From an uncultured Pseudomonadota bacterium (lineage in GTDB: Bacteria; Pseudomonadota; Gammaproteobacteria; Steroidobacterales; Steroidobacteraceae): a stretch of DNA of 64,000 bases. The translations under genes were made by a program, and so were the position numbers. Below the pieces are notes generated by a model. It was not told where the DNA came from. It saw only the letters and a program-made list of their open reading frames with translations, and made no database searches. Numbering within the stretch: position 1 is the first letter of the stretch; each line of letters opens with the position of its first letter. The DNA lies in contig CAISEB010000020.1 in NCBI GenBank assembly GCA_903884235.1, positions 186,001 to 250,000 of the forward strand, in the 5' to 3' direction. Shown piece after piece: positions 1 to 64,000 of the stretch.

Positions 1-1
1 T

Positions 2-1504
2 GGGGAGAGGATGCATGTCCGGGCATTCGCGATCACCGGCATCGACCTGACCCCGGTGACCGTCTGGATCGACGATGATGGCGCCTACTTCGGCTCGCCG
101 GGGCGTTGGTCGGCGACGATGCGGGCCGGGTGGGAGAGCGTCAACGACACGCTCTTCGCGATCCAGCTGAAGGCCGAGGACGCCCGCTACGCGCGATTCG
201 CGGCAACTCTGGCGCGCCGGCCCTCCCGCTCGCTCGCGATCGAGCACGTCCGGCTGTTCGACTCGCAGAGCGCGTCGCTGCGCGAGGACCAGACCGTGGT
301 CGTCGAGGGTGCCGTGATCGCCCGGGTGGGCCCTGCCGGCAAGACCGCCGTGCCGGCGGGCGCTGAGCGCGTCGATGGCCGAGGCCGGACGCTGCTGCCC
401 GGCCTGTTCGACATGCACGTGCACGCAAGCGCGGTCGACGGGATCCTCCACCTTGCGAGTGGAGTCACGTCCGTGCGCGACATGGGCAACGACATCGACG
501 AACTGCGCCATCTCCAGGAAGGCTGGGATCGTGGCACCACGATCGGCCCGCGCCTGTGGAAGGCGGGCCTCATCGATGGCGGCGGTGAATTCAAGGCACC
601 GACCGGCATCTATGCGGAGACGGCCGAAGAGGTCGAGGCAGCCGTCGCGCGCTACGCCGACGCCGGCTACGTGCAGATCAAGCTCTACAGCTCCCTGAAG
701 AAGGATCTGGTGCCGGTCGCGATCGCCGCGGCGCATCGCCGTGGACTCAGGATCAGCGGCCACGTGCCCGAGGGCCTTCTTGCACAGGACTTCGTGCGGC
801 TGGGCGCGGACGAGCTGCAGCACATGAACTTCGTGCTGCTCAATTTCCTCGCCGGCAAGGTCGGTGATACGCGCACGCCGCAGCGGTTCACGGCGGTCGG
901 CGAATACGCCTCCGAGATCGACCTCGGCTCGCCCCAGGTGCAGCAGTTCATCGACCTGCTGGTCTCCCGGCATACGACCGTCGATGTCACGCTCGGTGCG
1001 TTCGAGGGCATGCTGACCGCAAGGCCTGGTCAGCCGTCACCCGATTTCGCGCCGATGCTGGGACGCCTGCCGGCCCTGTTGCAGCGGCAGGCCCTCGCCG
1101 GTGGCTTGCCCGTGACGGTGAACAACGACCAGCGCTACCGGGATGCCTACGCGACGATGCTGCGAATGGCGAAGCGGCTGTACGACGCAGGCGTGCCGGT
1201 GCTCGTCGGCACGGACGGCCTCGCGGGCGTGATGCTGCATCGCGAACTCGAGCTCGAGGTCCAGGCCGGCATTCCATCCGCACGGGCGCTGCAGAACGCC
1301 ACGCTCGTCGCCGCGCGCGTGCTCGGGCAGGAGGCGTCACTCGGTTCGATCGCTCCCGGCAAGAAGGCGGACCTGCTGCTCGTCGAAGGCAATCCGGTCG
1401 AGCGGATTTCCGACGTGCGCCGCGGGCGCCTCGTCGTGAAGGACGGCGTGACCTACGATCCGGCGGCCCTCTACGGTGCCCTCGGCATCGCGCCGTCGCC
1501 GTGA
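2..1504 (+). CDS. Amidohydrolase family protein, 5'-truncated by the window edge
   Basis: This is a metal-dependent hydrolase of the amidohydrolase superfamily (imidazolonepropionase/prolidase-like group); the substrate cannot be read from sequence. Metal and catalytic positions are visible: HVH after PGLFDM, Lys in IKLYSS, His in SGHVPEG, His in ELQHMNF and Asp in VGTDGL. The reading frame is open to the first base of the window. About 75 residues precede the usual beta-sandwich start and read like the tail of an extra N-terminal domain, so the ATG at 11 is probably internal and the true start lies upstream. Its 3' end faces yaeQ (convergent, about 30 bp). The family call is firm and the function is unknown. 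Confidence 0.8.
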   Translation, partial: GERMHVRAFAITGIDLTPVTVWIDDDGAYFGSPGRWSATMRAGWESVNDTLFAIQLKAEDARYARFAATLARRPSRSLAIEHVRLFDSQSASLREDQTVVVEGAVIARVGPAGKTAVPAGAERVDGRGRTLLPGLFDMHVHASAVDGILHLASGVTSVRDMGNDIDELRHLQEGWDRGTTIGPRLWKAGLIDGGGEFKAPTGIYAETAEEVEAAVARYADAGYVQIKLYSSLKKDLVPVAIAAAHRRGLRISGHVPEGLLAQDFVRLGADELQHMNFVLLNFLAGKVGDTRTPQRFTAVGEYASEIDLGSPQVQQFIDLLVSRHTTVDVTLGAFEGMLTARPGQPSPDFAPMLGRLPALLQRQALAGGLPVTVNNDQRYRDAYATMLRMAKRLYDAGVPVLVGTDGLAGVMLHRELELEVQAGIPSARALQNATLVAARVLGQEASLGSIAPGKKADLLLVEGNPVERISDVRRGRLVVKDGVTYDPAALYGALGIAPSP

Positions 1505-1533
1505 CGCGGTGAGCCGGCGCCAACGTCGGACGG

Positions 1534-2076
1534 TCAACCCAGTGCGTGCAGCACCAGGGGCCCGTCCAGCGTCGTCGTGCCGGCCGACATGTAGAGGTGG
1601 CTGTCGCTGATCGCGAGATCGAGGCTCATCCGCCGGTCGAGGACCGCGGCAAATCCGGTGATGAGCGCGGGATCGATCTCGCGAATCTCGATGTCACGGG
1701 CACGGTGGATCGTCTCGCCGCGCAGTCGTCCGAGCAGCAGGGCCGTGTCGCGGTGCGGATAGACCACCACCCGCGGTGCTGCCTTCGCTGCGCGGTGTAG
1801 CCGAGCCCCCTCCGGCGAGCCCACCTCGATCCACGCCTTGAGCACGCCGGTCAGGTCGCGGATCGCGAGTGCAGGCTCGTCGGGGTCAGACAGGCCGCCC
1901 CGGGAGAACGCGAGTCCCTCGGTGTACTCGAGGCAGTAAGCGAGCACGCGCGTCGCGAGGAATCCCTCGTGTTCGGATGGGTGGCGCGCGACGCGGAACG
2001 CCAGCGTCTCGTACACGCCGCGGTCCGCGTCGTTCAGCGCGACCTCGAAGGTGTAGACCGTCGCGCCGAGGGCCAC
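1534..2076 (-). CDS. yaeQ: YaeQ family protein
   Basis: The 180-residue protein matches the YaeQ family over its full length, a compact PD-(D/E)XK-like fold of uncertain role, first noted as a suppressor of RfaH defects. Visible family signatures are the start MALGATVYTFEVALND, the segment RHPSEHEGFLATRVLAYCLEY, the DEPALAIRDLTG block and WIEVGSPEGARLHRA. The GTG start lies 1 nt after the stop of the upstream aminotransferase, so the two genes are probably translationally coupled. No biochemical role is assigned. Confidence 0.85.
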   Translation of the reverse strand: MALGATVYTFEVALNDADRGVYETLAFRVARHPSEHEGFLATRVLAYCLEYTEGLAFSRGGLSDPDEPALAIRDLTGVLKAWIEVGSPEGARLHRAAKAAPRVVVYPHRDTALLLGRLRGETIHRARDIEIREIDPALITGFAAVLDRRMSLDLAISDSHLYMSAGTTTLDGPLVLHALG

Positions 2077-2077
2077 C

Positions 2078-3256
2078 TCAGGCGCGCAACGCGCCGGGAA
2101 GGGCGGCTAGCAGGCGGTCGACCTCCGGACGGGTTCCGATCGTGATGCGCGCCCACGTGTCGTAGCGATCGAAGTGCCGGCCGATCTTGATCTGCTGCGC
2201 GAGCAGCCGTTCGAAGAACGCCTTGTGCGGCATGCCGGTGTCGAAGAACACGAAGTTGCCCTGAGACTTCGCGCGCGGGCGGCCGAGCGCGTCGATCGCG
2301 GCCTCGACGCGCCGGCGATCGGCGATCAGTGCCGTGCGCGTGGTCGTGATGAACTCGTGATCGCCGAGGCTGGCGATCGCCGCCTGCATGCCGGTCGAGT
2401 TCGGGTACGTGGTGAGCTTGTTCTCGATCCGGGCGGACAGTTCCGGGCCGGCGACCGAGTAGCCGATGCGCAGGCCCGCGAGGCCATGGATCTTGGAGAA
2501 GGTGCGCAGCACGACGAGATTCGGGCAGTCGTGCACCATCGGCACGACCGACGCGACGTCGTCCGCATCGACGAGGTCGATGTACGCCTCGTCCACGAGG
2601 ACCAGCACGTCGCGCGGGACGGCGCGGATGAACGCCGCGAGCGCGGCGTGCGGCAGGGCCGTGCCCGTCGGGTTGTTCGGGTTGCAGACGTACACGAGGC
2701 GCGTGCGGGGACCGACGGCGGCGAGCATGGCGCCGAGGTCGTGCCGATGATCCGCGTCCGGCGGGATCCAGCGTGTCGTGACGCCCATCTTCGCGGCGAA
2801 CCGGGGCAGGTCCTCGAACGTGGGATGGGACGCGACGAGTTCGCCGCCAGTCCCGCCTTCGGCGGCGAGTAGGCCGGCAACGGTGAGCAGCTCGCCGGAT
2901 CCGGAGCCGACCACCACCTGCGCGGGGTCGAAGCCATCGCGCGCGGCGAGCGCGTGCGTGAGGTCGACGACCGACTTGTCCGCGTAGCGGGGCGCGTCCA
3001 CGACGCTCGCGAGGATCGCGCGGCGCGCGGCAGGCGAGGGGCCGTAGGGGTTCTCGTTGCTGTCGAGGCGGACGAGGCCGGTCGAAACCGCGGTCGCGGT
3101 CGCGGCCGCGGGGACGGGCGTGGGCGCCGCGGCGGCGCTGCCGATCCTCGGTACGAGCGGCGAGAGCAGCGCGGCTGCGCCGAACAGGGCGCCGCGCCGG
3201 GTCAGCCGGGGCAGGGCGAGCGCGTCATCTTCCAGTCGTACGGGGGTCGCGGGCAT
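2078..3256 (-). CDS. Tat-exported HisC-like PLP aminotransferase
   Basis: A fold-type I pyridoxal-phosphate aminotransferase of the histidinol-phosphate aminotransferase (HisC/Cobc-like) group, 392 residues. The PLP lysine is K255 in TFSKIHGLAGLRIGY. LDSNENPYGPS near the N terminus, NPNNPTGT and DEAYID are further class signatures. Unlike cytoplasmic HisC it has an N-terminal extension with a twin-arginine signal (R20-R21 in TRRGALFG, then a hydrophobic stretch and Ala-rich cleavage region), so export to the periplasm is predicted. The ATG at 3256 has a GAGGAG ribosome site 7 nt upstream. There are no his genes nearby, so a histidine-biosynthetic role is unlikely; the amino-acid substrate is unknown. 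Confidence 0.8.
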   Translation of the reverse strand: MPATPVRLEDDALALPRLTRRGALFGAAALLSPLVPRIGSAAAAPTPVPAAATATAVSTGLVRLDSNENPYGPSPAARRAILASVVDAPRYADKSVVDLTHALAARDGFDPAQVVVGSGSGELLTVAGLLAAEGGTGGELVASHPTFEDLPRFAAKMGVTTRWIPPDADHRHDLGAMLAAVGPRTRLVYVCNPNNPTGTALPHAALAAFIRAVPRDVLVLVDEAYIDLVDADDVASVVPMVHDCPNLVVLRTFSKIHGLAGLRIGYSVAGPELSARIENKLTTYPNSTGMQAAIASLGDHEFITTTRTALIADRRRVEAAIDALGRPRAKSQGNFVFFDTGMPHKAFFERLLAQQIKIGRHFDRYDTWARITIGTRPEVDRLLAALPGALRA

Positions 3257-3334
3257 CGCAGTGCTCCTCGGATGGCGTGTCCGGGGACGCTACCACGGCG
3301 GCGGGCAGACCAGAACCGCCCGCGGCGTTCCGGC

Positions 3335-3544
3335 TCAGCGGCGCGCAGCCCGCGTCGCGACGGGGACGTCCGGCTCGTCGTGCCAGGAGGTCCCGATGCG
3401 GGATTCGACGTACTCGCGGATCATGCGGCGGACGACTTGCGACGGCGTCATGTCCTCGGCCGAGCACAGTCGCTCGAACGCCGCCTTCTTGCGCGGATCG
3501 ATCAGGACGGTCAATCGGGCCGTGCGTTCTTCCTGGGTAGCCAC
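3335..3544 (-). CDS. Ribbon-helix-helix (CopG-type) DNA-binding protein
   Basis: A 69-residue protein with the ribbon-helix-helix pattern: a short basic strand (TARLTVLIDPRKKAAFERL) followed by two helices (DMTPSQVVRRMIREYV). Such proteins dimerise and bind operators through the paired strand, often as autoregulators or antitoxins. No toxin-like partner is adjacent. It starts with GTG and diverges from the Hyf/Ehr-like operon, so it could regulate that promoter, but this is only positional inference. Confidence 0.65.
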   Translation of the reverse strand: MATQEERTARLTVLIDPRKKAAFERLCSAEDMTPSQVVRRMIREYVESRIGTSWHDEPDVPVATRAARR

Positions 3545-3573
3545 CGCGACTCGCTCCGGAGGTGTGCGTTGAG

Positions 3574-3602
3574 TTTACATGGTACGCGATCAGGATGATA
3601 AT
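3574..3602 (+). promoter_or_regulatory. Predicted sigma70 promoter of the Ehr/Hyf-like operon
   Basis: TTTACA (3574-3579) and GATAAT (3597-3602) are separated by 17 bp; each hexamer matches consensus at 5 of 6 positions in an otherwise GC-rich stretch. Transcription would start near 3609, about 70 nt before the first subunit gene. The promoter overlaps the divergent upstream region of the ribbon-helix-helix gene. Confidence 0.55.
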
Positions 3603-3679
3603 CCAAGCGTAATGGCGACGGCGTCCCCGCGTACGCGGACCTGACGCTGCCCGCCGTTCCTTGCCGTGGTGGAGCCGCC

Positions 3680-5683
3680 TTGGCCGTGTCGTTTTCTTCC
3701 CTGCAGGTCTGCCTGGCGCTGCTCGCGGCGTGGCTCGTCGTGGGGTTCGCAGGCCTGCTCCGGCCGCGCAGCATCCGCTTCGCGGGACGTACCCTGTTCC
3801 CGCTCGGTGCGCTGTGCGGAGCAGCGCTCGCGACGGTCGCCGGACTCAGCCTTGGCGCGGCGCCGGAGTCACGGGTCCTCGAGCTCGGGCTGCCAGGCCT
3901 GCCCATGCACATGCGCCTCGACGCGCTGTCGGCCGTGTTCCTGGTGCTGCTCGGCGCCGCCTCGACCGCGATCTCGGTGTTCTCGGCCGGGTACTTCCGC
4001 AAGGGCGAGGGCACGCTGCCTGGCCTGCTGTGCCTCGAGTACCACGTCTTCCTTGCGGCGATGGGCTTCGTGCTGCTGGCCGACGACGCCTATTCGTTCA
4101 TGGTGGCGTGGGAGTCGATGGCGCTGTCGTCGTACTTCCTCGTCACGACGCAGCATCGCATCGAGGAGATCCGCCGGGCGGGCTTCCTCTACCTGCTCGT
4201 CGCGCACGTGGGCGCCTTGTCGATATTGCTGGGCTTCGGCGTCCTGCAGGGTGGCTCCTGGCAGTTCACGTTCGATGCGATGCGCGCCGCGCACCTCGAC
4301 GCGACGTGGGCGAGCATCGCGTTCGGGCTCGCGCTGTTCGGCTTCGGCGCCAAGGCAGGCCTCGTGCCACTGCACGTGTGGCTGCCGGAGGCCCATCCGG
4401 CAGCACCGTCGCCCGTGTCCGCGCTGATGAGCGGCGTGATGCTCAAGACCGCGGTCTACGGCTTCCTGCGCGTCACGTTCGACCTGATCGGACTGCAGCT
4501 CTGGTGGTGGGGCCTGGTCGCGCTCGGCGTCGGGTTGTTCACGGCGTTCTACGGCGTGATCTTCGCGGCCGTCCAGACCGACATGAAGCGCCTGCTGGCA
4601 TGGTCGTCGATCGAAAACCTGGGCATCGCGTTCGCCGGCATCGGACTTGCGATCATCTTCCGTGGCTCGGGCCTTGGCCACCTTGCCGTGCTTGCCCTCG
4701 TCGCCACGCTGTACCACTGCCTCAACCACGCGATGATGAAGAGCCTGCTCTTCCTCGGCACGGGTTCCGTGCTGCATGCGACGGGCGAGCGCAACCTCGG
4801 CCGACTCGGCGGCCTCATCCACCGCATGCCCTGGGTCGCGTGGATGACGCTCATCGGCGCGCTCGCGATCGCGGGCCTGCCGCCCTTGAACGGCTTCGTG
4901 TCCGAATGGCTGCTGCTGCAGGCATTCCTGTTCGCAGGCGACGTGCCGCATCCCTTCGCGAGCATGCTGCTGCCCGCGGGCGCGGCGATCGTCGCCCTGT
5001 GCGCCGCGCTCGCGGGATACGTGATGGTGAAGTTCTACGGAGTGGTCTTCCTCGGCCAGCCTCGCGAGGCGTCGCTGTCGACGGCCCGGGACGCGGGGTT
5101 CGCGGAACGCGTCGGCCTCGGGCTGCTCGCGCTCGGCTGCGTGCTGCTCGGGCTGTTCCCCGCGCTGATCGTGCCGGTGCTCGATGGGGCCGTCGCGGGG
5201 CTCCTGCACGTGCCGACATCGCGATGGGGCGGTCCGTGGTGGCTGCTCGCGCCGGAGCGCGCGCGCCATGCGACTTACGGTCCTCCCGCGCTCTGCCTGC
5301 TGCTCGTCGTCGCCGTCGTGCTCTCGATCTATGGCCTCAGGCTCGTGTACCACCGCACCGTCCGGCGCGGGCCCGCCTGGGATTGCGGGCACGCCCGCTC
5401 CGATGCGCGCATGCAGGACACGGCCGAAGGATTCGGCCAGCCGATTCGCCACATGTTCGAACCGTTCTTCGAGATGACCCGCAAGCTGCCGTCGCCGTCC
5501 GACCCAACCCCGACGTATGCGGTCACGGTCGGGGATCGCGCGTGGAAGCTGCTGTACCTGCCGATCGCGACCGCCGTCCACGCGGTCGCCAATGCCGTTG
5601 CCTGGCTGCAGCAGGGCCGCATCTCGACCTACCTGATGTACAGCTTCGCGACACTCATCCTGCTGCTGGCATTCGTGTTGTGA
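3680..5683 (+). CDS. Hydrogenase-4 component B-like proton-translocating subunit (HyfB/NuoL type)
   Basis: A 667-residue multi-pass membrane protein of the Mrp-antiporter/NuoL/HyfB family, expected to form one proton or sodium channel module of a membrane-bound energy-converting complex. Family signatures include the charged helix blocks around GAKAGLVPLHVWLPEAHPAAPSPVSALMSG (written in pieces: FGAKAGLVPLHVWLPEAHPA, then APSPVSALMSG) and the broken-helix region WSSIENLGIAFAGIG. A TTG start at 3680 is chosen because GGTGGAG lies 6-7 nt upstream; GTG at 3686 is the alternative. The 3' end overlaps the next gene by 4 nt (GTGA). It is the first gene of a tightly packed six-gene operon. Confidence 0.85.
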   Translation: MAVSFSSLQVCLALLAAWLVVGFAGLLRPRSIRFAGRTLFPLGALCGAALATVAGLSLGAAPESRVLELGLPGLPMHMRLDALSAVFLVLLGAASTAISVFSAGYFRKGEGTLPGLLCLEYHVFLAAMGFVLLADDAYSFMVAWESMALSSYFLVTTQHRIEEIRRAGFLYLLVAHVGALSILLGFGVLQGGSWQFTFDAMRAAHLDATWASIAFGLALFGFGAKAGLVPLHVWLPEAHPAAPSPVSALMSGVMLKTAVYGFLRVTFDLIGLQLWWWGLVALGVGLFTAFYGVIFAAVQTDMKRLLAWSSIENLGIAFAGIGLAIIFRGSGLGHLAVLALVATLYHCLNHAMMKSLLFLGTGSVLHATGERNLGRLGGLIHRMPWVAWMTLIGALAIAGLPPLNGFVSEWLLLQAFLFAGDVPHPFASMLLPAGAAIVALCAALAGYVMVKFYGVVFLGQPREASLSTARDAGFAERVGLGLLALGCVLLGLFPALIVPVLDGAVAGLLHVPTSRWGGPWWLLAPERARHATYGPPALCLLLVVAVVLSIYGLRLVYHRTVRRGPAWDCGHARSDARMQDTAEGFGQPIRHMFEPFFEMTRKLPSPSDPTPTYAVTVGDRAWKLLYLPIATAVHAVANAVAWLQQGRISTYLMYSFATLILLLAFVL

Positions 5684-6630
5684 CCCCTCTTGCCGCCACG
5701 ACGCAGCTGCTCGAAATCGTGGGTGCCGCCCTCGCGGCACCCGCCTTCCTAGGTTGGGTCAACCAGTGCCGTGCCTGGCTGCAGAACCGGCGTGCGCCGT
5801 CGCTGATGCAGCCCTACCGTGGCCTGCGCAAGCTCCTGAACAAGGACGCGATCCTCGCCACGAATGCCTCGCCGCTGTTTCGCGCGGCACCGTACGTCGT
5901 GTTCGCGACGATGCTGGTCGCGGCCGCGATCATCCCCTCGATGGGGACGGGCCTGCCCATGTCCACCGCGGCGGATGGAATCGCGCTCGTCGGACTGCTC
6001 GCGACGGCCCGGGTCTTCCTCTCGCTCGCCGCGATGGACGTCGGCACCGCTTTCGGGACCCTCGGCGCGCGGCGGGAGATGATGGTCGGGTTCCTGGCCG
6101 AACCCGCCCTCCTGATGGTGCTGTTCGTCGCCGCGATGTTGTCGCGGACCACGTCGCTGCCACTGATCGCCGAAACCCTGGCCGGCCAGGCGCCGGCGTT
6201 GTATCCAAGCCTCGCATTCACGGCCGTGGCCTTCCTGCTGGTGATGCTGGCCGAGAACGCCCGCCTGCCCATCGACAATCCGGCGACCCATCTCGAACTG
6301 ACGATGATCCACGAGGCGATGATCCTCGAATACTCCGCTCGGCATCTTGCGCTGATGGAGTGGGCGGCAGCACTCAAGCTCTTCAACTACGCGTGCATCG
6401 GCTTCGCCCTCTTCGTTCCGTGGGGCGCCGGCAACGAGGCCTCCGGGCCGATCGGACTGCTGCTGGCAGTGCCGCTGCTCGCGATCAAGCTCGCGATCGC
6501 GGGGGCCGCCCTGGCCCTGCTCGAAATCCTTTCCGCGAAGCTGAGGGTGTTCCGGGCTCCCGAGTTCCTGGCGACGGCGTTCCTGCTCGCCGTACTCGGG
6601 CTGCTCGTCCACCTGCTGCTGGAGACTTGA
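5680..6630 (+). CDS. Hydrogenase-4 component C-like membrane subunit (HyfC/NuoH type)
   Basis: A 316-residue polytopic protein of the NuoH/HyfC/HycD family, which anchors the hydrophilic arm and forms the quinone- or cofactor-proximal cavity. Recognised by PTRGL-type start features such as RAPSLMQPYRGLRKLLNKD and by the strongly conserved acidic loop RLPIDNPATHLELTMIHEAM followed by LEYSARHLALMEWA. The GTG start at 5680 overlaps the stop of the preceding subunit gene, which implies translational coupling. The subunit sits where E. coli hyf and hyc operons place it. Confidence 0.85.
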   Translation: MTPLAATTQLLEIVGAALAAPAFLGWVNQCRAWLQNRRAPSLMQPYRGLRKLLNKDAILATNASPLFRAAPYVVFATMLVAAAIIPSMGTGLPMSTAADGIALVGLLATARVFLSLAAMDVGTAFGTLGARREMMVGFLAEPALLMVLFVAAMLSRTTSLPLIAETLAGQAPALYPSLAFTAVAFLLVMLAENARLPIDNPATHLELTMIHEAMILEYSARHLALMEWAAALKLFNYACIGFALFVPWGAGNEASGPIGLLLAVPLLAIKLAIAGAALALLEILSAKLRVFRAPEFLATAFLLAVLGLLVHLLLET

Positions 6631-6632
6631 CC

Positions 6633-7301
6633 GTGCATCCGCTGCCGTTCTCCCTGCAGCTCCTGAACGCATGCGCGGCCCTGCTGCTGCTGCTGTCGTT
6701 CGCGATGCTGTCGCAGCGTCGCACCGTCAACCTCGTGAACCTGCTCGCCGTTCAGGGATCGCTGCTGGTCATCGCGACGCTGATCGTGGCCTGGCGAACC
6801 GGGCAACCGCACCTGTACGTGTCGGCGCTCCTCACGCTGGCGCTGAAGGTGTTCGCGCTGCCGATGCTGCTACATCGGCTGATCCGGCGCCTGAACGTCT
6901 GGTGGGACACCGAGCCCGTCATCAATCCGTCGGGCACGATGTTGATCGGCTTGCTCGTCGTCGTCTTCTCGTTCGGACTCGCGCAGCCGATCTCGGCCGT
7001 GGCCGACACGGCGATCCGCAGCACGCTCGGCATCGCGATCGCGGTGATCCTTCTGTCCTTCCTCGCGATGATCACGCGGCGCAAGGCGATGTCACAGGTC
7101 GTCGCCTTCCTGTCGATGGAGAACGGGCTGTTCTTCGGTGCGATGAGCGCGACCTACGGGATGCCCATGGTCGTGGAGCTCGGGGTCGCGCTGGACGTCC
7201 TCGTGGCGATGCTCGTGCTCGGTGTCTTCTTCTTCCAGATCCGGGAGCAGTTCGACAGTCTCGACCTCTACCACCTCGAGTCCCTGAAGGAGCGCGACTA
7301 G
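6633..7301 (+). CDS. Hydrogenase-4 component E-like membrane subunit (HyfE/NuoK type)
   Basis: A 222-residue hydrophobic protein with about six or seven predicted membrane helices, matching HyfE, which corresponds to NuoK plus extra helices. Visible features are RRTVNLVNLLAVQGSLLVIA near the N terminus and MENGLFFGAMSATYGMPMVVE in the last third (the segment ends at VELGVALDVLVAMLVLGVFF). The C terminus FDSLDLYHLESLKERD resembles HyfE tails. The GTG start is 2 nt after the previous stop and the next gene starts 1 nt after its own stop. Confidence 0.8.
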   Translation: MHPLPFSLQLLNACAALLLLLSFAMLSQRRTVNLVNLLAVQGSLLVIATLIVAWRTGQPHLYVSALLTLALKVFALPMLLHRLIRRLNVWWDTEPVINPSGTMLIGLLVVVFSFGLAQPISAVADTAIRSTLGIAIAVILLSFLAMITRRKAMSQVVAFLSMENGLFFGAMSATYGMPMVVELGVALDVLVAMLVLGVFFFQIREQFDSLDLYHLESLKERD

Positions 7302-7302
7302 G

Positions 7303-8760
7303 ATGGAGCTGATCCTCCTGCTCGGCGCCCCTGTCATCGGCGCACTGGTGCTCGCGCTCAGGGGCGACCGGTCGTACGGACCGGAGGTGAATGCCGGCTT
7401 CAGCGCGGTCACGTTCGCGAGTGCCTGTGCGCTCGCCGTCCGGGTCGTCAGCTACGGGCCGCTGCTGCTCTACGACGAGCAGTTCGTCATCGACGCGTTC
7501 AACGTGTTTCTGGTCGCGCTGACCGCGTTCGTCGGTCTGACGACGGCGCTCTTCTCGCGTCCGTACATGCGCGTCGAGGTCGCCAACGGCAAGCTCGGGC
7601 CGGGACGGCTGCGGCTGTACCACAGCATGTACCAGCTGTTCACCGCGACGATGCTGCTCGCGCTGACCACGAACAACCTCGGCCTGCTCTGGGTCGCGAT
7701 GGAAGCGGCGACACTGTCGACGGTGCTGCTGGTGACCTTGTACCGGACTCCGGCGAGCCTCGAGGCGGGCTGGAAGTACTTCATCCTGTGCGGCGTAGGC
7801 ATAGCCCAGGCCCTCTTCGGCACGATGCTGCTCTATTTCGCCGCCGAGCACGCGTTGGGGTCCGCCGGCGTCACGGCGCTGCTGTGGACGCATCTGGCGG
7901 CGGTCAAGGGCCAGCTCGAGCCGACCGTCGTCGCGCTCGCCTTCGTGTTCCTGCTCGTGGGCTACGGCACCAAGGTCGGGCTCGCGCCGCTGCACAACTG
8001 GCTTCCGGACGCGCATGCCGAGGGCCCGACGCCGATTTCGGCCGTGCTCTCCGGGCTGCTCCTGAATGTCGCGATCTACGCGATCGTCCGCTGCAAGATC
8101 CTCGTCGAGGGATCGCTCGGTTCAGCCCTGCCGTCGCAGATGATGATGGGATTCGGGCTCGCATCGATGCTGCTCGCGGCGTTCTTCCTCTGGCGGCAGC
8201 GGGACATCAAGCGACTGTTTGCGTACTCGTCGATCGAGCACATGGGCATCGTGACGTTCGCCTTCGGCATGGGCGGTCCGATCGCGAACTTCGCCGCGCT
8301 GCTGCACATGACCGTGCACTCGCTGACGAAGTCCGCGATCTTCTACGCCGTCGGCCACGCGGCGCAGAAGTCCGGCTCGCAGCTGATCGAGAACATCCGC
8401 GGGCTGGTGACGATTAGCCCGACGATCGGCTGGGGGCTGATGCTGGGATCGCTGGCGATCCTCGGCATGCCGCCATTCGGCGTGTTCGCGAGCGAGTTCC
8501 TCGTGCTCACGACCGCGATGAAGCAGCAGCCGTGGGCGACGCCGTTCCTGCTGCTCGCGCTCGGTGTCGCGTTCGCCGCGATCTTCGGCAAGGTACAGCC
8601 CATGGTGTTCGGCGAGACGACGGCCAGGCGACTGCCGCATCCGCCGGCGCTGCTGCCTGTGTTCGTCCATCTCGGGCTCGTGCTCGTGCTCGGCTTGTGG
8701 ATTCCACCGTACCTCGCGGCGTGGTACCACGATGCCGCCCGCCTGATCGGGGGGCCGTGA
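7303..8760 (+). CDS. Hydrogenase-4 component F-like proton-translocating subunit (HyfF/NuoM type)
   Basis: A 485-residue second antiporter-like subunit, paralogous to the HyfB-type protein. Signatures are YGTKVGLAPLHNWLPDAHAE with the following PTPISAVLSGLLLN, the Lys/Glu channel residues within these helices, and the discontinuous-helix segment AYSSIEHMGIVTFAFGMGG. Two such subunits in one operon imply two ion-translocating modules, as in the Hyf type rather than the smaller Hyc type complex. The ATG start is 1 nt downstream of the HyfE-like stop. Confidence 0.85.
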   Translation: MELILLLGAPVIGALVLALRGDRSYGPEVNAGFSAVTFASACALAVRVVSYGPLLLYDEQFVIDAFNVFLVALTAFVGLTTALFSRPYMRVEVANGKLGPGRLRLYHSMYQLFTATMLLALTTNNLGLLWVAMEAATLSTVLLVTLYRTPASLEAGWKYFILCGVGIAQALFGTMLLYFAAEHALGSAGVTALLWTHLAAVKGQLEPTVVALAFVFLLVGYGTKVGLAPLHNWLPDAHAEGPTPISAVLSGLLLNVAIYAIVRCKILVEGSLGSALPSQMMMGFGLASMLLAAFFLWRQRDIKRLFAYSSIEHMGIVTFAFGMGGPIANFAALLHMTVHSLTKSAIFYAVGHAAQKSGSQLIENIRGLVTISPTIGWGLMLGSLAILGMPPFGVFASEFLVLTTAMKQQPWATPFLLLALGVAFAAIFGKVQPMVFGETTARRLPHPPALLPVFVHLGLVLVLGLWIPPYLAAWYHDAARLIGGP

Positions 8761-8761
8761 G

Positions 8762-10303
8762 ATGTCGCTTCGGCAGTGGTGGCCGCGCGCAAGACCGATT
8801 CCGGGCCGACCGGCCGGTGGGTTCATTGCCGTGGAACCCTCGGAGTGGTTCGAGATTGCCACCGACGTGGCGTCCGTCGGCGGGCGGCTGATCACGCTCT
8901 GGGTCACGCCACGGACCGGCACGCCGATCGCGACCGTGCACGCCGCCTACCAGGTCGACGGCGGCGTGCTGGTGGCAGAGCTCGCCATTGGCGACGCGTC
9001 GTTCCACTACCGTGGTCTGGAGACGCTGTACCCGGTGGCCGCACGACTGCAACGCGCGGCCGCTGACCTGACGGGCGTGCGCTCCGATTCGCCGGACCAG
9101 CGACCGTGGCTGCGGCACGCGGCGTGGTCGCCCGCGGACGCGCCGCTGCGATCGGATCCGGCGTACGGCGATCCGGGCGCGGTCGCCATCGATGACTATG
9201 CCTTCGTCCGCGTCGCCGGTGACGGCGTCCACGAGATTGCGGTCGGCCCCGTGCATGCAGGCATCATCGAGCCTGGGCATTTCCGCTTCTCGGTCGTGGG
9301 TGAAAAGGTCCTGCGGCTCGAGGAGCGCCTCGGCTACGTCCACAAGGGGCTGGCGCGGCGCTTCACGGACCTGCCCGCAGTCGAGGGCCACCGGCTCGCG
9401 GCGCGCGCATCGGGGGACTCCGCCGTTGCCTATTCGTGGGCGTACTGCCAGGCGCTCGAGGCGCTCGCCGGTACCGCCGTGCCTGCGCGCGCGCAGTGGC
9501 TGCGCGGTGCGTTCCTCGAGCTCGAGCGCATGCAGAACCACCTCGGCGACCTCGGTGCCCTCGGCAACGATGCAGGCTTCGCCTTCGGGCTTGCGCAGTT
9601 CTCGCGCCTGAAGGAGGAGCTGTGCCGGGTGATGGCGAGAGAAATCGGCGCGCGCTACCTCCTCGATGCGGTCGTGCCGGGTGGCGTGGCACGCGACGTT
9701 CCGGACGAAGCCGCCTCGCGCCTCCTGGTGGAAGTGCGTCGCATCGCGGGCCGTGCGCGCGAGCTGCACCGGATCTACGACGACCATGCCGGCGTGCGCG
9801 ATCGCTTTGCCGGTGCGGGCGCGGTGGATCACGAACTCGCCCAGCGTCTCGGCCTCACCGGATTCGCCGGGCGCGCGAGCGCCCAGGCGGCCGACCTGCG
9901 CGTCGACCTGCCCTGTGCCCCATACCACGTGGTGGCGCCGCGGATCGCGGTCCGTCGCGACGGCGATGTCGCGGCCCGCGTCGCGGTCCGGTTCGAGGAA
10001 CTCGAGGAATCCAGTCGACTGGTCGTCGCGCTGCTGAGCGAGCTGCCGCCAGGCGGACATCTTGCTGCCGTCGGCGTACCGCCGGCCGACGCCTCGGCCA
10101 TCGGCCTCATCGAGGGATGGCGCGGGCCCGTCTTCGTCGCACTCGAGACCGCGCCCGAGGGACGGGTCCGGCGCTGCCACCTGCACGATCCGTCCTGGCA
10201 GAACTGGCCCGTGCTCGAGCACGCGATCATCGGCAACATCGTTCCGGACTTCCCGCTGATCAACAAGTCCTTCAACCTCTCCTACAGCGGACACGACGGC
10301 TGA
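8762..10303 (+). CDS. HyfG-like NuoC/NuoD fusion lacking all NiFe-site cysteines
   Basis: This 513-residue protein has an N-terminal NuoC-like (30 kDa) domain of about 120 residues fused to a NuoD/NiFe large-subunit-like domain, as in E. coli HyfG/HycE. The two metal-binding motifs are gone. At the L1 position (normally R-x-C-G-x-C) the sequence is R215-A-S-G-D-S220, and at the C-terminal L2 position (normally D-P-C-x-x-C) it is N-L-S-Y-S-G, just before the end. Both cysteine pairs are therefore Ser/Ser and Ser/Gly. The protein also lacks the C-terminal tail that NiFe endopeptidases cleave. It cannot bind NiFe by the known mode, which fits the Ehr (energy-converting hydrogenase-related) class. 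Confidence 0.85.
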   Translation: MSLRQWWPRARPIPGRPAGGFIAVEPSEWFEIATDVASVGGRLITLWVTPRTGTPIATVHAAYQVDGGVLVAELAIGDASFHYRGLETLYPVAARLQRAAADLTGVRSDSPDQRPWLRHAAWSPADAPLRSDPAYGDPGAVAIDDYAFVRVAGDGVHEIAVGPVHAGIIEPGHFRFSVVGEKVLRLEERLGYVHKGLARRFTDLPAVEGHRLAARASGDSAVAYSWAYCQALEALAGTAVPARAQWLRGAFLELERMQNHLGDLGALGNDAGFAFGLAQFSRLKEELCRVMAREIGARYLLDAVVPGGVARDVPDEAASRLLVEVRRIAGRARELHRIYDDHAGVRDRFAGAGAVDHELAQRLGLTGFAGRASAQAADLRVDLPCAPYHVVAPRIAVRRDGDVAARVAVRFEELEESSRLVVALLSELPPGGHLAAVGVPPADASAIGLIEGWRGPVFVALETAPEGRVRRCHLHDPSWQNWPVLEHAIIGNIVPDFPLINKSFNLSYSGHDG

Positions 10304-10306
10304 CCC

Positions 10307-10840
10307 ATGCTCAGGACGCTGCGCACCATTGCCGGACTCGGCATCGTCTCCGAACCGCCTCCCGAGGCGGATGACACCCTGCGCATGCGTGACGCGTTGC
10401 AGCAGGGCATCCTCGACGTCCTCGGGCGGGCCCTGTGCATCCGCCATGTCGACGCAGGCTCGTGCAATGGCTGCGAACTCGAGATCCACGCCCTCAACAA
10501 TCCGATCTACAACATCGAGGGGCTCGGCATCCGCTTCGTCGCGAGCCCGCGGCATGCGGACCTGCTGCTCGTCACGGGACCGGTCTCGCTGCACATGGCC
10601 ACGGCGCTGCGCCGCACGTGGGAGGCGACGCCAGATCCCAAACTCGTCGTCGCGGTCGGTGACTGCGGCTGCACCGGCGGGGTCTTCGGTGCCGGGTATG
10701 CGACCGCAGGGGCGGTGTCGTCCGTGATCCCGGTGGATGTGCAGATACCCGGGTGCCCACCTGCACCAGAGCGCCTCCTGCAGGCTATCCTCACCGCCGT
10801 GCGTTCGGCGGGTACCGGCGAGCGCCTCCCGCAGCCCTGA
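10307..10840 (+). CDS. HyfI/NuoB-like [4Fe-4S] small subunit
   Basis: The 177-residue small subunit of the same complex. Four cluster ligands are visible as in NuoB/HyfI: two in SCNGCELEIHAL, one in GDCGCTGGVFG and one in IPGCPPAPERLL. It would hold the single [4Fe-4S] cluster nearest the large-subunit cavity, so electron transfer is still expected although the NiFe site is absent. Its start lies 3 nt after the large-subunit stop. No 2x[4Fe-4S] ferredoxin-like subunit (NuoI/HyfH) or HyfA is encoded between here and the promoter, so the electron donor subunit is missing or encoded elsewhere. Confidence 0.85.
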   Translation: MLRTLRTIAGLGIVSEPPPEADDTLRMRDALQQGILDVLGRALCIRHVDAGSCNGCELEIHALNNPIYNIEGLGIRFVASPRHADLLLVTGPVSLHMATALRRTWEATPDPKLVVAVGDCGCTGGVFGAGYATAGAVSSVIPVDVQIPGCPPAPERLLQAILTAVRSAGTGERLPQP

Positions 10841-10852
10841 CGGAGCAACGCC

Positions 10853-11767
10853 GTGGAACGACCGCATGACACCCCGCCGGGCCTGGTCTCGCTCGGACGT
10901 GGCGCGCTCGGGGTCGCACCGATGGGGTGGGGGATGTGGCGATTTACTGGCCTGCCGATCGAGGCGGCTCATGCCATCGTCGATGCAGCACTCGAGGCCG
11001 GCTGCACGCTGTTCGACACCGCCGACATCTATGGTCTCGGTACCGAGGGCGGCTTTGGTGCCGCCGAGGCGCTCTTCGGACGGGTCCTGTCCGAGCGGCC
11101 GGGGCTGCGCGACCGGATCATCCTCGCGAGCAAGGCCGGGATCCAGCCGCCCGTGCCCTATGACTCCAGTGCGGCCTACCTGATCGGTGCATGCGAGGCG
11201 TCGTTGAAGCGGCTCGGCATCGAGCAGCTGGACCTGCTGCAGGTCCACCGGCCGGACCTGCTCGCGCATCCCGCCGAGGTTGCCGCCGCGTTCGACATGC
11301 TGCATCGGCAGGGCAAGGTGCGCGCCGCGGGCGTCTCGAACTACACGGCGACGCAGGTCCGGGCACTGCAGGCGCACATGACGCTGCCGCTCGCGAGCCT
11401 GCAGCCGGAATTCTCGGCACTGAGGACGGAACCCCTCGAGGACGGCGTACTCGACCTCGCGATGGAGCGGGGCCTCGGCGTGCTCGCATGGTCGCCGCTC
11501 GCGGGGGGTCGCCTCGCGGGACCGCCAGCGGATGAGCGGGCGGCGCGTGTCGTCGCGGTGCTGGATGAGTTCGCAGCCGATCGCGCCGTCAGCCGCGCGG
11601 CGATCGCCTGTGCGTGGGTCATGGCCCATCCTTCGCGCCCGGTCCCGCTGATCGGCGCCCAGTCCCCCGCGCATGTCCGTGATGTCGCCCGTGCAACCGG
11701 CGTCCTGCTCAGCCGCCAGGAGTGGTACCGCGTACTCGAAGCGGAGCGCGGCGCCCGGATGCCCTGA
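10853..11767 (+). CDS. Aldo/keto reductase
   Basis: A 304-residue (beta/alpha)8 NADPH-dependent oxidoreductase of the YdhF/general aldo-keto reductase branch. The catalytic tetrad is recognisable: D55 and Y60 in FDTADIYG, K94 in ASKAG and H132 in LQVHRPD. The C-terminal segment GAQSPAHVRDVARA resembles the cofactor-binding loop of the family. A GTG start follows the small-subunit gene by 12 nt with CGGAG upstream, so it may be cotranscribed with the Ehr-like complex. Substrate unknown. Confidence 0.8.
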   Translation: MERPHDTPPGLVSLGRGALGVAPMGWGMWRFTGLPIEAAHAIVDAALEAGCTLFDTADIYGLGTEGGFGAAEALFGRVLSERPGLRDRIILASKAGIQPPVPYDSSAAYLIGACEASLKRLGIEQLDLLQVHRPDLLAHPAEVAAAFDMLHRQGKVRAAGVSNYTATQVRALQAHMTLPLASLQPEFSALRTEPLEDGVLDLAMERGLGVLAWSPLAGGRLAGPPADERAARVVAVLDEFAADRAVSRAAIACAWVMAHPSRPVPLIGAQSPAHVRDVARATGVLLSRQEWYRVLEAERGARMP

Positions 11768-11835
11768 GCGAGGGCGCCGGTGCAGGTATAGTGCCGGTCG
11801 TCGGGCCGACGCGGTCCAGCCGGATCACTTCACTC

Positions 11836-13185
11836 GTGTCGCAACGCACGGCATCCACTGACGGCACGTCGACGACGGACGTCGCCTATGAAGACATGCC
11901 CCTCGGGGGCTTTCACCTGCGCGTCGCCCTCGCGAGCACGGGCGGCGTATTCAGCGATGGATTCGGCCTCGGCATCATCGGCATCTCGCTGGGGCTCGCG
12001 AGTTCCGGACTCGGTCTCGATCCGCTGTGGCTCGGCTTGCTCGGCGGTGCCTCGCTCGCGGGCCTGTTCCTCGGCGCACTCCTGACCGGCCCGTTCGCCG
12101 ACCGGCACGGCCGGCGGCCCGTGTTCGCCTACAACATGCTGCTGCTGGCGTCGCTGTCGGCGCTGCAGTACTTCGTGCGCTCTGCGCCGGAACTGCTTGT
12201 ACTGCGCCTCGCGATCGGGTTCCTGCTCGGGACCGATTACGTCGTCAGCAAGGCGTTGTTGACGGAGTTCACGCCCCGCCGGGTGCGCGGCCGCATCCTG
12301 AGCGTGCTATCGGTCGCGTGGGCCGGAGGCTACACGTCGGCGTATTTCGTCGGCTACGCACTCTCCTCCGGCGCACCCGATGCCTGGCGCACGATGCTGC
12401 TCGTCAGCGCGGTGCCCTGCATCCTGATCCTGCCGCTGAGACTGACGATGCCGGAGTCCCCGCTCTGGCTCGCCGACCATGGCCGCGCGGGACGCGCCGC
12501 CGCCGTCGTGCTGGCCAAGTTCGGACCCCGCGTGCTGCCGCCGGTGCCGGTTCCGCCGAGCGCCGACGGCCGCGGGCGCTGGCGGCAGCTCGCCTCCGCC
12601 GAGTGGCGGCGCCGCACGATCGTCGCGTGCACCTTCTTCACCTGCCAGGTGATCCCGTACTTCGCGGTCGGCACCTTCGTCGGTCGCGTGCTCGAAGCGC
12701 TGCACGTCTCGAGTGCCCACGCTGGCGGCCTCGTCTACAACGTCGCGCTTCTGTGCGGCGCACTGCTTGGACTCGTCGTCGTCGATCGGTTGCCGCGCCG
12801 GACGTTCCTCGTGGGGAGCTTCGTCGTGACGGCGCTCGCGATGCTCGCGCTCACCGTGATCGCGGAGCCGCCGCCGCTGCTCACGATCGTGCTGTTCGCG
12901 ACGATCGCGAGCGTGCTGTCGGCGGCCTCGAACCTTGTCTACGTCTATCTTCCGGAGCTGTTCCCGACCGACCTGCGCGCCTCCGGGATCGGTCTTGCGA
13001 TCGCGGCGAGTCGCATCGGTTCCGCCGCAAGCACGTTCCTGCTGCCGCTCGTCGTCGCCGACTTCGGCGTCCGAGTCGCGCTCGGTTCGTGTGTGGTCGT
13101 GCTCGCGCTCGGAGCGATCGTCTGCTTTGCATGGGCACCGGAGACCAAGCACGCCAGGCTCGCCGCGGGCACGGCGACGCCGTGA
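11836..13185 (+). CDS. MFS transporter, sugar-porter-like
   Basis: A major facilitator superfamily carrier with twelve predicted helices. The loop 2-3 motif appears as FADRHGRRPVFAYN, and PESPLWLADHG after helix 6 and the TDLRASGIGL block before helix 11 are typical of sugar/metabolite-proton symporters (SP/AAHS-like families). The start is uncertain: GTG at 11836 is used here, and ATG at 11896, which is closer to the first conserved helix, is an alternative. The last four bases overlap the next gene (GTGA), so transporter and regulator are probably coupled. The substrate is unknown. Confidence 0.75.
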   Translation: MSQRTASTDGTSTTDVAYEDMPLGGFHLRVALASTGGVFSDGFGLGIIGISLGLASSGLGLDPLWLGLLGGASLAGLFLGALLTGPFADRHGRRPVFAYNMLLLASLSALQYFVRSAPELLVLRLAIGFLLGTDYVVSKALLTEFTPRRVRGRILSVLSVAWAGGYTSAYFVGYALSSGAPDAWRTMLLVSAVPCILILPLRLTMPESPLWLADHGRAGRAAAVVLAKFGPRVLPPVPVPPSADGRGRWRQLASAEWRRRTIVACTFFTCQVIPYFAVGTFVGRVLEALHVSSAHAGGLVYNVALLCGALLGLVVVDRLPRRTFLVGSFVVTALAMLALTVIAEPPPLLTIVLFATIASVLSAASNLVYVYLPELFPTDLRASGIGLAIAASRIGSAASTFLLPLVVADFGVRVALGSCVVVLALGAIVCFAWAPETKHARLAAGTATP

Positions 13186-14162
13186 ACGGTCCGCACGCGA
13201 CTCCGGTACGGCTCGCGTTCCTGATCGCTCCCCAGTTTTCGATGATGAGCTTCTCGGCGGCGATCGAGCCGTTGCGTTCGGCCAATCGCCAGGCCGGACG
13301 GACCCTCTACGAGTGGCAGCTCGTCTCGACGGATGGTCGGGACGTGGAGGCGAGCAACGGCATCCGGGTCGCCGTCGACTGTGCGCTCGCATCGCTTGCC
13401 CGGCCGGACCTGCTGGTCGTGTGCGTCAGCCTCGACCCCGAGCAGTGGGCCGCCGAGCGTGCGGTGCTGCATGTGCTGCGACGCCTCGCCCGGCACGGCT
13501 GCCGGGTCGGCGCGATCAGCAGCGGTGCCTTCGTGTTGGCCGAGGCGGGCCTGCTGGCGGGCAGGGCCGCTACCGTGCACTGGGAATATGCCGACGCCTT
13601 CCACGCTCGCTTCCCCCGGCTTGCGCTGGTGCCCGACCTCTATGTGGTCGATCGCGAGGTCTTCACCTGCTCCGGCGGGACCGCGGCGCTCGACCTGATG
13701 CTGCACTTCATCCGCGAGCAATGTGGGCCTGCGCTCGCCGTCTCGGTGGCCGAGCAGTTCATGCATCCGCGCATCCGCGACCACGGCGACCGCCAGCGCA
13801 TGGACATCGACACCCGCTATGGACTCGACGATCCGAAGCTGGCGACTGCCATACGCCAGATGGAGCAGGCCCTCGAGGAGCCGCTGCCCATGACGGCGCT
13901 AGCTCGTCGGGTGGGTGTCTCGGTCCGGCAACTCGAGCGCCTCTTCCAGTCCCGCTTCGGGACGACGCCGACGCGGTTCTACGTGCGCCTTCGCCTCGAG
14001 CGCGCGCGCGCCCTGCTCCTGCAGGGCGCGCGTCCGGTGCGCGAGATCGCGCTCGAGTGTGGATTCGGATCCACCTCGCACTTCTGCCACGCCTACCGGG
14101 CGGCATTCCAGACCAGCCCGACCGCCGATCGCCAGACTGGCTGGGGAGCTCGTCCCGGCTAG
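13182..14162 (+). CDS. GlxA-family AraC-type transcriptional regulator
   Basis: A 326-residue regulator with an N-terminal DJ-1/PfpI-like glutamine-amidotransferase-like sensor domain (about 1-195) and two C-terminal AraC helix-turn-helix motifs (about 215-315; SVRQLERLFQSRFGTTPTRF and IALECGFGSTSHFCHAYRAA). GlxA-family members include GbdR, CdhR and ArgR-type regulators of quaternary-amine and amino-acid catabolism. The usual nucleophile-elbow Cys is replaced by Ser113 (GAISSGAFVLAEAG), so a sensor rather than an enzyme is likely. It overlaps the MFS gene and precedes the TonB receptor, suggesting it controls uptake genes around it. Confidence 0.8.
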   Translation: MNGPHATPVRLAFLIAPQFSMMSFSAAIEPLRSANRQAGRTLYEWQLVSTDGRDVEASNGIRVAVDCALASLARPDLLVVCVSLDPEQWAAERAVLHVLRRLARHGCRVGAISSGAFVLAEAGLLAGRAATVHWEYADAFHARFPRLALVPDLYVVDREVFTCSGGTAALDLMLHFIREQCGPALAVSVAEQFMHPRIRDHGDRQRMDIDTRYGLDDPKLATAIRQMEQALEEPLPMTALARRVGVSVRQLERLFQSRFGTTPTRFYVRLRLERARALLLQGARPVREIALECGFGSTSHFCHAYRAAFQTSPTADRQTGWGARPG

Positions 14163-14245
14163 GAGTTGCGCCGAAAACGGCTCTCGGGCAGTCTTCCCGT
14201 CCCCGCCGGAACAGGGATGCGCCGCCGGCAACCGGAGCTACTTCG

Positions 14246-16382
14246 ATGACCCCGAGCCGCACGATTCTCGGCGCCTGCGTTGGTGCGATCCTCATGTCTG
14301 CGGCCGTCGCCGACGAGGCCCCGTGGCTCAACGAGCGGGTGGAAGTCACCGCGACCCGCGTCCCGGAGCCGGTGGACAACGTGCCTGCATCGATCAGCAT
14401 CGTGACGGGCGACGAGCTTCGTGCGCGTGGTGCGACGGACCTGCCGCACGGCGCTCGGCCTGTTCGCCGGCGTCGAGGGGTCATCGGGCGGTGACGTGGG
14501 GCCTGCGGGTTCGGTCCCGTCGCTCTGGGGCCTGCGCGAGGCCGATGCCTTCCTGCTGGTCGTCGACGGCGTCCCCTGGGGCGGCGCGTTCAATCCGGCG
14601 ACCGCGTCGGTCGACCTCGCGGGCGTCGAGAAGATCGAGGTCCTGCGCGGTGCCGCACCGGTGATGTTCGGTGCCACGTCCTTCGTCGGCGTGATCCATG
14701 TCATCCACTATGCGGCGGGCAAGGCTCCGACCACGATCGCCGTGACGGGTGGGATGCACGGCAGCGCAGGCGCCTCGCTGACCGCCAGCCTGCCGTCGGT
14801 GGGTGACTACGGCCAGTCTCTGACGCTGGATCTCGAGAAGCACGGCTTTGCCGAGGACCGCACCGAGTTCCGGCGCGCCCACGCGCTGTATCGCGGCGAG
14901 ACGCATGTCGGTGCGGCGCGGTTCCACGTTGATGGCGACGTGTCGATCCTGCCGCAGGATCCGTCCGGCAACTACGTGCTCCTCGACGGCACGCAGCTGC
15001 ACCCGGAACTGGGCGTCGATGCGAACTTCAACCCCGCGGGCGCGAAGCTCAACCAGAAGCGCTATCACCTCGTGGTGGGCCTGGACGGCAAGAGCGCGCT
15101 CGGCGACTGGGCCACGACCCTCGCATTCACGCGTACGACCGACGACATCCTGCGTGGCTTCCTGCGCGGCAATGCGTTCCTCGAGCCGCCCGACGCTGGC
15201 GTCGGTGACGCGTTCCAGGCGGACGGCTTCACCCAGCAGCGGTCGTTCACCGACATCTACTTCGATGCGCATGTGACGACGGCCCTGACCTCGGCGATCA
15301 ACCTGACGTACGGCATCGACCACCTTCACGGCGAGGGCCGCGAGGACGCCATCAATTTTGGCTACTGCGTCGACCAGAACGGCATCGAGCAGGCCTGCGA
15401 CGGCGCCCACCATTCCGACGAGATCGTCCACTCGACCGACAAGCGCGACTTCAGCGGTGCCTACGCACAGGCCGACATCAAGGCGACGCCGTCACTGGAT
15501 GTCCTGCTCGGAATCAGGCTGAACCGCACGCGCGAGACCGCCTACGGTCTCGCCATCGACAACACGGGCCCGGATCCGGTCGTCGCCTTCGACGGCTCCG
15601 ACGGTCGGACGACGACACGCGTCAGCGGCCTCGCCGGCGTCAGCTGGCACGCGTGGACGGAAGGACGCAACGGCCTCACGCTCTACGCCGACTGGCGCAA
15701 CAGCTTCAAGCCGCTCGCGATCGACTTCGGCCCCGAGGCCGAGGTGGAGGTGCTCAAGCCCGAGACCGCGAACAGCTACGAGATCGGCCTCAAGACGCAG
15801 CTGTGGGATGGCCGGCTCGATCTCGATGCCAGCGTGTTCCAGATGGACTTCAAGAACGGCCTGACGTACGCGCCGGACGGCGCGGGTGGCTTCGCCAGGG
15901 CGAATGCAGGCGAGTCCCGCTTCAAGGGTTTCGAGGTCGAGACCACGTACGAGCTGCTGTCGAACCTGCGCGTGAGCGCCCACTATGCGAACCACGACGC
16001 GCGGTTCAAGTCGTACACGCTCGCCGATGGCACCGACGTCTCCGGAAAACACCTGGAGATGTCGCCGACCCAGACCAGCGGTATCGGCCTGCTGTTCGGT
16101 TCGCCCACGGGCACGACCGCCTCGGTCGTCGCGACCTACGTCGGCGAGCGCTACCTCGACAAGGCGAATGACGTCCGGGTCGGAGGTTACGTCACCCTCG
16201 ACGCGGCGGTCGGCTGCAAGCTCGGCCGGTATGGCGTGCGCCTGAGCGGGTACAACCTGACGGATCGTCGCGACGCGACGTCACTGAGCGACCTGCATGG
16301 CTCGGTCACGGTCACCGGCACCGAGGGCTACTACCGGATGCCGGGACGGACGGCCTTTCTATTGGTGAAATTCGACTTCTAG
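14246..16382 (+). pseudogene. TonB-dependent receptor interrupted by a one-base frameshift
   Basis: The reading frame starts at ATG 14246 with GGAG 9 nt upstream. It encodes a signal peptide (MTPSRTILGACVGAILMSAA) and the beginning of a plug domain (VEVTATRVPEPVDNVPASIS, then TGDELRARGATDL). At 14441-14450 the frame must shift by one: removing one C of the CC at 14444-14445 restores L-R-T-A-L-G-L-F-A-G and joins the plug to the rest of the plug and a full outer-membrane barrel ending in aromatic Phe (VKFDF). All later barrel sequence is intact, so this is either a very recent inactivation, a phase-variable site or a sequencing error. The ligand is unknown; the neighbouring transporter and hydrolases suggest an organic nutrient. 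Confidence 0.75.
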
Positions 16383-16383
16383 A

Positions 16384-16425
16384 CATCTGCAGATGGTGCG
16401 CCGCGGGTCGTTGCCTGAGGCGCAC
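16384..16425. terminator. Possible bidirectional terminator between convergent genes
   Basis: The 72-bp gap between the convergent TonB receptor and D-aminoacylase genes holds a perfect 12-bp palindrome CATCTGCAGATG (16384-16395), directly followed by a hairpin with 7-bp arms GTGCGCC (16396-16402) and GGCGCAC (16419-16425). There is no T tract, so termination is only inferred from position. Confidence 0.3.
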
Positions 16426-16454
16426 AAGTCCTGGCCTTCGCGCCCGGCGGTTCG

Positions 16455-18197
16455 CTATTTACTCCACGTCCAGTCCGCGGCGGACGCGCGACAGCCCCCG
16501 CCGCCAGCCGTCCGCCAGCCACGGCCATGGATGACGCGGCCGCTCGGCGCACGCGTCGCCTCGCCGTCGTGGAGCGCCCGCACGCCGTTGATCCAGACGT
16601 GCTCGACGCCTGTCGCGAGCTGGTGCGGCTTCTCGTAGGTCGCGTGGTCCTGCACCGTCGCCGGATCGAAGACGACGACGTCGGCGAAATATCCCTTCTT
16701 CAGCCGACCGCGCTCCGGAATCGACAGCGTCTCCGCGGGGAATGACGTGAGCTTCCGGATTGCTTCCTGCAGCGTCAGCACCTTGTCGTCGCGCACGTAC
16801 TTCGCGAGCACCCGGACGAAGTTGCCGTATGCACGCGGATGCGAGTTCGACAGCAGGAACGCACCCTCCGGTGCCGGTGCCTCCTCGTCGGAACCGAAGC
16901 TCACCCAGGGCAGGGCGACTTCCCGTCGGACGTTGTCCTCCGACATCAGGAAGTACGCGACCTCGATGCGGGTCCCATCCTCGACGACGAGCTGCATGGC
17001 GGCCTCCTCGGGCGTCACGCCACGCATGCGCGCAACCTCGTCGAGCGTCTTGCCGGTCAGGGGCTTGAGGGCCGCGGTCTTGAAGCCGAGCAGCAGGGTC
17101 CCCTTCGCTCCGGCCTTCTGCTGGAGGTTTTCCCAGGTGGTCGCGGGGTTGCGCATCTCGGCTGCGACCCGCTCGCGGATGGCCGGGTCCTTCAGGCGCT
17201 CGATCCAGCGCTTGAGGCCGCCTTCCTGCACCCACGGCGGCATCGCGGCGTCGAGGCCGGTCGCCCCCGCGGTGTACGTGTACATGTTCGCCGTGATCCG
17301 CGTGCCCGACGCCCGCGCGGCCTCGACGGCACGCACGACGTCATCGAGCTTCCCCCAGTTGGACTGCCCGGCCTGCTTCAGGTGATAGATCTCGGCTGGT
17401 GCGCCAGAGGCCTTGGCGATCTCGATCGTCTCGGCGATCGCCTCCATCAACCGATCACCTTCGCTGCGGATGTGTGCGATGTACATGCCGCCGCACTTGG
17501 ACGATTCCTGCGCCAGCGCGACGAGCTCGGGCGTCTTCGCGTAGGTCGCCGGATTGTAGATCAGCATCGTCGTGACCCCGAGAGCGCCTTCCTCCATCGC
17601 GCCGTGGACCAGCGTGCGCATCTGTGCGAGCTGCTCCGGGGTCGGCGCCACGTCGTCCTCGCCGAGCACGTATTCGCGGATCGTCCCTGCGCCGACGAAC
17701 GATGCGACGTTGGGCGTGACGCCGCGTCGCTCGAGGCCGGCGAGGTACTCGCCCAGCGTCGTCCAGTCGACATCGAAATGGAGGTCCGTCTGTTCGTTGC
17801 GGGCCTCGGCCTTCATCCGGTCGTTCAGCGGGCCCATCGATCCTTCGCCCATCACCTCCAGGGTGACGCCCTGCTTGAGGTCGCTCAGGGCGCGTCCATC
17901 GACGAGCAGCGACACCTCCGGGTGCGCGAGCATGTTGATGAAGCCAGGGGATACCGCCTTGCCGTGGGCATCGACCTCGACCCGTCCCGATCCCGGGGCG
18001 TGCGGCCCGACATAGGAGATTCGATCCCCGTCGATCGCGACGTCGCCGACGAAGGGACGCCGGCCGGATCCATCGACGACGAGGCCGTGGCGGATCACGG
18101 TGTCGTGGACCGGGGGACTCGCGTCAGCGGGCGCAGCGAAGAGCGTCGCCGCAGCGACGGATGCAACCCACGCGCGATGGATCAGTGTGAAAGTCAT
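16455..18197 (-). CDS. N-acyl-D-amino-acid deacylase-like amidohydrolase, secreted
   Basis: A 580-residue member of the D-aminoacylase/amidohydrolase-3 family with a signal peptide (MTFTLIHRAWVASVAAATLF, cleavage near ADA). Conserved parts are VVDGSGRRPFVGDVAIDGDR, the Lys of EIYHLKQAG, His in YIAHIRSEGDR, and FGSDEEAPAP near the C terminus. In the first metal motif, normally H-x-H, the sequence is L90-A-H92 (SPGFINMLAHPEV), so one histidine is missing; a subset of the family shows this divergence. The ATG at 18197 has AGAGGA upstream. It lies 16 nt after the serine hydrolase gene and probably shares its transcript. Hydrolysis of N-acyl or D-configured peptides in the periplasm is a reasonable guess. 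Confidence 0.75.
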   Translation of the reverse strand: MTFTLIHRAWVASVAAATLFAAPADASPPVHDTVIRHGLVVDGSGRRPFVGDVAIDGDRISYVGPHAPGSGRVEVDAHGKAVSPGFINMLAHPEVSLLVDGRALSDLKQGVTLEVMGEGSMGPLNDRMKAEARNEQTDLHFDVDWTTLGEYLAGLERRGVTPNVASFVGAGTIREYVLGEDDVAPTPEQLAQMRTLVHGAMEEGALGVTTMLIYNPATYAKTPELVALAQESSKCGGMYIAHIRSEGDRLMEAIAETIEIAKASGAPAEIYHLKQAGQSNWGKLDDVVRAVEAARASGTRITANMYTYTAGATGLDAAMPPWVQEGGLKRWIERLKDPAIRERVAAEMRNPATTWENLQQKAGAKGTLLLGFKTAALKPLTGKTLDEVARMRGVTPEEAAMQLVVEDGTRIEVAYFLMSEDNVRREVALPWVSFGSDEEAPAPEGAFLLSNSHPRAYGNFVRVLAKYVRDDKVLTLQEAIRKLTSFPAETLSIPERGRLKKGYFADVVVFDPATVQDHATYEKPHQLATGVEHVWINGVRALHDGEATRAPSGRVIHGRGWRTAGGGGCRASAADWTWSK

Positions 18198-18213
18198 GGG
18201 ATCTGTCCTCTGT

Positions 18214-19968
18214 TCACGACGCGAGGCCGTCGAGGTTGCGGATTCTTTGCAGGATGCCTGTCGTGAAGACCGTCTCGTTCGGTAGCACCATGAATTGCGC
18301 GCGGCCGTCGATGAACGTCCGGAACTCGACCACCGTCGCCGACGGCGGTTCATCCGGCGTGCGGAAGGTGTGCGCCGAAACCGGGACGAGGGGCGCCGCG
18401 CCGTCCAGCCACAGCTGGCCGCGCCGCTGCACGACCCGGACGATGCCGCCGTTGGAGCCGATCGCGCAATAGGTTCCACAGTAGGGCGCGAGGTCGACGG
18501 TCGGCGGCGGGACGGGCGTCGTCGTGGTGCCGTCCAGCGCATACCAGTCACTGCCGTGCGCAAGCTCGACGGCCCTCGGTGGCGGCGTCGCTCCGCCGGT
18601 CGACGGCGTCCGGCTGAACAGCAGCATGAACAGCGCGAAGGCCGGATGGTCTGCGATGAACTGGTCTGGAGCCGCCTGCTGCAGCGGGATGGCGATCCCA
18701 TCGCGCACGAGCTCGATCGACGCCGCCCGGGCACGAACGGTCAGCCTGCGGCCGTCCGGCGCGACATAGGTTCCTGAGTACGCCGCGGGATCCGCGACAT
18801 GGACCGACTCGTCCGGCGGCGGCGGCGGTGGCGCCGGCGTGCCCTTGGGCCGGGTTCGCAGCACGCGCAGTGCGTACTCGACCACCGGATTCGGGCGGTA
18901 ACCCAGCATCGCGTTGATCGAGGCGAAAGCGCCGAGTCCCTCGGTCAGGTCGAGGTGGATCGCCGACATGAAAGAGGCCATTCCACCCGTGTGGCGCAGC
19001 CGGACGTGCCCGTCGAGATCGTCGATCGCGATGCCGTAGCCGTACTGGGCCGTCGGCCCGAAATCCGGTGCGGGCGTGAAGCCTGTCGTGAACAGCCGGA
19101 ATGCCTCCTCCGAGACGATCCGCCCGCCGTGCGTGGCCCCGCGCCGCAGCAGCATGGCCATGTAGAGCGCCATGTCGGCGGGTGTGGAGGCGATGGAGCC
19201 TGCGGAATTCTCGAAGGTGATGGTGGCGGCCGGCACGATTGCACCGTGTCGCGGAAACGGGCGATCGTCGTGCAGCGGAACATAGCTCTGCGCAATGCGC
19301 GCCCGCTGGTCGTTGGTGATCGCAGCCGCCGTGTCGTTCATGCCGAGCGGGTGCAGGATGCGGTGCGTGACGGCCTGTGCCCAGGGGCGTCCGTCAACGT
19401 GCTCGATCAGCAATCCGAGTACGTCGTAGGCCCAGTTGCAATACTGGAAGCGTGAGCCCGGCGCAGACGCCTGGCGGATGCGATAGCCCGGGTCCGCCGA
19501 CATCGTTGCCGGATTCTCCGGCATGCCGGAGGTGTGCGTCAGCAGGTGATGGATCCGGATCTCGCCGAAGGGGCAGTCGATCGGCAGCCACGGCAGGTAG
19601 CGGATGATCGGGTGCTGCACGTCGAGGCGGCCCTCGTCCTGCAATTGCAGCACGCACAGGCCAACGAACGACTTGGTGATCGAGCCGATCTGGAAGCGAT
19701 GGGCGAGCGTCACGGGCGTTCGCGCCGCAACGTCGACGAAACCATAACTGCCGATGCCGATCGCACCCGACGCGTTCGCCAGGGCCAACGCCATGCCGGG
19801 CGCATTCATCGCGTGCATGTAGCGGTGCACGAAGGACGCGACCTCGGCCGGAATGCCCGACTGGGCGGCCGGCTCGTGCACTGGCTTCGTGGCGCCGGCG
19901 GCGTGGGCGAGGGCGGGTGCGGCCGTCAGCGCCAGCAGCGAGCGGCGACTCATCGTCAGTGTCGTCAT
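18214..19968 (-). CDS. Beta-lactamase/penicillin-binding-protein-like serine hydrolase, exported
   Basis: A 584-residue class C beta-lactamase-fold hydrolase. The N terminus MSRRSLLALTAAPALAHAAGA looks like a Tat or Sec signal. Catalytic S96-x-x-K99 (GSITKSF) and Y176-C-N178 are present; an HTGG motif later replaces the K-T-G box, as is usual in the esterase/D-peptidase branch. The last 200 residues after a Pro-rich linker (TPAPPPPPPDES) form an extra domain of the kind found in D-aminopeptidase-like proteins. The gene immediately precedes the D-aminoacylase homologue, so the pair may process D-amino-acid peptides. It diverges from a second serine hydrolase across 232 bp. Confidence 0.75.
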   Translation of the reverse strand: MTTLTMSRRSLLALTAAPALAHAAGATKPVHEPAAQSGIPAEVASFVHRYMHAMNAPGMALALANASGAIGIGSYGFVDVAARTPVTLAHRFQIGSITKSFVGLCVLQLQDEGRLDVQHPIIRYLPWLPIDCPFGEIRIHHLLTHTSGMPENPATMSADPGYRIRQASAPGSRFQYCNWAYDVLGLLIEHVDGRPWAQAVTHRILHPLGMNDTAAAITNDQRARIAQSYVPLHDDRPFPRHGAIVPAATITFENSAGSIASTPADMALYMAMLLRRGATHGGRIVSEEAFRLFTTGFTPAPDFGPTAQYGYGIAIDDLDGHVRLRHTGGMASFMSAIHLDLTEGLGAFASINAMLGYRPNPVVEYALRVLRTRPKGTPAPPPPPPDESVHVADPAAYSGTYVAPDGRRLTVRARAASIELVRDGIAIPLQQAAPDQFIADHPAFALFMLLFSRTPSTGGATPPPRAVELAHGSDWYALDGTTTTPVPPPTVDLAPYCGTYCAIGSNGGIVRVVQRRGQLWLDGAAPLVPVSAHTFRTPDEPPSATVVEFRTFIDGRAQFMVLPNETVFTTGILQRIRNLDGLAS

Positions 19969-20200
19969 CGGCTTCTCTTGCTCCCCTGTGCGCGCGGCGT
20001 CGTTGGGATCGGCCGGCTCGTTGCATCATGCAAGGGCGTTTGCCGATCTCGCAAGGCGGCGACGGGCGGGCGATTCGGCGACCACCTGTCGCCTTGATAC
20101 AATACAGTGTCGAAATAAAGCAATGCTGGTGACCCCCGGCCGAAGATCATCATCGGGGTCCGCTGGCCGACGGGCGATCACTGCAACCGTGGGGATTCCA

Positions 20201-22015
20201 ATGCAACGCTGCTCCGCGACGCCGATCCTCGTGTTCCTCGCGACCCTCGTGGTCTGGCCCGTGTTCAGCCATGCAGGACCTGCCGCGGACGTCCTGCCGA
20301 CGGCGGCGATCCTCGGCGATGTGGCGCCGGGGTCGCCGGTGCTGAATTCGGCGTTCGCGCCCGGGGCGGACGCCCGGCCGGCGCCGCCGCTCGTAGGGAC
20401 GCTGCGGCTTGCCCACGCGACCCTCGCGACGGATCCGGTCATCGCCGTGCCGGTCATCGGCGGTCGCGATGCGCGCCTGTTCCCCGGGATCTCGCTGCAG
20501 CTGTTCACCTCGGGCGACCTCCTGGTCCCGGTTGCACGTGGCACGATGTTGGTTGAAGGCGCCGTCGAGGGGATGCCGAGCTACTGGCGCGTGATCCCGC
20601 AAGTCGGCCGCGTCTGGCACGAGGCCGCGGATGGCGAGTGGAATCGCGCCGCGCTTCCGCTGATGCTCGTGAACGACACGGAGAATGACGCCCACCAGGG
20701 GCTCGCGACGTTCCTCTACAAGGACGGCGTCGTCAGCCAGGTCCGGCTGCAGTTCGTGCAGCAGACCGGTCCGTACCTCGTGAAGCCCCACTTGGTCGCG
20801 TGGGCGGTGGCGCAGGCGACCTGGAGTGCCGGCGGAATCGAAGGCCTCGTCGCGCTTCGCGGCGCGGCGGAGCAGGAAATCGCGGCGCGGATCCCGGCGC
20901 GTCCCTGGAGCGACCTGCTCGAGGAGCTGCCCGCCGGCACCCTCGATGGCTTCGGCGGGCCGCTGAAGGCCGAGTGGACGGTCGAACTCGCGCTGCTGCG
21001 CAACGGCGTCCTCTACTACCAGGACTCGGCGACCCGCTACGGACCGTATCCGTATCCCCTCGAGATGCGATTCGGCCCGCGGTCCGTGATGAAGAGCGTC
21101 GCGGCGCCACTGTCGCTGCTGCATCTGGCCGAGGTCTACGGGCCGTGGGTGCTCGAGCTGAAGATCGGCGACTACGTCCCGGGCCTCGACCCGAAATTCA
21201 AGCGCATCCGCTTCATCGACGCGGCCTGCATGGCCAGCGGATTCGGTGGGACCGGCACGCTGCGCACCCATCCGAACGACATCTATGACGGCTACCTGGG
21301 CGCCAACTACGACGATTGGTACACCGCGCCCTCCAGCGCCGAGAAGCTGGCCCAGATCAATGCAAACCTGAAGCCCTACCCATGGGAACCCGGTCGCGTG
21401 GTGCGCTACCGTGACCAGGACTTCTACTTGCTCGGCATCGCCGTCGACGCGTTCCTGAAGTCGGTCCGCGGCCCGGACGCCGATGCCTGGCACATGATCG
21501 AGACCGAGATCTTCGCGCCCATCGGCATCGCGCACGCGCCTGCCGTGCGTACGCGGGAGGCGGGCGAGACCGATGGCCCCGTCTGGTTCAACGCAGGCTA
21601 CTACCCGACGCTCGACGATCTCGCGAAGATCGCACGGCTCTACCAGAACGCCGGTGCCTGGAACGGCCGCCAGCTGCTGCACAGGGAGCTCACGCTGGAC
21701 CTGCTCGCGGCTCGCGGCGCATTGGTCAAGCACGGCGACCGATCCGTGGTGACGACCGCCTCCCCCGACGACAACATCGACCCCGAGCTCTATCGGATGG
21801 GGTTCCACTTCACGCCCTATCGATCCGAGCGCGACCATGCACTGCGCAACATTCCGTCGATGGAGGGCTCCGGCGAGAACGAGATCCTGCTGTTTCCCAA
21901 TGGGCTCGTGTCGATCCGGATGGCGAAGGCCTTCGGGCTGCCGGACGGCGTGAAGGCGTTCACCGATGACGGGCCGGCCACGATCCGCGCGGTCGAGCGA
22001 CTCGCGCCGTTCTGA
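20201..22015 (+). CDS. Secreted serine hydrolase, beta-lactamase superfamily
   Basis: A 604-residue protein beginning MQRCSATPILVFLATLVVWP with a signal peptide. The catalytic domain occupies the C-terminal half: S295-x-x-K298 in GPRSVMKSVAA, and later VVRYRDQDFYLLG, which takes the place of the Y-x-N region. The N-terminal 270 residues contain a region of unknown fold. The ATG is preceded by GGGGA. The 232-bp upstream intergenic region is AT-richer than its surroundings around 20094-20122 (TTGATA with a weak downstream box) and would hold divergent promoters. The next gene follows 16 nt later, so it is probably cotranscribed with the MttB homologue. Confidence 0.7.
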   Translation: MQRCSATPILVFLATLVVWPVFSHAGPAADVLPTAAILGDVAPGSPVLNSAFAPGADARPAPPLVGTLRLAHATLATDPVIAVPVIGGRDARLFPGISLQLFTSGDLLVPVARGTMLVEGAVEGMPSYWRVIPQVGRVWHEAADGEWNRAALPLMLVNDTENDAHQGLATFLYKDGVVSQVRLQFVQQTGPYLVKPHLVAWAVAQATWSAGGIEGLVALRGAAEQEIAARIPARPWSDLLEELPAGTLDGFGGPLKAEWTVELALLRNGVLYYQDSATRYGPYPYPLEMRFGPRSVMKSVAAPLSLLHLAEVYGPWVLELKIGDYVPGLDPKFKRIRFIDAACMASGFGGTGTLRTHPNDIYDGYLGANYDDWYTAPSSAEKLAQINANLKPYPWEPGRVVRYRDQDFYLLGIAVDAFLKSVRGPDADAWHMIETEIFAPIGIAHAPAVRTREAGETDGPVWFNAGYYPTLDDLAKIARLYQNAGAWNGRQLLHRELTLDLLAARGALVKHGDRSVVTTASPDDNIDPELYRMGFHFTPYRSERDHALRNIPSMEGSGENEILLFPNGLVSIRMAKAFGLPDGVKAFTDDGPATIRAVERLAPF

Positions 22016-22031
22016 GGACCGGGAGCACCCG

Positions 22032-23573
22032 ATGAGTGACGACGGTCGGCGTCGCAGGGAAGGAGGACGCGCCCGGCGCAGCACGACGGCGCCGATCGAC
22101 CAGCTGCCCTGGCAGGTCGTGCGCAATCCACATGCGCCCATGGAGCTGCTCTCGGCCGACCAGGTGGAGGCGATCCACGAAACCTCGATGCGCATCCTCG
22201 AGGAACTCGGCATCGAACTGATGTCACCCCGGGCGCGTGCGTTGATGCGCACCGCGGGCGCCATCGTCGATGAGGGATCCGGCAACGTCAGGCTCGATCG
22301 CGGACTCATCAACCAGGCCCTGTCGAGTGCGCCATCCTCCTTCACGCTGCTGCCCCGCAATCCCGCGCGGAGCCTGGACATCGGGGGAAATCGGCTCGCA
22401 TTCGGGCTCGTGGCCGGCCCCCCCAATGTCCATGACCTCGAGCGCGGGCGACGGCCGGGGAACTTCAGGGACTATTGCGACTTCATCCGGCTGGCGCAGC
22501 ATTTCAACGCCATCCACCTGATCGGGAACCAGGTCTGCGCGCCGATCGACCTGCCCGCGAACTCACGCCACCTGGACACCTATCGCGCCAACCTGACCTA
22601 CTCGGACCGCGCGTACCACTGCACGGCGATCGGCGCGGGACGTGCGCGCGATGGCATCGCGATGATGGCGATCGCGCGCGGGCACACGATCGAGCAGATG
22701 GCGTCGTCGCCGGGCGTGCTGACCATCATTTCCGTCAACAGCCCGAGGCGCTTCGACGAAGCGATGACCGACGGTCTCATGGAGATGGCGACCCATGGGC
22801 AACCCGTCGTCGTCACGCCGTTCACGTTGATGGGCGCGATGGCGCCCGTGTCGCTCGCCGCGGCGCTCGCCCAGCAGAATGCCGAGGCCCTGTTCGGGGT
22901 CGTGCTTGCCCAGCTTGTCCGCCCGGGCACGCCGGTGATGTACGGCGCGTTCACCTCCAACGTCGACATGCGCTCCGGCGCACCTGCGTTCGGGACGCCG
23001 GAGAACGCGAAGGCGAACGTCGCGAGCGGACAGCTCGCGCGGCGATACGGCCTCCCATACCGTACCTCGAACGCCAGCGCATCGAACGCCGCCGACGCGC
23101 AGGGCGCCTACGAGACGCAGATGTCGCTGTGGGGTGCCGTGCTCGGCCACGGCAACCTCGTGTACCACGCCGCGGGGTGGCAGGAGGGCGGGCTCACGGC
23201 GTCGTTCGAGAAGCTCGTGATCGACGTCGAGATGCTGCAGATGATGATCGAGTTCCTGCGACCGATCGAGACGACGGTCGACGAGCTTGGCTTCGATGCG
23301 ATCGCCGGAGTCGCCACGGGCGGGCACTTCTTCGGCGAGCCGCACACGATGCAGCGGTACGAGCATGCCTTCTACCGGCCGCTGCTCTCGAACTGGCAGA
23401 ACTACGAGAGCTGGGCGCTCGGCGGTGCCGAGGATGCAACCCGGCGTGCGACGACGGTCTGGAAGCGCGCGCTCGCCGAATACGAGCAACCGACCCTGGA
23501 TCCGGCGATCGCCGAGGAACTCGATGCCTATGTCGCGCGTCGTCGCGAGGACATCGCGGACGGTGAGCCGTGA
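22032..23573 (+). CDS. Trimethylamine methyltransferase (MttB) family protein, non-pyrrolysine
   Basis: A 513-residue member of the MttB superfamily (COG5598). Characterised non-pyrrolysine members demethylate glycine betaine, proline betaine or carnitine and pass the methyl group to a corrinoid protein. Family features include ELLSADQVEAIHETSMRILE at the start, GRRPGNFRDYCDFIRLAQHF and the C-terminal GGHFFGEPHTMQRYEHAFYR block. There is no in-frame amber codon, hence no pyrrolysine. The start ATG 22032 has GGGAG upstream. No corrinoid protein or MtgA-type partner is encoded in the window. The nearby GlxA-family regulator belongs to a group that often controls quaternary-amine use. Confidence 0.8.
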   Translation: MSDDGRRRREGGRARRSTTAPIDQLPWQVVRNPHAPMELLSADQVEAIHETSMRILEELGIELMSPRARALMRTAGAIVDEGSGNVRLDRGLINQALSSAPSSFTLLPRNPARSLDIGGNRLAFGLVAGPPNVHDLERGRRPGNFRDYCDFIRLAQHFNAIHLIGNQVCAPIDLPANSRHLDTYRANLTYSDRAYHCTAIGAGRARDGIAMMAIARGHTIEQMASSPGVLTIISVNSPRRFDEAMTDGLMEMATHGQPVVVTPFTLMGAMAPVSLAAALAQQNAEALFGVVLAQLVRPGTPVMYGAFTSNVDMRSGAPAFGTPENAKANVASGQLARRYGLPYRTSNASASNAADAQGAYETQMSLWGAVLGHGNLVYHAAGWQEGGLTASFEKLVIDVEMLQMMIEFLRPIETTVDELGFDAIAGVATGGHFFGEPHTMQRYEHAFYRPLLSNWQNYESWALGGAEDATRRATTVWKRALAEYEQPTLDPAIAEELDAYVARRREDIADGEP

Positions 23574-23722
23574 CGGGACACTAACTGCGGCGGCAGGGAC
23601 GCGCGAGTGCCGTCCTCGCCACTGGCAGCTGGATTCCTGCGCGGCATGTGGGCGCCGACGTTCTGCATGCAATCCCCTCGGCGTCAGGCGGCAGCACTCG
23701 GGAAGTTGGGTCTCCCGATCGG

Positions 23723-24862
23723 TCAGGTGCGCCGGCCACCCTGCCAGACTTCGAGAATCTCGAGCGCGTCGTCGGCGACGACGAAGTCGGCCCGGCAACC
23801 CGCCGCGATGCGCCCGTGGGTCGCGCCCAGCCCTAGGAACTCGGCAGGCGTCTCGGACGCGATTCGCACGGCGTCCGCGGCGGAAAGCCCAAGCATCGCG
23901 ACGGTATTGCGGACCGCACGTCCCATGTCGAGTGCGGTGCCGGCAAGCGTGCCGGCGTCATCGACGCAGTATCCGTCGCGCACGTGGATGCGCTTGCCCT
24001 GCAGCATGAATGATTGCGCATCGGTGCCGACGCATGGCATCGCGTCGGTGACGAGCATGAACCGCTCGCGCGACTTCGCGGCGAGCGCAAGCCGCAGCAC
24101 CCGGGGATCGACGTGCCTGCCGTCGACGATGATGCCGCACCACGAGCAGGGGTCGAGCAGCGCGGCGCCGACCACGCCCGGCTCCCGGCTTGCCAGTGGC
24201 GACATCGCGTTGAACAGGTGCGTGAACCCTCGCATCCCCTGTCGCAGCGCGGACTCGATCTGGGAGCAGGTTGCGTCGGTGTGGCCCGCGCAGACCAGCA
24301 CACCGGCGTCGCTGAGCGCGCGGATGACCTCGTCGGTCGTGCATTCCGGGGCGAGCGTGACGAGCGTGCGACCCCGCTTCAGCGAGCTCAGGAGCGGGAC
24401 GAGTTCCGGATCGAGCCGACGGATGCGCGTGGGGTCGTGGATGCCCTTGCGCGTCGTATTGAGGAAGGGACCCTCGATGTGGATGCCGAGCACACCCGGC
24501 ACGCCCGTCTCGATCGCCGCGTCGACCGCCGCGATCCCGCGGCGGATGACCTCGAGATCGTCGCTGATCAGCGTCGGCAGGAACGCGGTCGTGCCGAAGC
24601 GCCGATGCGCCGCGCCGATCGCCGCGATGCCTTCGATCGTCGGCGCGTCGTTGAACAGCACGCCGCCACCTCCATTCACCTGGACATCGACGTAGCCCGG
24701 CAGCAGCCGTCGACCTTCGAGGTCGACGACCCGGGTACCGGATGCGATCGGCGTCGACGGACACAGCACGGCTTCGATCGTCTGCTCGTGCACGAGCACG
24801 GTACGGACGAGCGTCGAGCCGTCCGTGCCGTGCAGGCGTCCATTGACGAAGGCGGTGCGCAT
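23723..24862 (-). CDS. nagA: N-acetylglucosamine-6-phosphate deacetylase
   Basis: NagA removes the acetyl group from GlcNAc-6-phosphate in the cytoplasm. The 379-residue protein shows the family metal and catalytic set: LLPGYVDVQVNGGGG, HIEGPFLN, CAGHTDAT, THLFNAM and the catalytic Asp in MLVTDAMPCVG. Its ATG shares one base with the stop of the upstream SIS-domain gene (TGATG), consistent with translational coupling in a nagR-nagB-nagA operon. Confidence 0.92.
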   Translation of the reverse strand: MRTAFVNGRLHGTDGSTLVRTVLVHEQTIEAVLCPSTPIASGTRVVDLEGRRLLPGYVDVQVNGGGGVLFNDAPTIEGIAAIGAAHRRFGTTAFLPTLISDDLEVIRRGIAAVDAAIETGVPGVLGIHIEGPFLNTTRKGIHDPTRIRRLDPELVPLLSSLKRGRTLVTLAPECTTDEVIRALSDAGVLVCAGHTDATCSQIESALRQGMRGFTHLFNAMSPLASREPGVVGAALLDPCSWCGIIVDGRHVDPRVLRLALAAKSRERFMLVTDAMPCVGTDAQSFMLQGKRIHVRDGYCVDDAGTLAGTALDMGRAVRNTVAMLGLSAADAVRIASETPAEFLGLGATHGRIAAGCRADFVVADDALEILEVWQGGRRT

Positions 24863-25923
24863 CAGATTGTCTGCGTAACCTTGTGGAGGAACGGCGGCTG
24901 GTCCGGGTCGTGTCCGCGCGAGACGGAGAGATCGGCCAGCAGGCGATAGGTGCTGGCCGCGAGCAGGGCAGGGGCCACGGCGGCGGACTCCGGGATCGAT
25001 GGAAGCTGGATCGTGCCGGCGGCGGTTGCGCCTGCGAGTAGAACGCGGACGCCGCGGGCAGCGAGTTCCGCGCACAACGACTCTAGGCCGGGGCGGGTCG
25101 CGTCGTCCTGGCCGAACACGAGCGCCGGGAATCCCTCGCCGAGCAGCGCGAACGGACCGTGGCGCACCTCCGCGCTGCTGAACGCCTCGGCGTGGAGGCC
25201 GCAGGTTTCCTTGCACTTGAGTGCTGCTTCCTGGGCGACGCCGAGGCCAAGGCCGCGACCGATCACGTAAAGATGGGAGACGCTGACGAGATGCTCGAGC
25301 GCCGGGCTCCAGTCGAGCTTCCAGGCGGCAGCGAGCGATTCGGGCAGCCGGTCGACTGCGTTACCGAGTTCGGCATCCCCAGTCCAGGCCGCGGTCAGGT
25401 GGGCGAGCGCCGCGAGCGAGGCGATGTACGACTTCGTCGCGGCGACGCTGCGTTCGGGGCCCGCCCACAGGGGCAGCACGTGATCTGCGAGGCCGTTCAG
25501 CGGCGCCTCGGCGTCGTTGCAGATCGACAGCACTGTCGCGCCTGAGCGCTTCGCGGCCGTCACGGACGACAGCAGGTCCGGGCTGCGGCCCGACTGGGAG
25601 ATGGCGACGTACAGGCAATCGCGAAGATCCTGATCGACGCCGTAGACCGAGCTCACCGACGGTGCCGCGGAGACGGTGAGCACCCGGGCGCGGGTCTCGA
25701 TGAGGTACTTGCCGTAGGTCGCGGCATGGTCCGAGCTGCCGCGGGCGCAGGTGACGACCGTACGGGGCGGGTGGGCTCGCAGGGCCGCTCCGATCGCGGC
25801 GACGCGGGCCGCGTTCTGTTCGAGCTGGCGAGCGACGACATCGGCCGAAGAAGCGGCCTCCTGGTACATCCGGGTCGTGGTCGCGGCGTCTGCGGAAGGG
25901 GCGTTGGAGGTCATGGCATTCAC
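24862..25923 (-). CDS. SIS-domain glucosamine-6-phosphate deaminase (NagB-II type)
   Basis: A 353-residue protein with two SIS sugar-phosphate isomerase domains, equivalent to the isomerase half of GlmS without its glutaminase domain. In GlcNAc operons of Shewanella, Xanthomonas and Caulobacter this family converts glucosamine-6-phosphate to fructose-6-phosphate and ammonia, replacing the classical NagB. Visible parts are CARGSSDHAATYGKYLIE, SQSGRSPDLL and the C-terminal PPFLHKVTQTI. A GTG at 25923 overlaps the regulator stop by 4 nt (GTGA); ATG at 25914 is an in-frame alternative. Confidence 0.88.
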   Translation of the reverse strand: MNAMTSNAPSADAATTTRMYQEAASSADVVARQLEQNAARVAAIGAALRAHPPRTVVTCARGSSDHAATYGKYLIETRARVLTVSAAPSVSSVYGVDQDLRDCLYVAISQSGRSPDLLSSVTAAKRSGATVLSICNDAEAPLNGLADHVLPLWAGPERSVAATKSYIASLAALAHLTAAWTGDAELGNAVDRLPESLAAAWKLDWSPALEHLVSVSHLYVIGRGLGLGVAQEAALKCKETCGLHAEAFSSAEVRHGPFALLGEGFPALVFGQDDATRPGLESLCAELAARGVRVLLAGATAAGTIQLPSIPESAAVAPALLAASTYRLLADLSVSRGHDPDQPPFLHKVTQTI

Positions 25924-26663
25924 GGGTTGCTGGAGAGCTCGGCGACGAAATCGTAGGTATCGCCGCGGTAGTAGGACTGGGACATCTCGATCGCTCGGCC
26001 ATCGCGGGTCGATCCGAGCCGTTCGACGAGGAGGCCCGCATCGCCGACGGTTGCCTTCAGCAGTTCGGCCTGGTCGCTCGTCAGCAGGACCGCCCGCAGC
26101 CTCTGCAATGCATGGACGGGACGGTTGCCGCTGCGCTCGAGTGCCTCGTACAGCGAGGTTTCGACCGACTCGAGCGAGGGCAGTGCCGTGGCGACCACGG
26201 TCGCGTACTCGAGCGCCATCGGCGCGTCGTCGGCGAAGCGCAGGCGGTGGAATCGGTACACCGGCGTTCCGGGGCTGAGCCGAAGCGTCAGCGACTCCTC
26301 GGGGGTGACGGCACCCACCGAGCGCTTCAGCCAGATGCTGCGTGGCGTCCGGCCGCGGGCGCGCATGTCCTCCGAGAAGGAGGTCAGCATCGAGAAGTTC
26401 TTCTCGACGCGACCGGACACGAAGTTGCCCGACCCCTGTCGCCGGACGAGCAGGCCGTCCGCGACCAGTCCGTCCAGGGCCTTGCGCACGGTGATTCGCG
26501 AGACGCTGAATTCGACCGCGAGATCCCGCTCGGCCGGCAGGGCGTCTTCCGGACCCAGGATGCGCTGGTCGATCGCGTCCTTGAGTGCGCGCTGCAGTTG
26601 CCGGTACAACGGCAGGCTGCTGTTCGCATCGAGGGGGCCGACGGCGCGGGCGAGCGATGTCAT
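25920..26663 (-). CDS. nagR: GntR/HutC-family regulator of GlcNAc genes
   Basis: A 247-residue regulator with an N-terminal winged helix (SLPLYRQLQRALKDAIDQRI, then SVSRITVRKALDGLVADGLL) and a C-terminal UTRA effector domain that in this family binds GlcN-6-P or GlcNAc-6-P. It is the first gene of the nagR-nagB-nagA operon and diverges from nagX, so it should control both operons from the shared intergenic region. ATG 26663 is preferred because GAGG lies 8 nt upstream; another ATG occurs at 26678. Confidence 0.85.
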   Translation of the reverse strand: MTSLARAVGPLDANSSLPLYRQLQRALKDAIDQRILGPEDALPAERDLAVEFSVSRITVRKALDGLVADGLLVRRQGSGNFVSGRVEKNFSMLTSFSEDMRARGRTPRSIWLKRSVGAVTPEESLTLRLSPGTPVYRFHRLRFADDAPMALEYATVVATALPSLESVETSLYEALERSGNRPVHALQRLRAVLLTSDQAELLKATVGDAGLLVERLGSTRDGRAIEMSQSYYRGDTYDFVAELSSNP

Positions 26664-26881
26664 GGTGCTGGACCTCATGGATCGTGGCGCTCGGGAACAG
26701 CCTGGCAGCTCCATATCAATACCACCTGAGCCAGGACGACTGCATTTTCGATGGGATTAATATCCATAATTCAACGACTTATACATTCGAAAACCGGAAG
26801 TGCCGAGAACATAGAAAAGTATAGCTCATTGGTATTATATTGGACACGTACCTGATGCGCACTATTTATAGAGGGACAGCC
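26664..26881. promoter_or_regulatory. AT-rich divergent control region between nagR and nagX
   Basis: This stretch is much more AT-rich than the rest of the window. It contains TGGTATT elements in opposite orientation at both ends (minus strand near 26713-26727, plus strand at 26830-26836), an imperfect palindrome with ATGG/CCAT arms around an ATTAAT core (26751-26767), and ATTGG repeated with an 11-bp period (26828-26832, 26839-26843). A TTGGAC box (26840-26845) lies 17 bp from TATTTA (26863-26868), close to the nagX start. It most probably holds divergent promoters and NagR operators; which element is the operator cannot be decided here. Confidence 0.5.
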
Positions 26882-28000
26882 ATGGCCCCGTTGCCGACCG
26901 ACCGTTCGCAGGCCATCGACGTGATGCGCGGCATGACGCTCGCGCTGATGATCGTGGTCAACATGTCGATCGGCGAGGGCAAGTCGTTCGGCCCGCTGCT
27001 GCACGCGACGTGGCATGGCCTCACGCTGACCGATCTCGTGTTCCCGAGCTTCCTGTTCATCGTCGGCACGGCGCTCAGCTACACCATCGACCGCCTGTCC
27101 GCGGCGGGGACCCCCGAATTCGTGCGCAAGGTCCTGACCCGCACCGGCCTGATCTTCCTGTGCGGCTTCCTCATGTACTGGTTCCCGTTCTTCGGAACCG
27201 ACGCATCGGGCCACTTCGGCCTGCTGCCGCTCGCCAAGGCACGCATCCCGGGCGTGCTGCAGCGGATCGCCCTGGGCTACGGGTGTGCGGCCCTCGCGCT
27301 GCACTTCCTGGGACGACGCGGCACGCTCTGGTTCGCGGCACTGGCCCTGGTCGCCTACTGGGCACTGCTGGTGGCGTGTGGTGACTACACGCTGACGGGA
27401 AATGCGGTCCTCGCGCTCGATCGTGCGCTGCTGGGCGAGGGGCATCTATATGGCGGCGAGGGCATCCCCTTCGATCCGGAGGGAATCCTCAGCACCCTGC
27501 CTGCCATCGTCAATGTCATCGGCGGCTACTTCGCCGGCAGGCTCGTGCGCGAGCGCGGCGCGACATGGGAGACGATCGGCCGGCTGCTGCTCGCCGCCTT
27601 CGCGTGTGTCGTCGTCGGGCTTGCGTGGAGCGGCGTGATGCCGATCAACAAGAAGCTGTGGACGAGCTCCTACGTCCTGGTGACGATCGGCATCGACCTC
27701 GCGACGCTTGGCACGCTCGTCTGGCTGCTGGATCTGCGCAAGCAGGTCGCCTGGGCGCCGTTCTTCGAGGTGTTCGGCCGCAATACGTTGTTCATCTACC
27801 TGCTGAGCGAGATCGCCGGCACCGTATTGAACCTGTTCCACGTCGGCAGGCAGACCCTGTTCGAATGGCTGTATGACGCGGTGTTCGCGAGTTGGGCGGG
27901 ACCGAAGCCCGGTTCGCTCGTGTATTCCATCTCGTTCATGCTGTGCTGCTGGATCGTGGCCTGGTGGATGGACCGGCGGCGCATCTATATCCGGCTCTGA
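26882..28000 (+). CDS. nagX: NagX-like inner-membrane acyltransferase/sugar transporter homologue
   Basis: A 372-residue polytopic membrane protein of the family related to heparan-alpha-glucosaminide N-acetyltransferase (COG4299/DUF5009). In Xanthomonas and Caulobacter GlcNAc regulons nagX is proposed to take part in amino-sugar handling at the inner membrane. Features include RSQAIDVMRGMTLALMIVVN, DLVFPSFLFIVGTALSY and the later FEVFGRNTLFIYLLSE. ATG 26882 is chosen because GAGGG lies 6 nt upstream; an earlier TTG lies inside the promoter region. It heads the plus-strand nag operon, 3 nt before the hexosaminidase gene. Confidence 0.85.
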   Translation: MAPLPTDRSQAIDVMRGMTLALMIVVNMSIGEGKSFGPLLHATWHGLTLTDLVFPSFLFIVGTALSYTIDRLSAAGTPEFVRKVLTRTGLIFLCGFLMYWFPFFGTDASGHFGLLPLAKARIPGVLQRIALGYGCAALALHFLGRRGTLWFAALALVAYWALLVACGDYTLTGNAVLALDRALLGEGHLYGGEGIPFDPEGILSTLPAIVNVIGGYFAGRLVRERGATWETIGRLLLAAFACVVVGLAWSGVMPINKKLWTSSYVLVTIGIDLATLGTLVWLLDLRKQVAWAPFFEVFGRNTLFIYLLSEIAGTVLNLFHVGRQTLFEWLYDAVFASWAGPKPGSLVYSISFMLCCWIVAWWMDRRRIYIRL

Positions 28001-28003
28001 GCG

Positions 28004-30577
28004 ATGACCAATCTGGGAACCCTCATGACACGATTGACCATTCGGGCGCATCGCGCAGCAGGCTTCCTGCTTTCGGTCGCGCTGCTGTGCCGGCTCACCG
28101 TGGCCGCCGCGGCCACTCCCGACGCGGGGCTCTCGCTCCGCTGGCGCATCGACTCGAATGCCTACCCACCGGCGACGACGGCGGCGCACAGCAGCGGTTC
28201 GCTCACGATCCGCAACGATGGAGCCCAGGCACTGGGCGCGGAGGGCTGGTCCCTGTGGTTCACCTCCGCCGGCGCGCTCCAGACCGGCGACGTCGGCGAT
28301 CACCTGCGCATTGAACGACGCAACGGCTCGCTCTATCGCCTGTACCCCATCGCGGGATTCGCCGGCATCGCGCCGAACGCCGAACTCGTCGCCCACGTTC
28401 CCTATTCCGACATCGTCGTGAAGGACACCGAAGCGCCGCTCGGGCTGTACCTCGTGCTCGACGACGCACCGGACGCCGGTCGCCCGGTGCATCGCTACGT
28501 GATCGAGCCGCGCACTCGTCCTGAGCAACTGCCTCGCGATCGGGCGAGCGAGCCTGCCGTCGTCACGGCGGACGCGATCTACGCGCGCAACGCCACGATC
28601 AGCGACCTGCCGGTCGAGGGCCTGCCACCGGCCTTCCCGACCCCGCTCGAGGCGCACCGCCGGGACGGATTGCTGCACTGGTCCCATCGGCCGCGCGTCG
28701 AAGCGGCTGCCGGGCTGGCCAGTGAAGTTGCGCTCGCGAACCAGGTCCTGGAGCGGGTCCTCCCGGTCGTCGCCGGATCACTGCGCGAACCGCCGCTACG
28801 CCTCGTGCTCGCGCCCGCGGCGCCACACTCGAATCCGGAGGCCTACACGCTCGACGTCGATGCCCGGGAGGGCGCGACGCTGACCGCGAACAGCCCCGCG
28901 GGGATCTCGCGTGGACTGCAGACGCTGCGGTCGCTGCTGCCCGCGACGGTCGGCGATGGCGTCGACCTGCCGGCGTGGTTGATCCACGACGCGCCACGCT
29001 TCGCGTACCGGGGTCTTGCGCTCGATCTCGCCCGCAACTTCCAGCCGAAGTCGGTGGTGTTGCGCTATCTCGACCTGATGGCGCGCTTCAAGCTGAACGT
29101 GCTGCACCTGCACTTGACCGATGACGAAGGCTGGCGTCTAGAGATCGCGGGCCTGCCGGAGCTGACGACCATCGGCGCAAGGCGAGGCCACTCCAGCGAC
29201 GACCTGCGACTCCTGCCGCCTGCGCACGGCTCCGGCGCGGATGCCGATGATCCGCACGGCAGTGGCTACCTCTCGCGCCAGGACTTCGAGGCGATCCTGC
29301 GTCACGCCGCGACGCTGCACATCGAGGTGATACCGGAAATCGAAATGCCCGGCCACGCGCGCGCGGCCGTCAAGGCGATGCAGGCCCGGACGCGTCGCCT
29401 CGGGCACGTCGGTGACGCGGGCGCCGCGCAGTTCCGGCTCGACGATCCGGAGGACAAGTCCGAGTACGAGTCAGCGCAGTCGTTCAATGACAACGTGATG
29501 AATCCCGGCCTCGAATCGACCTACGCGTTCATCGACCACGTGCTAGGCGACGTCGTCGCGATGTACCGGGAGGCTGGCGTTCCATTGCGAACCATCCATG
29601 TGGGTGGGGACGAGCTGCCGACGGGCGCGTGGGCGCGATCGCCGGCATGCGAGGCGCTCAAGGCGCAACACCACCTCGCGGGCACCGCGGAGGTCTGGAA
29701 CTACTTCTACGCCCGAGTCGACCGGCTGCTGAAGTCACGCGGCTTGCGTGCTTCGGGCTGGGAGGAGATCGGTTCGCGGCGCGTCAGGATGCATGGCGAG
29801 CCGAAGCTGATTCCGAACCCGGAATTCGTGAACGCTGGGATGACGACGTACGTCTGGAACAACCTGGATGGCGCGGCGGACCTCGGCGTTCGCCTCGCGA
29901 ATGCGGGCTACAGGACCGTGCTCGCGCCCGTCACGGCGTTCTACTTCGACATGGCGTACAACCGCAATCCCGAGGAACCGGGCGGCAAGTGGGCGCCGTA
30001 CATCGATCTCGAGGATGCGTACGATTTCGTTCCATACGATTTCGTGCGCGCCAGCGCCAACGATCCGGCGCCCGTGCCCGGGCGCGATGGGCTCGCCGAC
30101 TTCGGACGAGCCAACATCGCCGGCCTCGAAGGTCAGCTCTGGGCGGAGTACCTGCGCGATGTCGAGCGCATCGACTACATGCTGATGCCGCGCATGCTCG
30201 GGCTCGCCGAGCGTGCGTGGGCCGCCGACCCGGACTGGGCGCAGGCGCCGGATCGCGCCACGGCCGGTTCGCTGCATGCCCGGGCGTGGTCCGTATTCGT
30301 CAACCAGCTCGGCAAGCAGGTGCTGCCGCGACTCGACGCGGAGCCCGCTGGCATCCGCTACCGCATCCCGCCTCCGGGCCTGCGCCTCGAGGCAGGCGTC
30401 GTCCGCGTCAACGTGCAGTTGCCGGGCCTGGTGCTGCGGTACACGACCGACGGCACCGATCCCACGGCCGCGAGCCGGGAAGTAACGGGCCCGATCCCGG
30501 ACCACGGTTCGATCCGGGTCGCAGCCTTTGATCGCAACGGTCGCGCCGGTCGCGCGAGCCAGGTCGAAAACCGCTGA
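28004..30577 (+). CDS. Beta-N-acetylhexosaminidase, glycoside hydrolase family 20
   Basis: Releases terminal GlcNAc from chitooligosaccharides or murein fragments in the periplasm or at the cell surface. The 857-residue protein has a signal peptide, an N-terminal carbohydrate-binding-like CHB_HEX domain (about 40-165), a GH20 domain 2 (about 205-330), the catalytic TIM barrel (about 331-750) with the D536-E537 pair in HVGGDELPTG and a C-terminal CHB_HEX_C-like domain (YTTDGTDPTAASREV). ATG 28004 is used; ATG 28025 with GGGA upstream is equally plausible. Its place in the nag operon links external chitin breakdown to PTS uptake. Confidence 0.9.
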   Translation: MTNLGTLMTRLTIRAHRAAGFLLSVALLCRLTVAAAATPDAGLSLRWRIDSNAYPPATTAAHSSGSLTIRNDGAQALGAEGWSLWFTSAGALQTGDVGDHLRIERRNGSLYRLYPIAGFAGIAPNAELVAHVPYSDIVVKDTEAPLGLYLVLDDAPDAGRPVHRYVIEPRTRPEQLPRDRASEPAVVTADAIYARNATISDLPVEGLPPAFPTPLEAHRRDGLLHWSHRPRVEAAAGLASEVALANQVLERVLPVVAGSLREPPLRLVLAPAAPHSNPEAYTLDVDAREGATLTANSPAGISRGLQTLRSLLPATVGDGVDLPAWLIHDAPRFAYRGLALDLARNFQPKSVVLRYLDLMARFKLNVLHLHLTDDEGWRLEIAGLPELTTIGARRGHSSDDLRLLPPAHGSGADADDPHGSGYLSRQDFEAILRHAATLHIEVIPEIEMPGHARAAVKAMQARTRRLGHVGDAGAAQFRLDDPEDKSEYESAQSFNDNVMNPGLESTYAFIDHVLGDVVAMYREAGVPLRTIHVGGDELPTGAWARSPACEALKAQHHLAGTAEVWNYFYARVDRLLKSRGLRASGWEEIGSRRVRMHGEPKLIPNPEFVNAGMTTYVWNNLDGAADLGVRLANAGYRTVLAPVTAFYFDMAYNRNPEEPGGKWAPYIDLEDAYDFVPYDFVRASANDPAPVPGRDGLADFGRANIAGLEGQLWAEYLRDVERIDYMLMPRMLGLAERAWAADPDWAQAPDRATAGSLHARAWSVFVNQLGKQVLPRLDAEPAGIRYRIPPPGLRLEAGVVRVNVQLPGLVLRYTTDGTDPTAASREVTGPIPDHGSIRVAAFDRNGRAGRASQVENR

Positions 30578-30639
30578 ATCGCAGGTTCGCACCCCTACCG
30601 GCGTCGCGACCGCGCGATGCCGCGACTTCGGAGCAGTCC

Positions 30640-33141
30640 GTGTCCTCATTCGAAATCACCGCACCCCTCGATGGCTGGCTCGTTCCGCTGGCGGACGTCC
30701 CCGATCCCGTGTTCGCGGGAGGGGTCGCCGGGAATGGCGTCGCCATCGATCCGATCAGCGACCTGCTGCGTGCGCCCTGCAATGGCACCGTGCGCCTGAT
30801 GCGAGGTGGTCGCCACGCGCTGACGCTGGCGACGATCGTCGGTGACCTGCTCCTGCATGTCGGCATCGATACCGTGGGCCTCAAGGGAGAGGGCTTCGAG
30901 CTGCTCGTCGCGGACGGCACGGTCGTGCGCGCCGGGGATCCGCTGCTTCGCTTCGATCTCGATCTCATCGCGCGTCGAGCACCGAGCCTCGTCACGCCCG
31001 TCCTGCTCACCGGCGAGGCGGCCTCGGCGATCACGACACGCCGCAGTGCCGGTCGAGTCCGGGTCGGTGACGTGATCTTCACCGTGCGATGCAGCGGCGC
31101 GCCCTCGGTACAGCACGCGGCCACGGCTGGCGAGAGCGTATCGCGCTCCTTCCGGGTCGATTTCGATCACGGGCTGCATGCACGCCCCGCGGCCTCCGTC
31201 GTCGCCGCGCTCGCCGCCCTCGATGCCGGCGTCCAGGTCCGTGCGCACGGCCGCGAGGCGAGTGCGCGCAGCATGATCGGGCTGATGACGCTCGGTGTCG
31301 CGCGCGGTGACCTCGTCGAGGTCGTCGCCCGTGGCCCGGACGCCTCCGCTGCACTGGAGGTGCTGGCTGGCCTGCTGTCCCCCGCGCCGCCTGCATCGGA
31401 CCTGCCCGACCAGGCGCCGGCCGTTGTCGCGCCTGCAACCGGCAGCCGCGTCGCGGCCGTCGTCGCGTCGCGTGGACTTGCGATCGGTCAGGCCTATCGC
31501 TGGGCGTCGACGGAGATTCCGGTGGCGCCCGGATCCGGAAGTGCGCCCCAGGAGCGCGCAGCCCTCGCTGGCGCCCTCGGCGCCGTCCGCGATCACCTGC
31601 AAGGCAAGGCGGCACGGGCAACCGGAGCGCGGCGTGGGTTGCTGGAGGCACACCTCGTGCTGGTCGCGGATCCCGAGCTGCGCAGCGAGGCCGAAGGTCG
31701 CATCGATCGCGGTGCCGGCGCGGCGCCTGCCTGGCAGGGTGCACTGCGCGCTGCAGCAGACTCGCTTGCGCGGCTGGACGACCCGAGGATGGCGGAGCGA
31801 CGCGCGGATCTCGCCGACCTCGAACAGCAGGTGCTGCGCGTGCTCTGCGGACTGCCGCCGGACGCCCGCGTCTCGCTGCCGGAACACGCGATCGTGCTTG
31901 CCGACGAACTGCTGCCATCCCAACTCTTTGCGCTCGACACGCATCACCTGGCCGGCATCTGCACCGCTGCGGGTGGAGCGACCTCGCATGTCGCGATCCT
32001 GGCCGGCTCGCTCGGCGTGCCGATGCTGGTTGCGGCGGGCCCGACCGTGCTGGCGCTCTCCGGTGGCGAGTCGCTGGTCGTGGACGCCGAGGCCGGCGCG
32101 CTGCATGTCTCGCCGACGCCAGCGGTCCTCGAGCGCTATCAACGGCAGATCGAACAGCGGGTCGTGCAAGGCGCGGAAGACGCGAGGCACTCACGCGAGC
32201 CGGCGGCCCTGTCCGACGGCACCGCCGTCCAGGTGGACTGCAACCTGGGCTCGGTCGAGGAAGTTGCCCATGCCGTGGCGGCCGGCGCCGATGGCTGCGG
32301 CCTGCTGCGCACGGAGTTCCTGTTCCTCGAGCGCGATCTCGCGCCGACGGAAGACGAACAGCATGCGGTATACGCCGCGATCGCGACCGCGCTGGCCGGC
32401 CGGTCGCTGACGATCCGGACGCTGGACGCGGGCGGCGACAAGCCGATCCCGTTCCTGCCGATGCCGGCCGAGGAGAATCCCGCGCTGGGCCTGCGCGGCG
32501 TGCGCACCAGCCTGTGGCGCCCGGAGTTGCTCGAGACCCAGCTGCGGGCCATCCTGCGTGCCGCCGCCGGCGCTCCGTGCCGCCTGCTGCTGCCGATGGT
32601 GACGGATATGGCGGACGTCGTCGCCGTGCGCGAGTGCCTACGGCGCGTCTGCGCGGCGAGCGGGCTCGCGCCGCCGAAGCTCGGCATCATGATCGAGACG
32701 CCGTCGTCCGCGCTGCTGGCCGACCAGCTCGCGCCTCTCGTGGATTTCTTCTCGATCGGCAGCAACGACCTGTCGCAGTATGTCCTCGCGATCGATCGCC
32801 TGCATCCGGTGCTCGCCGCCCGATTGGACGCCCTGCATCCGGCAGTCCTGCGCATGATCGCGACGGCGGCGTCCGCTGCGCTCCAGCATGGCTGCGAAGT
32901 CTGCGTATGCGGGGGGCTGGCGTCCGATCCGGATGCCGTGCCCCTCCTGGTCGGTCTCGGCGTCCGCGAACTGTCCGTCCTGCCGTCGATGATTGGTCGG
33001 ATCAAGAGTGTCGTGCGCGGCTATGACCTCGCTCGGTGCGAGGCGCTTGCGCATGCCTCGCTGGCGCTCGGGTCCGCGACCGAGGTGCGTGCACTGGTGA
33101 GATCGGACTCCGGCGCGGACCGCGCCGGGGCAGGGGAGTAG
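30640..33141 (+). CDS. nagF: PTS fusion protein EIIA-HPr-Enzyme I
   Basis: An 833-residue fusion carrying the full soluble phosphorelay for GlcNAc uptake: an EIIA-Glc-like domain (1-150) with H59 and phosphorylated H73 (LLLHVGIDTVG), HPr (about 168-255) with H180 in GLHARPAAS and a regulatory-type Ser at S211, and Enzyme I (about 268-833) with H450 in GGATSHVAIL followed by the PEP-binding TIM barrel (LRTEFLF, SIGSNDLSQY). Phosphate passes PEP to EI to HPr to EIIA and then to the EIIB of the next gene. GTG start at 30640. This architecture is typical of GlcNAc PTS in Pseudomonas, Xanthomonas and Caulobacter. Confidence 0.92.
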   Translation: MSSFEITAPLDGWLVPLADVPDPVFAGGVAGNGVAIDPISDLLRAPCNGTVRLMRGGRHALTLATIVGDLLLHVGIDTVGLKGEGFELLVADGTVVRAGDPLLRFDLDLIARRAPSLVTPVLLTGEAASAITTRRSAGRVRVGDVIFTVRCSGAPSVQHAATAGESVSRSFRVDFDHGLHARPAASVVAALAALDAGVQVRAHGREASARSMIGLMTLGVARGDLVEVVARGPDASAALEVLAGLLSPAPPASDLPDQAPAVVAPATGSRVAAVVASRGLAIGQAYRWASTEIPVAPGSGSAPQERAALAGALGAVRDHLQGKAARATGARRGLLEAHLVLVADPELRSEAEGRIDRGAGAAPAWQGALRAAADSLARLDDPRMAERRADLADLEQQVLRVLCGLPPDARVSLPEHAIVLADELLPSQLFALDTHHLAGICTAAGGATSHVAILAGSLGVPMLVAAGPTVLALSGGESLVVDAEAGALHVSPTPAVLERYQRQIEQRVVQGAEDARHSREPAALSDGTAVQVDCNLGSVEEVAHAVAAGADGCGLLRTEFLFLERDLAPTEDEQHAVYAAIATALAGRSLTIRTLDAGGDKPIPFLPMPAEENPALGLRGVRTSLWRPELLETQLRAILRAAAGAPCRLLLPMVTDMADVVAVRECLRRVCAASGLAPPKLGIMIETPSSALLADQLAPLVDFFSIGSNDLSQYVLAIDRLHPVLAARLDALHPAVLRMIATAASAALQHGCEVCVCGGLASDPDAVPLLVGLGVRELSVLPSMIGRIKSVVRGYDLARCEALAHASLALGSATEVRALVRSDSGADRAGAGE

Positions 33142-33144
33142 GCG

Positions 33145-34887
33145 ATGGCCAGCATGATCGACGGATTCCAGCGCCTTGGGCGTGCACTGATGCTGCCCAT
33201 CGCCGTGCTGCCGGTCGCAGGCCTCCTGCTGCGGCTCGGCCAAGGGGACCTGCTCGGCATCCCCGTGCTGGCTGCCGCGGGCGACGCGGTCTTCTCGAAC
33301 CTCGGACTCGTGTTCGCTGTCGGCGTCGCGGTTGGGCTCGCGCGCGAGAACCACGGCGCTGCCGGTCTTGCGAGCCTCGTCGGGTTCCTCGTCGCGACGA
33401 AGGGCGCGGAGTCGCTGCTGGCAGTCCCGCCGATGGTGGGTGACGGGCTGGTCGGCGCGGCCGCCGACGTCGCTCGGGCGGCCTGGCGCACGCAGCAGCT
33501 CGCCAAGCTGAGCATGCCGGTCGGCATCCTCTCCGGGCTGATCTCCGGATACGCGTACAACCGATACTCCGAAATCAAGCTGCCAAGCTACCTGTCCTTC
33601 TTCGGCGGTCGGCGCTTCGTGCCGATCGTGACCGGCTGTGTCGGCGTCGTCGTGGCCGCGGCATTCGGCTATGGCTGGCCACTGCTGGCGCGGGGCATGG
33701 ACACGCTGAGCCATGCCGTCCTCGATTCAGGCAGCCTCGGGCTCTTCCTGTATGGCGTTCTGAACCGCGCACTCATCGTCACGGGCTTGCACCACATCCT
33801 GAACAACCTCGCCTGGTTCCTGCTGGGTGACTACCACGGCGTCACGGGCGACCTGAAGCGCTACTTCGCCGGGGATCCGACGGCCGGCGTGTTCATGAGC
33901 GGATTCTTCCCGGTCATGATGTTCGGGCTGCCGGGCGCCTGCCTCGCGATGTACCGCGCGGCGCAGCCGCACAGGCGTGCGGCCGTCGCGGGCCTGCTGC
34001 TGTCGATCGGACTCACCTCGTTCCTGACCGGCGTGACGGAGCCCATCGAGTTCACGTTCATGTTCGTCGCGCCACTGCTGTATGGCGTGCATGCTCTGCT
34101 CACGGGCCTGTCGATGGTCCTGATGCAGGCGCTCGACGTGCATCTCGGCTTCAGCTTCTCCGCGGGTCTGTTCGACTATGTCCTCAATTTCTCGAAGGCG
34201 ACCCGACCGCTGTGGCTCCTGCCGGTGGGCGTTGCATACTTCGCCACGTACTTCCTGCTGTTCCGCTGGTGCATCGTGCGGTTCGACCTGCCGACACCCG
34301 GCCGCGAAGCAATCGATGCGGGCGCGGCCGAAGCCAGCGTCTCCGACGACGACCGGGCCGCGCGGCTGACGGCGGCGCTCGGCGGCGCCGCGAACCTGGT
34401 CGTGATCGATGCCTGCACGACCCGACTGCGCCTCACGGTCGCCGACGGCAGCCGCGTCGACGTCGCCGCGCTGACCGCGCTCGGCGCGATGGGCGTTGTG
34501 CGCCCCTCGCCGCAGGTCGTCCAGGTCGTCCTCGGTCCGATCGCGGACCAGGTGGCCGGTGAGATCAGGGCCCATGTGCGCGCAGGGGATCGCGCGGCGC
34601 CGGCGATGGTGCCCGTGGTCGCGGCGCCGCTCATCGCCTTGGCTGGCGCATCGCTCGATGCCGACGTGTTCCTGGCGGCGCTCGGTGGGCGGCCGAACCT
34701 CGGCTCGGTCGAGGCGCGAGCAAACCGGCTGATCCTGGCCGTCGCCAATCAGGATGTCGTCAGCCTGGATCGACTGCTCGCCGCCGGTGCGCGTGATGCG
34801 TCGTTTACGGCCTCCGGGACGCTGCACGTCGTTCTGGCGGGCGATGCCGCGTGGCTCGCGGCGCGACTCGCCTCGCCCGCTGGTTGA
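33145..34887 (+). CDS. nagE: GlcNAc-specific PTS permease EIICB with a degenerate second EIIB
   Basis: A 580-residue inner-membrane PTS permease, IIC first (about 1-385) then IIB. Sugar-binding and translocation features include HHILNNLAWFLLGDYHGVTG and GVTEPIEFTFMFVAPLLYG. The first IIB domain has phospho-acceptor C424 (VIDACTTRLRLTV). A second IIB-like repeat follows at about 508-575 (ALGGRPNLGSVEARANRLIL), in which the Cys position is Arg525, so it cannot be phosphorylated. The gene starts 3 nt after nagF. GlcNAc is taken up as GlcNAc-6-phosphate, the NagA substrate. Confidence 0.9.
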   Translation: MASMIDGFQRLGRALMLPIAVLPVAGLLLRLGQGDLLGIPVLAAAGDAVFSNLGLVFAVGVAVGLARENHGAAGLASLVGFLVATKGAESLLAVPPMVGDGLVGAAADVARAAWRTQQLAKLSMPVGILSGLISGYAYNRYSEIKLPSYLSFFGGRRFVPIVTGCVGVVVAAAFGYGWPLLARGMDTLSHAVLDSGSLGLFLYGVLNRALIVTGLHHILNNLAWFLLGDYHGVTGDLKRYFAGDPTAGVFMSGFFPVMMFGLPGACLAMYRAAQPHRRAAVAGLLLSIGLTSFLTGVTEPIEFTFMFVAPLLYGVHALLTGLSMVLMQALDVHLGFSFSAGLFDYVLNFSKATRPLWLLPVGVAYFATYFLLFRWCIVRFDLPTPGREAIDAGAAEASVSDDDRAARLTAALGGAANLVVIDACTTRLRLTVADGSRVDVAALTALGAMGVVRPSPQVVQVVLGPIADQVAGEIRAHVRAGDRAAPAMVPVVAAPLIALAGASLDADVFLAALGGRPNLGSVEARANRLILAVANQDVVSLDRLLAAGARDASFTASGTLHVVLAGDAAWLAARLASPAG

Positions 34888-34906
34888 ACGACGCCCGGAG
34901 ACCGTG

Positions 34907-35800
34907 GTGAGCCTGAAGTCCCTCCTTCGTGTCGTGATGCTGCTGGCGTGCGCGGCGGCGACCGTTGCGGGTGCGGATCCGGCCGAGTTGCCTCGTGCCG
35001 TCGGTCTCGTCGATGATCCCTGCCCGGCACCCCTCGAGAAGCCGCCTGGCGTCCAGGCCGGATACGATCTGCTCATCGTGCCGGGCGCGCTCGAGCGCTC
35101 GAAGTTCCCACCGCCGGACGGTCCCGCGGAAGAGAGGTACTGGGCCGACCTCGAGCAGCTGAAGGCCAGTGACTGGCCGGAGCTCTGTCGCTACCCGGCG
35201 GAGAATCGCGCGGACCTTGCCCGCGGACCCGTGCGCGTTGTGTTCATGGGCGATTCGATCACCGACTTCTGGAAGATGGCCTCGCCAGACTTCTTCGTCG
35301 ACGGGATCCTGGATCGCGGCATCAGTGGCCAGACTTCCGGGCAGATGGTCCTGCGCTTTCAGGCCGACGTCATCGCGTTGCATCCTGCCGTCGTCCATGT
35401 GCTCGCCGGCACCAATGACGCGGCGAGCAATGCCGGACCGCAGCGGCCGGCCGATCTCGAGAACAACCTGAGGACGATGGCGGAGCTGGCGCGCGCGCAT
35501 GGCATTCGCGTGGTCATCGGCACGATTCCGCCCGCGCATTATTTCTTCTGGCAGAAGGGAATCGATCCGCGCGCGAGGATCGCCGAGGTCAACGCGTGGA
35601 TACGGGACTACGCCCGCCGCGAGAAGCTTGCCCTCGTCGACTACCACGCAGTGCTCGCCAATCCGGACGGCACCTTCCGCGAGGACCTCAGCAACGACGG
35701 CGTGCACCCGAACGCGAATGGCTATCGTGCGATGGAGCGCACGCTCGCTCCCGTGCTCGCGAAGATGCTGCGACGTGGCGGGCCGGCATCGGCCCGCTGA
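34907..35800 (+). CDS. Secreted SGNH/GDSL-family hydrolase
   Basis: A 297-residue SGNH hydrolase. The nucleophile block is VVFMGDSITDFW, the Asn block is LAGTNDAA and the Asp-His pair is DGVHPNANGY. The N terminus SLKSLLRVVMLLACAAATVA is a signal peptide, so the esterase is exported. The closest well-known relatives are platelet-activating-factor acetylhydrolase-like and carbohydrate esterases. GTG 34907 is selected for its GGAG site; GTG 34904 is in frame too. It lies 19 nt after nagE and may belong to the nag operon, for instance as a sugar deacetylase, but this is inferred from position only. Confidence 0.75.
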   Translation: MSLKSLLRVVMLLACAAATVAGADPAELPRAVGLVDDPCPAPLEKPPGVQAGYDLLIVPGALERSKFPPPDGPAEERYWADLEQLKASDWPELCRYPAENRADLARGPVRVVFMGDSITDFWKMASPDFFVDGILDRGISGQTSGQMVLRFQADVIALHPAVVHVLAGTNDAASNAGPQRPADLENNLRTMAELARAHGIRVVIGTIPPAHYFFWQKGIDPRARIAEVNAWIRDYARREKLALVDYHAVLANPDGTFREDLSNDGVHPNANGYRAMERTLAPVLAKMLRRGGPASAR

Positions 35801-35815
35801 TCTCGGGATGGGCCG

Positions 35816-35980
35816 CTAGTCGTCGCCGTCCATCTCATCCGCGGGCTCGGACTGCTCCTGGGCGGCGCGGATGCTCCGCGGCGGCGCGAAGGGCGGCGGG
35901 AAGCCGACGAAGCAGATCAGCACCAGGATCGGCAGCACGACCCAGAACAGCGGGCGTCGCCAGTTCAGGGTGACGTTCAT
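35816..35980 (-). CDS. Small single-pass membrane protein, unknown function
   Basis: A 54-residue protein with a basic N terminus (NVTLNWRRP), one transmembrane helix (LFWVVLPILVLICFVGF) and an acidic tail rich in Glu and Asp. ATG 35980 with an AGGGG stretch upstream is preferred over an ATG at 36016. It is convergent with the SGNH hydrolase. I do not recognise a family. Confidence 0.45.
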   Translation of the reverse strand: MNVTLNWRRPLFWVVLPILVLICFVGFPPPFAPPRSIRAAQEQSEPADEMDGDD

Positions 35981-36301
35981 GGCCCCTTGGATTGAGTCGC
36001 GCCGGCCGATATACAAGCGCGACAGCGCCGGGCACGGGTTCCCCGGGGCCCAGGCGCGCAGGCGGCAGTGCGCCGTGGTCGCAGCGATGCTCTATATATA
36101 AGGTAACGCGCCGATTCGTGTGGGACCGGGACAGCCTGATCCTCTACAATGGCGGTACGCGTGGTCCCGGATGCGCAGCATGGCCTTGGCTGGCGTTTCC
36201 CGGTCCAGTACAGCGGCACTGAGTCCCGGGCCGCGTAACCCTGACGGTGATGCCAGACCCGGCGGAGGCTCTCGAAGCCCGCCCTGCACGAGACCTGAAC
36301 G
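35981..36301. other. Intergenic region upstream of the RND efflux genes
   Basis: No convincing gene is seen in these 321 bp. The stretch includes an unusually AT-rich run with TATATATA (36093-36100) and TACAAT (36145-36150), candidate promoter elements for the efflux operon, but no well-spaced consensus -35 box. No divergent TetR-type regulator gene is present. Confidence 0.4.
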
Positions 36302-37483
36302 ATGCGAGCCCACGATTCGAATTCGTCCCTCCTGCCCGGTACCGCGTCATTCGTCCGGACGACCTGCGTCCTGATCATGGCGCTCGGCGCCGCGGCCTGC
36401 GGCCATGACGGACAAGGACGCCCGCCGGGTGGTCCCGTGCCGGTGACGGTCGTGACGCTCAAGAGCGCGCCGGTCACCCTTGTGCGCGAACTGCCCGGGC
36501 GCACGAGTGCCTTCCGGATCGCCGAGGTGCGCCCGCAGGTCACCGGCATCGTCAAGGAACGGCTGTTCACCGAAGGAGCGCTGGTGCGTGCCGGGCAGCC
36601 GCTCTTCCTGCTCGATGACTCGATGCCGCGCGCCCAGTTCCAGAGCAGCAGCGCGGGACTTGCCCGCGCCGAAGCGGCAGCCGAGGTCGCGCGCCTTGCC
36701 GCGAAGCGGGCGACGGAACTCGTGAAGACGCACGCGATCAGCGAGCAGGACAACGACAACGCCCAGGCCGCATCGCGCCAGGCGGACGCCGAGGTTGCCG
36801 CGGCGAAGGCGACGCTCGAGGCGAGCCACGTGAACCTGGGCTACACGCGCATCACCTCGCCGATCACCGGCCGGATCGGTCGCTCGTTCGTGACGCCGGG
36901 CGCGCTCGTGACGGCCAACCAGGAAGCCGCGATCGCAACGGTGCAGCAGCTCGATCCGCTGTACGTCGAAGTCAGCCAGGCCAGCAGCGAGTGGCTGTCG
37001 CTGAAGACGGAGATCGCCGCCGGTCGGCTGCAAGGCGCGGGCGCCGGCACGCGGGTGGGCCTGCTGCTCGATGGAGGCGTGCGCTATCCCCAGGACGGCA
37101 AGCTCGAATTCTCCGATGTCACCGTCGACACCGGAACCGGGACGTTCGTCATCAAGGCGACGGTCCCGAATGCCGCCGGCACGCTACTGCCCGGAATGTT
37201 CGTCCGCGCGATCATCGACGAGGGCACTCGTGCGAACGGCATCCTCGTGCCACAGGTCGGCATCCTGCGCGACCCGCGCGGCGGTGCGACCGCATACGTC
37301 GTCGGAGCCGGCAACAAGGTGGAATCGAGGCCCGTCGTGCTGTCCCGGGAGATCGGCGACCAGTGGCTCATCGACGACGGCCTGAAGGCGGGCGACCGCG
37401 TGGTCGTCGAGGGGATCCAGAAGATCAAGCCCGGCGCCGAGGTGCAGCCGACCGAGGCCGGCGCGGCCCCTGCCGCGAAGTAG
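36302..37483 (+). CDS. RND efflux periplasmic adaptor subunit (MexA/AcrA-like)
   Basis: A 393-residue membrane-fusion protein that links an inner-membrane RND pump to an outer-membrane channel. A lipobox is visible near residue 33 (LGAAACGHD), so it is a lipoprotein. The lipoyl/barrel-sandwich halves flank a coiled-coil hairpin (about 100-165, Ala/Glu-rich), with TRITSPITGRIGRS and GTLLPGMFVRAIID as typical motifs. It is followed after 15 nt by the RND pump gene. No outer-membrane factor gene is adjacent, so a shared TolC/OprM-type channel would be needed. Confidence 0.9.
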   Translation: MRAHDSNSSLLPGTASFVRTTCVLIMALGAAACGHDGQGRPPGGPVPVTVVTLKSAPVTLVRELPGRTSAFRIAEVRPQVTGIVKERLFTEGALVRAGQPLFLLDDSMPRAQFQSSSAGLARAEAAAEVARLAAKRATELVKTHAISEQDNDNAQAASRQADAEVAAAKATLEASHVNLGYTRITSPITGRIGRSFVTPGALVTANQEAAIATVQQLDPLYVEVSQASSEWLSLKTEIAAGRLQGAGAGTRVGLLLDGGVRYPQDGKLEFSDVTVDTGTGTFVIKATVPNAAGTLLPGMFVRAIIDEGTRANGILVPQVGILRDPRGGATAYVVGAGNKVESRPVVLSREIGDQWLIDDGLKAGDRVVVEGIQKIKPGAEVQPTEAGAAPAAK

Positions 37484-37498
37484 ACCGGAGTCCCGCAC

Positions 37499-40400
37499 GT
37501 GCTGTCCCGCTACTTCATCGACCGACCGGTCTTCGCCTGGGTGATCGCGATCCTGGTCACGCTCGCCGGCGCGGTCGCGCTCAGCCGCCTGCCGATCGCC
37601 CGCTACCCCACGATCGCGCCGCCGACCATCTCGGTGAATGCGACCTATCCCGGCGCGTCGGCCAAGGTCGCCGAGGAATCGGTGACCCAGATCGTCGAGC
37701 AGGGCATGACCGGCCTCGACGGCCTGCTCTACATGTCCTCGAACAGCACCGCCTCCGGTGCATCGTCGGTCCAGCTCACCTTCGAGAGCGGCACGAATCC
37801 GGACATCGCACAGGTCCAGGTCCAGAACAAGCTGCAGTCCGTCACGCCGCTGCTGCCGGCCATCGTGCAGCAGAACGGCGTCAACGTCAGCAAGGCCGGC
37901 AGCGCCTTCCTGATGATCGTCGGTCTCGTATCCGAGACGTCGAACCTGAACAAGACGGATCTCGCGGACTTCGCCGCGACGCACCTGGTCGAGCCGCTCA
38001 GCCGGGTGAACGGGGTCGGCGACGTGCACCTGTTCCAGGCCAAGTATGCGATGCGGGTCTGGCTCGACGCGGACAAGCTGAAGGCCTACTCGCTGACGCC
38101 CGGCGACATCACCGCGGCGATCAACGCCCAGAACGCACAGGTCTCGCTCGGTGCGCTGGGTGGCACGCCGGCGGTGCCGGGCCAGCAGTTGACCGCGACG
38201 ATCACCTCGCAAGGACGCCTGCACACGCCGGAGGAATTCCGCAACATCGTCGTGCGCGCGATGCCAACCGGCCAGATCCTGCGCCTCGGGGACGTCGCCC
38301 GCGTGGAGATCGGCGCGGAGGCGTACAGCTCCGTGTCGAGGTTCAACGGACAACCCGCGGTCGGCATGGCCATCAGCCTGTCCTCGACCGCGAATGCGCT
38401 GCAGACCGCGAAGGACGTCCAGGCCCTGATCGAGGACATGAAGCCGACGTTCCCCGCGGGCGTGAAGCTCGTCTTCCCGTTCGACACGACGCCGTTCGTG
38501 CGCGCTTCGATCCGCGACGTGCTCAAGACCCTGGGCGAGGCGATCGTCCTGGTCTTCCTCGTCATGTACCTGTTCCTGCAGAACATCCGCGCCACGCTCA
38601 TTCCAACGATCGCCGTGCCGATCGTGCTGTTCGGCACCTTCGGCGTGCTGGCGACGCTCGGCTACTCCGTCAACATGCTGACGATGTTCGCGATGGTGCT
38701 CGCGATCGGACTGCTGGTGGACGACGCGATCGTCGTGGTCGAGAACGTCGAGCGCGTCATGAGCGAGGAGGGCCTCTCACCCCTCGAAGCGACGCGAAAG
38801 TCGATGGACCAGATTACCGGCGCCCTCGTCGGCATCGCGGTCGTGCTCGCGGCGGTGTTCCTGCCGATGGCGTTCCTGCAGGGGTCGAGCGGCGGGATCT
38901 ATCACCAATTCTCCGTGACGATCGTCTCGGCGATGGTGTTGTCGGTGTTCGTGGCACTGATCCTGACGCCCGCGCTGTGCGCGACCATCCTCAAGCCCGT
39001 CGCCAAGGGCGGGCACCTGTCCGAACGCGGCTTCTTTGGCCGGTTCAACCTCGCCTTCGATGCCCGCAACCTGCAGTACCAGGGGCTCGTGGGTCGGCTG
39101 ATCGCCCGCGCGCCGCGGACCATCGCCGCCTTCGGTGGCATCACGGTCATCATGCTGCTGTTGTTCTGGCGGCTGCCGACGGCGTTCCTGCCGGGCGAGG
39201 ACCAAGGGTCGTTCTTCACGATCGTCCAGACACCCGTGGGCGCGACCCAGGAGCGTACGCTGAAGACGCTCTCCAAGATCGAGGACTACTACCTCAACCA
39301 GGAGAAGGGCACGATCGACTCGCTGTTCACCGTGCAGGGATTCAGCTTCGGTGGCGGTGGCCAGAATTCCGGCATGGCCTTCATCATGCTGAAGAACTGG
39401 GAGGACCGGACCAAGCCAGAGCAGCAGCTCGGCCCGATCATCAAGCGGGCCTTCGGAGGCCTCGGCCAGATCAAGGACGCGATGGTCATCCCGATCGCGC
39501 CGCCGGCGCTGCCGGAACTCGGTGCCGTCGGTGGCATCACGTTCTACCTGCGTGACGAGAACGGTCAGGGTCACGAGGCGCTGCTCGCGGCCCGCAACGA
39601 GCTGCTCGGCAAGCTCGGCAAGAGCAAGCTGCTGGTCGGCGTCCGCCCGAACGGGCAGGAGGACTCGGCGCAGTTCCGCCTCGACATCGACACCGCGCAC
39701 GCCGCGTCGCTCGGCGTCTCCATCGCCGAGCTCAATAACACGCTGTCGGTCGCCTGGGGCGGCCGCTACATCGACGATTTCATCGACCGCGGCCGGGTCA
39801 AGCGCGTCTACCTGCAGGCCGACGCGCCGTTTCGGATGAACCCCGCGGATTTCGCACGCTGGTCGGTGCGCAACGCCGCCGGTGCGATGGTGCCCGTGAC
39901 CGCATTCGCAACGGGACACTGGACCTTCGGGCCGTCCGAACTGATTCGCTACAACGGCGTGCCGGCCGTGCAGATCAACGGCGACACGGCCCCGGGGGCG
40001 AGCTCCGGCGAGGCGATGGCCGAAGTGCTCCGGCTGGTCGGTGAATTGCCACCGGGGTTCCGGGTCGCGTGGGCCGGCCAGTCCTACGAGGAACGCTCGG
40101 CCGGTTCGCAGCGGCCAGCACTCTACGCACTGTCGCTGATCGTCATTTTCCTGTGCCTCGCCGCGCTCTACGAGAGCTGGACGATCCCGGCCGCGATCCT
40201 GCTTGCCGTGCCGCTCGGCGTCGTCGGTGCCGTGCTTGCAACCAGCATCCGTGGCCTCGAGAGCGACATCTACTTCCAGGTCGGCATGCTGACGACGATC
40301 GGTCTCGCGAGCAAGAACGCCATCCTGATCGTCGAGTTCGCTGAAGCCCATCGGCGCGATGGAATGGAACTCGTTGCCGCCACGCTTGCAGCGGTGCGCG

Positions 40401-40621
40401 ACCGCCTGCGTCCGATCCTGATGACCTCGCTTGCCTTCGGGCTCGGCGTCACGCCGCTGGCGATCGCGACCGGCGCCGGCGCCGGTGCACAGCGGGCGAT
40501 CGGCACCGGTGTCGTGGGCGGCGTGCTCGCCGGCACGGCGCTCGGGATCGTCTTCATCCCCGTGCTGTACGTGTCGGTGATGCGCCTCGCCGCCGGCCGC
40601 AACAAGACTTCCGTGGTGTGA
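37499..40621 (+). CDS. RND multidrug efflux pump, HAE-1 family (MexB/AcrB-like)
   Basis: A 1040-residue inner-membrane proton-drug antiporter of full family length. Start FIDRPVFAWVIAILVTLAG and motif GLLVDDAIVVVENVERVM contain the conserved aspartate pair of helix 4. Lys940 and Thr equivalents lie in SKNAILIVEFAE. The GTG start is 15 nt after the adaptor gene. Substrates cannot be predicted; relatives export hydrophobic antibiotics, dyes and solvents. Confidence 0.93.
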   Translation: MLSRYFIDRPVFAWVIAILVTLAGAVALSRLPIARYPTIAPPTISVNATYPGASAKVAEESVTQIVEQGMTGLDGLLYMSSNSTASGASSVQLTFESGTNPDIAQVQVQNKLQSVTPLLPAIVQQNGVNVSKAGSAFLMIVGLVSETSNLNKTDLADFAATHLVEPLSRVNGVGDVHLFQAKYAMRVWLDADKLKAYSLTPGDITAAINAQNAQVSLGALGGTPAVPGQQLTATITSQGRLHTPEEFRNIVVRAMPTGQILRLGDVARVEIGAEAYSSVSRFNGQPAVGMAISLSSTANALQTAKDVQALIEDMKPTFPAGVKLVFPFDTTPFVRASIRDVLKTLGEAIVLVFLVMYLFLQNIRATLIPTIAVPIVLFGTFGVLATLGYSVNMLTMFAMVLAIGLLVDDAIVVVENVERVMSEEGLSPLEATRKSMDQITGALVGIAVVLAAVFLPMAFLQGSSGGIYHQFSVTIVSAMVLSVFVALILTPALCATILKPVAKGGHLSERGFFGRFNLAFDARNLQYQGLVGRLIARAPRTIAAFGGITVIMLLLFWRLPTAFLPGEDQGSFFTIVQTPVGATQERTLKTLSKIEDYYLNQEKGTIDSLFTVQGFSFGGGGQNSGMAFIMLKNWEDRTKPEQQLGPIIKRAFGGLGQIKDAMVIPIAPPALPELGAVGGITFYLRDENGQGHEALLAARNELLGKLGKSKLLVGVRPNGQEDSAQFRLDIDTAHAASLGVSIAELNNTLSVAWGGRYIDDFIDRGRVKRVYLQADAPFRMNPADFARWSVRNAAGAMVPVTAFATGHWTFGPSELIRYNGVPAVQINGDTAPGASSGEAMAEVLRLVGELPPGFRVAWAGQSYEERSAGSQRPALYALSLIVIFLCLAALYESWTIPAAILLAVPLGVVGAVLATSIRGLESDIYFQVGMLTTIGLASKNAILIVEFAEAHRRDGMELVAATLAAVRDRLRPILMTSLAFGLGVTPLAIATGAGAGAQRAIGTGVVGGVLAGTALGIVFIPVLYVSVMRLAAGRNKTSVV

Positions 40622-40649
40622 CGCGTCGTAACGGCGCTGGAGCTCTCGC

Positions 40650-41105
40650 ATGAACAACGCAACTCGACTTCTCGCGCTCGCCGCCATCGTCCTGGCGTGG
40701 TCCGCGCATGCCGACGCGCCGAAGGCGCCGGCCCCGGCGCTGAAGCCCGCGAAGGTCACGGCGACGGACGCGCGTGCGGCTGTGTTCCAGCGCAAGAGCG
40801 CCGTCCATGAAAACGGCGCGGATGGCCCCACCACGGACGTCAGCCTCCTCAAGTCCCGGGATGGGCGCTTCGAGGCGGGTCTCTACTCGGCGGGCGCATC
40901 GGACCAGCCGATCGAGGCGTACGAGGAGGATGAATTCATGTACTTCCTCGAAGGTGGCGTCACGCTGACCTCCGCCGATGGCACGGTCCTCGAGGTGCAT
41001 GCCGGTGAAGGGGTCGTGATCCCGAAAGGCTGGAAGGGGCGCTGGACGACGCAGGGCTACAAGAAGTACTACGCCACCTACCAGAGCGGGCCGAAAGCGA
41101 AGTAA
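40650..41105 (+). CDS. Secreted cupin-domain protein (DUF861-like)
   Basis: A 151-residue protein with a signal peptide (NNATRLLALAAIVLAWSAHA) and one small beta-barrel of the cupin_3 (EutQ/DUF861-like) type: EEDEFMYFLEGGVTLTSADG and GEGVVIPKGWKGRW are the two conserved cupin motifs. Classical metal-binding His residues are absent. The role is unknown. It lies between the RND pump and fghA, 28 nt and 4 nt away. Confidence 0.65.
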   Translation: MNNATRLLALAAIVLAWSAHADAPKAPAPALKPAKVTATDARAAVFQRKSAVHENGADGPTTDVSLLKSRDGRFEAGLYSAGASDQPIEAYEEDEFMYFLEGGVTLTSADGTVLEVHAGEGVVIPKGWKGRWTTQGYKKYYATYQSGPKAK

Positions 41106-41109
41106 GCCG

Positions 41110-41955
41110 ATGAGCACCGTCGAAACGCTGTCCGAACACGCCTGCTTCGGCGGCCTCCAGGGCTACTACCGTCATGCGTCGAGCGAATGCCGGGCGCCGA
41201 TGCGGTTCTCGGTCTACCAGCCGCCGCAGGCGAAGGGCGGCCCGGTCCCGGTGCTGTACTACCTCGCCGGCCTGACGTGCACCGAGGAAACGTTCGCGAT
41301 CAAGGCGGGCGCGCAACGAATCGCCGCGGAGCTCGGGCTCATGCTCGTCGCGCCCGACACGAGCCCGCGCGAGCGGCTGCCAGGCGATGACGCGTCCTGG
41401 GACTTCGGCCTCGCGGCGGGCTTTTACGTCGATTCGACCGAGGCCCCGTGGTCGGCGCACTACCGGATGTACTCGTACGTCACGCGTGAACTGCCGGCGC
41501 TCGTCGCGGCCCGATTCCCGGCGCGCGCGGATGCACAGGGCATCTTCGGGCACTCGATGGGCGGGCATGGTGCGCTGGTGTGCGGCTTGCGCAATCCGAC
41601 GCTGTTCAGGTCGGTCTCGGCGTTCGCGCCGATTTCGGCGCCGACGGAATGTGCGTGGGGTCGCAAGGCGTTCGCCGGCTACCTCGGCGACGATCGTGCC
41701 GGCTGGGGGGCGTACGACGCGACGCTGCTCGTCGCGCGCCAGCCGCATCCGGGGGCGATCCTGATCGACCAGGGGTCCGCCGACAAGTTCCTCCTCGAGC
41801 AGCAGCTGCTGCCGGAGCGCTTCGAGGCGGCGGCGCGGGCGTCAGGCCAGGCCCTGACGCTGCGGATGCAGCCGGGCTACGACCACGGCTACTTCTTCAT
41901 CCAGAGCTTCATCGCCGACCACCTCGCGCATCACGCGCGATTGCTCGGTTGCTGA
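41110..41955 (+). CDS. fghA: S-formylglutathione hydrolase
   Basis: Esterase-D-type alpha/beta hydrolase of 281 residues that hydrolyses S-formylglutathione to formate and glutathione, the last step of glutathione-dependent formaldehyde detoxification. The nucleophile is in GHSMGGHGA, the Asp in IDQGSADKFL and the His in YDHGYFFI. No glutathione-dependent formaldehyde dehydrogenase (adhC/frmA) is adjacent. Formaldehyde could arise from methylated-amine use, but no link is shown. Its 3' end meets a convergent amidohydrolase 4 nt away. Confidence 0.9.
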   Translation: MSTVETLSEHACFGGLQGYYRHASSECRAPMRFSVYQPPQAKGGPVPVLYYLAGLTCTEETFAIKAGAQRIAAELGLMLVAPDTSPRERLPGDDASWDFGLAAGFYVDSTEAPWSAHYRMYSYVTRELPALVAARFPARADAQGIFGHSMGGHGALVCGLRNPTLFRSVSAFAPISAPTECAWGRKAFAGYLGDDRAGWGAYDATLLVARQPHPGAILIDQGSADKFLLEQQLLPERFEAAARASGQALTLRMQPGYDHGYFFIQSFIADHLAHHARLLGC

Positions 41956-41959
41956 CCCG

Positions 41960-43288
41960 CTACTCGGCGTCGGCGAGGACGGCCCGGCCCTCGCGCTTGT
42001 AGACGACGCCATCCTTCATGACGAAGGAGACGCGACGCATCGCGCTGATGTCCTCGACGGGGTTGCCGGGCACAGCGACGACATCGGCGACCTTGCCGGC
42101 GCTGATGCTGCCCAGGTCCTTGTCGTGACGCAGCAGTTCGGCGGCCCGGATCGTCGCGGCCTGCAGCGTGAACATCGGCGGCATGCCGGCCTGCACCATC
42201 AGCTCGAACTCGTGGCCGTTGTCGCCGTGCGGGTAGACCGCGGCGTCGGTGCCGAACGCGATCTTGACGCCGGCGCGGTACGCACGCCCTGCCGTGCCGA
42301 TGATCTGCGAGCCGATCGCTTCTGCCTTGGTCGCGATCGTCGGCGGGAAGAATCCCGGGACCTTGGCCTTCTCCGCGACGTAGGCCCCGGCGCTGATGGT
42401 CGGCACGAGCCAGGTGCCGTGCTCCTTCATCAGCCGCAGGTCCTCGTCGTTGAGGAACGTCCCGTGCTCGATCGAGTCGACGCCGCCGACGATGGCGCGC
42501 CGGATCGCCTCGGCGCCATGCGCGTGCGCTGCCACGGTGAAGCCGTAGTCGCGCGCCGTCGTGACCACCGCCCGGATCTCCTCGAGCGTCATCTGCGGGT
42601 TGTCGCCGCTCGTGCCCTCGTCGAGCACGCCGCCGGAGGGCATGATCTTGATCAGGTCATCGCCAGCCTTGTAGTGGAGCCGAACCGCCTTCGCGGCATC
42701 CTCCACGCTGTTGACGATCCCGTCCGCGGCGCCAGGGTCGCCCGCAAGGTCGATGCGCATCCCGTTCGTGTCGTCGGCGTGGCCGCCGGACGAGCCGATC
42801 GCGTGGCCCGCGGTGTAGATGCGCGGCCCGGGCACGAGGCCGGAATTGATGGCATTGCGCAGCGCCACGGAGTCCTGCAGCCTGCCATCCCCCATGTGGC
42901 GGACGGTCGTGAATCCTGCGAGCAGCGTGCGCCTGGCGTAGACGGTGGAACGCACCGCGTAGTCGGCGGCGTTCAGGCGGAAGCGCTCACCCGACGCGGC
43001 CGGGCTGAGCTCGTGCGTCATGTGCACGTGCGAATCGATCAGCCCCGGAAGGCAGGTCGAGGTAGACAGGTCGATCACCCGCGCGCCCTCGGGCGCCGAC
43101 GTGCCGGGCGTTACCTGCCGGATCTTGCGGCCGTCCACGACGATGGTCGTCGGACCGAGCAGGGTTCCTGCCTGCGCATCGACCAGGTGGCCACACTGGA
43201 TCGCCGTGGTGGCGGGGGCCGCGGTGCCGGCGAGTGCGCTGGCCGGCAGCGCGACTGCGGCGGCGAGCAGTGCGAAAGTGGTTTGCAT
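41960..43288 (-). CDS. Secreted amidohydrolase (imidazolonepropionase-like dipeptidase group)
   Basis: A 442-residue metal-dependent hydrolase with a signal peptide (MQTTFALLAAAVALPASALA). The metal-binding set is complete: HVH in PGLIDSHVHMTHE, the carboxylated-Lys region LIKIMPSGGVLDEG, HAH in FTVAAHAHG, SIEHGTF and the Asp in AFGTDAAVYPHG. Relatives include Xaa-Pro dipeptidases and arginine-carboxypeptidase-type enzymes such as Sgx9260. ATG 43288 has GGAGA upstream. It differs from the 5' window amidohydrolase, which carries an extra N-terminal domain. Confidence 0.82.
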   Translation of the reverse strand: MQTTFALLAAAVALPASALAGTAAPATTAIQCGHLVDAQAGTLLGPTTIVVDGRKIRQVTPGTSAPEGARVIDLSTSTCLPGLIDSHVHMTHELSPAASGERFRLNAADYAVRSTVYARRTLLAGFTTVRHMGDGRLQDSVALRNAINSGLVPGPRIYTAGHAIGSSGGHADDTNGMRIDLAGDPGAADGIVNSVEDAAKAVRLHYKAGDDLIKIMPSGGVLDEGTSGDNPQMTLEEIRAVVTTARDYGFTVAAHAHGAEAIRRAIVGGVDSIEHGTFLNDEDLRLMKEHGTWLVPTISAGAYVAEKAKVPGFFPPTIATKAEAIGSQIIGTAGRAYRAGVKIAFGTDAAVYPHGDNGHEFELMVQAGMPPMFTLQAATIRAAELLRHDKDLGSISAGKVADVVAVPGNPVEDISAMRRVSFVMKDGVVYKREGRAVLADAE

Positions 43289-43362
43289 CGGGCGTCTCCA
43301 GGGGCTTGTCCGGTGCACGGAGCATACGTTGCGGGGGAGCGCCGGCCAACGGGCGGCGAGGG

Positions 43363-43782
43363 TCAACGCAAGCGCTCGACGATGCCGGCCTCGGCCCGGG
43401 CCAGCGTCTGGATCCTCCATTCGCCCCGTTCCCTGACCAGCGTGAGCGTGACCGGCACGACACCACCGGAGTCGCTGCGGACCTCGCCCTCGAGGCGCCC
43501 GGTGTCGTTCTTGATTTCGCGGCTCGACCAGTGGGTGGAGGCGCAGTGGGCGAGCGGCCCCGAGCCGATGAATTCGACGAGCGCGGCGTCGCTGGCATGC
43601 GCACGAAAGTCCTCGGACAGGTAGACGCGAGCCGCGACCAGGTCCTGGCGCTTCACCGCGGCGAAGAAGCCATCCGCGCACTCCGTGAGCCCGAGCGTGA
43701 AGTAGAGGACGCTGCCGACCAGCCCGCCGACACACGACCCCACTCCGAGGAGCGCGAGGATGACGATCCACATCCGCTTCAT
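43363..43782 (-). CDS. Membrane-anchored hypothetical protein
   Basis: A 139-residue protein with an N-terminal transmembrane segment (MWIVILALLGVGSCVGG) and a soluble domain resembling NTF2-like/DUF4019-type folds (ADGFFAAVKRQDLVAARVYL, with a final VTLTLVRERGEWRIQTL). No function is known. It is 74 nt upstream of the amidohydrolase on the same strand. Confidence 0.55.
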   Translation of the reverse strand: MKRMWIVILALLGVGSCVGGLVGSVLYFTLGLTECADGFFAAVKRQDLVAARVYLSEDFRAHASDAALVEFIGSGPLAHCASTHWSSREIKNDTGRLEGEVRSDSGGVVPVTLTLVRERGEWRIQTLARAEAGIVERLR

Positions 43783-43853
43783 GGGCCGGCCCTCCGTGGT
43801 GAGCCATCATAGTCCGCGAGCAGGACGCGGGTCTCCACGGCGGCGACCGGCGA

Positions 43854-44186
43854 TCAGGCGTCCAGGTGCTGGCCTGGGCGGCCGGGCGACGACTCCCGGC
43901 GAACCGTCGACGGCACGGCTTCGCCTGTCGTTGGGTCGATGGACTCGGGTCGCGCGAGGGCGTAACCGAGCAGCTCAACTCGGTCCCGCGCATCGAGCAG
44001 GCGCTGCAATCGCGCGCGTTCAGCAGGGCGCGGACCCGCCCCGCCCCGCCTCACGCGACATGACGGCACATCCGCGCGAAGCCCTGCATCGGAACGTGAT
44101 TCGAGGTTGCCGCGGACCGCGGCGGGATCGACAGTGTCATGCGCACTCCCCGTGTCATGGCGTTGGAACGGAAGTCCCGAGGTCAC
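43854..44186 (-). CDS. Small hypothetical ORF downstream of the cobalamin riboswitch
   Basis: The reading frame is 110 codons from ATG 44186, but only the second half looks protein-like: LQRLLDARDRVELLGYALAR followed by PESIDPTTGEAVPS. A GTG near 44066 would give about 70 residues. A second short frame starting at ATG 44137, with a good GGGGAG site, stops after 29 codons. No family is recognised. It matters because it is the first substantial frame after the riboswitch in its direction; it may be a real small protein or the relic of a B12-controlled gene. Confidence 0.3.
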   Translation of the reverse strand: MTSGLPFQRHDTGSAHDTVDPAAVRGNLESRSDAGLRADVPSCRVRRGGAGPRPAERARLQRLLDARDRVELLGYALARPESIDPTTGEAVPSTVRRESSPGRPGQHLDA

Positions 44187-44287
44187 GCGGGGGAGGGTCG
44201 GCGAGGGGCGAGAGTGCGCGGACGGACGTCGCCGGCACGGTCACCACGCGCGATCGCCCACCGCGATCGATCAGGGCACACGTCACG

Positions 44288-44469
44288 GGCTGGTTTCCGG
44301 GCTCTGGAGCGATCCGGTTTCACCGGATCGGTTCGGCACCTTCCCGGCTCCCGAGGGGGACCCGGTGGTCTGTCGCCGAACTCATCACTCCACTACCGTT
44401 GCGGGGGCAGCGCCGGCATCAGACCGGCTTCCCAATTATCCGGTCCGACTCGGTCGGTCCGGCACCTGC
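44288..44469 (-). promoter_or_regulatory. Cobalamin (adenosylcobalamin-type) riboswitch
   Basis: Read on the minus strand, the segment has the ordered signature of the Rfam cobalamin element: a 5' GCAGGTGCCGG arm, GGGAAGCCGGT, the GCTGCCCCCGCAAC core (44410-44397), a later GGGAAGGTGCCG and the 3' GAGCCCGGAAACCAGCC closure (44304-44288). The paired hairpin GATCCGGTGAAACCGGATC lies in between. It points toward lower coordinates and begins about 50 nt after the bchO stop. The next frame is the small hypothetical ORF at 43854-44186. B12 binding would normally repress the downstream gene. Confidence 0.88.
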
Positions 44470-44517
44470 GACGATGCCATGGTAGGGCGTCGACCCGCGG
44501 CCCACAAGCCGGTCGCC

Positions 44518-45393
44518 TCAGATGCCGTGCTTGCCGAGGAACCCGAGGATGAGCCCCGCGCAGCGCGCGGCATCTTCCTCGTGCGCGAGATGTCCGAGTG
44601 CCGGCAGCGTCACCGGTTCGACGCGGGGCACGAGCGTCGCGATCTTCCTGAACTCCGCCTCGCCGACCATCCGGTCGCGGGCACCGTGCAGTGCGAGCAG
44701 CGGCACCCGCAGGCCACAGAGGTCACGCTTGAGGGACGCGAGGTCCCAGTCCGCCATCATCGCGAGCGCGCCGGCGACGTGCGCCGGATTCGACGCGAGG
44801 CGGCCATACAGCGCGACGCCATGCGCATCGATGAGCGAACCGGTGCTGTCGACGAGCCGGGACATCACGGCCGGTTCCGCCGCGCGAGCGGCAAGGAAGC
44901 GGGGCACCGCTGCCGTGGACGCGAGCAGGCGGGCGAGGGGAGCAAACACGAGCGCCGGCAGGCCGCGCCACGGCAGCAGCGCGCCGGCCAGGCTCACCAG
45001 TGCCGTGGGCGCGAGCTGGTCGTCGAGCGTCATGCGGATCGCGATCGCCGCGCCCGCGGAATGTCCGACCGCGGCAATCGGCCGCAGACCCATGGCCTCG
45101 AGGAGCCGGCCGAGCGCGGTGGCCATCGCCGGCAACGAGTGGCGGCCGCGCAGGTTGCTCGTGAACGCCTGGCCCGGCAGGTCCGGTGCGATGACCGTGT
45201 AGCGCGAGGCGAGCAGCGGCGCGAGCGTGCGCCACGAGTGCGAGGCCGCACCGGTTCCGTGGATCAGCAGCAGCGCGGGGCCACTGCCCATCACCTGGGC
45301 GTGCCAGCGCGTGCCGTCGACTTCCATGAACTGGCTCGCGTCCCGGTGTGGCCAGTCACGACCGTGCTGCGTCCAGTCCAGGGCCCCGGTCAT
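44518..45393 (-). CDS. bchO: BchO, magnesium-chelatase-associated alpha/beta hydrolase
   Basis: A 291-residue alpha/beta-hydrolase found only with bchI and bchD, thought to assist magnesium insertion into protoporphyrin IX. The nucleophile elbow is GHSAGAAIAIRM; LIHGTGAASHSW forms the oxyanion region and LGHLAHEE carries the His. The ATG overlaps the bchD stop by 4 nt (ATGA), so it is translated from the bchI-bchD-bchO message. It is the last gene of that operon. Confidence 0.92.
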   Translation of the reverse strand: MTGALDWTQHGRDWPHRDASQFMEVDGTRWHAQVMGSGPALLLIHGTGAASHSWRTLAPLLASRYTVIAPDLPGQAFTSNLRGRHSLPAMATALGRLLEAMGLRPIAAVGHSAGAAIAIRMTLDDQLAPTALVSLAGALLPWRGLPALVFAPLARLLASTAAVPRFLAARAAEPAVMSRLVDSTGSLIDAHGVALYGRLASNPAHVAGALAMMADWDLASLKRDLCGLRVPLLALHGARDRMVGEAEFRKIATLVPRVEPVTLPALGHLAHEEDAARCAGLILGFLGKHGI

Positions 45394-47177
45394 CGGCTGC
45401 CGCCGACCAGCTTCGCCGCCTTCGAGAGGGACGCGCCGTCGGCATGGGGCAAGGGCAGGTAGCGTGCATCCATCTCGAGCGCGATGCCGGCCGCGAGCGG
45501 TTGCGGCCGTGGCGAGGTGTCGACGACCAGCGCGGCGACGCGCGTGAGCCGCGCGCGGCGGGCTGCGGCCGTCGCCTCCATCTGTGCCTGCGGGCGGCCC
45601 GGCGTGCCGTCGCGGGCGATGTTGGCGCGCCCGTCCGTGAGCAGCACGATCGTCGGTGTGCCGCCGCGACGCAGGACGCCCTCGGCGAGTTCGACTGCAG
45701 CATCGATCGCGGCCGCGAGTGGCGTCCCGCCACCCCCGGGCAGGCCCGCGAGGCCGCGCTTGGCACGGACCAGCGAACGGGTCGGCGGCAGCAGGACTTG
45801 CGCCCCCCGGCCGCGGAACGCGATCACCGCGACGCGATCGCGGCGCACGTAGCAGTCCGCCAGCAGGAGTTCGACCGCGGCCTTGGCCTCCGCGAGGCGG
45901 TGCAGCGCCGACGATCCTGATGCGTCGACGACGAAGATCGTCGTCGTCTCCGAGCGCTGCTTGTAGCGCGAGATCCGGAAGTCCTCGCTGCGGACCTGGA
46001 TGCGACGGGCAACGCCGCCGCTCGATTCCGTGACGCCGCGCCGCAACCTCTGCCAGGGCGCCGCCGCGCGCAGAGTCTCGATCACGTTCAGGCGCACGCC
46101 ACCGCGCGGCCTGCCGGGCCGCACGCCCGCGGGTCGACCGCGCAGCGTGGACGAGTTGATCGCGCCCACCCGGCCGCTCGTGCGCGAACGCGGCGCGGAC
46201 CCCGCCTTCAACAAGGCGAGCAGGCCGGCCGGGATCGCGGCCTGCGTGGCCTCGAGCACCACGTCCGGCAGCTGCTCGATGGGTTCCTGGGGCTGCTCCG
46301 GTGTGCCATCGGGCGGCGTGTCGCTGTCCTGGGGTGGTGGTTCGGGCGGCGGTGGTGGTGGCTCCGCGTCGGCGGATTCCGGTGCAGCGGGCAGCTGGGT
46401 CGCGCGTGGCGCGAGCACGAGGCGGCCGGCGATCGCCGCGTCCTCGCGCGCGATGCGCGTGCGCCCCGCGAGCGCGGCAGACGCGAGTGCTGCGCGCAGC
46501 GCGAGCAGCACCGCGCGCAACGAATGGACGCCGAGTGCCGCAGATGTCGCGCACAGCGCCTCGACGACGCCGTCATCCGATGCGACGCCCGCGAGGCGTG
46601 CGCGCGCGGCGGCGACGTCCCCGGCCGAGTAGGGCGCCGCGTCCGTGTCGGACAGGCCGAGCGTGCCGAGCTCGATGCGCATGGCGAGGCGCTCGAGCAG
46701 CACGGCGGGCGGGCGCTCGTCGTCCTCGATCCCCTCGTCCAGGGCGATCACGCCGACGCGCGTGGCATCAGTCATCACCACGCCGTCACGCGCAGTCGCG
46801 ACCTCGTGCCAGTCGACCACGGCGCCGATGCGCGCGGCGGTTCCTGCGGAGACCCGCTCGGCCATCGTCAGCAGCACGAAGCCGCCATCGGCTTCGGCGA
46901 GCAGACCGCGCTGCGCGATCGGCCGGCCCGCCTGCAGGGTTGCGGCGAGATCGAGGCCTCCCAGCAGGCGATCGTCGGCGACGTGCAACGGGATGCGCCG
47001 CAGCGGCGTCCCGTCAGGCAGTAGCCTGCGCAGCATCGCGAGCCAGCGATCGCGAACCGGCCCCGCCTGGGCGCGCACGCAGATGCCGCCAAGACCCACG
47101 GGATCGATGGCGGCGAGCACTGCCGCGAGGACCGCTTCGGCCCAGGCCGGCTTCGGCGCGGATGCGTCCAGGCTCAC
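45390..47177 (-). CDS. bchD: Magnesium chelatase subunit D
   Basis: BchD is the AAA+-like platform subunit of Mg-protoporphyrin chelatase. The 595-residue protein has a degenerate AAA+ N-terminal domain (about 1-260), a Pro/acidic linker (PPPPPPEPPPQDSD), and a C-terminal von Willebrand A domain with the MIDAS signature DASGSSALHRL and LLTDGRAN. The GTG start at 47177 overlaps the bchI stop by 4 nt (GTGA), so subunit amounts are probably coupled. It works with BchI, BchH (not in this window) and BchO. Confidence 0.93.
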   Translation of the reverse strand: MSLDASAPKPAWAEAVLAAVLAAIDPVGLGGICVRAQAGPVRDRWLAMLRRLLPDGTPLRRIPLHVADDRLLGGLDLAATLQAGRPIAQRGLLAEADGGFVLLTMAERVSAGTAARIGAVVDWHEVATARDGVVMTDATRVGVIALDEGIEDDERPPAVLLERLAMRIELGTLGLSDTDAAPYSAGDVAAARARLAGVASDDGVVEALCATSAALGVHSLRAVLLALRAALASAALAGRTRIAREDAAIAGRLVLAPRATQLPAAPESADAEPPPPPPEPPPQDSDTPPDGTPEQPQEPIEQLPDVVLEATQAAIPAGLLALLKAGSAPRSRTSGRVGAINSSTLRGRPAGVRPGRPRGGVRLNVIETLRAAAPWQRLRRGVTESSGGVARRIQVRSEDFRISRYKQRSETTTIFVVDASGSSALHRLAEAKAAVELLLADCYVRRDRVAVIAFRGRGAQVLLPPTRSLVRAKRGLAGLPGGGGTPLAAAIDAAVELAEGVLRRGGTPTIVLLTDGRANIARDGTPGRPQAQMEATAAARRARLTRVAALVVDTSPRPQPLAAGIALEMDARYLPLPHADGASLSKAAKLVGGSR

Positions 47178-48199
47178 GAGCCGAACAGTTCGCCCAGGGC
47201 CCGCTCGACGCGCACGCCTGATTCGGCCGCGTCCAGGGGATCGCGGCGCAGCCGGTGACGGAGCGCCGGTGGCGCGATCTGCCGCAGGTGCGCGAGCGTC
47301 ACGGTGTCCGCGCCCTCGAGCGCCGCAATGGCCCGTGCGGCGCGCATCAGCGTCAGCTCGCCGCGCAGCCCATCGGTGCCGAGTCGCATGCACAGTGCCG
47401 CCGATTTCTCGAGGATCTCGTCGGGCACAGCGATGTCCGCGACGCGGTCGCGCGCGCCGAGCACGCGCCGGCGCACGGTCGAGTCCTTGCGGTTCCACTT
47501 CTCGTTGAAGGCAGCCGGATCGCGCTCGAACTCGTCGCGCCGACGAACCACCTCGATGCGGGTGGGCAGGTCCTTCGGGGTCCGTACCTCGACCGAGAGG
47601 CCGAAGCGATCGAGCAGCTGCGGCCGCAGTTCGCCCTCCTCGGGATTGCCACTGCCGATCAGCACGAAGCGTGCGGGATGACGGACGCTGAGTCCCTCGC
47701 GCTCGACCACGTTCTCGCCGGATGCCGCGACGTCGATCAGGAGGTCCACGAGGTGGTCCTCGAGCAGGTTGACCTCGTCGATGTACAGGAAGCCGCGGTT
47801 CGCCTGCGCAAGCAGCCCCGGTTCGAACGCCTTCACGCCCTGCGAGAGCGCCCGTTCGAGATCGAGTGCGCCGACCACCCGGTCTTCGGTCGCGCCGAGC
47901 GGCATGTCGACGACGGGGACCTGCGCGAGACGGGAGCGGGTCGCCTCCGTCGCGGGCCGGGCGCGGCACTCCGCGCACCAGGCGCCCGCGTTGTCCGGGT
48001 CGCAACCATAGCGGCAACCGGCGACGACCTTCATCTTCGGCAGCAGCGCGGCGAGTGCGCGCACGGCGGTCGACTTGCCGGTGCCGCGGTCACCGAATAC
48101 GAGCACGCCGCCGATGGCGGGGTCGACCGCCGCGGCAAGCAGCGCGAGCTTCATCTCTTCCTGGCCGGCGATCGCGGAAAACGGGAATACCTGTCGCAT
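47174..48199 (-). CDS. bchI: Magnesium chelatase subunit I
   Basis: The 341-residue AAA+ ATPase of Mg chelatase. Walker A is FGDRGTGKST, Walker B is GFLYIDEVNLL, sensor 1 lies in VLIGSGNPEEG, and the insert with Cys residues YGCDPDNAGAWCAECR is present. ATG 48199 (MRQVFPFSAIAGQEEM) has GAGGA and AAGAG sites upstream. It opens the bchI-bchD-bchO operon and diverges from the pucBA promoter. Upstream on the minus strand a TTGTATATGTATC stretch could supply its -10 region. Confidence 0.95.
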   Translation of the reverse strand: MRQVFPFSAIAGQEEMKLALLAAAVDPAIGGVLVFGDRGTGKSTAVRALAALLPKMKVVAGCRYGCDPDNAGAWCAECRARPATEATRSRLAQVPVVDMPLGATEDRVVGALDLERALSQGVKAFEPGLLAQANRGFLYIDEVNLLEDHLVDLLIDVAASGENVVEREGLSVRHPARFVLIGSGNPEEGELRPQLLDRFGLSVEVRTPKDLPTRIEVVRRRDEFERDPAAFNEKWNRKDSTVRRRVLGARDRVADIAVPDEILEKSAALCMRLGTDGLRGELTLMRAARAIAALEGADTVTLAHLRQIAPPALRHRLRRDPLDAAESGVRVERALGELFGS

Positions 48200-48385
48200 G
48201 CACTCTTCATCCTCGCGGTCCGGCGGACCGACGCCCGATACATATACAAGAAAACCCAAACGCGGCGCAGACGTGGCATCTGCGAAGGCGGACCGGACCG
48301 CGAGCGAACCCAGGCGGCCGCCAGGACCCTGCAAGGCAGCGGCGGCCCTAGGGAGGGCGCAACGCACCAAAACAGTGCATCTATG

Positions 48386-48429
48386 CGTCTCCCTTAATTG
48401 ACATTTCTACATGTCTACCTAGAATGACA
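48386..48429 (+). promoter_or_regulatory. puc promoter with tandem PpsR/CrtJ-type operators
   Basis: TTGACA (48398-48403) and TAGAAT (48420-48425) are 16 bp apart. Two repressor palindromes cover them: CGT-N12-ACA at 48386-48403, whose ACA is the end of the -35 box, and TGT-N12-ACA at 48412-48429, which contains the -10 box. They are separated by exactly 8 bp. PpsR/CrtJ is known to bind TGT-N12-ACA pairs, often with this spacing, to repress photosynthesis genes in air and light. GACAT/ATGTC arms at 48400-48415 add another local palindrome. Confidence 0.75.
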
Positions 48430-48818
48430 CCAGAGAAATAATTGCCCTGACCTCGTTCGGCTGGCTCTTGGCCGCGGCGGGGAGAACGCGAGGACGGATA
48501 GCGCAGCGGACCACAACGCGTCGAGGCGAATTTTCGGAGAGGGGACGGGGAAAAGAAGATGCATCAGCAGCGCCCACAAGCTGCCAGACCGCCCGCCACC
48601 GGCGTCACCACGACGTCCGGGAAGAGCGCGTGCGTCGCATCTCCTGGTTCGAGTCGATCTCGTCGCGCGGCCGCGCGACAGACGCGAGCGTCGCGGGCCG
48701 TCGCCTGCAGGGCTCCGGCCTCATCGAGGATGAACAGATTTATGGCGCTCGCGGCCATGAAGAACCCACGTGCGGGTTAAGCACGGAGATGATCGATTGT
48801 CTCTAGAGGAGTTTATTT
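48430..48818 (+). other. Long pucBA leader region
   Basis: About 390 nt between the predicted promoter and pucB. A 73-codon frame (48559-48780) starts with a GGGGACGGGG-type site but its Ser/Arg/Ala-rich product matches nothing I know, and frames on the other strand are no better. It could be an untranslated leader or hold a small unrecognised gene. Nothing resembling pufQ or a tRNA is present. Confidence 0.35.
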
Positions 48819-48974
48819 ATGGCGGATGATGCAGATCGCGTATGGCCGACAGGCCTGACGATCGCGGAGTCGGAAGAGCTTCATCGGCACGTCATCGACG
48901 GCGCCCGTGTGTTCTTCGTGATCGCCGTGTTCGCGCATTTCCTTGCGTACGTTTATTCACCCTGGCTTCACTAA
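48819..48974 (+). CDS. pucB: Light-harvesting LH2 beta polypeptide
   Basis: A 51-residue antenna beta polypeptide: polar N terminus [20 protein letters not shown], one membrane helix and the B850-type ligand His40 in [16 protein letters not shown]. The start MADD-VWP-GLT-AE pattern is specific to LH2 beta rather than LH1. The ATG follows AGAGGA by 8 nt. It pairs with pucA 12 nt downstream. Confidence 0.92.
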
Positions 48975-48986
48975 CGGGGACCTGAC

Positions 48987-49193
48987 ATGAACCAAGCTAG
49001 AATTTGGACGGTGGTGAAGCCCACCGTAGGTCTGCCGCTGTTCCTGGGTGCGGTGGCGACGACGTCGCTGCTGATTCACTACGCCCTTCTCTCCCACACG
49101 ACCTGGGTTGGGGCGTTCTTCGAAGGCCACGCGAAGGCTGCCCCTGCGGCAGCCGCCGCGCCGGCCGCCGCTCCGGCCGCGACGACGCCGTAA
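48987..49193 (+). CDS. pucA: Light-harvesting LH2 alpha polypeptide, Phe44-Phe45 type
   Basis: A 68-residue antenna alpha polypeptide: [20 protein letters not shown], one membrane helix, ligand His31 and SHTTW (36-40). Positions 44 and 45, which in B800-850 LH2 are Tyr and Trp that hydrogen-bond the B850 bacteriochlorophylls, are both Phe here (AFFEG). In known B800-820 complexes these positions are also changed (Phe-Leu), so a blue-shifted absorption is predicted. A Pro/Ala-rich tail of about 17 residues extends beyond the usual end. Confidence 0.92.
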
Positions 49194-49224
49194 GGCACCA
49201 TCGTCGAGGACCCGTGAGTCGGGT

Positions 49225-49253
49225 GGGGCCGGGATCGTATAGGTCCCGGCCCC
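49225..49253 (+). terminator. Hairpin between pucA and pucC, likely attenuator
   Basis: Perfect 10-bp arms GGGGCCGGGA (49225-49234) and TCCCGGCCCC (49244-49253) enclose a 9-nt loop and are followed by GTTTCT. A smaller ACCCG/CGGGT hairpin precedes it. It lies 30 nt after pucA and probably stabilises pucBA mRNA and limits read-through into pucC, as between antenna and downstream genes in other purple bacteria. Confidence 0.7.
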
Positions 49254-49310
49254 GTTTCTACCGGCGCGGTCGATGCCCGCAATGGCTGTTCGAATGCCCA
49301 GACGTAAATC

Positions 49311-50756
49311 ATGAATCGAATGAGTCGTTCCGTCATGGAAGCCTGGGCGGCACTGGGGCCGCGCTTCCTGCCCTTCGCCGACGCGGCGACGCCAGATCTC
49401 CCGTTGTCGCGCCTACTGCGACTGTCGCTGTTCCAGGTCTCCGTCGGCATGGCGCTCGTGCTGCTGATCGGCACGCTGAACCGGGTGATGATCGTCGAGC
49501 TGGGCGTCTCCGCCTCGCTGGTCGCGATCGTCCTTTCGCTGCCGCTCCTTTTCGCGCCGTTCCGGGCACTCATCGGGTTCCGGTCCGACACGCACCGCTC
49601 CGCCCTCGGCTGGAAGCGCGTGCCGTTCATCTGGAAGGGAACCCTCATCCAGTTCGGCGGGCTGGCGATCATGCCCTTCGCCCTGCTCGTGCTCGCCCGA
49701 CAGGGCAATGCCGCACACGCGCCCGCGTGGATCGGCCAGTTCGGTGCCGCCGTCGCCTTCCTGCTGGTGGGAGCTGGCCTGCACACGACACAGACCGTAG
49801 GACTCGCGCTCGCGACGGATCTCGCGCCGGCCGAGTCCCGGCCCAAGGTCGTCGGCCTGATGTACGTGATGCTGCTCGTCGGCATGATCATCAGCGCCTT
49901 CGTATTCGGCGGCATGCTCGCGGACTTCTCGCACCTGCGCCTCGTCAAGGTCATCCAGGGCGCGGCGGTGGCGACGATCGTGCTGAACTCGATCGCCCTA
50001 TGGAAGCAGGAAACGCGCCGCCCTGGTCGTTTCCAGGCCGAGCCCGACCCGCAGCCGACGACGTTCGGTGATGCCTGGAATACGTTCGCGGGCGCCTCGA
50101 ACGCCGTCCGCCGATTGATCGCGGTCGGCCTCGGGACCATGGCGTTCAGCATGGAGGACGTGCTCCTCGAGCCCTACGGCGGCCAGGTCCTGCACCTGAC
50201 GGTCGGTTCCACGACCAAGCTCACGGCGACGCTGGCGATCGGCGGCCTGTTCGGATTCGGCCTGGCTGCGCGGGTGCTCAGCCGCGGATTCGATCCGTTC
50301 CGGATGGCGAGCCTTGGCGCCATGGTGGGCATCCCGGCGTTCCTGCTCGTGATCCTCGCCGCGCCGTACGGCCAGCCGGTCATGTTCGCGCTCGGCACGC
50401 TCCTGATCGGCTTTGGCGGCGGCCTGTTCGGGCACGGAACGCTGACCGCCACGATGAATCTCGCGCCCGAGAGCCAGACGGGTCTCGCACTTGGCGCCTG
50501 GGGCGCAGTCCAGGCTTCCGCGGCGGGGATCGCGGTCGCCCTCGGAGGCATCCTGCGGGACCTGGTTGCCGGTTTCGCCTCGCACGACGCGTTTGGCGCC
50601 GCGCTCTCTGGGCCCGCGACAGGCTACATGTTCGTCTACGCCCTCGAGATCGGGCTGATGATCGCGACGATTCTGACGATGGTCCCGCTTCTGCGACGAG
50701 ACGCCGTAGCGCCCGTGGAGGAGTATTCCGACACGGCATGGTGGGCAGTCCGATGA
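49311..50756 (+). CDS. pucC: PucC/LhaA-family antenna assembly protein
   Basis: A 481-residue MFS-like membrane protein of the PucC (BCH2) family needed for light-harvesting complex assembly. Signatures include LFQVSVGMALVLLIGTLNRV, FRALIGFRSDTHRSALGWKR and AFSMEDVLLEPYGGQVL. Position right after pucBA favours PucC over LhaA. ATG 49311 is used; ATG 49335 is in frame. It overlaps no gene and is followed by crtI after 22 nt. Confidence 0.9.
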   Translation: MNRMSRSVMEAWAALGPRFLPFADAATPDLPLSRLLRLSLFQVSVGMALVLLIGTLNRVMIVELGVSASLVAIVLSLPLLFAPFRALIGFRSDTHRSALGWKRVPFIWKGTLIQFGGLAIMPFALLVLARQGNAAHAPAWIGQFGAAVAFLLVGAGLHTTQTVGLALATDLAPAESRPKVVGLMYVMLLVGMIISAFVFGGMLADFSHLRLVKVIQGAAVATIVLNSIALWKQETRRPGRFQAEPDPQPTTFGDAWNTFAGASNAVRRLIAVGLGTMAFSMEDVLLEPYGGQVLHLTVGSTTKLTATLAIGGLFGFGLAARVLSRGFDPFRMASLGAMVGIPAFLLVILAAPYGQPVMFALGTLLIGFGGGLFGHGTLTATMNLAPESQTGLALGAWGAVQASAAGIAVALGGILRDLVAGFASHDAFGAALSGPATGYMFVYALEIGLMIATILTMVPLLRRDAVAPVEEYSDTAWWAVR

Positions 50757-50778
50757 GCCCGAGCTGAGCCACGCGAAC

Positions 50779-52302
50779 ATGGATGCGACGACGGCCCCCC
50801 GCAACCTTCCGGGACGCACGACCTCCCGCCGCGAGGCGCACGCGGTCGTGATCGGTTCGGGCTTCGGGGGCCTTGCGGCCGCCGTCCGGCTCGGCGCGCG
50901 AGGCTATCGGGTCACGGTGCTCGAGGGACTGGACGCCCCCGGCGGCCGCGCGTACGTGCACCACCAGGACGGCTTCAAGTTCGATGCCGGTCCCACGATC
51001 ATCACGGCACCGTTCCTGCTCGAGGAGCTGTGGCGCCTCGCCGGTCGCCAGCTCTCGGACGACATCGACCTCAGGCCGCTGATGCCGTTCTACCGGCTGA
51101 TGTTCCACGATGGCGAATCCATCGACTGGAGCAACGACCTGGATGCGATGCGCCGCGAGCTCACGCGGATCGCGCCCGGCGACGTTGCCGGATACGAGCG
51201 CTTCATGCACATGAGCGAGGCGATCTACCGCGTAGGCTTCCAGCAACTCGGTCACACGCCATTCGGCTCGTGGCTGGACATGGCGAAGGTGGCGCCCGCG
51301 CTGATTCGCCTGCAGAGCTACCGGACGCTCCACTCGCTGGTGGCGTCGTACGTCAGGCATCCGAAGCTGCGATTCGCGCTCAGCTTCCATCCGCTGTTCG
51401 TCGGTGGCAATCCCTTCACGACGACGGCGGTCTACGGCCTGATCGCGCACCTGGAACGTTCCATGGGCGTGCATTTCGTGATGGGTGGCACGGGGCGCCT
51501 CGTCACGGGACTCACGGATCTCATTGCGTCGCAGGGCAACGAAGTTCGCTGCAAGGCCCCGGTCGAGGCGATCACGGTCAGCGGCCGGCGCGTCACGGGC
51601 GTGCGGCTTGCCTCGGGCACGGAGATCCGCGCCGACGTCGTCGTCTCCAATGCGGATCCCGCGATGACCTATGGCAAGCTCCTGCCGCCGGGCAGCGCGC
51701 GCAGCTGGCTCACGCGCCGCATCCCGGGCTCGCGCTACTCGATGAGCCTGTTCGTATGGTACTTCGGCACCAATCGGGTCTATCCGCAGGTGCCGCACCA
51801 CACGATCCTGGTCGGTCCACGGTACAAGGAGCTGCTCGAGGACATCTTCGAGCGCAAGGTGCTGGCCGAGGACTTCAGCCTGTACCTGCACCGGCCGACC
51901 GCCACCGACCCGTCGCTCGCCCCGCCCGGATGCGACACGTTCTACGTGCTCTCGCCGGTGCCAAACCTCCAGGGAAACGTGGACTGGCGCGAACGAGCCG
52001 AGCCCTACCGGCGCGCGATCGCGTCGGCCCTGTCGGCGCAGCTGCTGCCGGGACTCGAACAGCACGTCGTCAGTTCCCGCGTGACGACGCCGCTCGATTT
52101 CCGCGACCGGCTGCAGTCCCTGCATGGCGCTGCATTCGGGCTCGAGCCGATCCTTCGCCAGAGCGCATGGTTGCGGCCTCACAATCGCAGTGCCGACGTC
52201 GATGGCCTGTACCTCGTCGGCGCAGGGACGCACCCGGGCGCCGGCGTCCCCGGCGTACTGTCGTCGGCGCGCGTGCTGGATCGGGTGGTGCCCGATGTCT
52301 AG
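50779..52302 (+). CDS. crtI: Phytoene desaturase
   Basis: CrtI desaturates phytoene to neurosporene or lycopene at the membrane. The 507-residue protein has an N-terminal FAD-binding Rossmann motif (VVIGSGFGGLAAAVRLGARG), the FDAGPTIITAPF segment and the C-terminal family signature LVGAGTHPGAGVPGVLSSAR. Three or four desaturation steps cannot be told apart from sequence. The stop overlaps crtB by 8 nt, giving a coupled crtI-crtB unit. Confidence 0.94.
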   Translation: MDATTAPRNLPGRTTSRREAHAVVIGSGFGGLAAAVRLGARGYRVTVLEGLDAPGGRAYVHHQDGFKFDAGPTIITAPFLLEELWRLAGRQLSDDIDLRPLMPFYRLMFHDGESIDWSNDLDAMRRELTRIAPGDVAGYERFMHMSEAIYRVGFQQLGHTPFGSWLDMAKVAPALIRLQSYRTLHSLVASYVRHPKLRFALSFHPLFVGGNPFTTTAVYGLIAHLERSMGVHFVMGGTGRLVTGLTDLIASQGNEVRCKAPVEAITVSGRRVTGVRLASGTEIRADVVVSNADPAMTYGKLLPPGSARSWLTRRIPGSRYSMSLFVWYFGTNRVYPQVPHHTILVGPRYKELLEDIFERKVLAEDFSLYLHRPTATDPSLAPPGCDTFYVLSPVPNLQGNVDWRERAEPYRRAIASALSAQLLPGLEQHVVSSRVTTPLDFRDRLQSLHGAAFGLEPILRQSAWLRPHNRSADVDGLYLVGAGTHPGAGVPGVLSSARVLDRVVPDV

Positions 52303-53542
52303 CCTCGAGATCATTCCCGAGCTCGCCGTCGACCAGGAGGAGTGTCGCGAGCTCATGCGCGGCGGCTCCAAGACGTTCTCTGCAGCCTCGCTGCTACTGC
52401 CGGCGGACGTGCGCGTGGCGGCGACTGGCCTGTATGCGTTCTGCCGGCTCGCGGATGATGCCGTCGATCTGGCGGAGGACCCGCGCGGCGCGCTCGGCGC
52501 GTTGCGCCGGCGACTGGACCTGATCTATGCGGGTACTCCAGCGCCGATACCGGCGGACCGGGAGTTTGCACAGGTCGTCGCGCGCTACAGGATCCCGCGT
52601 CCGCTGCCGGAGGCCCTCCTGGAGGGGTTCGAGTGGGACGCCCAGGGCAGGCGCTACGAGACTTACGATGACCTGACGGCATACGGCACCCGGGTTGCCG
52701 GGACCGTCGGCGCGATGATGGCGCTGCTGATGGGTACCGACGACGCGGTCGCGCTGGCGCGCGCCACGGACATGGGCGTCGCGATGCAGTTGACGAACAT
52801 CGCCCGCGACGTGGGTGAGGATGCACGCGCCGGCCGGCTTTACCTGCCGCTCGCATGGCTGCGAGAGGCTGGCATCGATCCGGACGCTCTCGTCGCCAAT
52901 CCCGGCTTCAGCCCCGCGCTGGCCGGCGTGATCGAGCGGCTGCTCGCGGCAGCGGACGTACTCTATGCGCGCGCGGCGGTGGGGATCGACGCGTTGCCGA
53001 CGCGCTACCGCGCGGCGATGCACGCGGCCCGCCTGCTGTACGCGGAGATCGGTCGTGCGGTCGAGCGCCAGGGCCTCGATTCCGTTTCGAGCCGGGCGGT
53101 CGTGGGTTGGGGCGACAAGGCACGCGTGATCGCGAAGGCGATCCGCGCGAGCAGCCGCCGGCATGCGCCGGATGACAGCCCGGCGCTGCCGGCCGCTCAG
53201 TTCCTCGTCACCGCGGCGGCGGGCTGTGGAGCCGCGGCCGTCGCGCGCGAGAGGCCCGCATATCCCTGGCGTCGCCTCGAGCAGCGCCTTGTGTGGACGC
53301 TCGAGCTGTTCGAGCGGCTCGAGCGCAAGGAGCGTGAGGCCGCCCAGCTGCGTCGCGCGCGCGATGCCATCCTCGAGCGCAACGTGGGGAAGGTCATCGA
53401 GCAGGCCTCGCCCGTCGAGGCGATGCACGAGGCGCCGCCGTGGCATCGTGTCGAGGAGCGGATCGCGTGGACGCTAGAACTGTTCGAACGGCTCGAACGC
53501 CACGAGCAGCACGTCGCCGCGTCGGCGTCCGCAGCGCGTTGA
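52295..53542 (+). CDS. crtB: Phytoene synthase with C-terminal repeat extension
   Basis: CrtB condenses two geranylgeranyl diphosphates to phytoene. The catalytic domain (about 10-290) has the first Asp-rich motif in CRLADDAVDLAED and the second in NIARDVGEDARAGRLYLP. At 415 residues the protein exceeds the usual length of about 300-350. The added C terminus holds a 23-residue repeat (324-346 and 382-404) of the form PW-R-x-E-x-R-x-x-WTLELFERLER-x-E, period 58, likely a helical pair. The ATG lies inside the end of crtI. Confidence 0.92.
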   Translation: MSSLEIIPELAVDQEECRELMRGGSKTFSAASLLLPADVRVAATGLYAFCRLADDAVDLAEDPRGALGALRRRLDLIYAGTPAPIPADREFAQVVARYRIPRPLPEALLEGFEWDAQGRRYETYDDLTAYGTRVAGTVGAMMALLMGTDDAVALARATDMGVAMQLTNIARDVGEDARAGRLYLPLAWLREAGIDPDALVANPGFSPALAGVIERLLAAADVLYARAAVGIDALPTRYRAAMHAARLLYAEIGRAVERQGLDSVSSRAVVGWGDKARVIAKAIRASSRRHAPDDSPALPAAQFLVTAAAGCGAAAVARERPAYPWRRLEQRLVWTLELFERLERKEREAAQLRRARDAILERNVGKVIEQASPVEAMHEAPPWHRVEERIAWTLELFERLERHEQHVAASASAAR

Positions 53543-53554
53543 GGTCTGCCCGGT

Positions 53555-54157
53555 TCAGCGAGTCCAGCTGATCTCGAATCGGCAGGCATCCGCGCCGGTC
53601 GCCATGCACGTCGTCTCGCGGACGTGCGCCGCCGGATGGACGAGCACGCCATAGAGTCGCTCGAACGTCTTCGCGTAGTAATCGCATATCGCCGCCGGTG
53701 CATGCTCGCCGCGGCACGCGGGGCAGCCGCGGATCGTCACGAGCACCGGGTGACCGGCCGTGAACTTGCATTCACCGCTGCCGGCAAAGGTCCAGGTGTG
53801 CTTCGAGATGGCCGCGAGCAGCATCCGGCTCGCGAGCCGGGCAGGAGATGCGCGCAGCACGCGCTGTGCGAGCGCCGGGATCCGATGGGCGAGGAGATAG
53901 TCACCGGTGCCGATGCCGGCACCGACCATGACCGCCCGCGCGGCGTCGGTCCCAAGTTCCCGCCGGACACTGCCGTGCAGGGCGATGACATCCCGCTCGG
54001 CCACCATGTGCTCGGGCGGATGCTCGATGACGGAGGCCAGTCCCGCACGACTCAGTACGCCAAGCGTGACCGTCTCCCCGTGCCGGGCGCGCAGGGCCGC
54101 GACCACCTGCAGGATCGCATTCGGTCCGATCCGGGGATCCTGCTGCTCCGCGCTCAT
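53555..54157 (-). CDS. bchJ: BchJ, V4R-domain protein of bacteriochlorophyll synthesis
   Basis: A 200-residue protein with the 4-vinyl-reductase (V4R) domain, once proposed as divinyl reductase and now thought to bind or channel tetrapyrrole intermediates. Conserved Cys residues are visible in VTIRGCPACRGEHAPAAICD and ETTCMATGADACRFEI. ATG 54157 with GGAG 6 nt upstream is preferred; GTG 54163 is in frame. It is the last gene of crtD-crtC-bchJ and is convergent with crtB (12 nt). Confidence 0.88.
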   Translation of the reverse strand: MSAEQQDPRIGPNAILQVVAALRARHGETVTLGVLSRAGLASVIEHPPEHMVAERDVIALHGSVRRELGTDAARAVMVGAGIGTGDYLLAHRIPALAQRVLRASPARLASRMLLAAISKHTWTFAGSGECKFTAGHPVLVTIRGCPACRGEHAPAAICDYYAKTFERLYGVLVHPAAHVRETTCMATGADACRFEISWTR

Positions 54158-54234
54158 CGCCACTCCGGGTCGCGACCGTGCCTGATCGCATCTCCCGCCA
54201 GCATGCCGCAGCCGACGGAAGTCCCGGGTCAGGA

Positions 54235-55200
54235 CTAGCCGAAGCGTCGTCGCCCGCCGAGGCGCGGCATCCGCACCGACAGCATGGTCTGGACGATGCG
54301 CGAACTGAACCGGTCGAGGCAGATGCTCTCATGCACCGCGATCACGGGCTCGCCCCAGAGTTCGCTCGTCACGAGCGAACGCGAATAGAACGGGCCGTCC
54401 TCGAGCGTCGCCGCGACCGACGCGCCGGCGGGCGCGCTCGAGCGGGTTGTCCGATGCACGCCCCAGCGCGAGCGGGGCAGCTCGACATGAGGAGGTGGCT
54501 CGACGCAGGCGAGCTCACCCTGCTCGTTGATGTTGAGTGCGAGTGCACGATCATCGCCGGCGCGAGGGGTGACCTCGTACAGCACCGTCGTGCCTCGTCC
54601 TGCGCGTGCGCGCGACCAGTCCCAGCGCCTGAAGCCCGACTCCAGCGGGCGGACGCCGGCATTCGCATCGACATACGCCTCCCCGTGCCAGCGCAGGTCG
54701 GGGGCGTCGAACTCGACCTCGATGCGGGAATTTGGTGCCATCGGGCACCACACGTGTTCCCCGGCAGGGTCGAGCGTCACGGCATGGTCCGTGACCTGGC
54801 CGGGACGGATTCGCACGGTACCGCGCACGCGCTCGGGCAACGGGGCGGTCCATTCGTCGATGTGCACGACGAGGCTGTCGCCGTCCCAGGCGAGCGAGCT
54901 CGGGCCGACCGACAGGTGATCCGGACCGCGGTCGACCGCGTCGCGTTCGGTCATGGTCCAGTACCGCCGACGCGGACCGTAGAGCGCGACGTTGATCGCG
55001 CAGTGGCGAGCGGGATCGGCCGGGCCTCGTCGCCGGGCCCCCGCGTAATACGGCGAGAACACGCTGCCGACGAACGCGATGATGACGAGGGCATGCTTGC
55101 CGTCGTCGCTGACGGCATCGATGTACCACCAGGCGTAGCCGTCCGGGCCTATCGGCGCGTCGAAGCCGAATCCGCGATCAGCGCGCCGGCCGCCAGCCGT
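54235..55200 (-). CDS. crtC: Carotenoid 1,2-hydratase (hydroxyneurosporene synthase); start unclear
   Basis: CrtC adds water to the 1,2 double bond of neurosporene or lycopene derivatives. Characteristic parts are PDGYAWWYIDAVSDDGKHAL, IAFVGSVFSPYYAGARR, GPSSLAWDGDSLVVHIDEW and the final CLDRFSSRIVQTMLSVRMPR. The N terminus should begin about ten residues before FGFDAPIGPDGY, but no ATG, GTG or TTG occurs in frame within 200 nt upstream; only ACG (55200) and ATA (55152) do. The upper bound is therefore provisional. The 5' part overlaps the end of crtD. Confidence 0.85.
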   Translation of the reverse strand, partial: TAGGRRADRGFGFDAPIGPDGYAWWYIDAVSDDGKHALVIIAFVGSVFSPYYAGARRRGPADPARHCAINVALYGPRRRYWTMTERDAVDRGPDHLSVGPSSLAWDGDSLVVHIDEWTAPLPERVRGTVRIRPGQVTDHAVTLDPAGEHVWCPMAPNSRIEVEFDAPDLRWHGEAYVDANAGVRPLESGFRRWDWSRARAGRGTTVLYEVTPRAGDDRALALNINEQGELACVEPPPHVELPRSRWGVHRTTRSSAPAGASVAATLEDGPFYSRSLVTSELWGEPVIAVHESICLDRFSSRIVQTMLSVRMPRLGGRRRFG

Positions 55201-56651
55201 CCTGAGAGCGCCGCCATCGGTACGCCCGGGCCCGGATGGATACTGCCGCCCGCCAGGTACAGTCCCCGGATTCGCGTCCGGACCCCGGGTCGCTGGAACG
55301 ACGCCCGCCAGCCGTGCGACGCCCTCCCGTAGAGCGAGCCCCCGCTCCCCGGGAACAGCCGGTTGAAATCCGCCGGCGTCGTGACGGCCGTTCGCTCCGG
55401 CGTGCGCCGGATCCGAAGGCCCGAGCGTTCCAGTAGCGTGAAGGTCCGCTGCTCGCATGATTCGATCTCCGCGGAAGTGAACGGCCGGCGATCGCCGGTC
55501 GGCGGGGCGTTGACGAGACACAGGAGTCGTTCAGGGCCCGTGTCGCTGCGCCGGCCCAGGTCGTCGCGATCCTGCGCGCAGACGTAGACTGTCGGCTCCG
55601 TCGGCAGGCTGTCGCGACGGAAGATGTCCTCGAACTCGCGTCGGTAGTCCGACGAGAAGAAGACCGTGTGGCGCGACAGCGCGAAGCCCTCGGTCTGCGC
55701 GACGATGTTCCAGGTCAGCGCCGACAGGGATCGGGCTGCGACCGGGACCGCTGGCGCTGCGGCGGCGGCCATCGCCCCGAGCGAGCCGTTCCCGAGTGCG
55801 CTCGCATCGGCGTTGACGATCACGGCGCTGGCCGCGACGCGCTCGCCAGAGGTGAGCATGGCGGCACGGCTCGCGCCCCGTTCGATCTCGATCGTTCGCA
55901 CCTCGGCCGCGTAGCGGATCGTGGCGCCAAGTCCCGTCGCCAGCTGCGCGAGGACCTGCGCGATGCGATGCATGCCGCCGTCGACGAGCCAGACACCGGC
56001 CTGCTCCACGTGTGCCAGCAGCATCAACGTCGCGGGGGCCTCGTAAGGCGACGATCCGAGGTACGTCGCGTAGCGGCCGAACAGCTGCTGCAGGCGGGGA
56101 TCGTGGAAGTGGTCGCCGAGGGCCGACCACAGCGAGCGGAACGGCGAGATCGCGGCGAGCGCGCCGAGTCCGCGCAGGCCCGCGTGACGCACGAGGTGAG
56201 CGACGCTCGGGGCCGGGGCACGGATGAACGACGCTTCGAGCGTCTCGTAGACGTGGCGCGAGCGCGTCAGGAACGCCGTGTAGCGGCGCGCCTCCGCGGC
56301 ACCCGCGAACAGGCCGATCGCCTCACGTGAGCGCTCCGGATCAGCGTGCAGGTCGAGTTGGGCATCGGGCCCCCACGCGTGTCGCGCGAGCACGGAGACC
56401 GGCGTGAGGGAGAGGTGCTCCTCGAGACGCGTGCCGGCCACGTCGAAGAGGTCGTCGAAGATGCCACGCAGCGTCAGCACCGTGGGGCCTGCGTCGAGTC
56501 GCCGGCCGTCGATCTCGACCTCGCGGAGCTTGCCGCCGGGTGTCGATCCACGCTCGAGCACGGTCACGGCGCGCCCACGGGCCGCGAGCTCGACGGCGGC
56601 CGCGAGCCCGGCGACCCCCGCGCCTACCACCACGACAGGCTCTTCAGGCAT
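55149..56651 (-). CDS. crtD: Methoxyneurosporene dehydrogenase (carotenoid 3,4-desaturase)
   Basis: A 500-residue FAD-dependent desaturase paralogous to CrtI that acts after CrtC on the 3,4 bond. The N-terminal Rossmann motif is VVVGAGVAGLAAAVELAARG, followed by LDAGPTVLTLRGIFDDLF, and the C-terminal signature is GLYLAGGSIHPGPGVPMAAL. ATG 56651 is used; TTG 56657 is in frame. It diverges from crtE across a 98-bp region with tandem PpsR-type sites. Confidence 0.9.
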   Translation of the reverse strand: MPEEPVVVVGAGVAGLAAAVELAARGRAVTVLERGSTPGGKLREVEIDGRRLDAGPTVLTLRGIFDDLFDVAGTRLEEHLSLTPVSVLARHAWGPDAQLDLHADPERSREAIGLFAGAAEARRYTAFLTRSRHVYETLEASFIRAPAPSVAHLVRHAGLRGLGALAAISPFRSLWSALGDHFHDPRLQQLFGRYATYLGSSPYEAPATLMLLAHVEQAGVWLVDGGMHRIAQVLAQLATGLGATIRYAAEVRTIEIERGASRAAMLTSGERVAASAVIVNADASALGNGSLGAMAAAAAPAVPVAARSLSALTWNIVAQTEGFALSRHTVFFSSDYRREFEDIFRRDSLPTEPTVYVCAQDRDDLGRRSDTGPERLLCLVNAPPTGDRRPFTSAEIESCEQRTFTLLERSGLRIRRTPERTAVTTPADFNRLFPGSGGSLYGRASHGWRASFQRPGVRTRIRGLYLAGGSIHPGPGVPMAALSGRLAAGALIADSASTRR

Positions 56652-56666
56652 GGGCAATACGACTCG

Positions 56667-56730
56667 TTGACCCTGTTCGGGAATAGTGTCTATAGTTACT
56701 GACGGTTTACAGTGTAACGCAAACGATACA
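56667..56730. promoter_or_regulatory. crtD/crtE divergent promoter with tandem PpsR/CrtJ-type operators
   Basis: Two palindromes lie 8 bp apart: TGT-N12-ACG (56687-56704) and TGT-N12-ACA (56713-56730). Read on the minus strand this is TGT-N12-ACA, 8 bp, CGT-N12-ACA, the same order as at bchC. For crtE, TTGACC (56667-56672) and TATAGT (56691-56696) are 18 bp apart, with the -10 box inside the first palindrome. For crtD a weaker GTTACA/TATAGA pair is seen on the other strand. One repressor could silence both genes. Confidence 0.7.
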
Positions 56731-56749
56731 CGGCTCTCGGGGGTCGGTC

Positions 56750-57619
56750 ATGGATACCGCACAGCGGATCGAGCGGGCCCTCACGCAGGCGCTGGAGCGC
56801 GCGGCCGGCCCTGAGTGCCCGGCAGGCCTGACTGCTGCAGTGCGTCATGCGGTGTTTCCGGGCGGCGCCCGTATCCGCCCACGGCTGTGCCTGTCCGTCG
56901 CGCGGGCTTGCGGCGAAGACCAGCGCACGATCACCGACGCGGCGGCGAGCTCCCTCGAAATGCTCCACTGCGCGTCACTGGTCCACGACGACCTGCCGTG
57001 CTTCGACGACGCAGCGATGCGTCGCGGGCGCCCCTCGGTCCATGCCGCCTTCGGCGAGCGCACGGCCATCCTGTGTGGCGATGCGCTGATCGTCTATGCA
57101 TTCCAGACGCTCGCGTTCGGCGTGCAGTCCACGCCGCAGCGCCTGGGTCCGCTGCTCACGATCCTCGGTGCGTCCGCCGGGATGCCGTACGGCATCGTGG
57201 CCGGCCAGGCCTGGGAGTCCGAGGCGAACATTCCGCTCGGGCTCTACCAGCGGGCCAAGACCGGTGCCCTGTTCGCCGCGGCGACCGCGGCCGGGGCGGC
57301 GTCGGCAGGACATGATCCGGAGCCCTGGCGTCGCGTCGGGGACCTGATTGGCGAGGCGTACCAGGTCGCCGACGACCTGAAGGATGTCTATGGCATCGCC
57401 GAAGAACTCGGCAAGCCGATCGGCCGCGATGCGGTGCTCGGTCGGCCCAACGCCGTCGCGCAGCTTGGCTTCGCCGGGGCGGTCGACCACCTGAAGCGCC
57501 TGCTCGGCGAGGCCCAGGCCTCGATTCCGGCCTGTCCGGGAGCCGATGACCTGCATGCCGAGCTGGCGGCCCAGGCGGCGCGCCTGATGCCCCGGCCCCG
57601 CGAGCACGCCGCGGCCTGA
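56750..57619 (+). CDS. crtE: Geranylgeranyl diphosphate synthase
   Basis: CrtE makes the C20 precursor for carotenoids and the bacteriochlorophyll phytyl tail. The 289-residue prenyltransferase has the first Asp-rich motif as DDLPCFDD and the second as DDLKD, with GGARIRPRL at the start of the fold. The ATG is 20 nt downstream of the operator pair. bchC begins 214 nt later, so read-through to the bchCXYZ-puf unit is possible although no crtF lies between. Confidence 0.93.
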   Translation: MDTAQRIERALTQALERAAGPECPAGLTAAVRHAVFPGGARIRPRLCLSVARACGEDQRTITDAAASSLEMLHCASLVHDDLPCFDDAAMRRGRPSVHAAFGERTAILCGDALIVYAFQTLAFGVQSTPQRLGPLLTILGASAGMPYGIVAGQAWESEANIPLGLYQRAKTGALFAAATAAGAASAGHDPEPWRRVGDLIGEAYQVADDLKDVYGIAEELGKPIGRDAVLGRPNAVAQLGFAGAVDHLKRLLGEAQASIPACPGADDLHAELAAQAARLMPRPREHAAA

Positions 57620-57744
57620 CCTTCTCCGACCGGATTCCGATCAGCTGGCCCGTCGTCGCCGGTCGTGAATGCTGCGTCGCAGCAAATCCTCGAGATCCCG
57701 GCCGATCAGCCGCGGTCGCCCGCAGTCTGCCTTCGGCTCTCCGT

Positions 57745-57788
57745 TGTTCACTTCGGTTGACATTATTGACCGTACTAGTATCTTGACA
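57745..57788 (+). promoter_or_regulatory. bchC promoter with tandem PpsR/CrtJ-type operators
   Basis: TGT-N12-ACA (57745-57762) and CGT-N12-ACA (57771-57788) are 8 bp apart. TTGACA (57757-57762) forms the -35 box and shares its ACA with the upstream palindrome; TATCTT (57779-57784), 16 bp away, sits 8 bases into the second palindrome. This is the same geometry as at puc. It lies 45 nt upstream of bchC. Confidence 0.75.
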
Positions 57789-57833
57789 CTTGAAGCACGG
57801 GGGTCAGGCCGCAAGGCCGAAATAAGAACTCGA

Positions 57834-58799
57834 ATGAATGCGTCGTTCCAGTCTGGCGCGGTCCTGGAGTCGCTTGCGGTCGTCATCCGCGAGCCAGAGC
57901 GTATCGAGCTCAGCCGGCTCGAATTGCTCCCGCCCAGCGAAGACGACGTCATCGTGGACGTCGAGTGGAGCGGCATCAGCACCGGCACCGAACGACTGCT
58001 CTGGTCGGGCCGCATGCCCCCCTTCCCCGGCCTCGCCTATCCGTTGGTACCGGGTTACGAATCCGTCGGACGCATCTCGCGTGCAGGCACGACATCCGGC
58101 CGCCGCGAGGGCGAGCGCGTGTTCGTGCCCGGAGCGCGCTGCTATGTGGACGTGCGCGGGCTCTTCGGCGGTGCGTCGTCGCGAGTCGTGATTCCCGGCG
58201 CGAAGGCGACGCCATTCGATGCCGCGCTTGGCGAGAATGCCGTGCTGCTCGCGCTCGCCGCGACCGCCGAGCATGCGCTCGCCGCGGGCGCAGCACCCGA
58301 TCTGATCATCGGCCACGGCGTGCTCGGTCGCCTGCTCGCGCGTCTGGCGATCGTGCGTGGCGCGCCTGCTCCGACGGTGTGGGAGCGCAACGCGGATCGC
58401 CGCGGCGGGGCCGTCGGATACGACGTCGTCGACCCGGATGCGGATCCGCGCCGCGACTACCGCTCGATCTACGACGTCAGCGGCGACAGCGAGATCATCG
58501 ACCAGCTCGTCGCGCGCCTCGCACCAGGCGGCGAGATCGTGCTGGCCGGCTTCTACCCTGGGCGCCTCGCGTTCACGTTCCCGGCAGCGTTCATGAAGGA
58601 AGCGAAGCTGCGGATCGCGGCCGAGTGGCGCCCCGCCGATCTCGTCGCGGTCCTCGCCCATGCCGAAAGCGGCCGGCTCTCGCTGGACGGCCTGATTACC
58701 CATCGCGAGGAAGCCACCTGCGCGCCCGCTGCATATCGCACGGCGTTCGGCGACCCCGCTTGTCTGAAAATGATCCTGGATTGGAGAAATTGCGCATGA
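57834..58799 (+). CDS. bchC: 3-hydroxyethyl bacteriochlorophyllide a dehydrogenase
   Basis: BchC oxidises the 3-hydroxyethyl group to the acetyl group of bacteriochlorophyll a. The 321-residue medium-chain dehydrogenase-like protein shows SGISTGTERLLWSGRMPPFP, YPLVPGYESVGRI and VFVPGARCYVDVRGLFGGAS. ATG 57834 (MNASFQSGAV) is the start that matches the family, though its ribosome site is weak. The stop overlaps bchX (ATGA), opening the bchC-X-Y-Z-puf unit. Confidence 0.93.
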   Translation: MNASFQSGAVLESLAVVIREPERIELSRLELLPPSEDDVIVDVEWSGISTGTERLLWSGRMPPFPGLAYPLVPGYESVGRISRAGTTSGRREGERVFVPGARCYVDVRGLFGGASSRVVIPGAKATPFDAALGENAVLLALAATAEHALAAGAAPDLIIGHGVLGRLLARLAIVRGAPAPTVWERNADRRGGAVGYDVVDPDADPRRDYRSIYDVSGDSEIIDQLVARLAPGGEIVLAGFYPGRLAFTFPAAFMKEAKLRIAAEWRPADLVAVLAHAESGRLSLDGLITHREEATCAPAAYRTAFGDPACLKMILDWRNCA

Positions 58800-59818
58800 C
58801 GCCACCCGCTTCAGGAACCGTGAGCATCCTCGTCGACGAAGTGCGGGTGAGGCACCTGCGCGCGGAAGCCGCGGTCGAACCCGATCCGCCGGTCTCGAGC
58901 GGTCCCGCGACCAAGCAGACCCAGATCATCGCGATCTACGGCAAGGGCGGCATCGGCAAGAGTTTCACGCTCGCGAACCTGTCCTACATGATGGCGCAGC
59001 AAGGCAAGCGCGTGCTCCTGATCGGCTGCGATCCGAAGAGCGACACGACCTCGCTGCTGTTCGGTGGGCGTGCCTGCCCGACGATCATCGAGACCTCCGC
59101 GCGGAAGAAGCAGGCCGGCGAGCAGGTGTCGATCGGCGACGTCTGCTTCAAGCGCGACGGCGTGTTCGCGATGGAGCTCGGTGGACCCGAGGTCGGCCGC
59201 GGCTGCGGCGGGCGCGGCATCATCCACGGCTTCGAACTGCTCGAGAAGCTCGGCTTCCACGAGTGGGGCTTCGACTACGTGCTGCTCGACTTCCTCGGCG
59301 ACGTGGTCTGCGGCGGCTTCGGCCTGCCGATCGCGCGTGACATGTGCCAGAAGGTCATCGTCGTGGGGTCGAACGACCTGCAGTCGCTGTACGTCGCGAA
59401 CAACGTCTGCTCGGCGGTGGAGTACTTCCGCAAGCTCGGTGGCAACGTCGGCGTCGCCGGACTCGTGATCAACAAGGATGACGGCACTGGCGAGGCGCAG
59501 GCCTTCGCCGAGAAGGTCGGCATCCCGGTGCTCGCGGCGATTCCCGCCAACGAGGACATCCGCCGCAAGAGTGCCAACTACGAGATCGTTGGCCGGCCCG
59601 GCGGCGACTGGGCGTCCATCTTCGAGCAGCTGGCGGTGCAGGTGGCGGAAGCCCCGCCGCAGCGACCGACGCCGCTCACCCAGGACGGCCTCCTTGGTCT
59701 GTTCTCGGCCAAGGACACCGGTCGCGACGTCGTGCTGCTGCCGGCCTCCGCCGAGGACATGTGCGGCGGGACGATCGTCACCAAGCCGTCCCTCGAAGTC
59801 GTGTACGACAGCGTCTGA
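58796..59818 (+). CDS. bchX: Chlorophyllide reductase iron protein
   Basis: BchX is the NifH-like ATPase that supplies electrons to BchYZ for reduction of ring B of chlorophyllide. The 340-residue protein has the P-loop YGKGGIGKS, the NifH-type GCDPKSDTTSLLFGG and two cluster-ligand regions (the first within GRGCGGRGI, the second in DVVCGGFGLP). An N-terminal extension of about 40 residues precedes the P-loop, as in other BchX. Its ATG overlaps bchC by 4 nt. Confidence 0.95.
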   Translation: MTPPASGTVSILVDEVRVRHLRAEAAVEPDPPVSSGPATKQTQIIAIYGKGGIGKSFTLANLSYMMAQQGKRVLLIGCDPKSDTTSLLFGGRACPTIIETSARKKQAGEQVSIGDVCFKRDGVFAMELGGPEVGRGCGGRGIIHGFELLEKLGFHEWGFDYVLLDFLGDVVCGGFGLPIARDMCQKVIVVGSNDLQSLYVANNVCSAVEYFRKLGGNVGVAGLVINKDDGTGEAQAFAEKVGIPVLAAIPANEDIRRKSANYEIVGRPGGDWASIFEQLAVQVAEAPPQRPTPLTQDGLLGLFSAKDTGRDVVLLPASAEDMCGGTIVTKPSLEVVYDSV

Positions 59819-59831
59819 GACCGGAGCCACC

Positions 59832-61373
59832 ATGACCTTCGACGGAGCCGAGGACGCGAAGCAGGCTGGCCAGGGGCCAGCCGACGCGAGCCCGGCCGCG
59901 GGCGACGGACTCGGTTGCCACGCCGGCAAGGAGACGCTCAAGGCGGCGGCCGCGGCGGCCGGCAAGAGCGACACGCTCGCCCGCTACGCGACCGACTACC
60001 CCGTGGGGCCCCACGACCAGCCGCAGAGCATGTGCCCGGCCTTCGGCTCGCTGCGCGTCGGCCTCAGGATGCGCCGCACGGCAACGGTGCTGTCCGGTTC
60101 CGCGTGCTGCGTCTACGGACTCACGTTCACCTCGCACTTCTACGGCGCGCGCCGCACGGTGGGCTACGTCCCGTTCAATTCCGAGACGCTGGTCACCGGC
60201 AAGCTCTTCGAGGACATCCGCGAGGCGGTCTACAAGCTCGCCGATCCCGCGCTGTACGACACGGTCGTGATCATCAACCTGTGCGTGCCGACGGCGTCCG
60301 GCGTGCCGCTGCAGCTGCTGCCGAAGGACATCAACGGCGTGCGCATCATCGGCATCGACGTGCCGGGCTTCGGCGTGCCGACGCATGCCGAGGCGAAGGA
60401 CGTGCTGGCCGGCGCGATGCTGCGCTACGCCCGCAACGAAGCCGAGGCAGGCCCTGTGCAGGCGCCTCGCACCGGTCGTTCCGCGAAGCCGACGATCTCG
60501 CTGCTCGGCGAGATGTTCCCGGTCGATCCGGTGGGCATCGGCCGCCTGCTCGAGCCGCTGGACCTCGCAGTGGGGCCGACGGTCCCGACGCGCGAATGGC
60601 GCGAGCTGTATGCCGCGCTCGACTGCGCCGCGGTCGCGGCGATCCATCCGTTCTATACCGCCTCGGTGCGCGAGTTCACCTCCGCCGGACGCGCGGTCAT
60701 CGGATCCGCGCCCGTCGGCTACGACGGCACCGCAGCCTGGCTCGAGGCCGTCGGTCGCACGACGGGGGCCGGCGCGGACAAGATCGGCGCTGCCCAGAAC
60801 GCCGCGCTGCCGGCCATCAAGGCCGCGCTCGCCGGATCGCGGGTCGATGGCCGGATCACGCTCTCCGGCTACGAGGGCTCCGAGCTGCTCGTGGCTCGCC
60901 TCCTGATCGAGAGTGGCGCCGACGTGCGCTACGTCGGCACGGCCTGCCCGCGTACGCCCTGGTCGGACCCCGATCGCGAATGGCTGGAGGCGAAGGGCGT
61001 CAAGGTGACCTACCGGGCCTCGCTCGAAGCCGACCTCGCGGCGCTCGCCGAGCATCGCCCCGACCTCGCGATCGGCACGACCCCGGTCGTGCAGAAGGCC
61101 AAGGAGGCCGGCATCCCGGCGCTCTACTTCACGAACCTGATCTCCGCCCGGCCGCTGATGGGCGTCGCGGGCGCGGGATCGCTGGCCAAGGTCGTCAACG
61201 CGGCGCTCGGCAACAAGGCGCGCTTCGACAGCTTCAAGGAGTTCTTCGCAGGCGTGGGCGAGGGGGATCGCGCCGGAGTCTGGGAGGACGTCCCGACCGA
61301 GCATCCGCAGTTCCGCGAGCAGTACCAGAAGAAGCTCGCGAAGAAAGCCAAGTCCACGCAGGACATCGGCTGA
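59832..61373 (+). CDS. bchY: Chlorophyllide reductase subunit Y
   Basis: BchY is one of the two NifDK-like catalytic subunits of chlorophyllide oxidoreductase. The 513-residue protein has cluster cysteines in [20 protein letters not shown] and [11 protein letters not shown], and a substrate-pocket region [20 protein letters not shown]. It starts 13 nt after bchX with GGAG upstream, and its stop shares one base with the bchZ start (TGATG). Confidence 0.94.
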
Positions 61374-62827
61374 TGCTCGTCCTCGACCACGATCGTGCTG
61401 GAGGCTACTGGGGCGCGGTGTACGTCTTCACCGCGATCAAGGGGCTGCAGGTCATCATCGACGGTCCGGTGGGCTGCGAGAACCTGCCGGTCACCTCGGT
61501 ACTCCACTACACCGACGCGCTGCCGCCGCACGAACTGCCGATCGTCGTCACCGGCCTCTCCGAGGAGGAACTCGGCCAGCACGGTACCGAGAAGGCGATG
61601 AGCCGGGCGCACAAGACGCTCGATCCCCACCTGCCGGCCGTCGTCGTCACCGGCTCGATCGCCGAGATGATCGGCGGCGGCGTGACGCCGGAAGGCACGA
61701 ACATCCAGCGTTTCCTGCCGCGCACGATCGACGAGGACCAGTGGCAGAGCGCGGATCGCGCCATCAACTGGCTATGGTCGGAGTACGGCAAGAAGAAGAT
61801 CCCGGCCGCGAAGCCGCGCGAGCCGGGCGTCAAGCCCAAGGTCAACCTGATCGGCCCCGCCTACGGGTACTTCAACTCGGCCTCCGATCTTGCCGAGATC
61901 CGGCGCCTCGTCGAAGGCATCGGCGCCGAGATCAACATGGTGTTCCCGCTCGGCAGCCACATCTCCGAAGTGCAGGACCTTGCCGAGGCCGAGGTCAACG
62001 TCTGCATGTATCGCGAATACGGGCGACTGCTCTGCGAGACGCTCGAGCGCCCCTACCTGCAGGCGCCGATCGGCGTACACAGCACGACGAAGTTCCTGCG
62101 CAAGCTCGGCGAGCTCACCGGCCTCGACCCGGAGCCTTTCATCGAGCGCGAGAAGCATACGACGATCAAGCCCGTGTGGGACCTGTGGCGATCGGTGACC
62201 CAGGACTTCTTCAGCACCGCGAGCTTCGCGGTCGTCGCGACCGAAACCTACGCCCGCGGCCTCAGGAACTTCCTCGAGGTCGAGATGGGGCTGCCCTGCG
62301 CGTTCAGCTTCTCTCGCAAGGCCGGCCAGAAGCCCGACAACGAAGCGGTCCGCGCCGCCATCAAGGCCACGCCGCCGCTCGTGATGTTCGGCAGCTACAA
62401 CGAACGCATGTACCTGGCTGAAGGCGGGGGACGTGCCGCCTACATCCCCGCTTCGTTCCCGGGCGCGATCATTCGTCGCCACACGGGCACGCCGTTCATG
62501 GGGTATGCCGGTGCGACGTACGTCGTGCAGGAAGTGTGCAATGCGCTGTTCGATGCGCTGTTCCACATCCTGCCGCTCAGCACGGAGCTCGACAAGGTCG
62601 ACCCGACCCCGGCTCGGCTCCACCAGGAGCTGCCGTGGACCGACGAGGCGAAGGCGGCGCTCGACGAGATCGTCGAGGCGGAGCCGGTGCTGGTCAGGAT
62701 CTCCGCGGCGAAGCGCCTTCGGGATGCCGCCGAACGCGAGGCGCGTGGCGCGAGTGAACAGCGCGTCACGCTCGATCGCGTCTACAAGGTTGCGGGCATC
62801 GGCCGCGTGGCCGGTGCCAGTGGGTGA
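61373..62827 (+). CDS. bchZ: Chlorophyllide reductase subunit Z
   Basis: The partner of BchY in chlorophyllide oxidoreductase. The 484-residue protein has [20 protein letters not shown] and the cluster cysteine in [20 protein letters not shown] at its N terminus, [20 protein letters not shown] in the middle and [20 protein letters not shown] near the C terminus. The next gene is pufB 89 nt later, with no pufQ between them. Confidence 0.95.
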
Positions 62828-62838
62828 GAGGTTCACGG

Positions 62839-62853
62839 CCCGGCATCGCCGGG
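62839..62853 (+). other. Short hairpin in the bchZ-pufB gap
   Basis: CCCGGC (62839-62844) and GCCGGG (62848-62853) pair around a 3-nt loop, 12 nt after bchZ. It could mark an mRNA processing or 5'-stability point ahead of pufBA; no independent promoter boxes were identified here. Confidence 0.35.
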
Positions 62854-62916
62854 TGAGGCAGATGCCGCGCATTGCGTGGTGATTTCGAGAGTCCGAGAGG
62901 TAAGGAGGTTAGGAAA

Positions 62917-63066
62917 ATGGCCGATGAAAAGCGCAGCTCGCTGTCGGGGCTGACGGAGCGTGAGGCGAAGGAGTTCCACAGCATCTTCATGGCGACGTTC
63001 CTGGTGTTCACCGGGGTTGCCGTCTTCGCGCACATTCTCGTCTGGAACTGGAAGCCCTGGTTCTGA
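62917..63066 (+). CDS. pufB: Light-harvesting LH1 beta polypeptide
   Basis: A 49-residue core-antenna beta polypeptide. The pattern SLSGLTEREAKEFHSIF, one membrane helix, ligand His39 in VAVFAHILVWNWKPWF and the terminal W-x-W-x-PW-F region is LH1-specific. ATG 62917 is chosen over an upstream in-frame ATG because AAGGAGG lies 10 nt before it. It is followed by pufA after 48 nt. Confidence 0.94.
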   Translation: MADEKRSSLSGLTEREAKEFHSIFMATFLVFTGVAVFAHILVWNWKPWF

Positions 63067-63114
63067 CGAGAAAAATCCAAAAGCGTTAGCGCTCCAATTG
63101 GAGGAGAGAAAGAC

Positions 63115-63297
63115 ATGTGGCGTATTTGGCTTTTGTTCGATCCGCGGCGCGTCCTGATCGCGCTGAGTTCGTTCCTGTTCGTGCTTGCTCTGTTGATTCA
63201 CTTCATCCTGATCAGCACCGACCGGTACAACTGGATCGGGGGCGCGCACAGCGCTGCACCCGCGGCCCAGGAATCGGCGCTGCCGGCGGCGAAGTAG
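63115..63297 (+). CDS. pufA: Light-harvesting LH1 alpha polypeptide
   Basis: A 60-residue core-antenna alpha polypeptide: [20 protein letters not shown], a single helix with ligand His29 ([10 protein letters not shown]) and DRYNWIGG, then an Ala-rich tail. The ATG follows GGAGGAG by about 9 nt. With pufB it forms the ring around the reaction centre. Confidence 0.94.
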
Positions 63298-63316
63298 CGA
63301 ACGACGATGCGCTGAC

Positions 63317-63355
63317 GGCAGCGAGCGGGAGTCTTACCCCACTCCGCTCGCTGCC
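63317..63355 (+). terminator. Strong hairpin between pufA and pufL
   Basis: The arms at 63317-63332 and 63341-63355 pair over about 15 bp with a single bulged G around an 8-nt loop (CTTACCCC). In Rhodobacter, hairpins at this position protect pufBA mRNA from 3' decay and give excess LH1 over reaction-centre subunits. No T tract follows, so it is better seen as a stability element than a full terminator. Confidence 0.75.
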
Positions 63356-63407
63356 CGACGCGCCCTGACTGCTTGGCATTCACGGCAACCGACCCGAGGC
63401 TGCGACC

Positions 63408-64000
63408 ATGGCGATGCTCGACTTCGAAAGAAAATACCGGATCCGCGGCGGCACGCTGATTGGCGGCGATCACTTCGACTTCTGGGTCGGACCGCTGTAC
63501 GTCGGCTTCTTCGGCATCACGACCCTGGTGTTCTCCCTGCTCGGGACGGCACTGATCGTGTACGGCGCGGCGATCGGCCCGACCTGGAACCTGTGGCAGA
63601 TCAGTATCGCGCCGCCGGATCTGAGTTACGGTCTCGGCTTCGCGCCGCTGAAGCACGGGGGCCTATGGCAGTGGATCACGATCTGCGCGGTCGGCGCGTT
63701 CGTGTCCTGGGCGCTCCGCGAGGTGGAGATCTGCAGGAAGCTCGGCATCGGCTATCACGTGCCGTTCGCATTCAGCTTCGCCATCTTCGCCTACGTGACG
63801 CTGGTCGTGATCCGACCCTTCCTGCTGGGTGCGTGGGGCCACGGCTTCCCCTACGGCATCTTCAGCCATCTCGATTGGGTGTCGAACGTCGGGTACCAGT
63901 ACCTGCACTTCCACTACAACCCGGCGCACATGATCGCGATCAGCTTCTTCTTCACGACGACGCTCGCGCTCGCACTGCATGGCGCTGTGATTCTCTCCGC
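63408..64000 (+). CDS. pufL: Photosynthetic reaction centre L subunit, 3'-truncated by the window edge
   Basis: The first 197 residues of the L subunit of the type II reaction centre. The start [20 protein letters not shown] is typical. Pigment and iron ligands are present at positions one above the usual numbering: His154 (FSHLDW), His169, His174 ([10 protein letters not shown]) and His191. No stop is reached at the window end; pufM should follow. GAGG lies about 9 nt before the ATG. Confidence 0.95.

Follow-up and report, generated by a model that had tools for sequence, protein, structure and literature searches.

The cobalamin riboswitch in the 64,000-nucleotide stretch of Steroidobacteraceae DNA analysed here (the window) is real and has a conserved predicted small protein, MSRE (so called because the product begins with MSRE), as its probable target via a leader ORF; this kind of arrangement is known, whereas the MSRE target is new. 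The riboswitch is thus not orphaned, nor is it simply a relic. With a probability of about two in three, the element is a B12-riboswitch relay, in which the small protein would be controlled via the leader ORF and the overlapping MSRE start. To our knowledge, the targets of almost all cobalamin riboswitches are transport, synthesis or B12-independent isozymes; with MSRE behind its leader ORF, this riboswitch would extend the list by a new class of target and, if the relay is true, would show that riboswitch-uORF coupling also occurs naturally outside mycobacteria.

The cobalamin riboswitch and its surroundings

The Rfam covariance search yielded a full-length match to RF00174 (model positions 1-189) at window positions 44271-44484 on the minus strand, with a score of 90.3 bits (E = 4.9 × 10−21) compared to the gathering score of 31.5 bits that was used as the cutoff. 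The full cobalamin riboswitch claimed in the initial annotation is thus confirmed, and so is its orientation: the aptamer starts 34 nt past the stop codon of bchO (44518-45393; TIGR03056 match above the cutoff), on the same strand, and is directed away from that gene. Family searches also bore out the claim that no recognisable B12 gene lies downstream, given that no btuB, cob, cbt, metE or nrd-type gene was found behind the riboswitch in the window stretch, and neither is MSRE one of these. The window genome contains two cobalamin riboswitches, including this one; the other is located upstream of a btuB-like TonB receptor gene. The features of the locus are as follows.

44502-44507 (−): −35-like hexamer TTGTGG, weak (3 of 6), within the 34-nt gap between bchO and the aptamer
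44479-44484 (−): −10-like hexamer TACCAT, at the beginning of the aptamer model
44271-44484 (−): cobalamin riboswitch aptamer (RF00174), 90.3 bits, full length
44250-44268 (−): P13-type hairpin GATCGCGGTGGGCGATCGC, near-invariant across nine genomes, with the core also present in Rieske-type relatives
44144-44155 (−): ribosome-site block ACACGGGGAGTG, conserved in relatives
44051-44140 (−): leader ORF, 29 codons, MTLSIPPRSAATSNHVPMQGFARMCRHVA, intact in the window
44020-44061 (−): MSRE start frame ATGTCGCGTGAG..., with a stop after 13 codons in the window genome
44038-44047 (−): tandem GGGGC ×2, a frame-shifting 5-bp duplication in MSRE, from direct comparison with L046
43854-44054 (−): shifted MSRE continuation, a 66-aa frame whose GTG start shares GTGA with the leader stop
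43911-44012 (−): conserved MSRE core, profile match with E = 9 × 10−4 over profile positions 16-49 of 63
43363-43782 (same strand as the riboswitch): gene for a DUF4864-like protein, DUF4864 match below the cutoff
41960-43288 (same strand as the riboswitch): amidohydrolase gene

The promoter-like boxes were derived from position-wise comparison of the relatives. TTGTGG and the −10-like box form the best hexamer pair, with 17-nt spacing, at a location that is kept in most relatives, and scoring puts TANNNT at the same −10 place in 7 of 9 genomes, with inspection by eye showing it in all nine; a consensus promoter scan at a strict threshold gave no match. These putative boxes of the riboswitch's own, whose position agrees among most copies, were counted in favour of the relay.

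The bchO-bchD-bchI end of the photosynthesis gene cluster (window 44518-48199 and 49335-64000) directly abuts the riboswitch. In two relatives (G005 and G006), the riboswitch is next to esterase, cupin and RND genes, which in the window are found at 37499-41955. Because these relatives keep the esterase/cupin/RND neighbours, the photosynthesis cluster as well as the amidohydrolase and DUF4864 genes appear to have been inserted or rearranged around the riboswitch.

A leader ORF that overlaps the start of a conserved small protein

The genus set consisted of 15 genomes, the window's included, and eight others carry the riboswitch, the leader and MSRE. In the 5' to 3' direction, the element consists of the B12 box ending AAACCAGCC, the P13 hairpin GATCGCGGTGGGCGRTCGC, the block ACACGGGGAGTG, the leader ORF and MSRE. 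The ACACGGGGAGTG block, slightly varied in two species, is located approximately 90-100 nt past the P13 hairpin and is followed by 2-3 bases and an ATG. The 29-codon frame with a good ribosome site that had been noticed in the window is this leader ORF, located behind GGGGAG. The leader is in frame in all nine genomes, at seven different lengths (60, 66, 75, 90, 93, 108 and 123 nt), each divisible by three. All leader ORFs (19-40 codons) terminate at the same overlap, with C-terminal HVA, RVA or DVA directly before the stop, and in each of the nine genomes this stop overlaps the MSRE start inside the invariant TGTCGCGTGA, such that a uORF with its own ribosome site ends over the next start. 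The sequence of the leader peptide is not conserved, with 9, 8 and 7 substitutions in codon positions 1, 2 and 3 between L041 and L046. Because the frame is kept even though the peptide is not conserved, the constant frame at varying length points, at the level of genome comparison, to translation of the leader and to its coupling with a small protein under selection.

MSRE consists of 57-75 aa and is intact in seven relatives, whereas in the eighth the frame is open to the contig end. In three independent pairs, the substitutions in codons 5-37 of MSRE were distributed as 26/20/52 over positions 1/2/3 (p = 4.5 × 10−5), and this third-position bias is computational evidence of protein-level constraint on MSRE. 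Searches of MSRE against Pfam gave no match, those against NCBIfam one chance-level match only (E = 0.18), and the MSRE profile reached chance level only in PDB (E of about 0.6). Nothing convincing was found with this profile in 217 genomes of the family outside the genus, and nothing at 10−6 in a set of 396 genomes taken from the order. The remaining six genus members that were checked are without the riboswitch-leader-MSRE element, and in three of these (L043, L045 and L051), a BtuF-like gene is present behind a riboswitch instead. Beyond the window genome, the MSRE family is thus limited to eight genomes of one genus, with divergent subgroups, and by these searches MSRE is a previously undescribed predicted small protein. 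The AlphaFold model of the L046 protein, one long helix with a pLDDT of 90.6, carries little weight because the input was one sequence only; for the L047 group, a helix and a weak hairpin were modelled (pLDDT of 70).

For the most part, the initial annotation was right to propose a new small B12-controlled protein, inasmuch as a small protein is conserved across the genus and the conserved core of the 43854-44186 product was found behind the riboswitch in the eight relatives. The product is, however, not the 110-codon frame as such, and decay is possible in the window genome.

Frameshift in the window copy of MSRE

In the window copy, the MSRE frame that opens in TGTCGCGTGA is not continuous. 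Compared to L046, there is, besides the GGGGC duplication, an apparent loss of 1 nt near 44007-44020, so that the net shift is +1. The GTG at 44054 opens precisely the frame that holds the conserved MSRE core (66 codons), and the core was matched with a profile that was built without the window protein. Substitutions in the window core were distributed over positions 1/2/3 as 6/0/13 in the comparison with L041 and as 3/3/10 in the comparison with L046, and the core still looks constrained. The 110-codon GTG frame at 43854-44186 with a protein-like second half is present as originally described, and its second half matches the conserved protein (E = 9 × 10−4); as a product, it holds up only in that it contains the shifted core, but this is so by chance, the real product apparently being the leader and the overlapping ORF. 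The frameshift may reflect a recoded start, a recent gene break or assembly indels, and the functional status of MSRE in the window genome is uncertain.

The same riboswitch subtype before GbcA-like Rieske oxygenases

In the sister-genus genomes G068 and G109, the riboswitch subtype is located upstream of a Rieske oxygenase gene; in G112, the contig ends just past the matching start, and in G016, a 91-aa ORF precedes the Rieske gene. The Rieske gene is the first behind the riboswitch in 58 of 80 loci (L081-L160), among the matches listed, mostly from Mesorhizobium and other Hyphomicrobiales; L061/L077 and L062/L078 are Rieske-type loci as well. The genera with the subtype directly before the Rieske gene include Mesorhizobium, Phyllobacterium, Shinella, Sinorhizobium and others, and all 12 subtype loci checked with Rfam were true cobalamin riboswitches. 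One of the Rieske proteins scored 508 bits with the NCBIfam GbcA model, under the cutoff of 670 bits, and we therefore refer to these proteins as GbcA-like. The subtype together with the GbcA-like Rieske gene is a candidate B12-repressed, B12-independent route of betaine demethylation. No report of this arrangement was found in the literature searched, so that in rhizobia and their relatives the subtype marks an apparently unreported regulon, being located before GbcA-like Rieske oxygenases and once before a homocysteine methyltransferase.

The riboswitch subtype of the Rieske loci in Hyphomicrobiales and the sister genera, AAACCAGCC ... TCGCGGTGGGC, is the same as that of the window, and the start context CACGGGGAGTGnnCATG is identical between the leader ORF and the Rieske-type starts in G109 and G112. 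However, the controlled gene in the Rieske loci is an oxygenase of about 410 aa without a leader ORF, whereas the window genus has the leader and MSRE; profile comparison detected no similarity between MSRE and the Rieske protein (hhalign probability of 0.1).

Small proteins of 84-100 aa with the motif ..EEIFVDWLMSVPAGADLEAAARKQMALIDR.. ('DWLLS') form a second family encoded downstream of this riboswitch subtype, with members in L087 (1480-4117), L128, L158, L117 and L056; the L056 protein has no Pfam match. In L087, a Mesorhizobium operon, the small ORF is followed by a homocysteine S-methyltransferase gene and then the Rieske oxygenase gene. No similarity between MSRE and the 'DWLLS' proteins was detected by profile comparison (hhalign probability of 0.1). 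Paired cobalamin riboswitches were seen in L113 (3413-3617 on the minus strand and 3774-3975 on the plus strand, divergent, about 160 nt apart) and in L117 (opposite strands, 2158-2360 plus and 5222-5430 minus).

The proposed relay and alternative explanations

Under the proposed relay, the aptamer would probably be an OFF switch that hides the leader ribosome site in the presence of cobalamin. At low cobalamin, the leader would be translated, and the ribosome would halt at the leader TGA and restart on the overlapping ATG or GTG in TGTCGCGTGA, producing the 57-75 aa MSRE. For the window copy, the conserved core would be accessible only from the GTG over the leader stop, or else the gene was very recently broken. 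We infer the OFF direction, the termination-reinitiation coupling and the use of GTG from this analysis, and likewise infer the B12 response, the translation and the function of MSRE. In terms of duplex energy, the leader ribosome site paired no more strongly with an upstream strand than shuffled sequence did; this negative result counts against the relay, and the hiding structure is putative.

In Mycobacterium tuberculosis, ppe2 is preceded by a B12 riboswitch and a translated uORF, uPPE2, on which expression of the downstream gene depends (PMC11260477), and as in the window element, the end of the uORF overlaps the beginning of the following ORF, which is in another frame. The ppe2 riboswitch belongs to a mycobacterial class IIb variant, and the overlap ahead of ppe2-cobQ(U) is a 4-nt AUGA (PMC11260477), whereas the window aptamer matches RF00174 over the entire model, the two frames overlap by 11 nt (or by the 4-nt GTGA), and the target is a predicted short protein without an assigned family.

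The locus could also be a dead remnant, in which a riboswitch that once drove a GbcA-like Rieske oxygenase outlived the gene and the short frames are debris. Such an origin would account for the start context that the leader shares with the Rieske genes in G109 and G112, for the broken MSRE frame in the window copy and for the absence of a close GbcA relative in the window genome (39% identity at best). It is, however, unlikely, given that MSRE is conserved with a third-position bias across eight relatives and has no similarity to the Rieske protein by profile comparison, and that the leader frame is retained in 9 of 9 genomes. The alternative reading in the initial annotation, the remains of a lost gene, stands in part: MSRE is frameshifted compared to the eight relatives, and the Rieske gene begins at the leader-start position in sister lineages, but the homologous locus with an intact larger gene was found in other genera only, so that it does not cleanly identify the window copy as an obvious remnant.

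B12-controlled small or antisense RNAs have a precedent in Listeria AspocR or Rli55, and the transcript might similarly act as RNA, with no need for a protein. In five of the eight relatives, MSRE and the gene that follows it converge, and the TGTCGCGTGA block is invariant at the nucleotide level, as would suit such an RNA, but the convergent genes vary among species, the codon-position signal favours a protein and the leader lengths differ by multiples of three only, which together make this explanation improbable. Control of the next same-strand genes, those for the DUF4864-like protein and the amidohydrolase, is more improbable still: the next gene is located 488 nt past the aptamer and no terminator was found in between, yet neither gene is found behind the riboswitch in any relative examined, and the DUF4864 match is under the cutoff and does not denote a B12 function. 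As to how the relay arose, there is a somewhat less than even chance that a genus-specific MSRE, possibly of de novo origin, took over the Rieske-type riboswitch and is a leader-relayed effector of B12 starvation.

Plausible metabolic setting

The MtgBCDE, GbcAB and Bhmt systems of glycine betaine demethylation and methionine synthesis have been described (PMC12478193). The window genome encodes an MtgC-like corrinoid protein, a pterin-binding methyltransferase, a RamA/AcsV-like activase and a BHMT-like protein, a set that resembles the split betaine/methionine system of PMC12478193, and a MetH activation domain was not found in this genome. Given this MtgC-type B12 system and the lack of a MetH activation domain, and given that a B12-independent betaine demethylase-like enzyme and a homocysteine methyltransferase are driven by this riboswitch subtype elsewhere, we advance, as a rather doubtful guess, a role of MSRE as a B12-starvation factor in glycine-betaine/methionine one-carbon metabolism; MSRE belongs to none of the MtgBCDE, GbcAB or Bhmt families, and the connection is by riboswitch subtype only. 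The genes for the MtgC-like corrinoid protein, a DUF1638 protein, the pterin-binding methyltransferase and the RamA/AcsV-like activase are clustered in L281 (6757-12912; G000:C16), and this cluster adjoins sarcosine/dimethylglycine oxidase-like genes.
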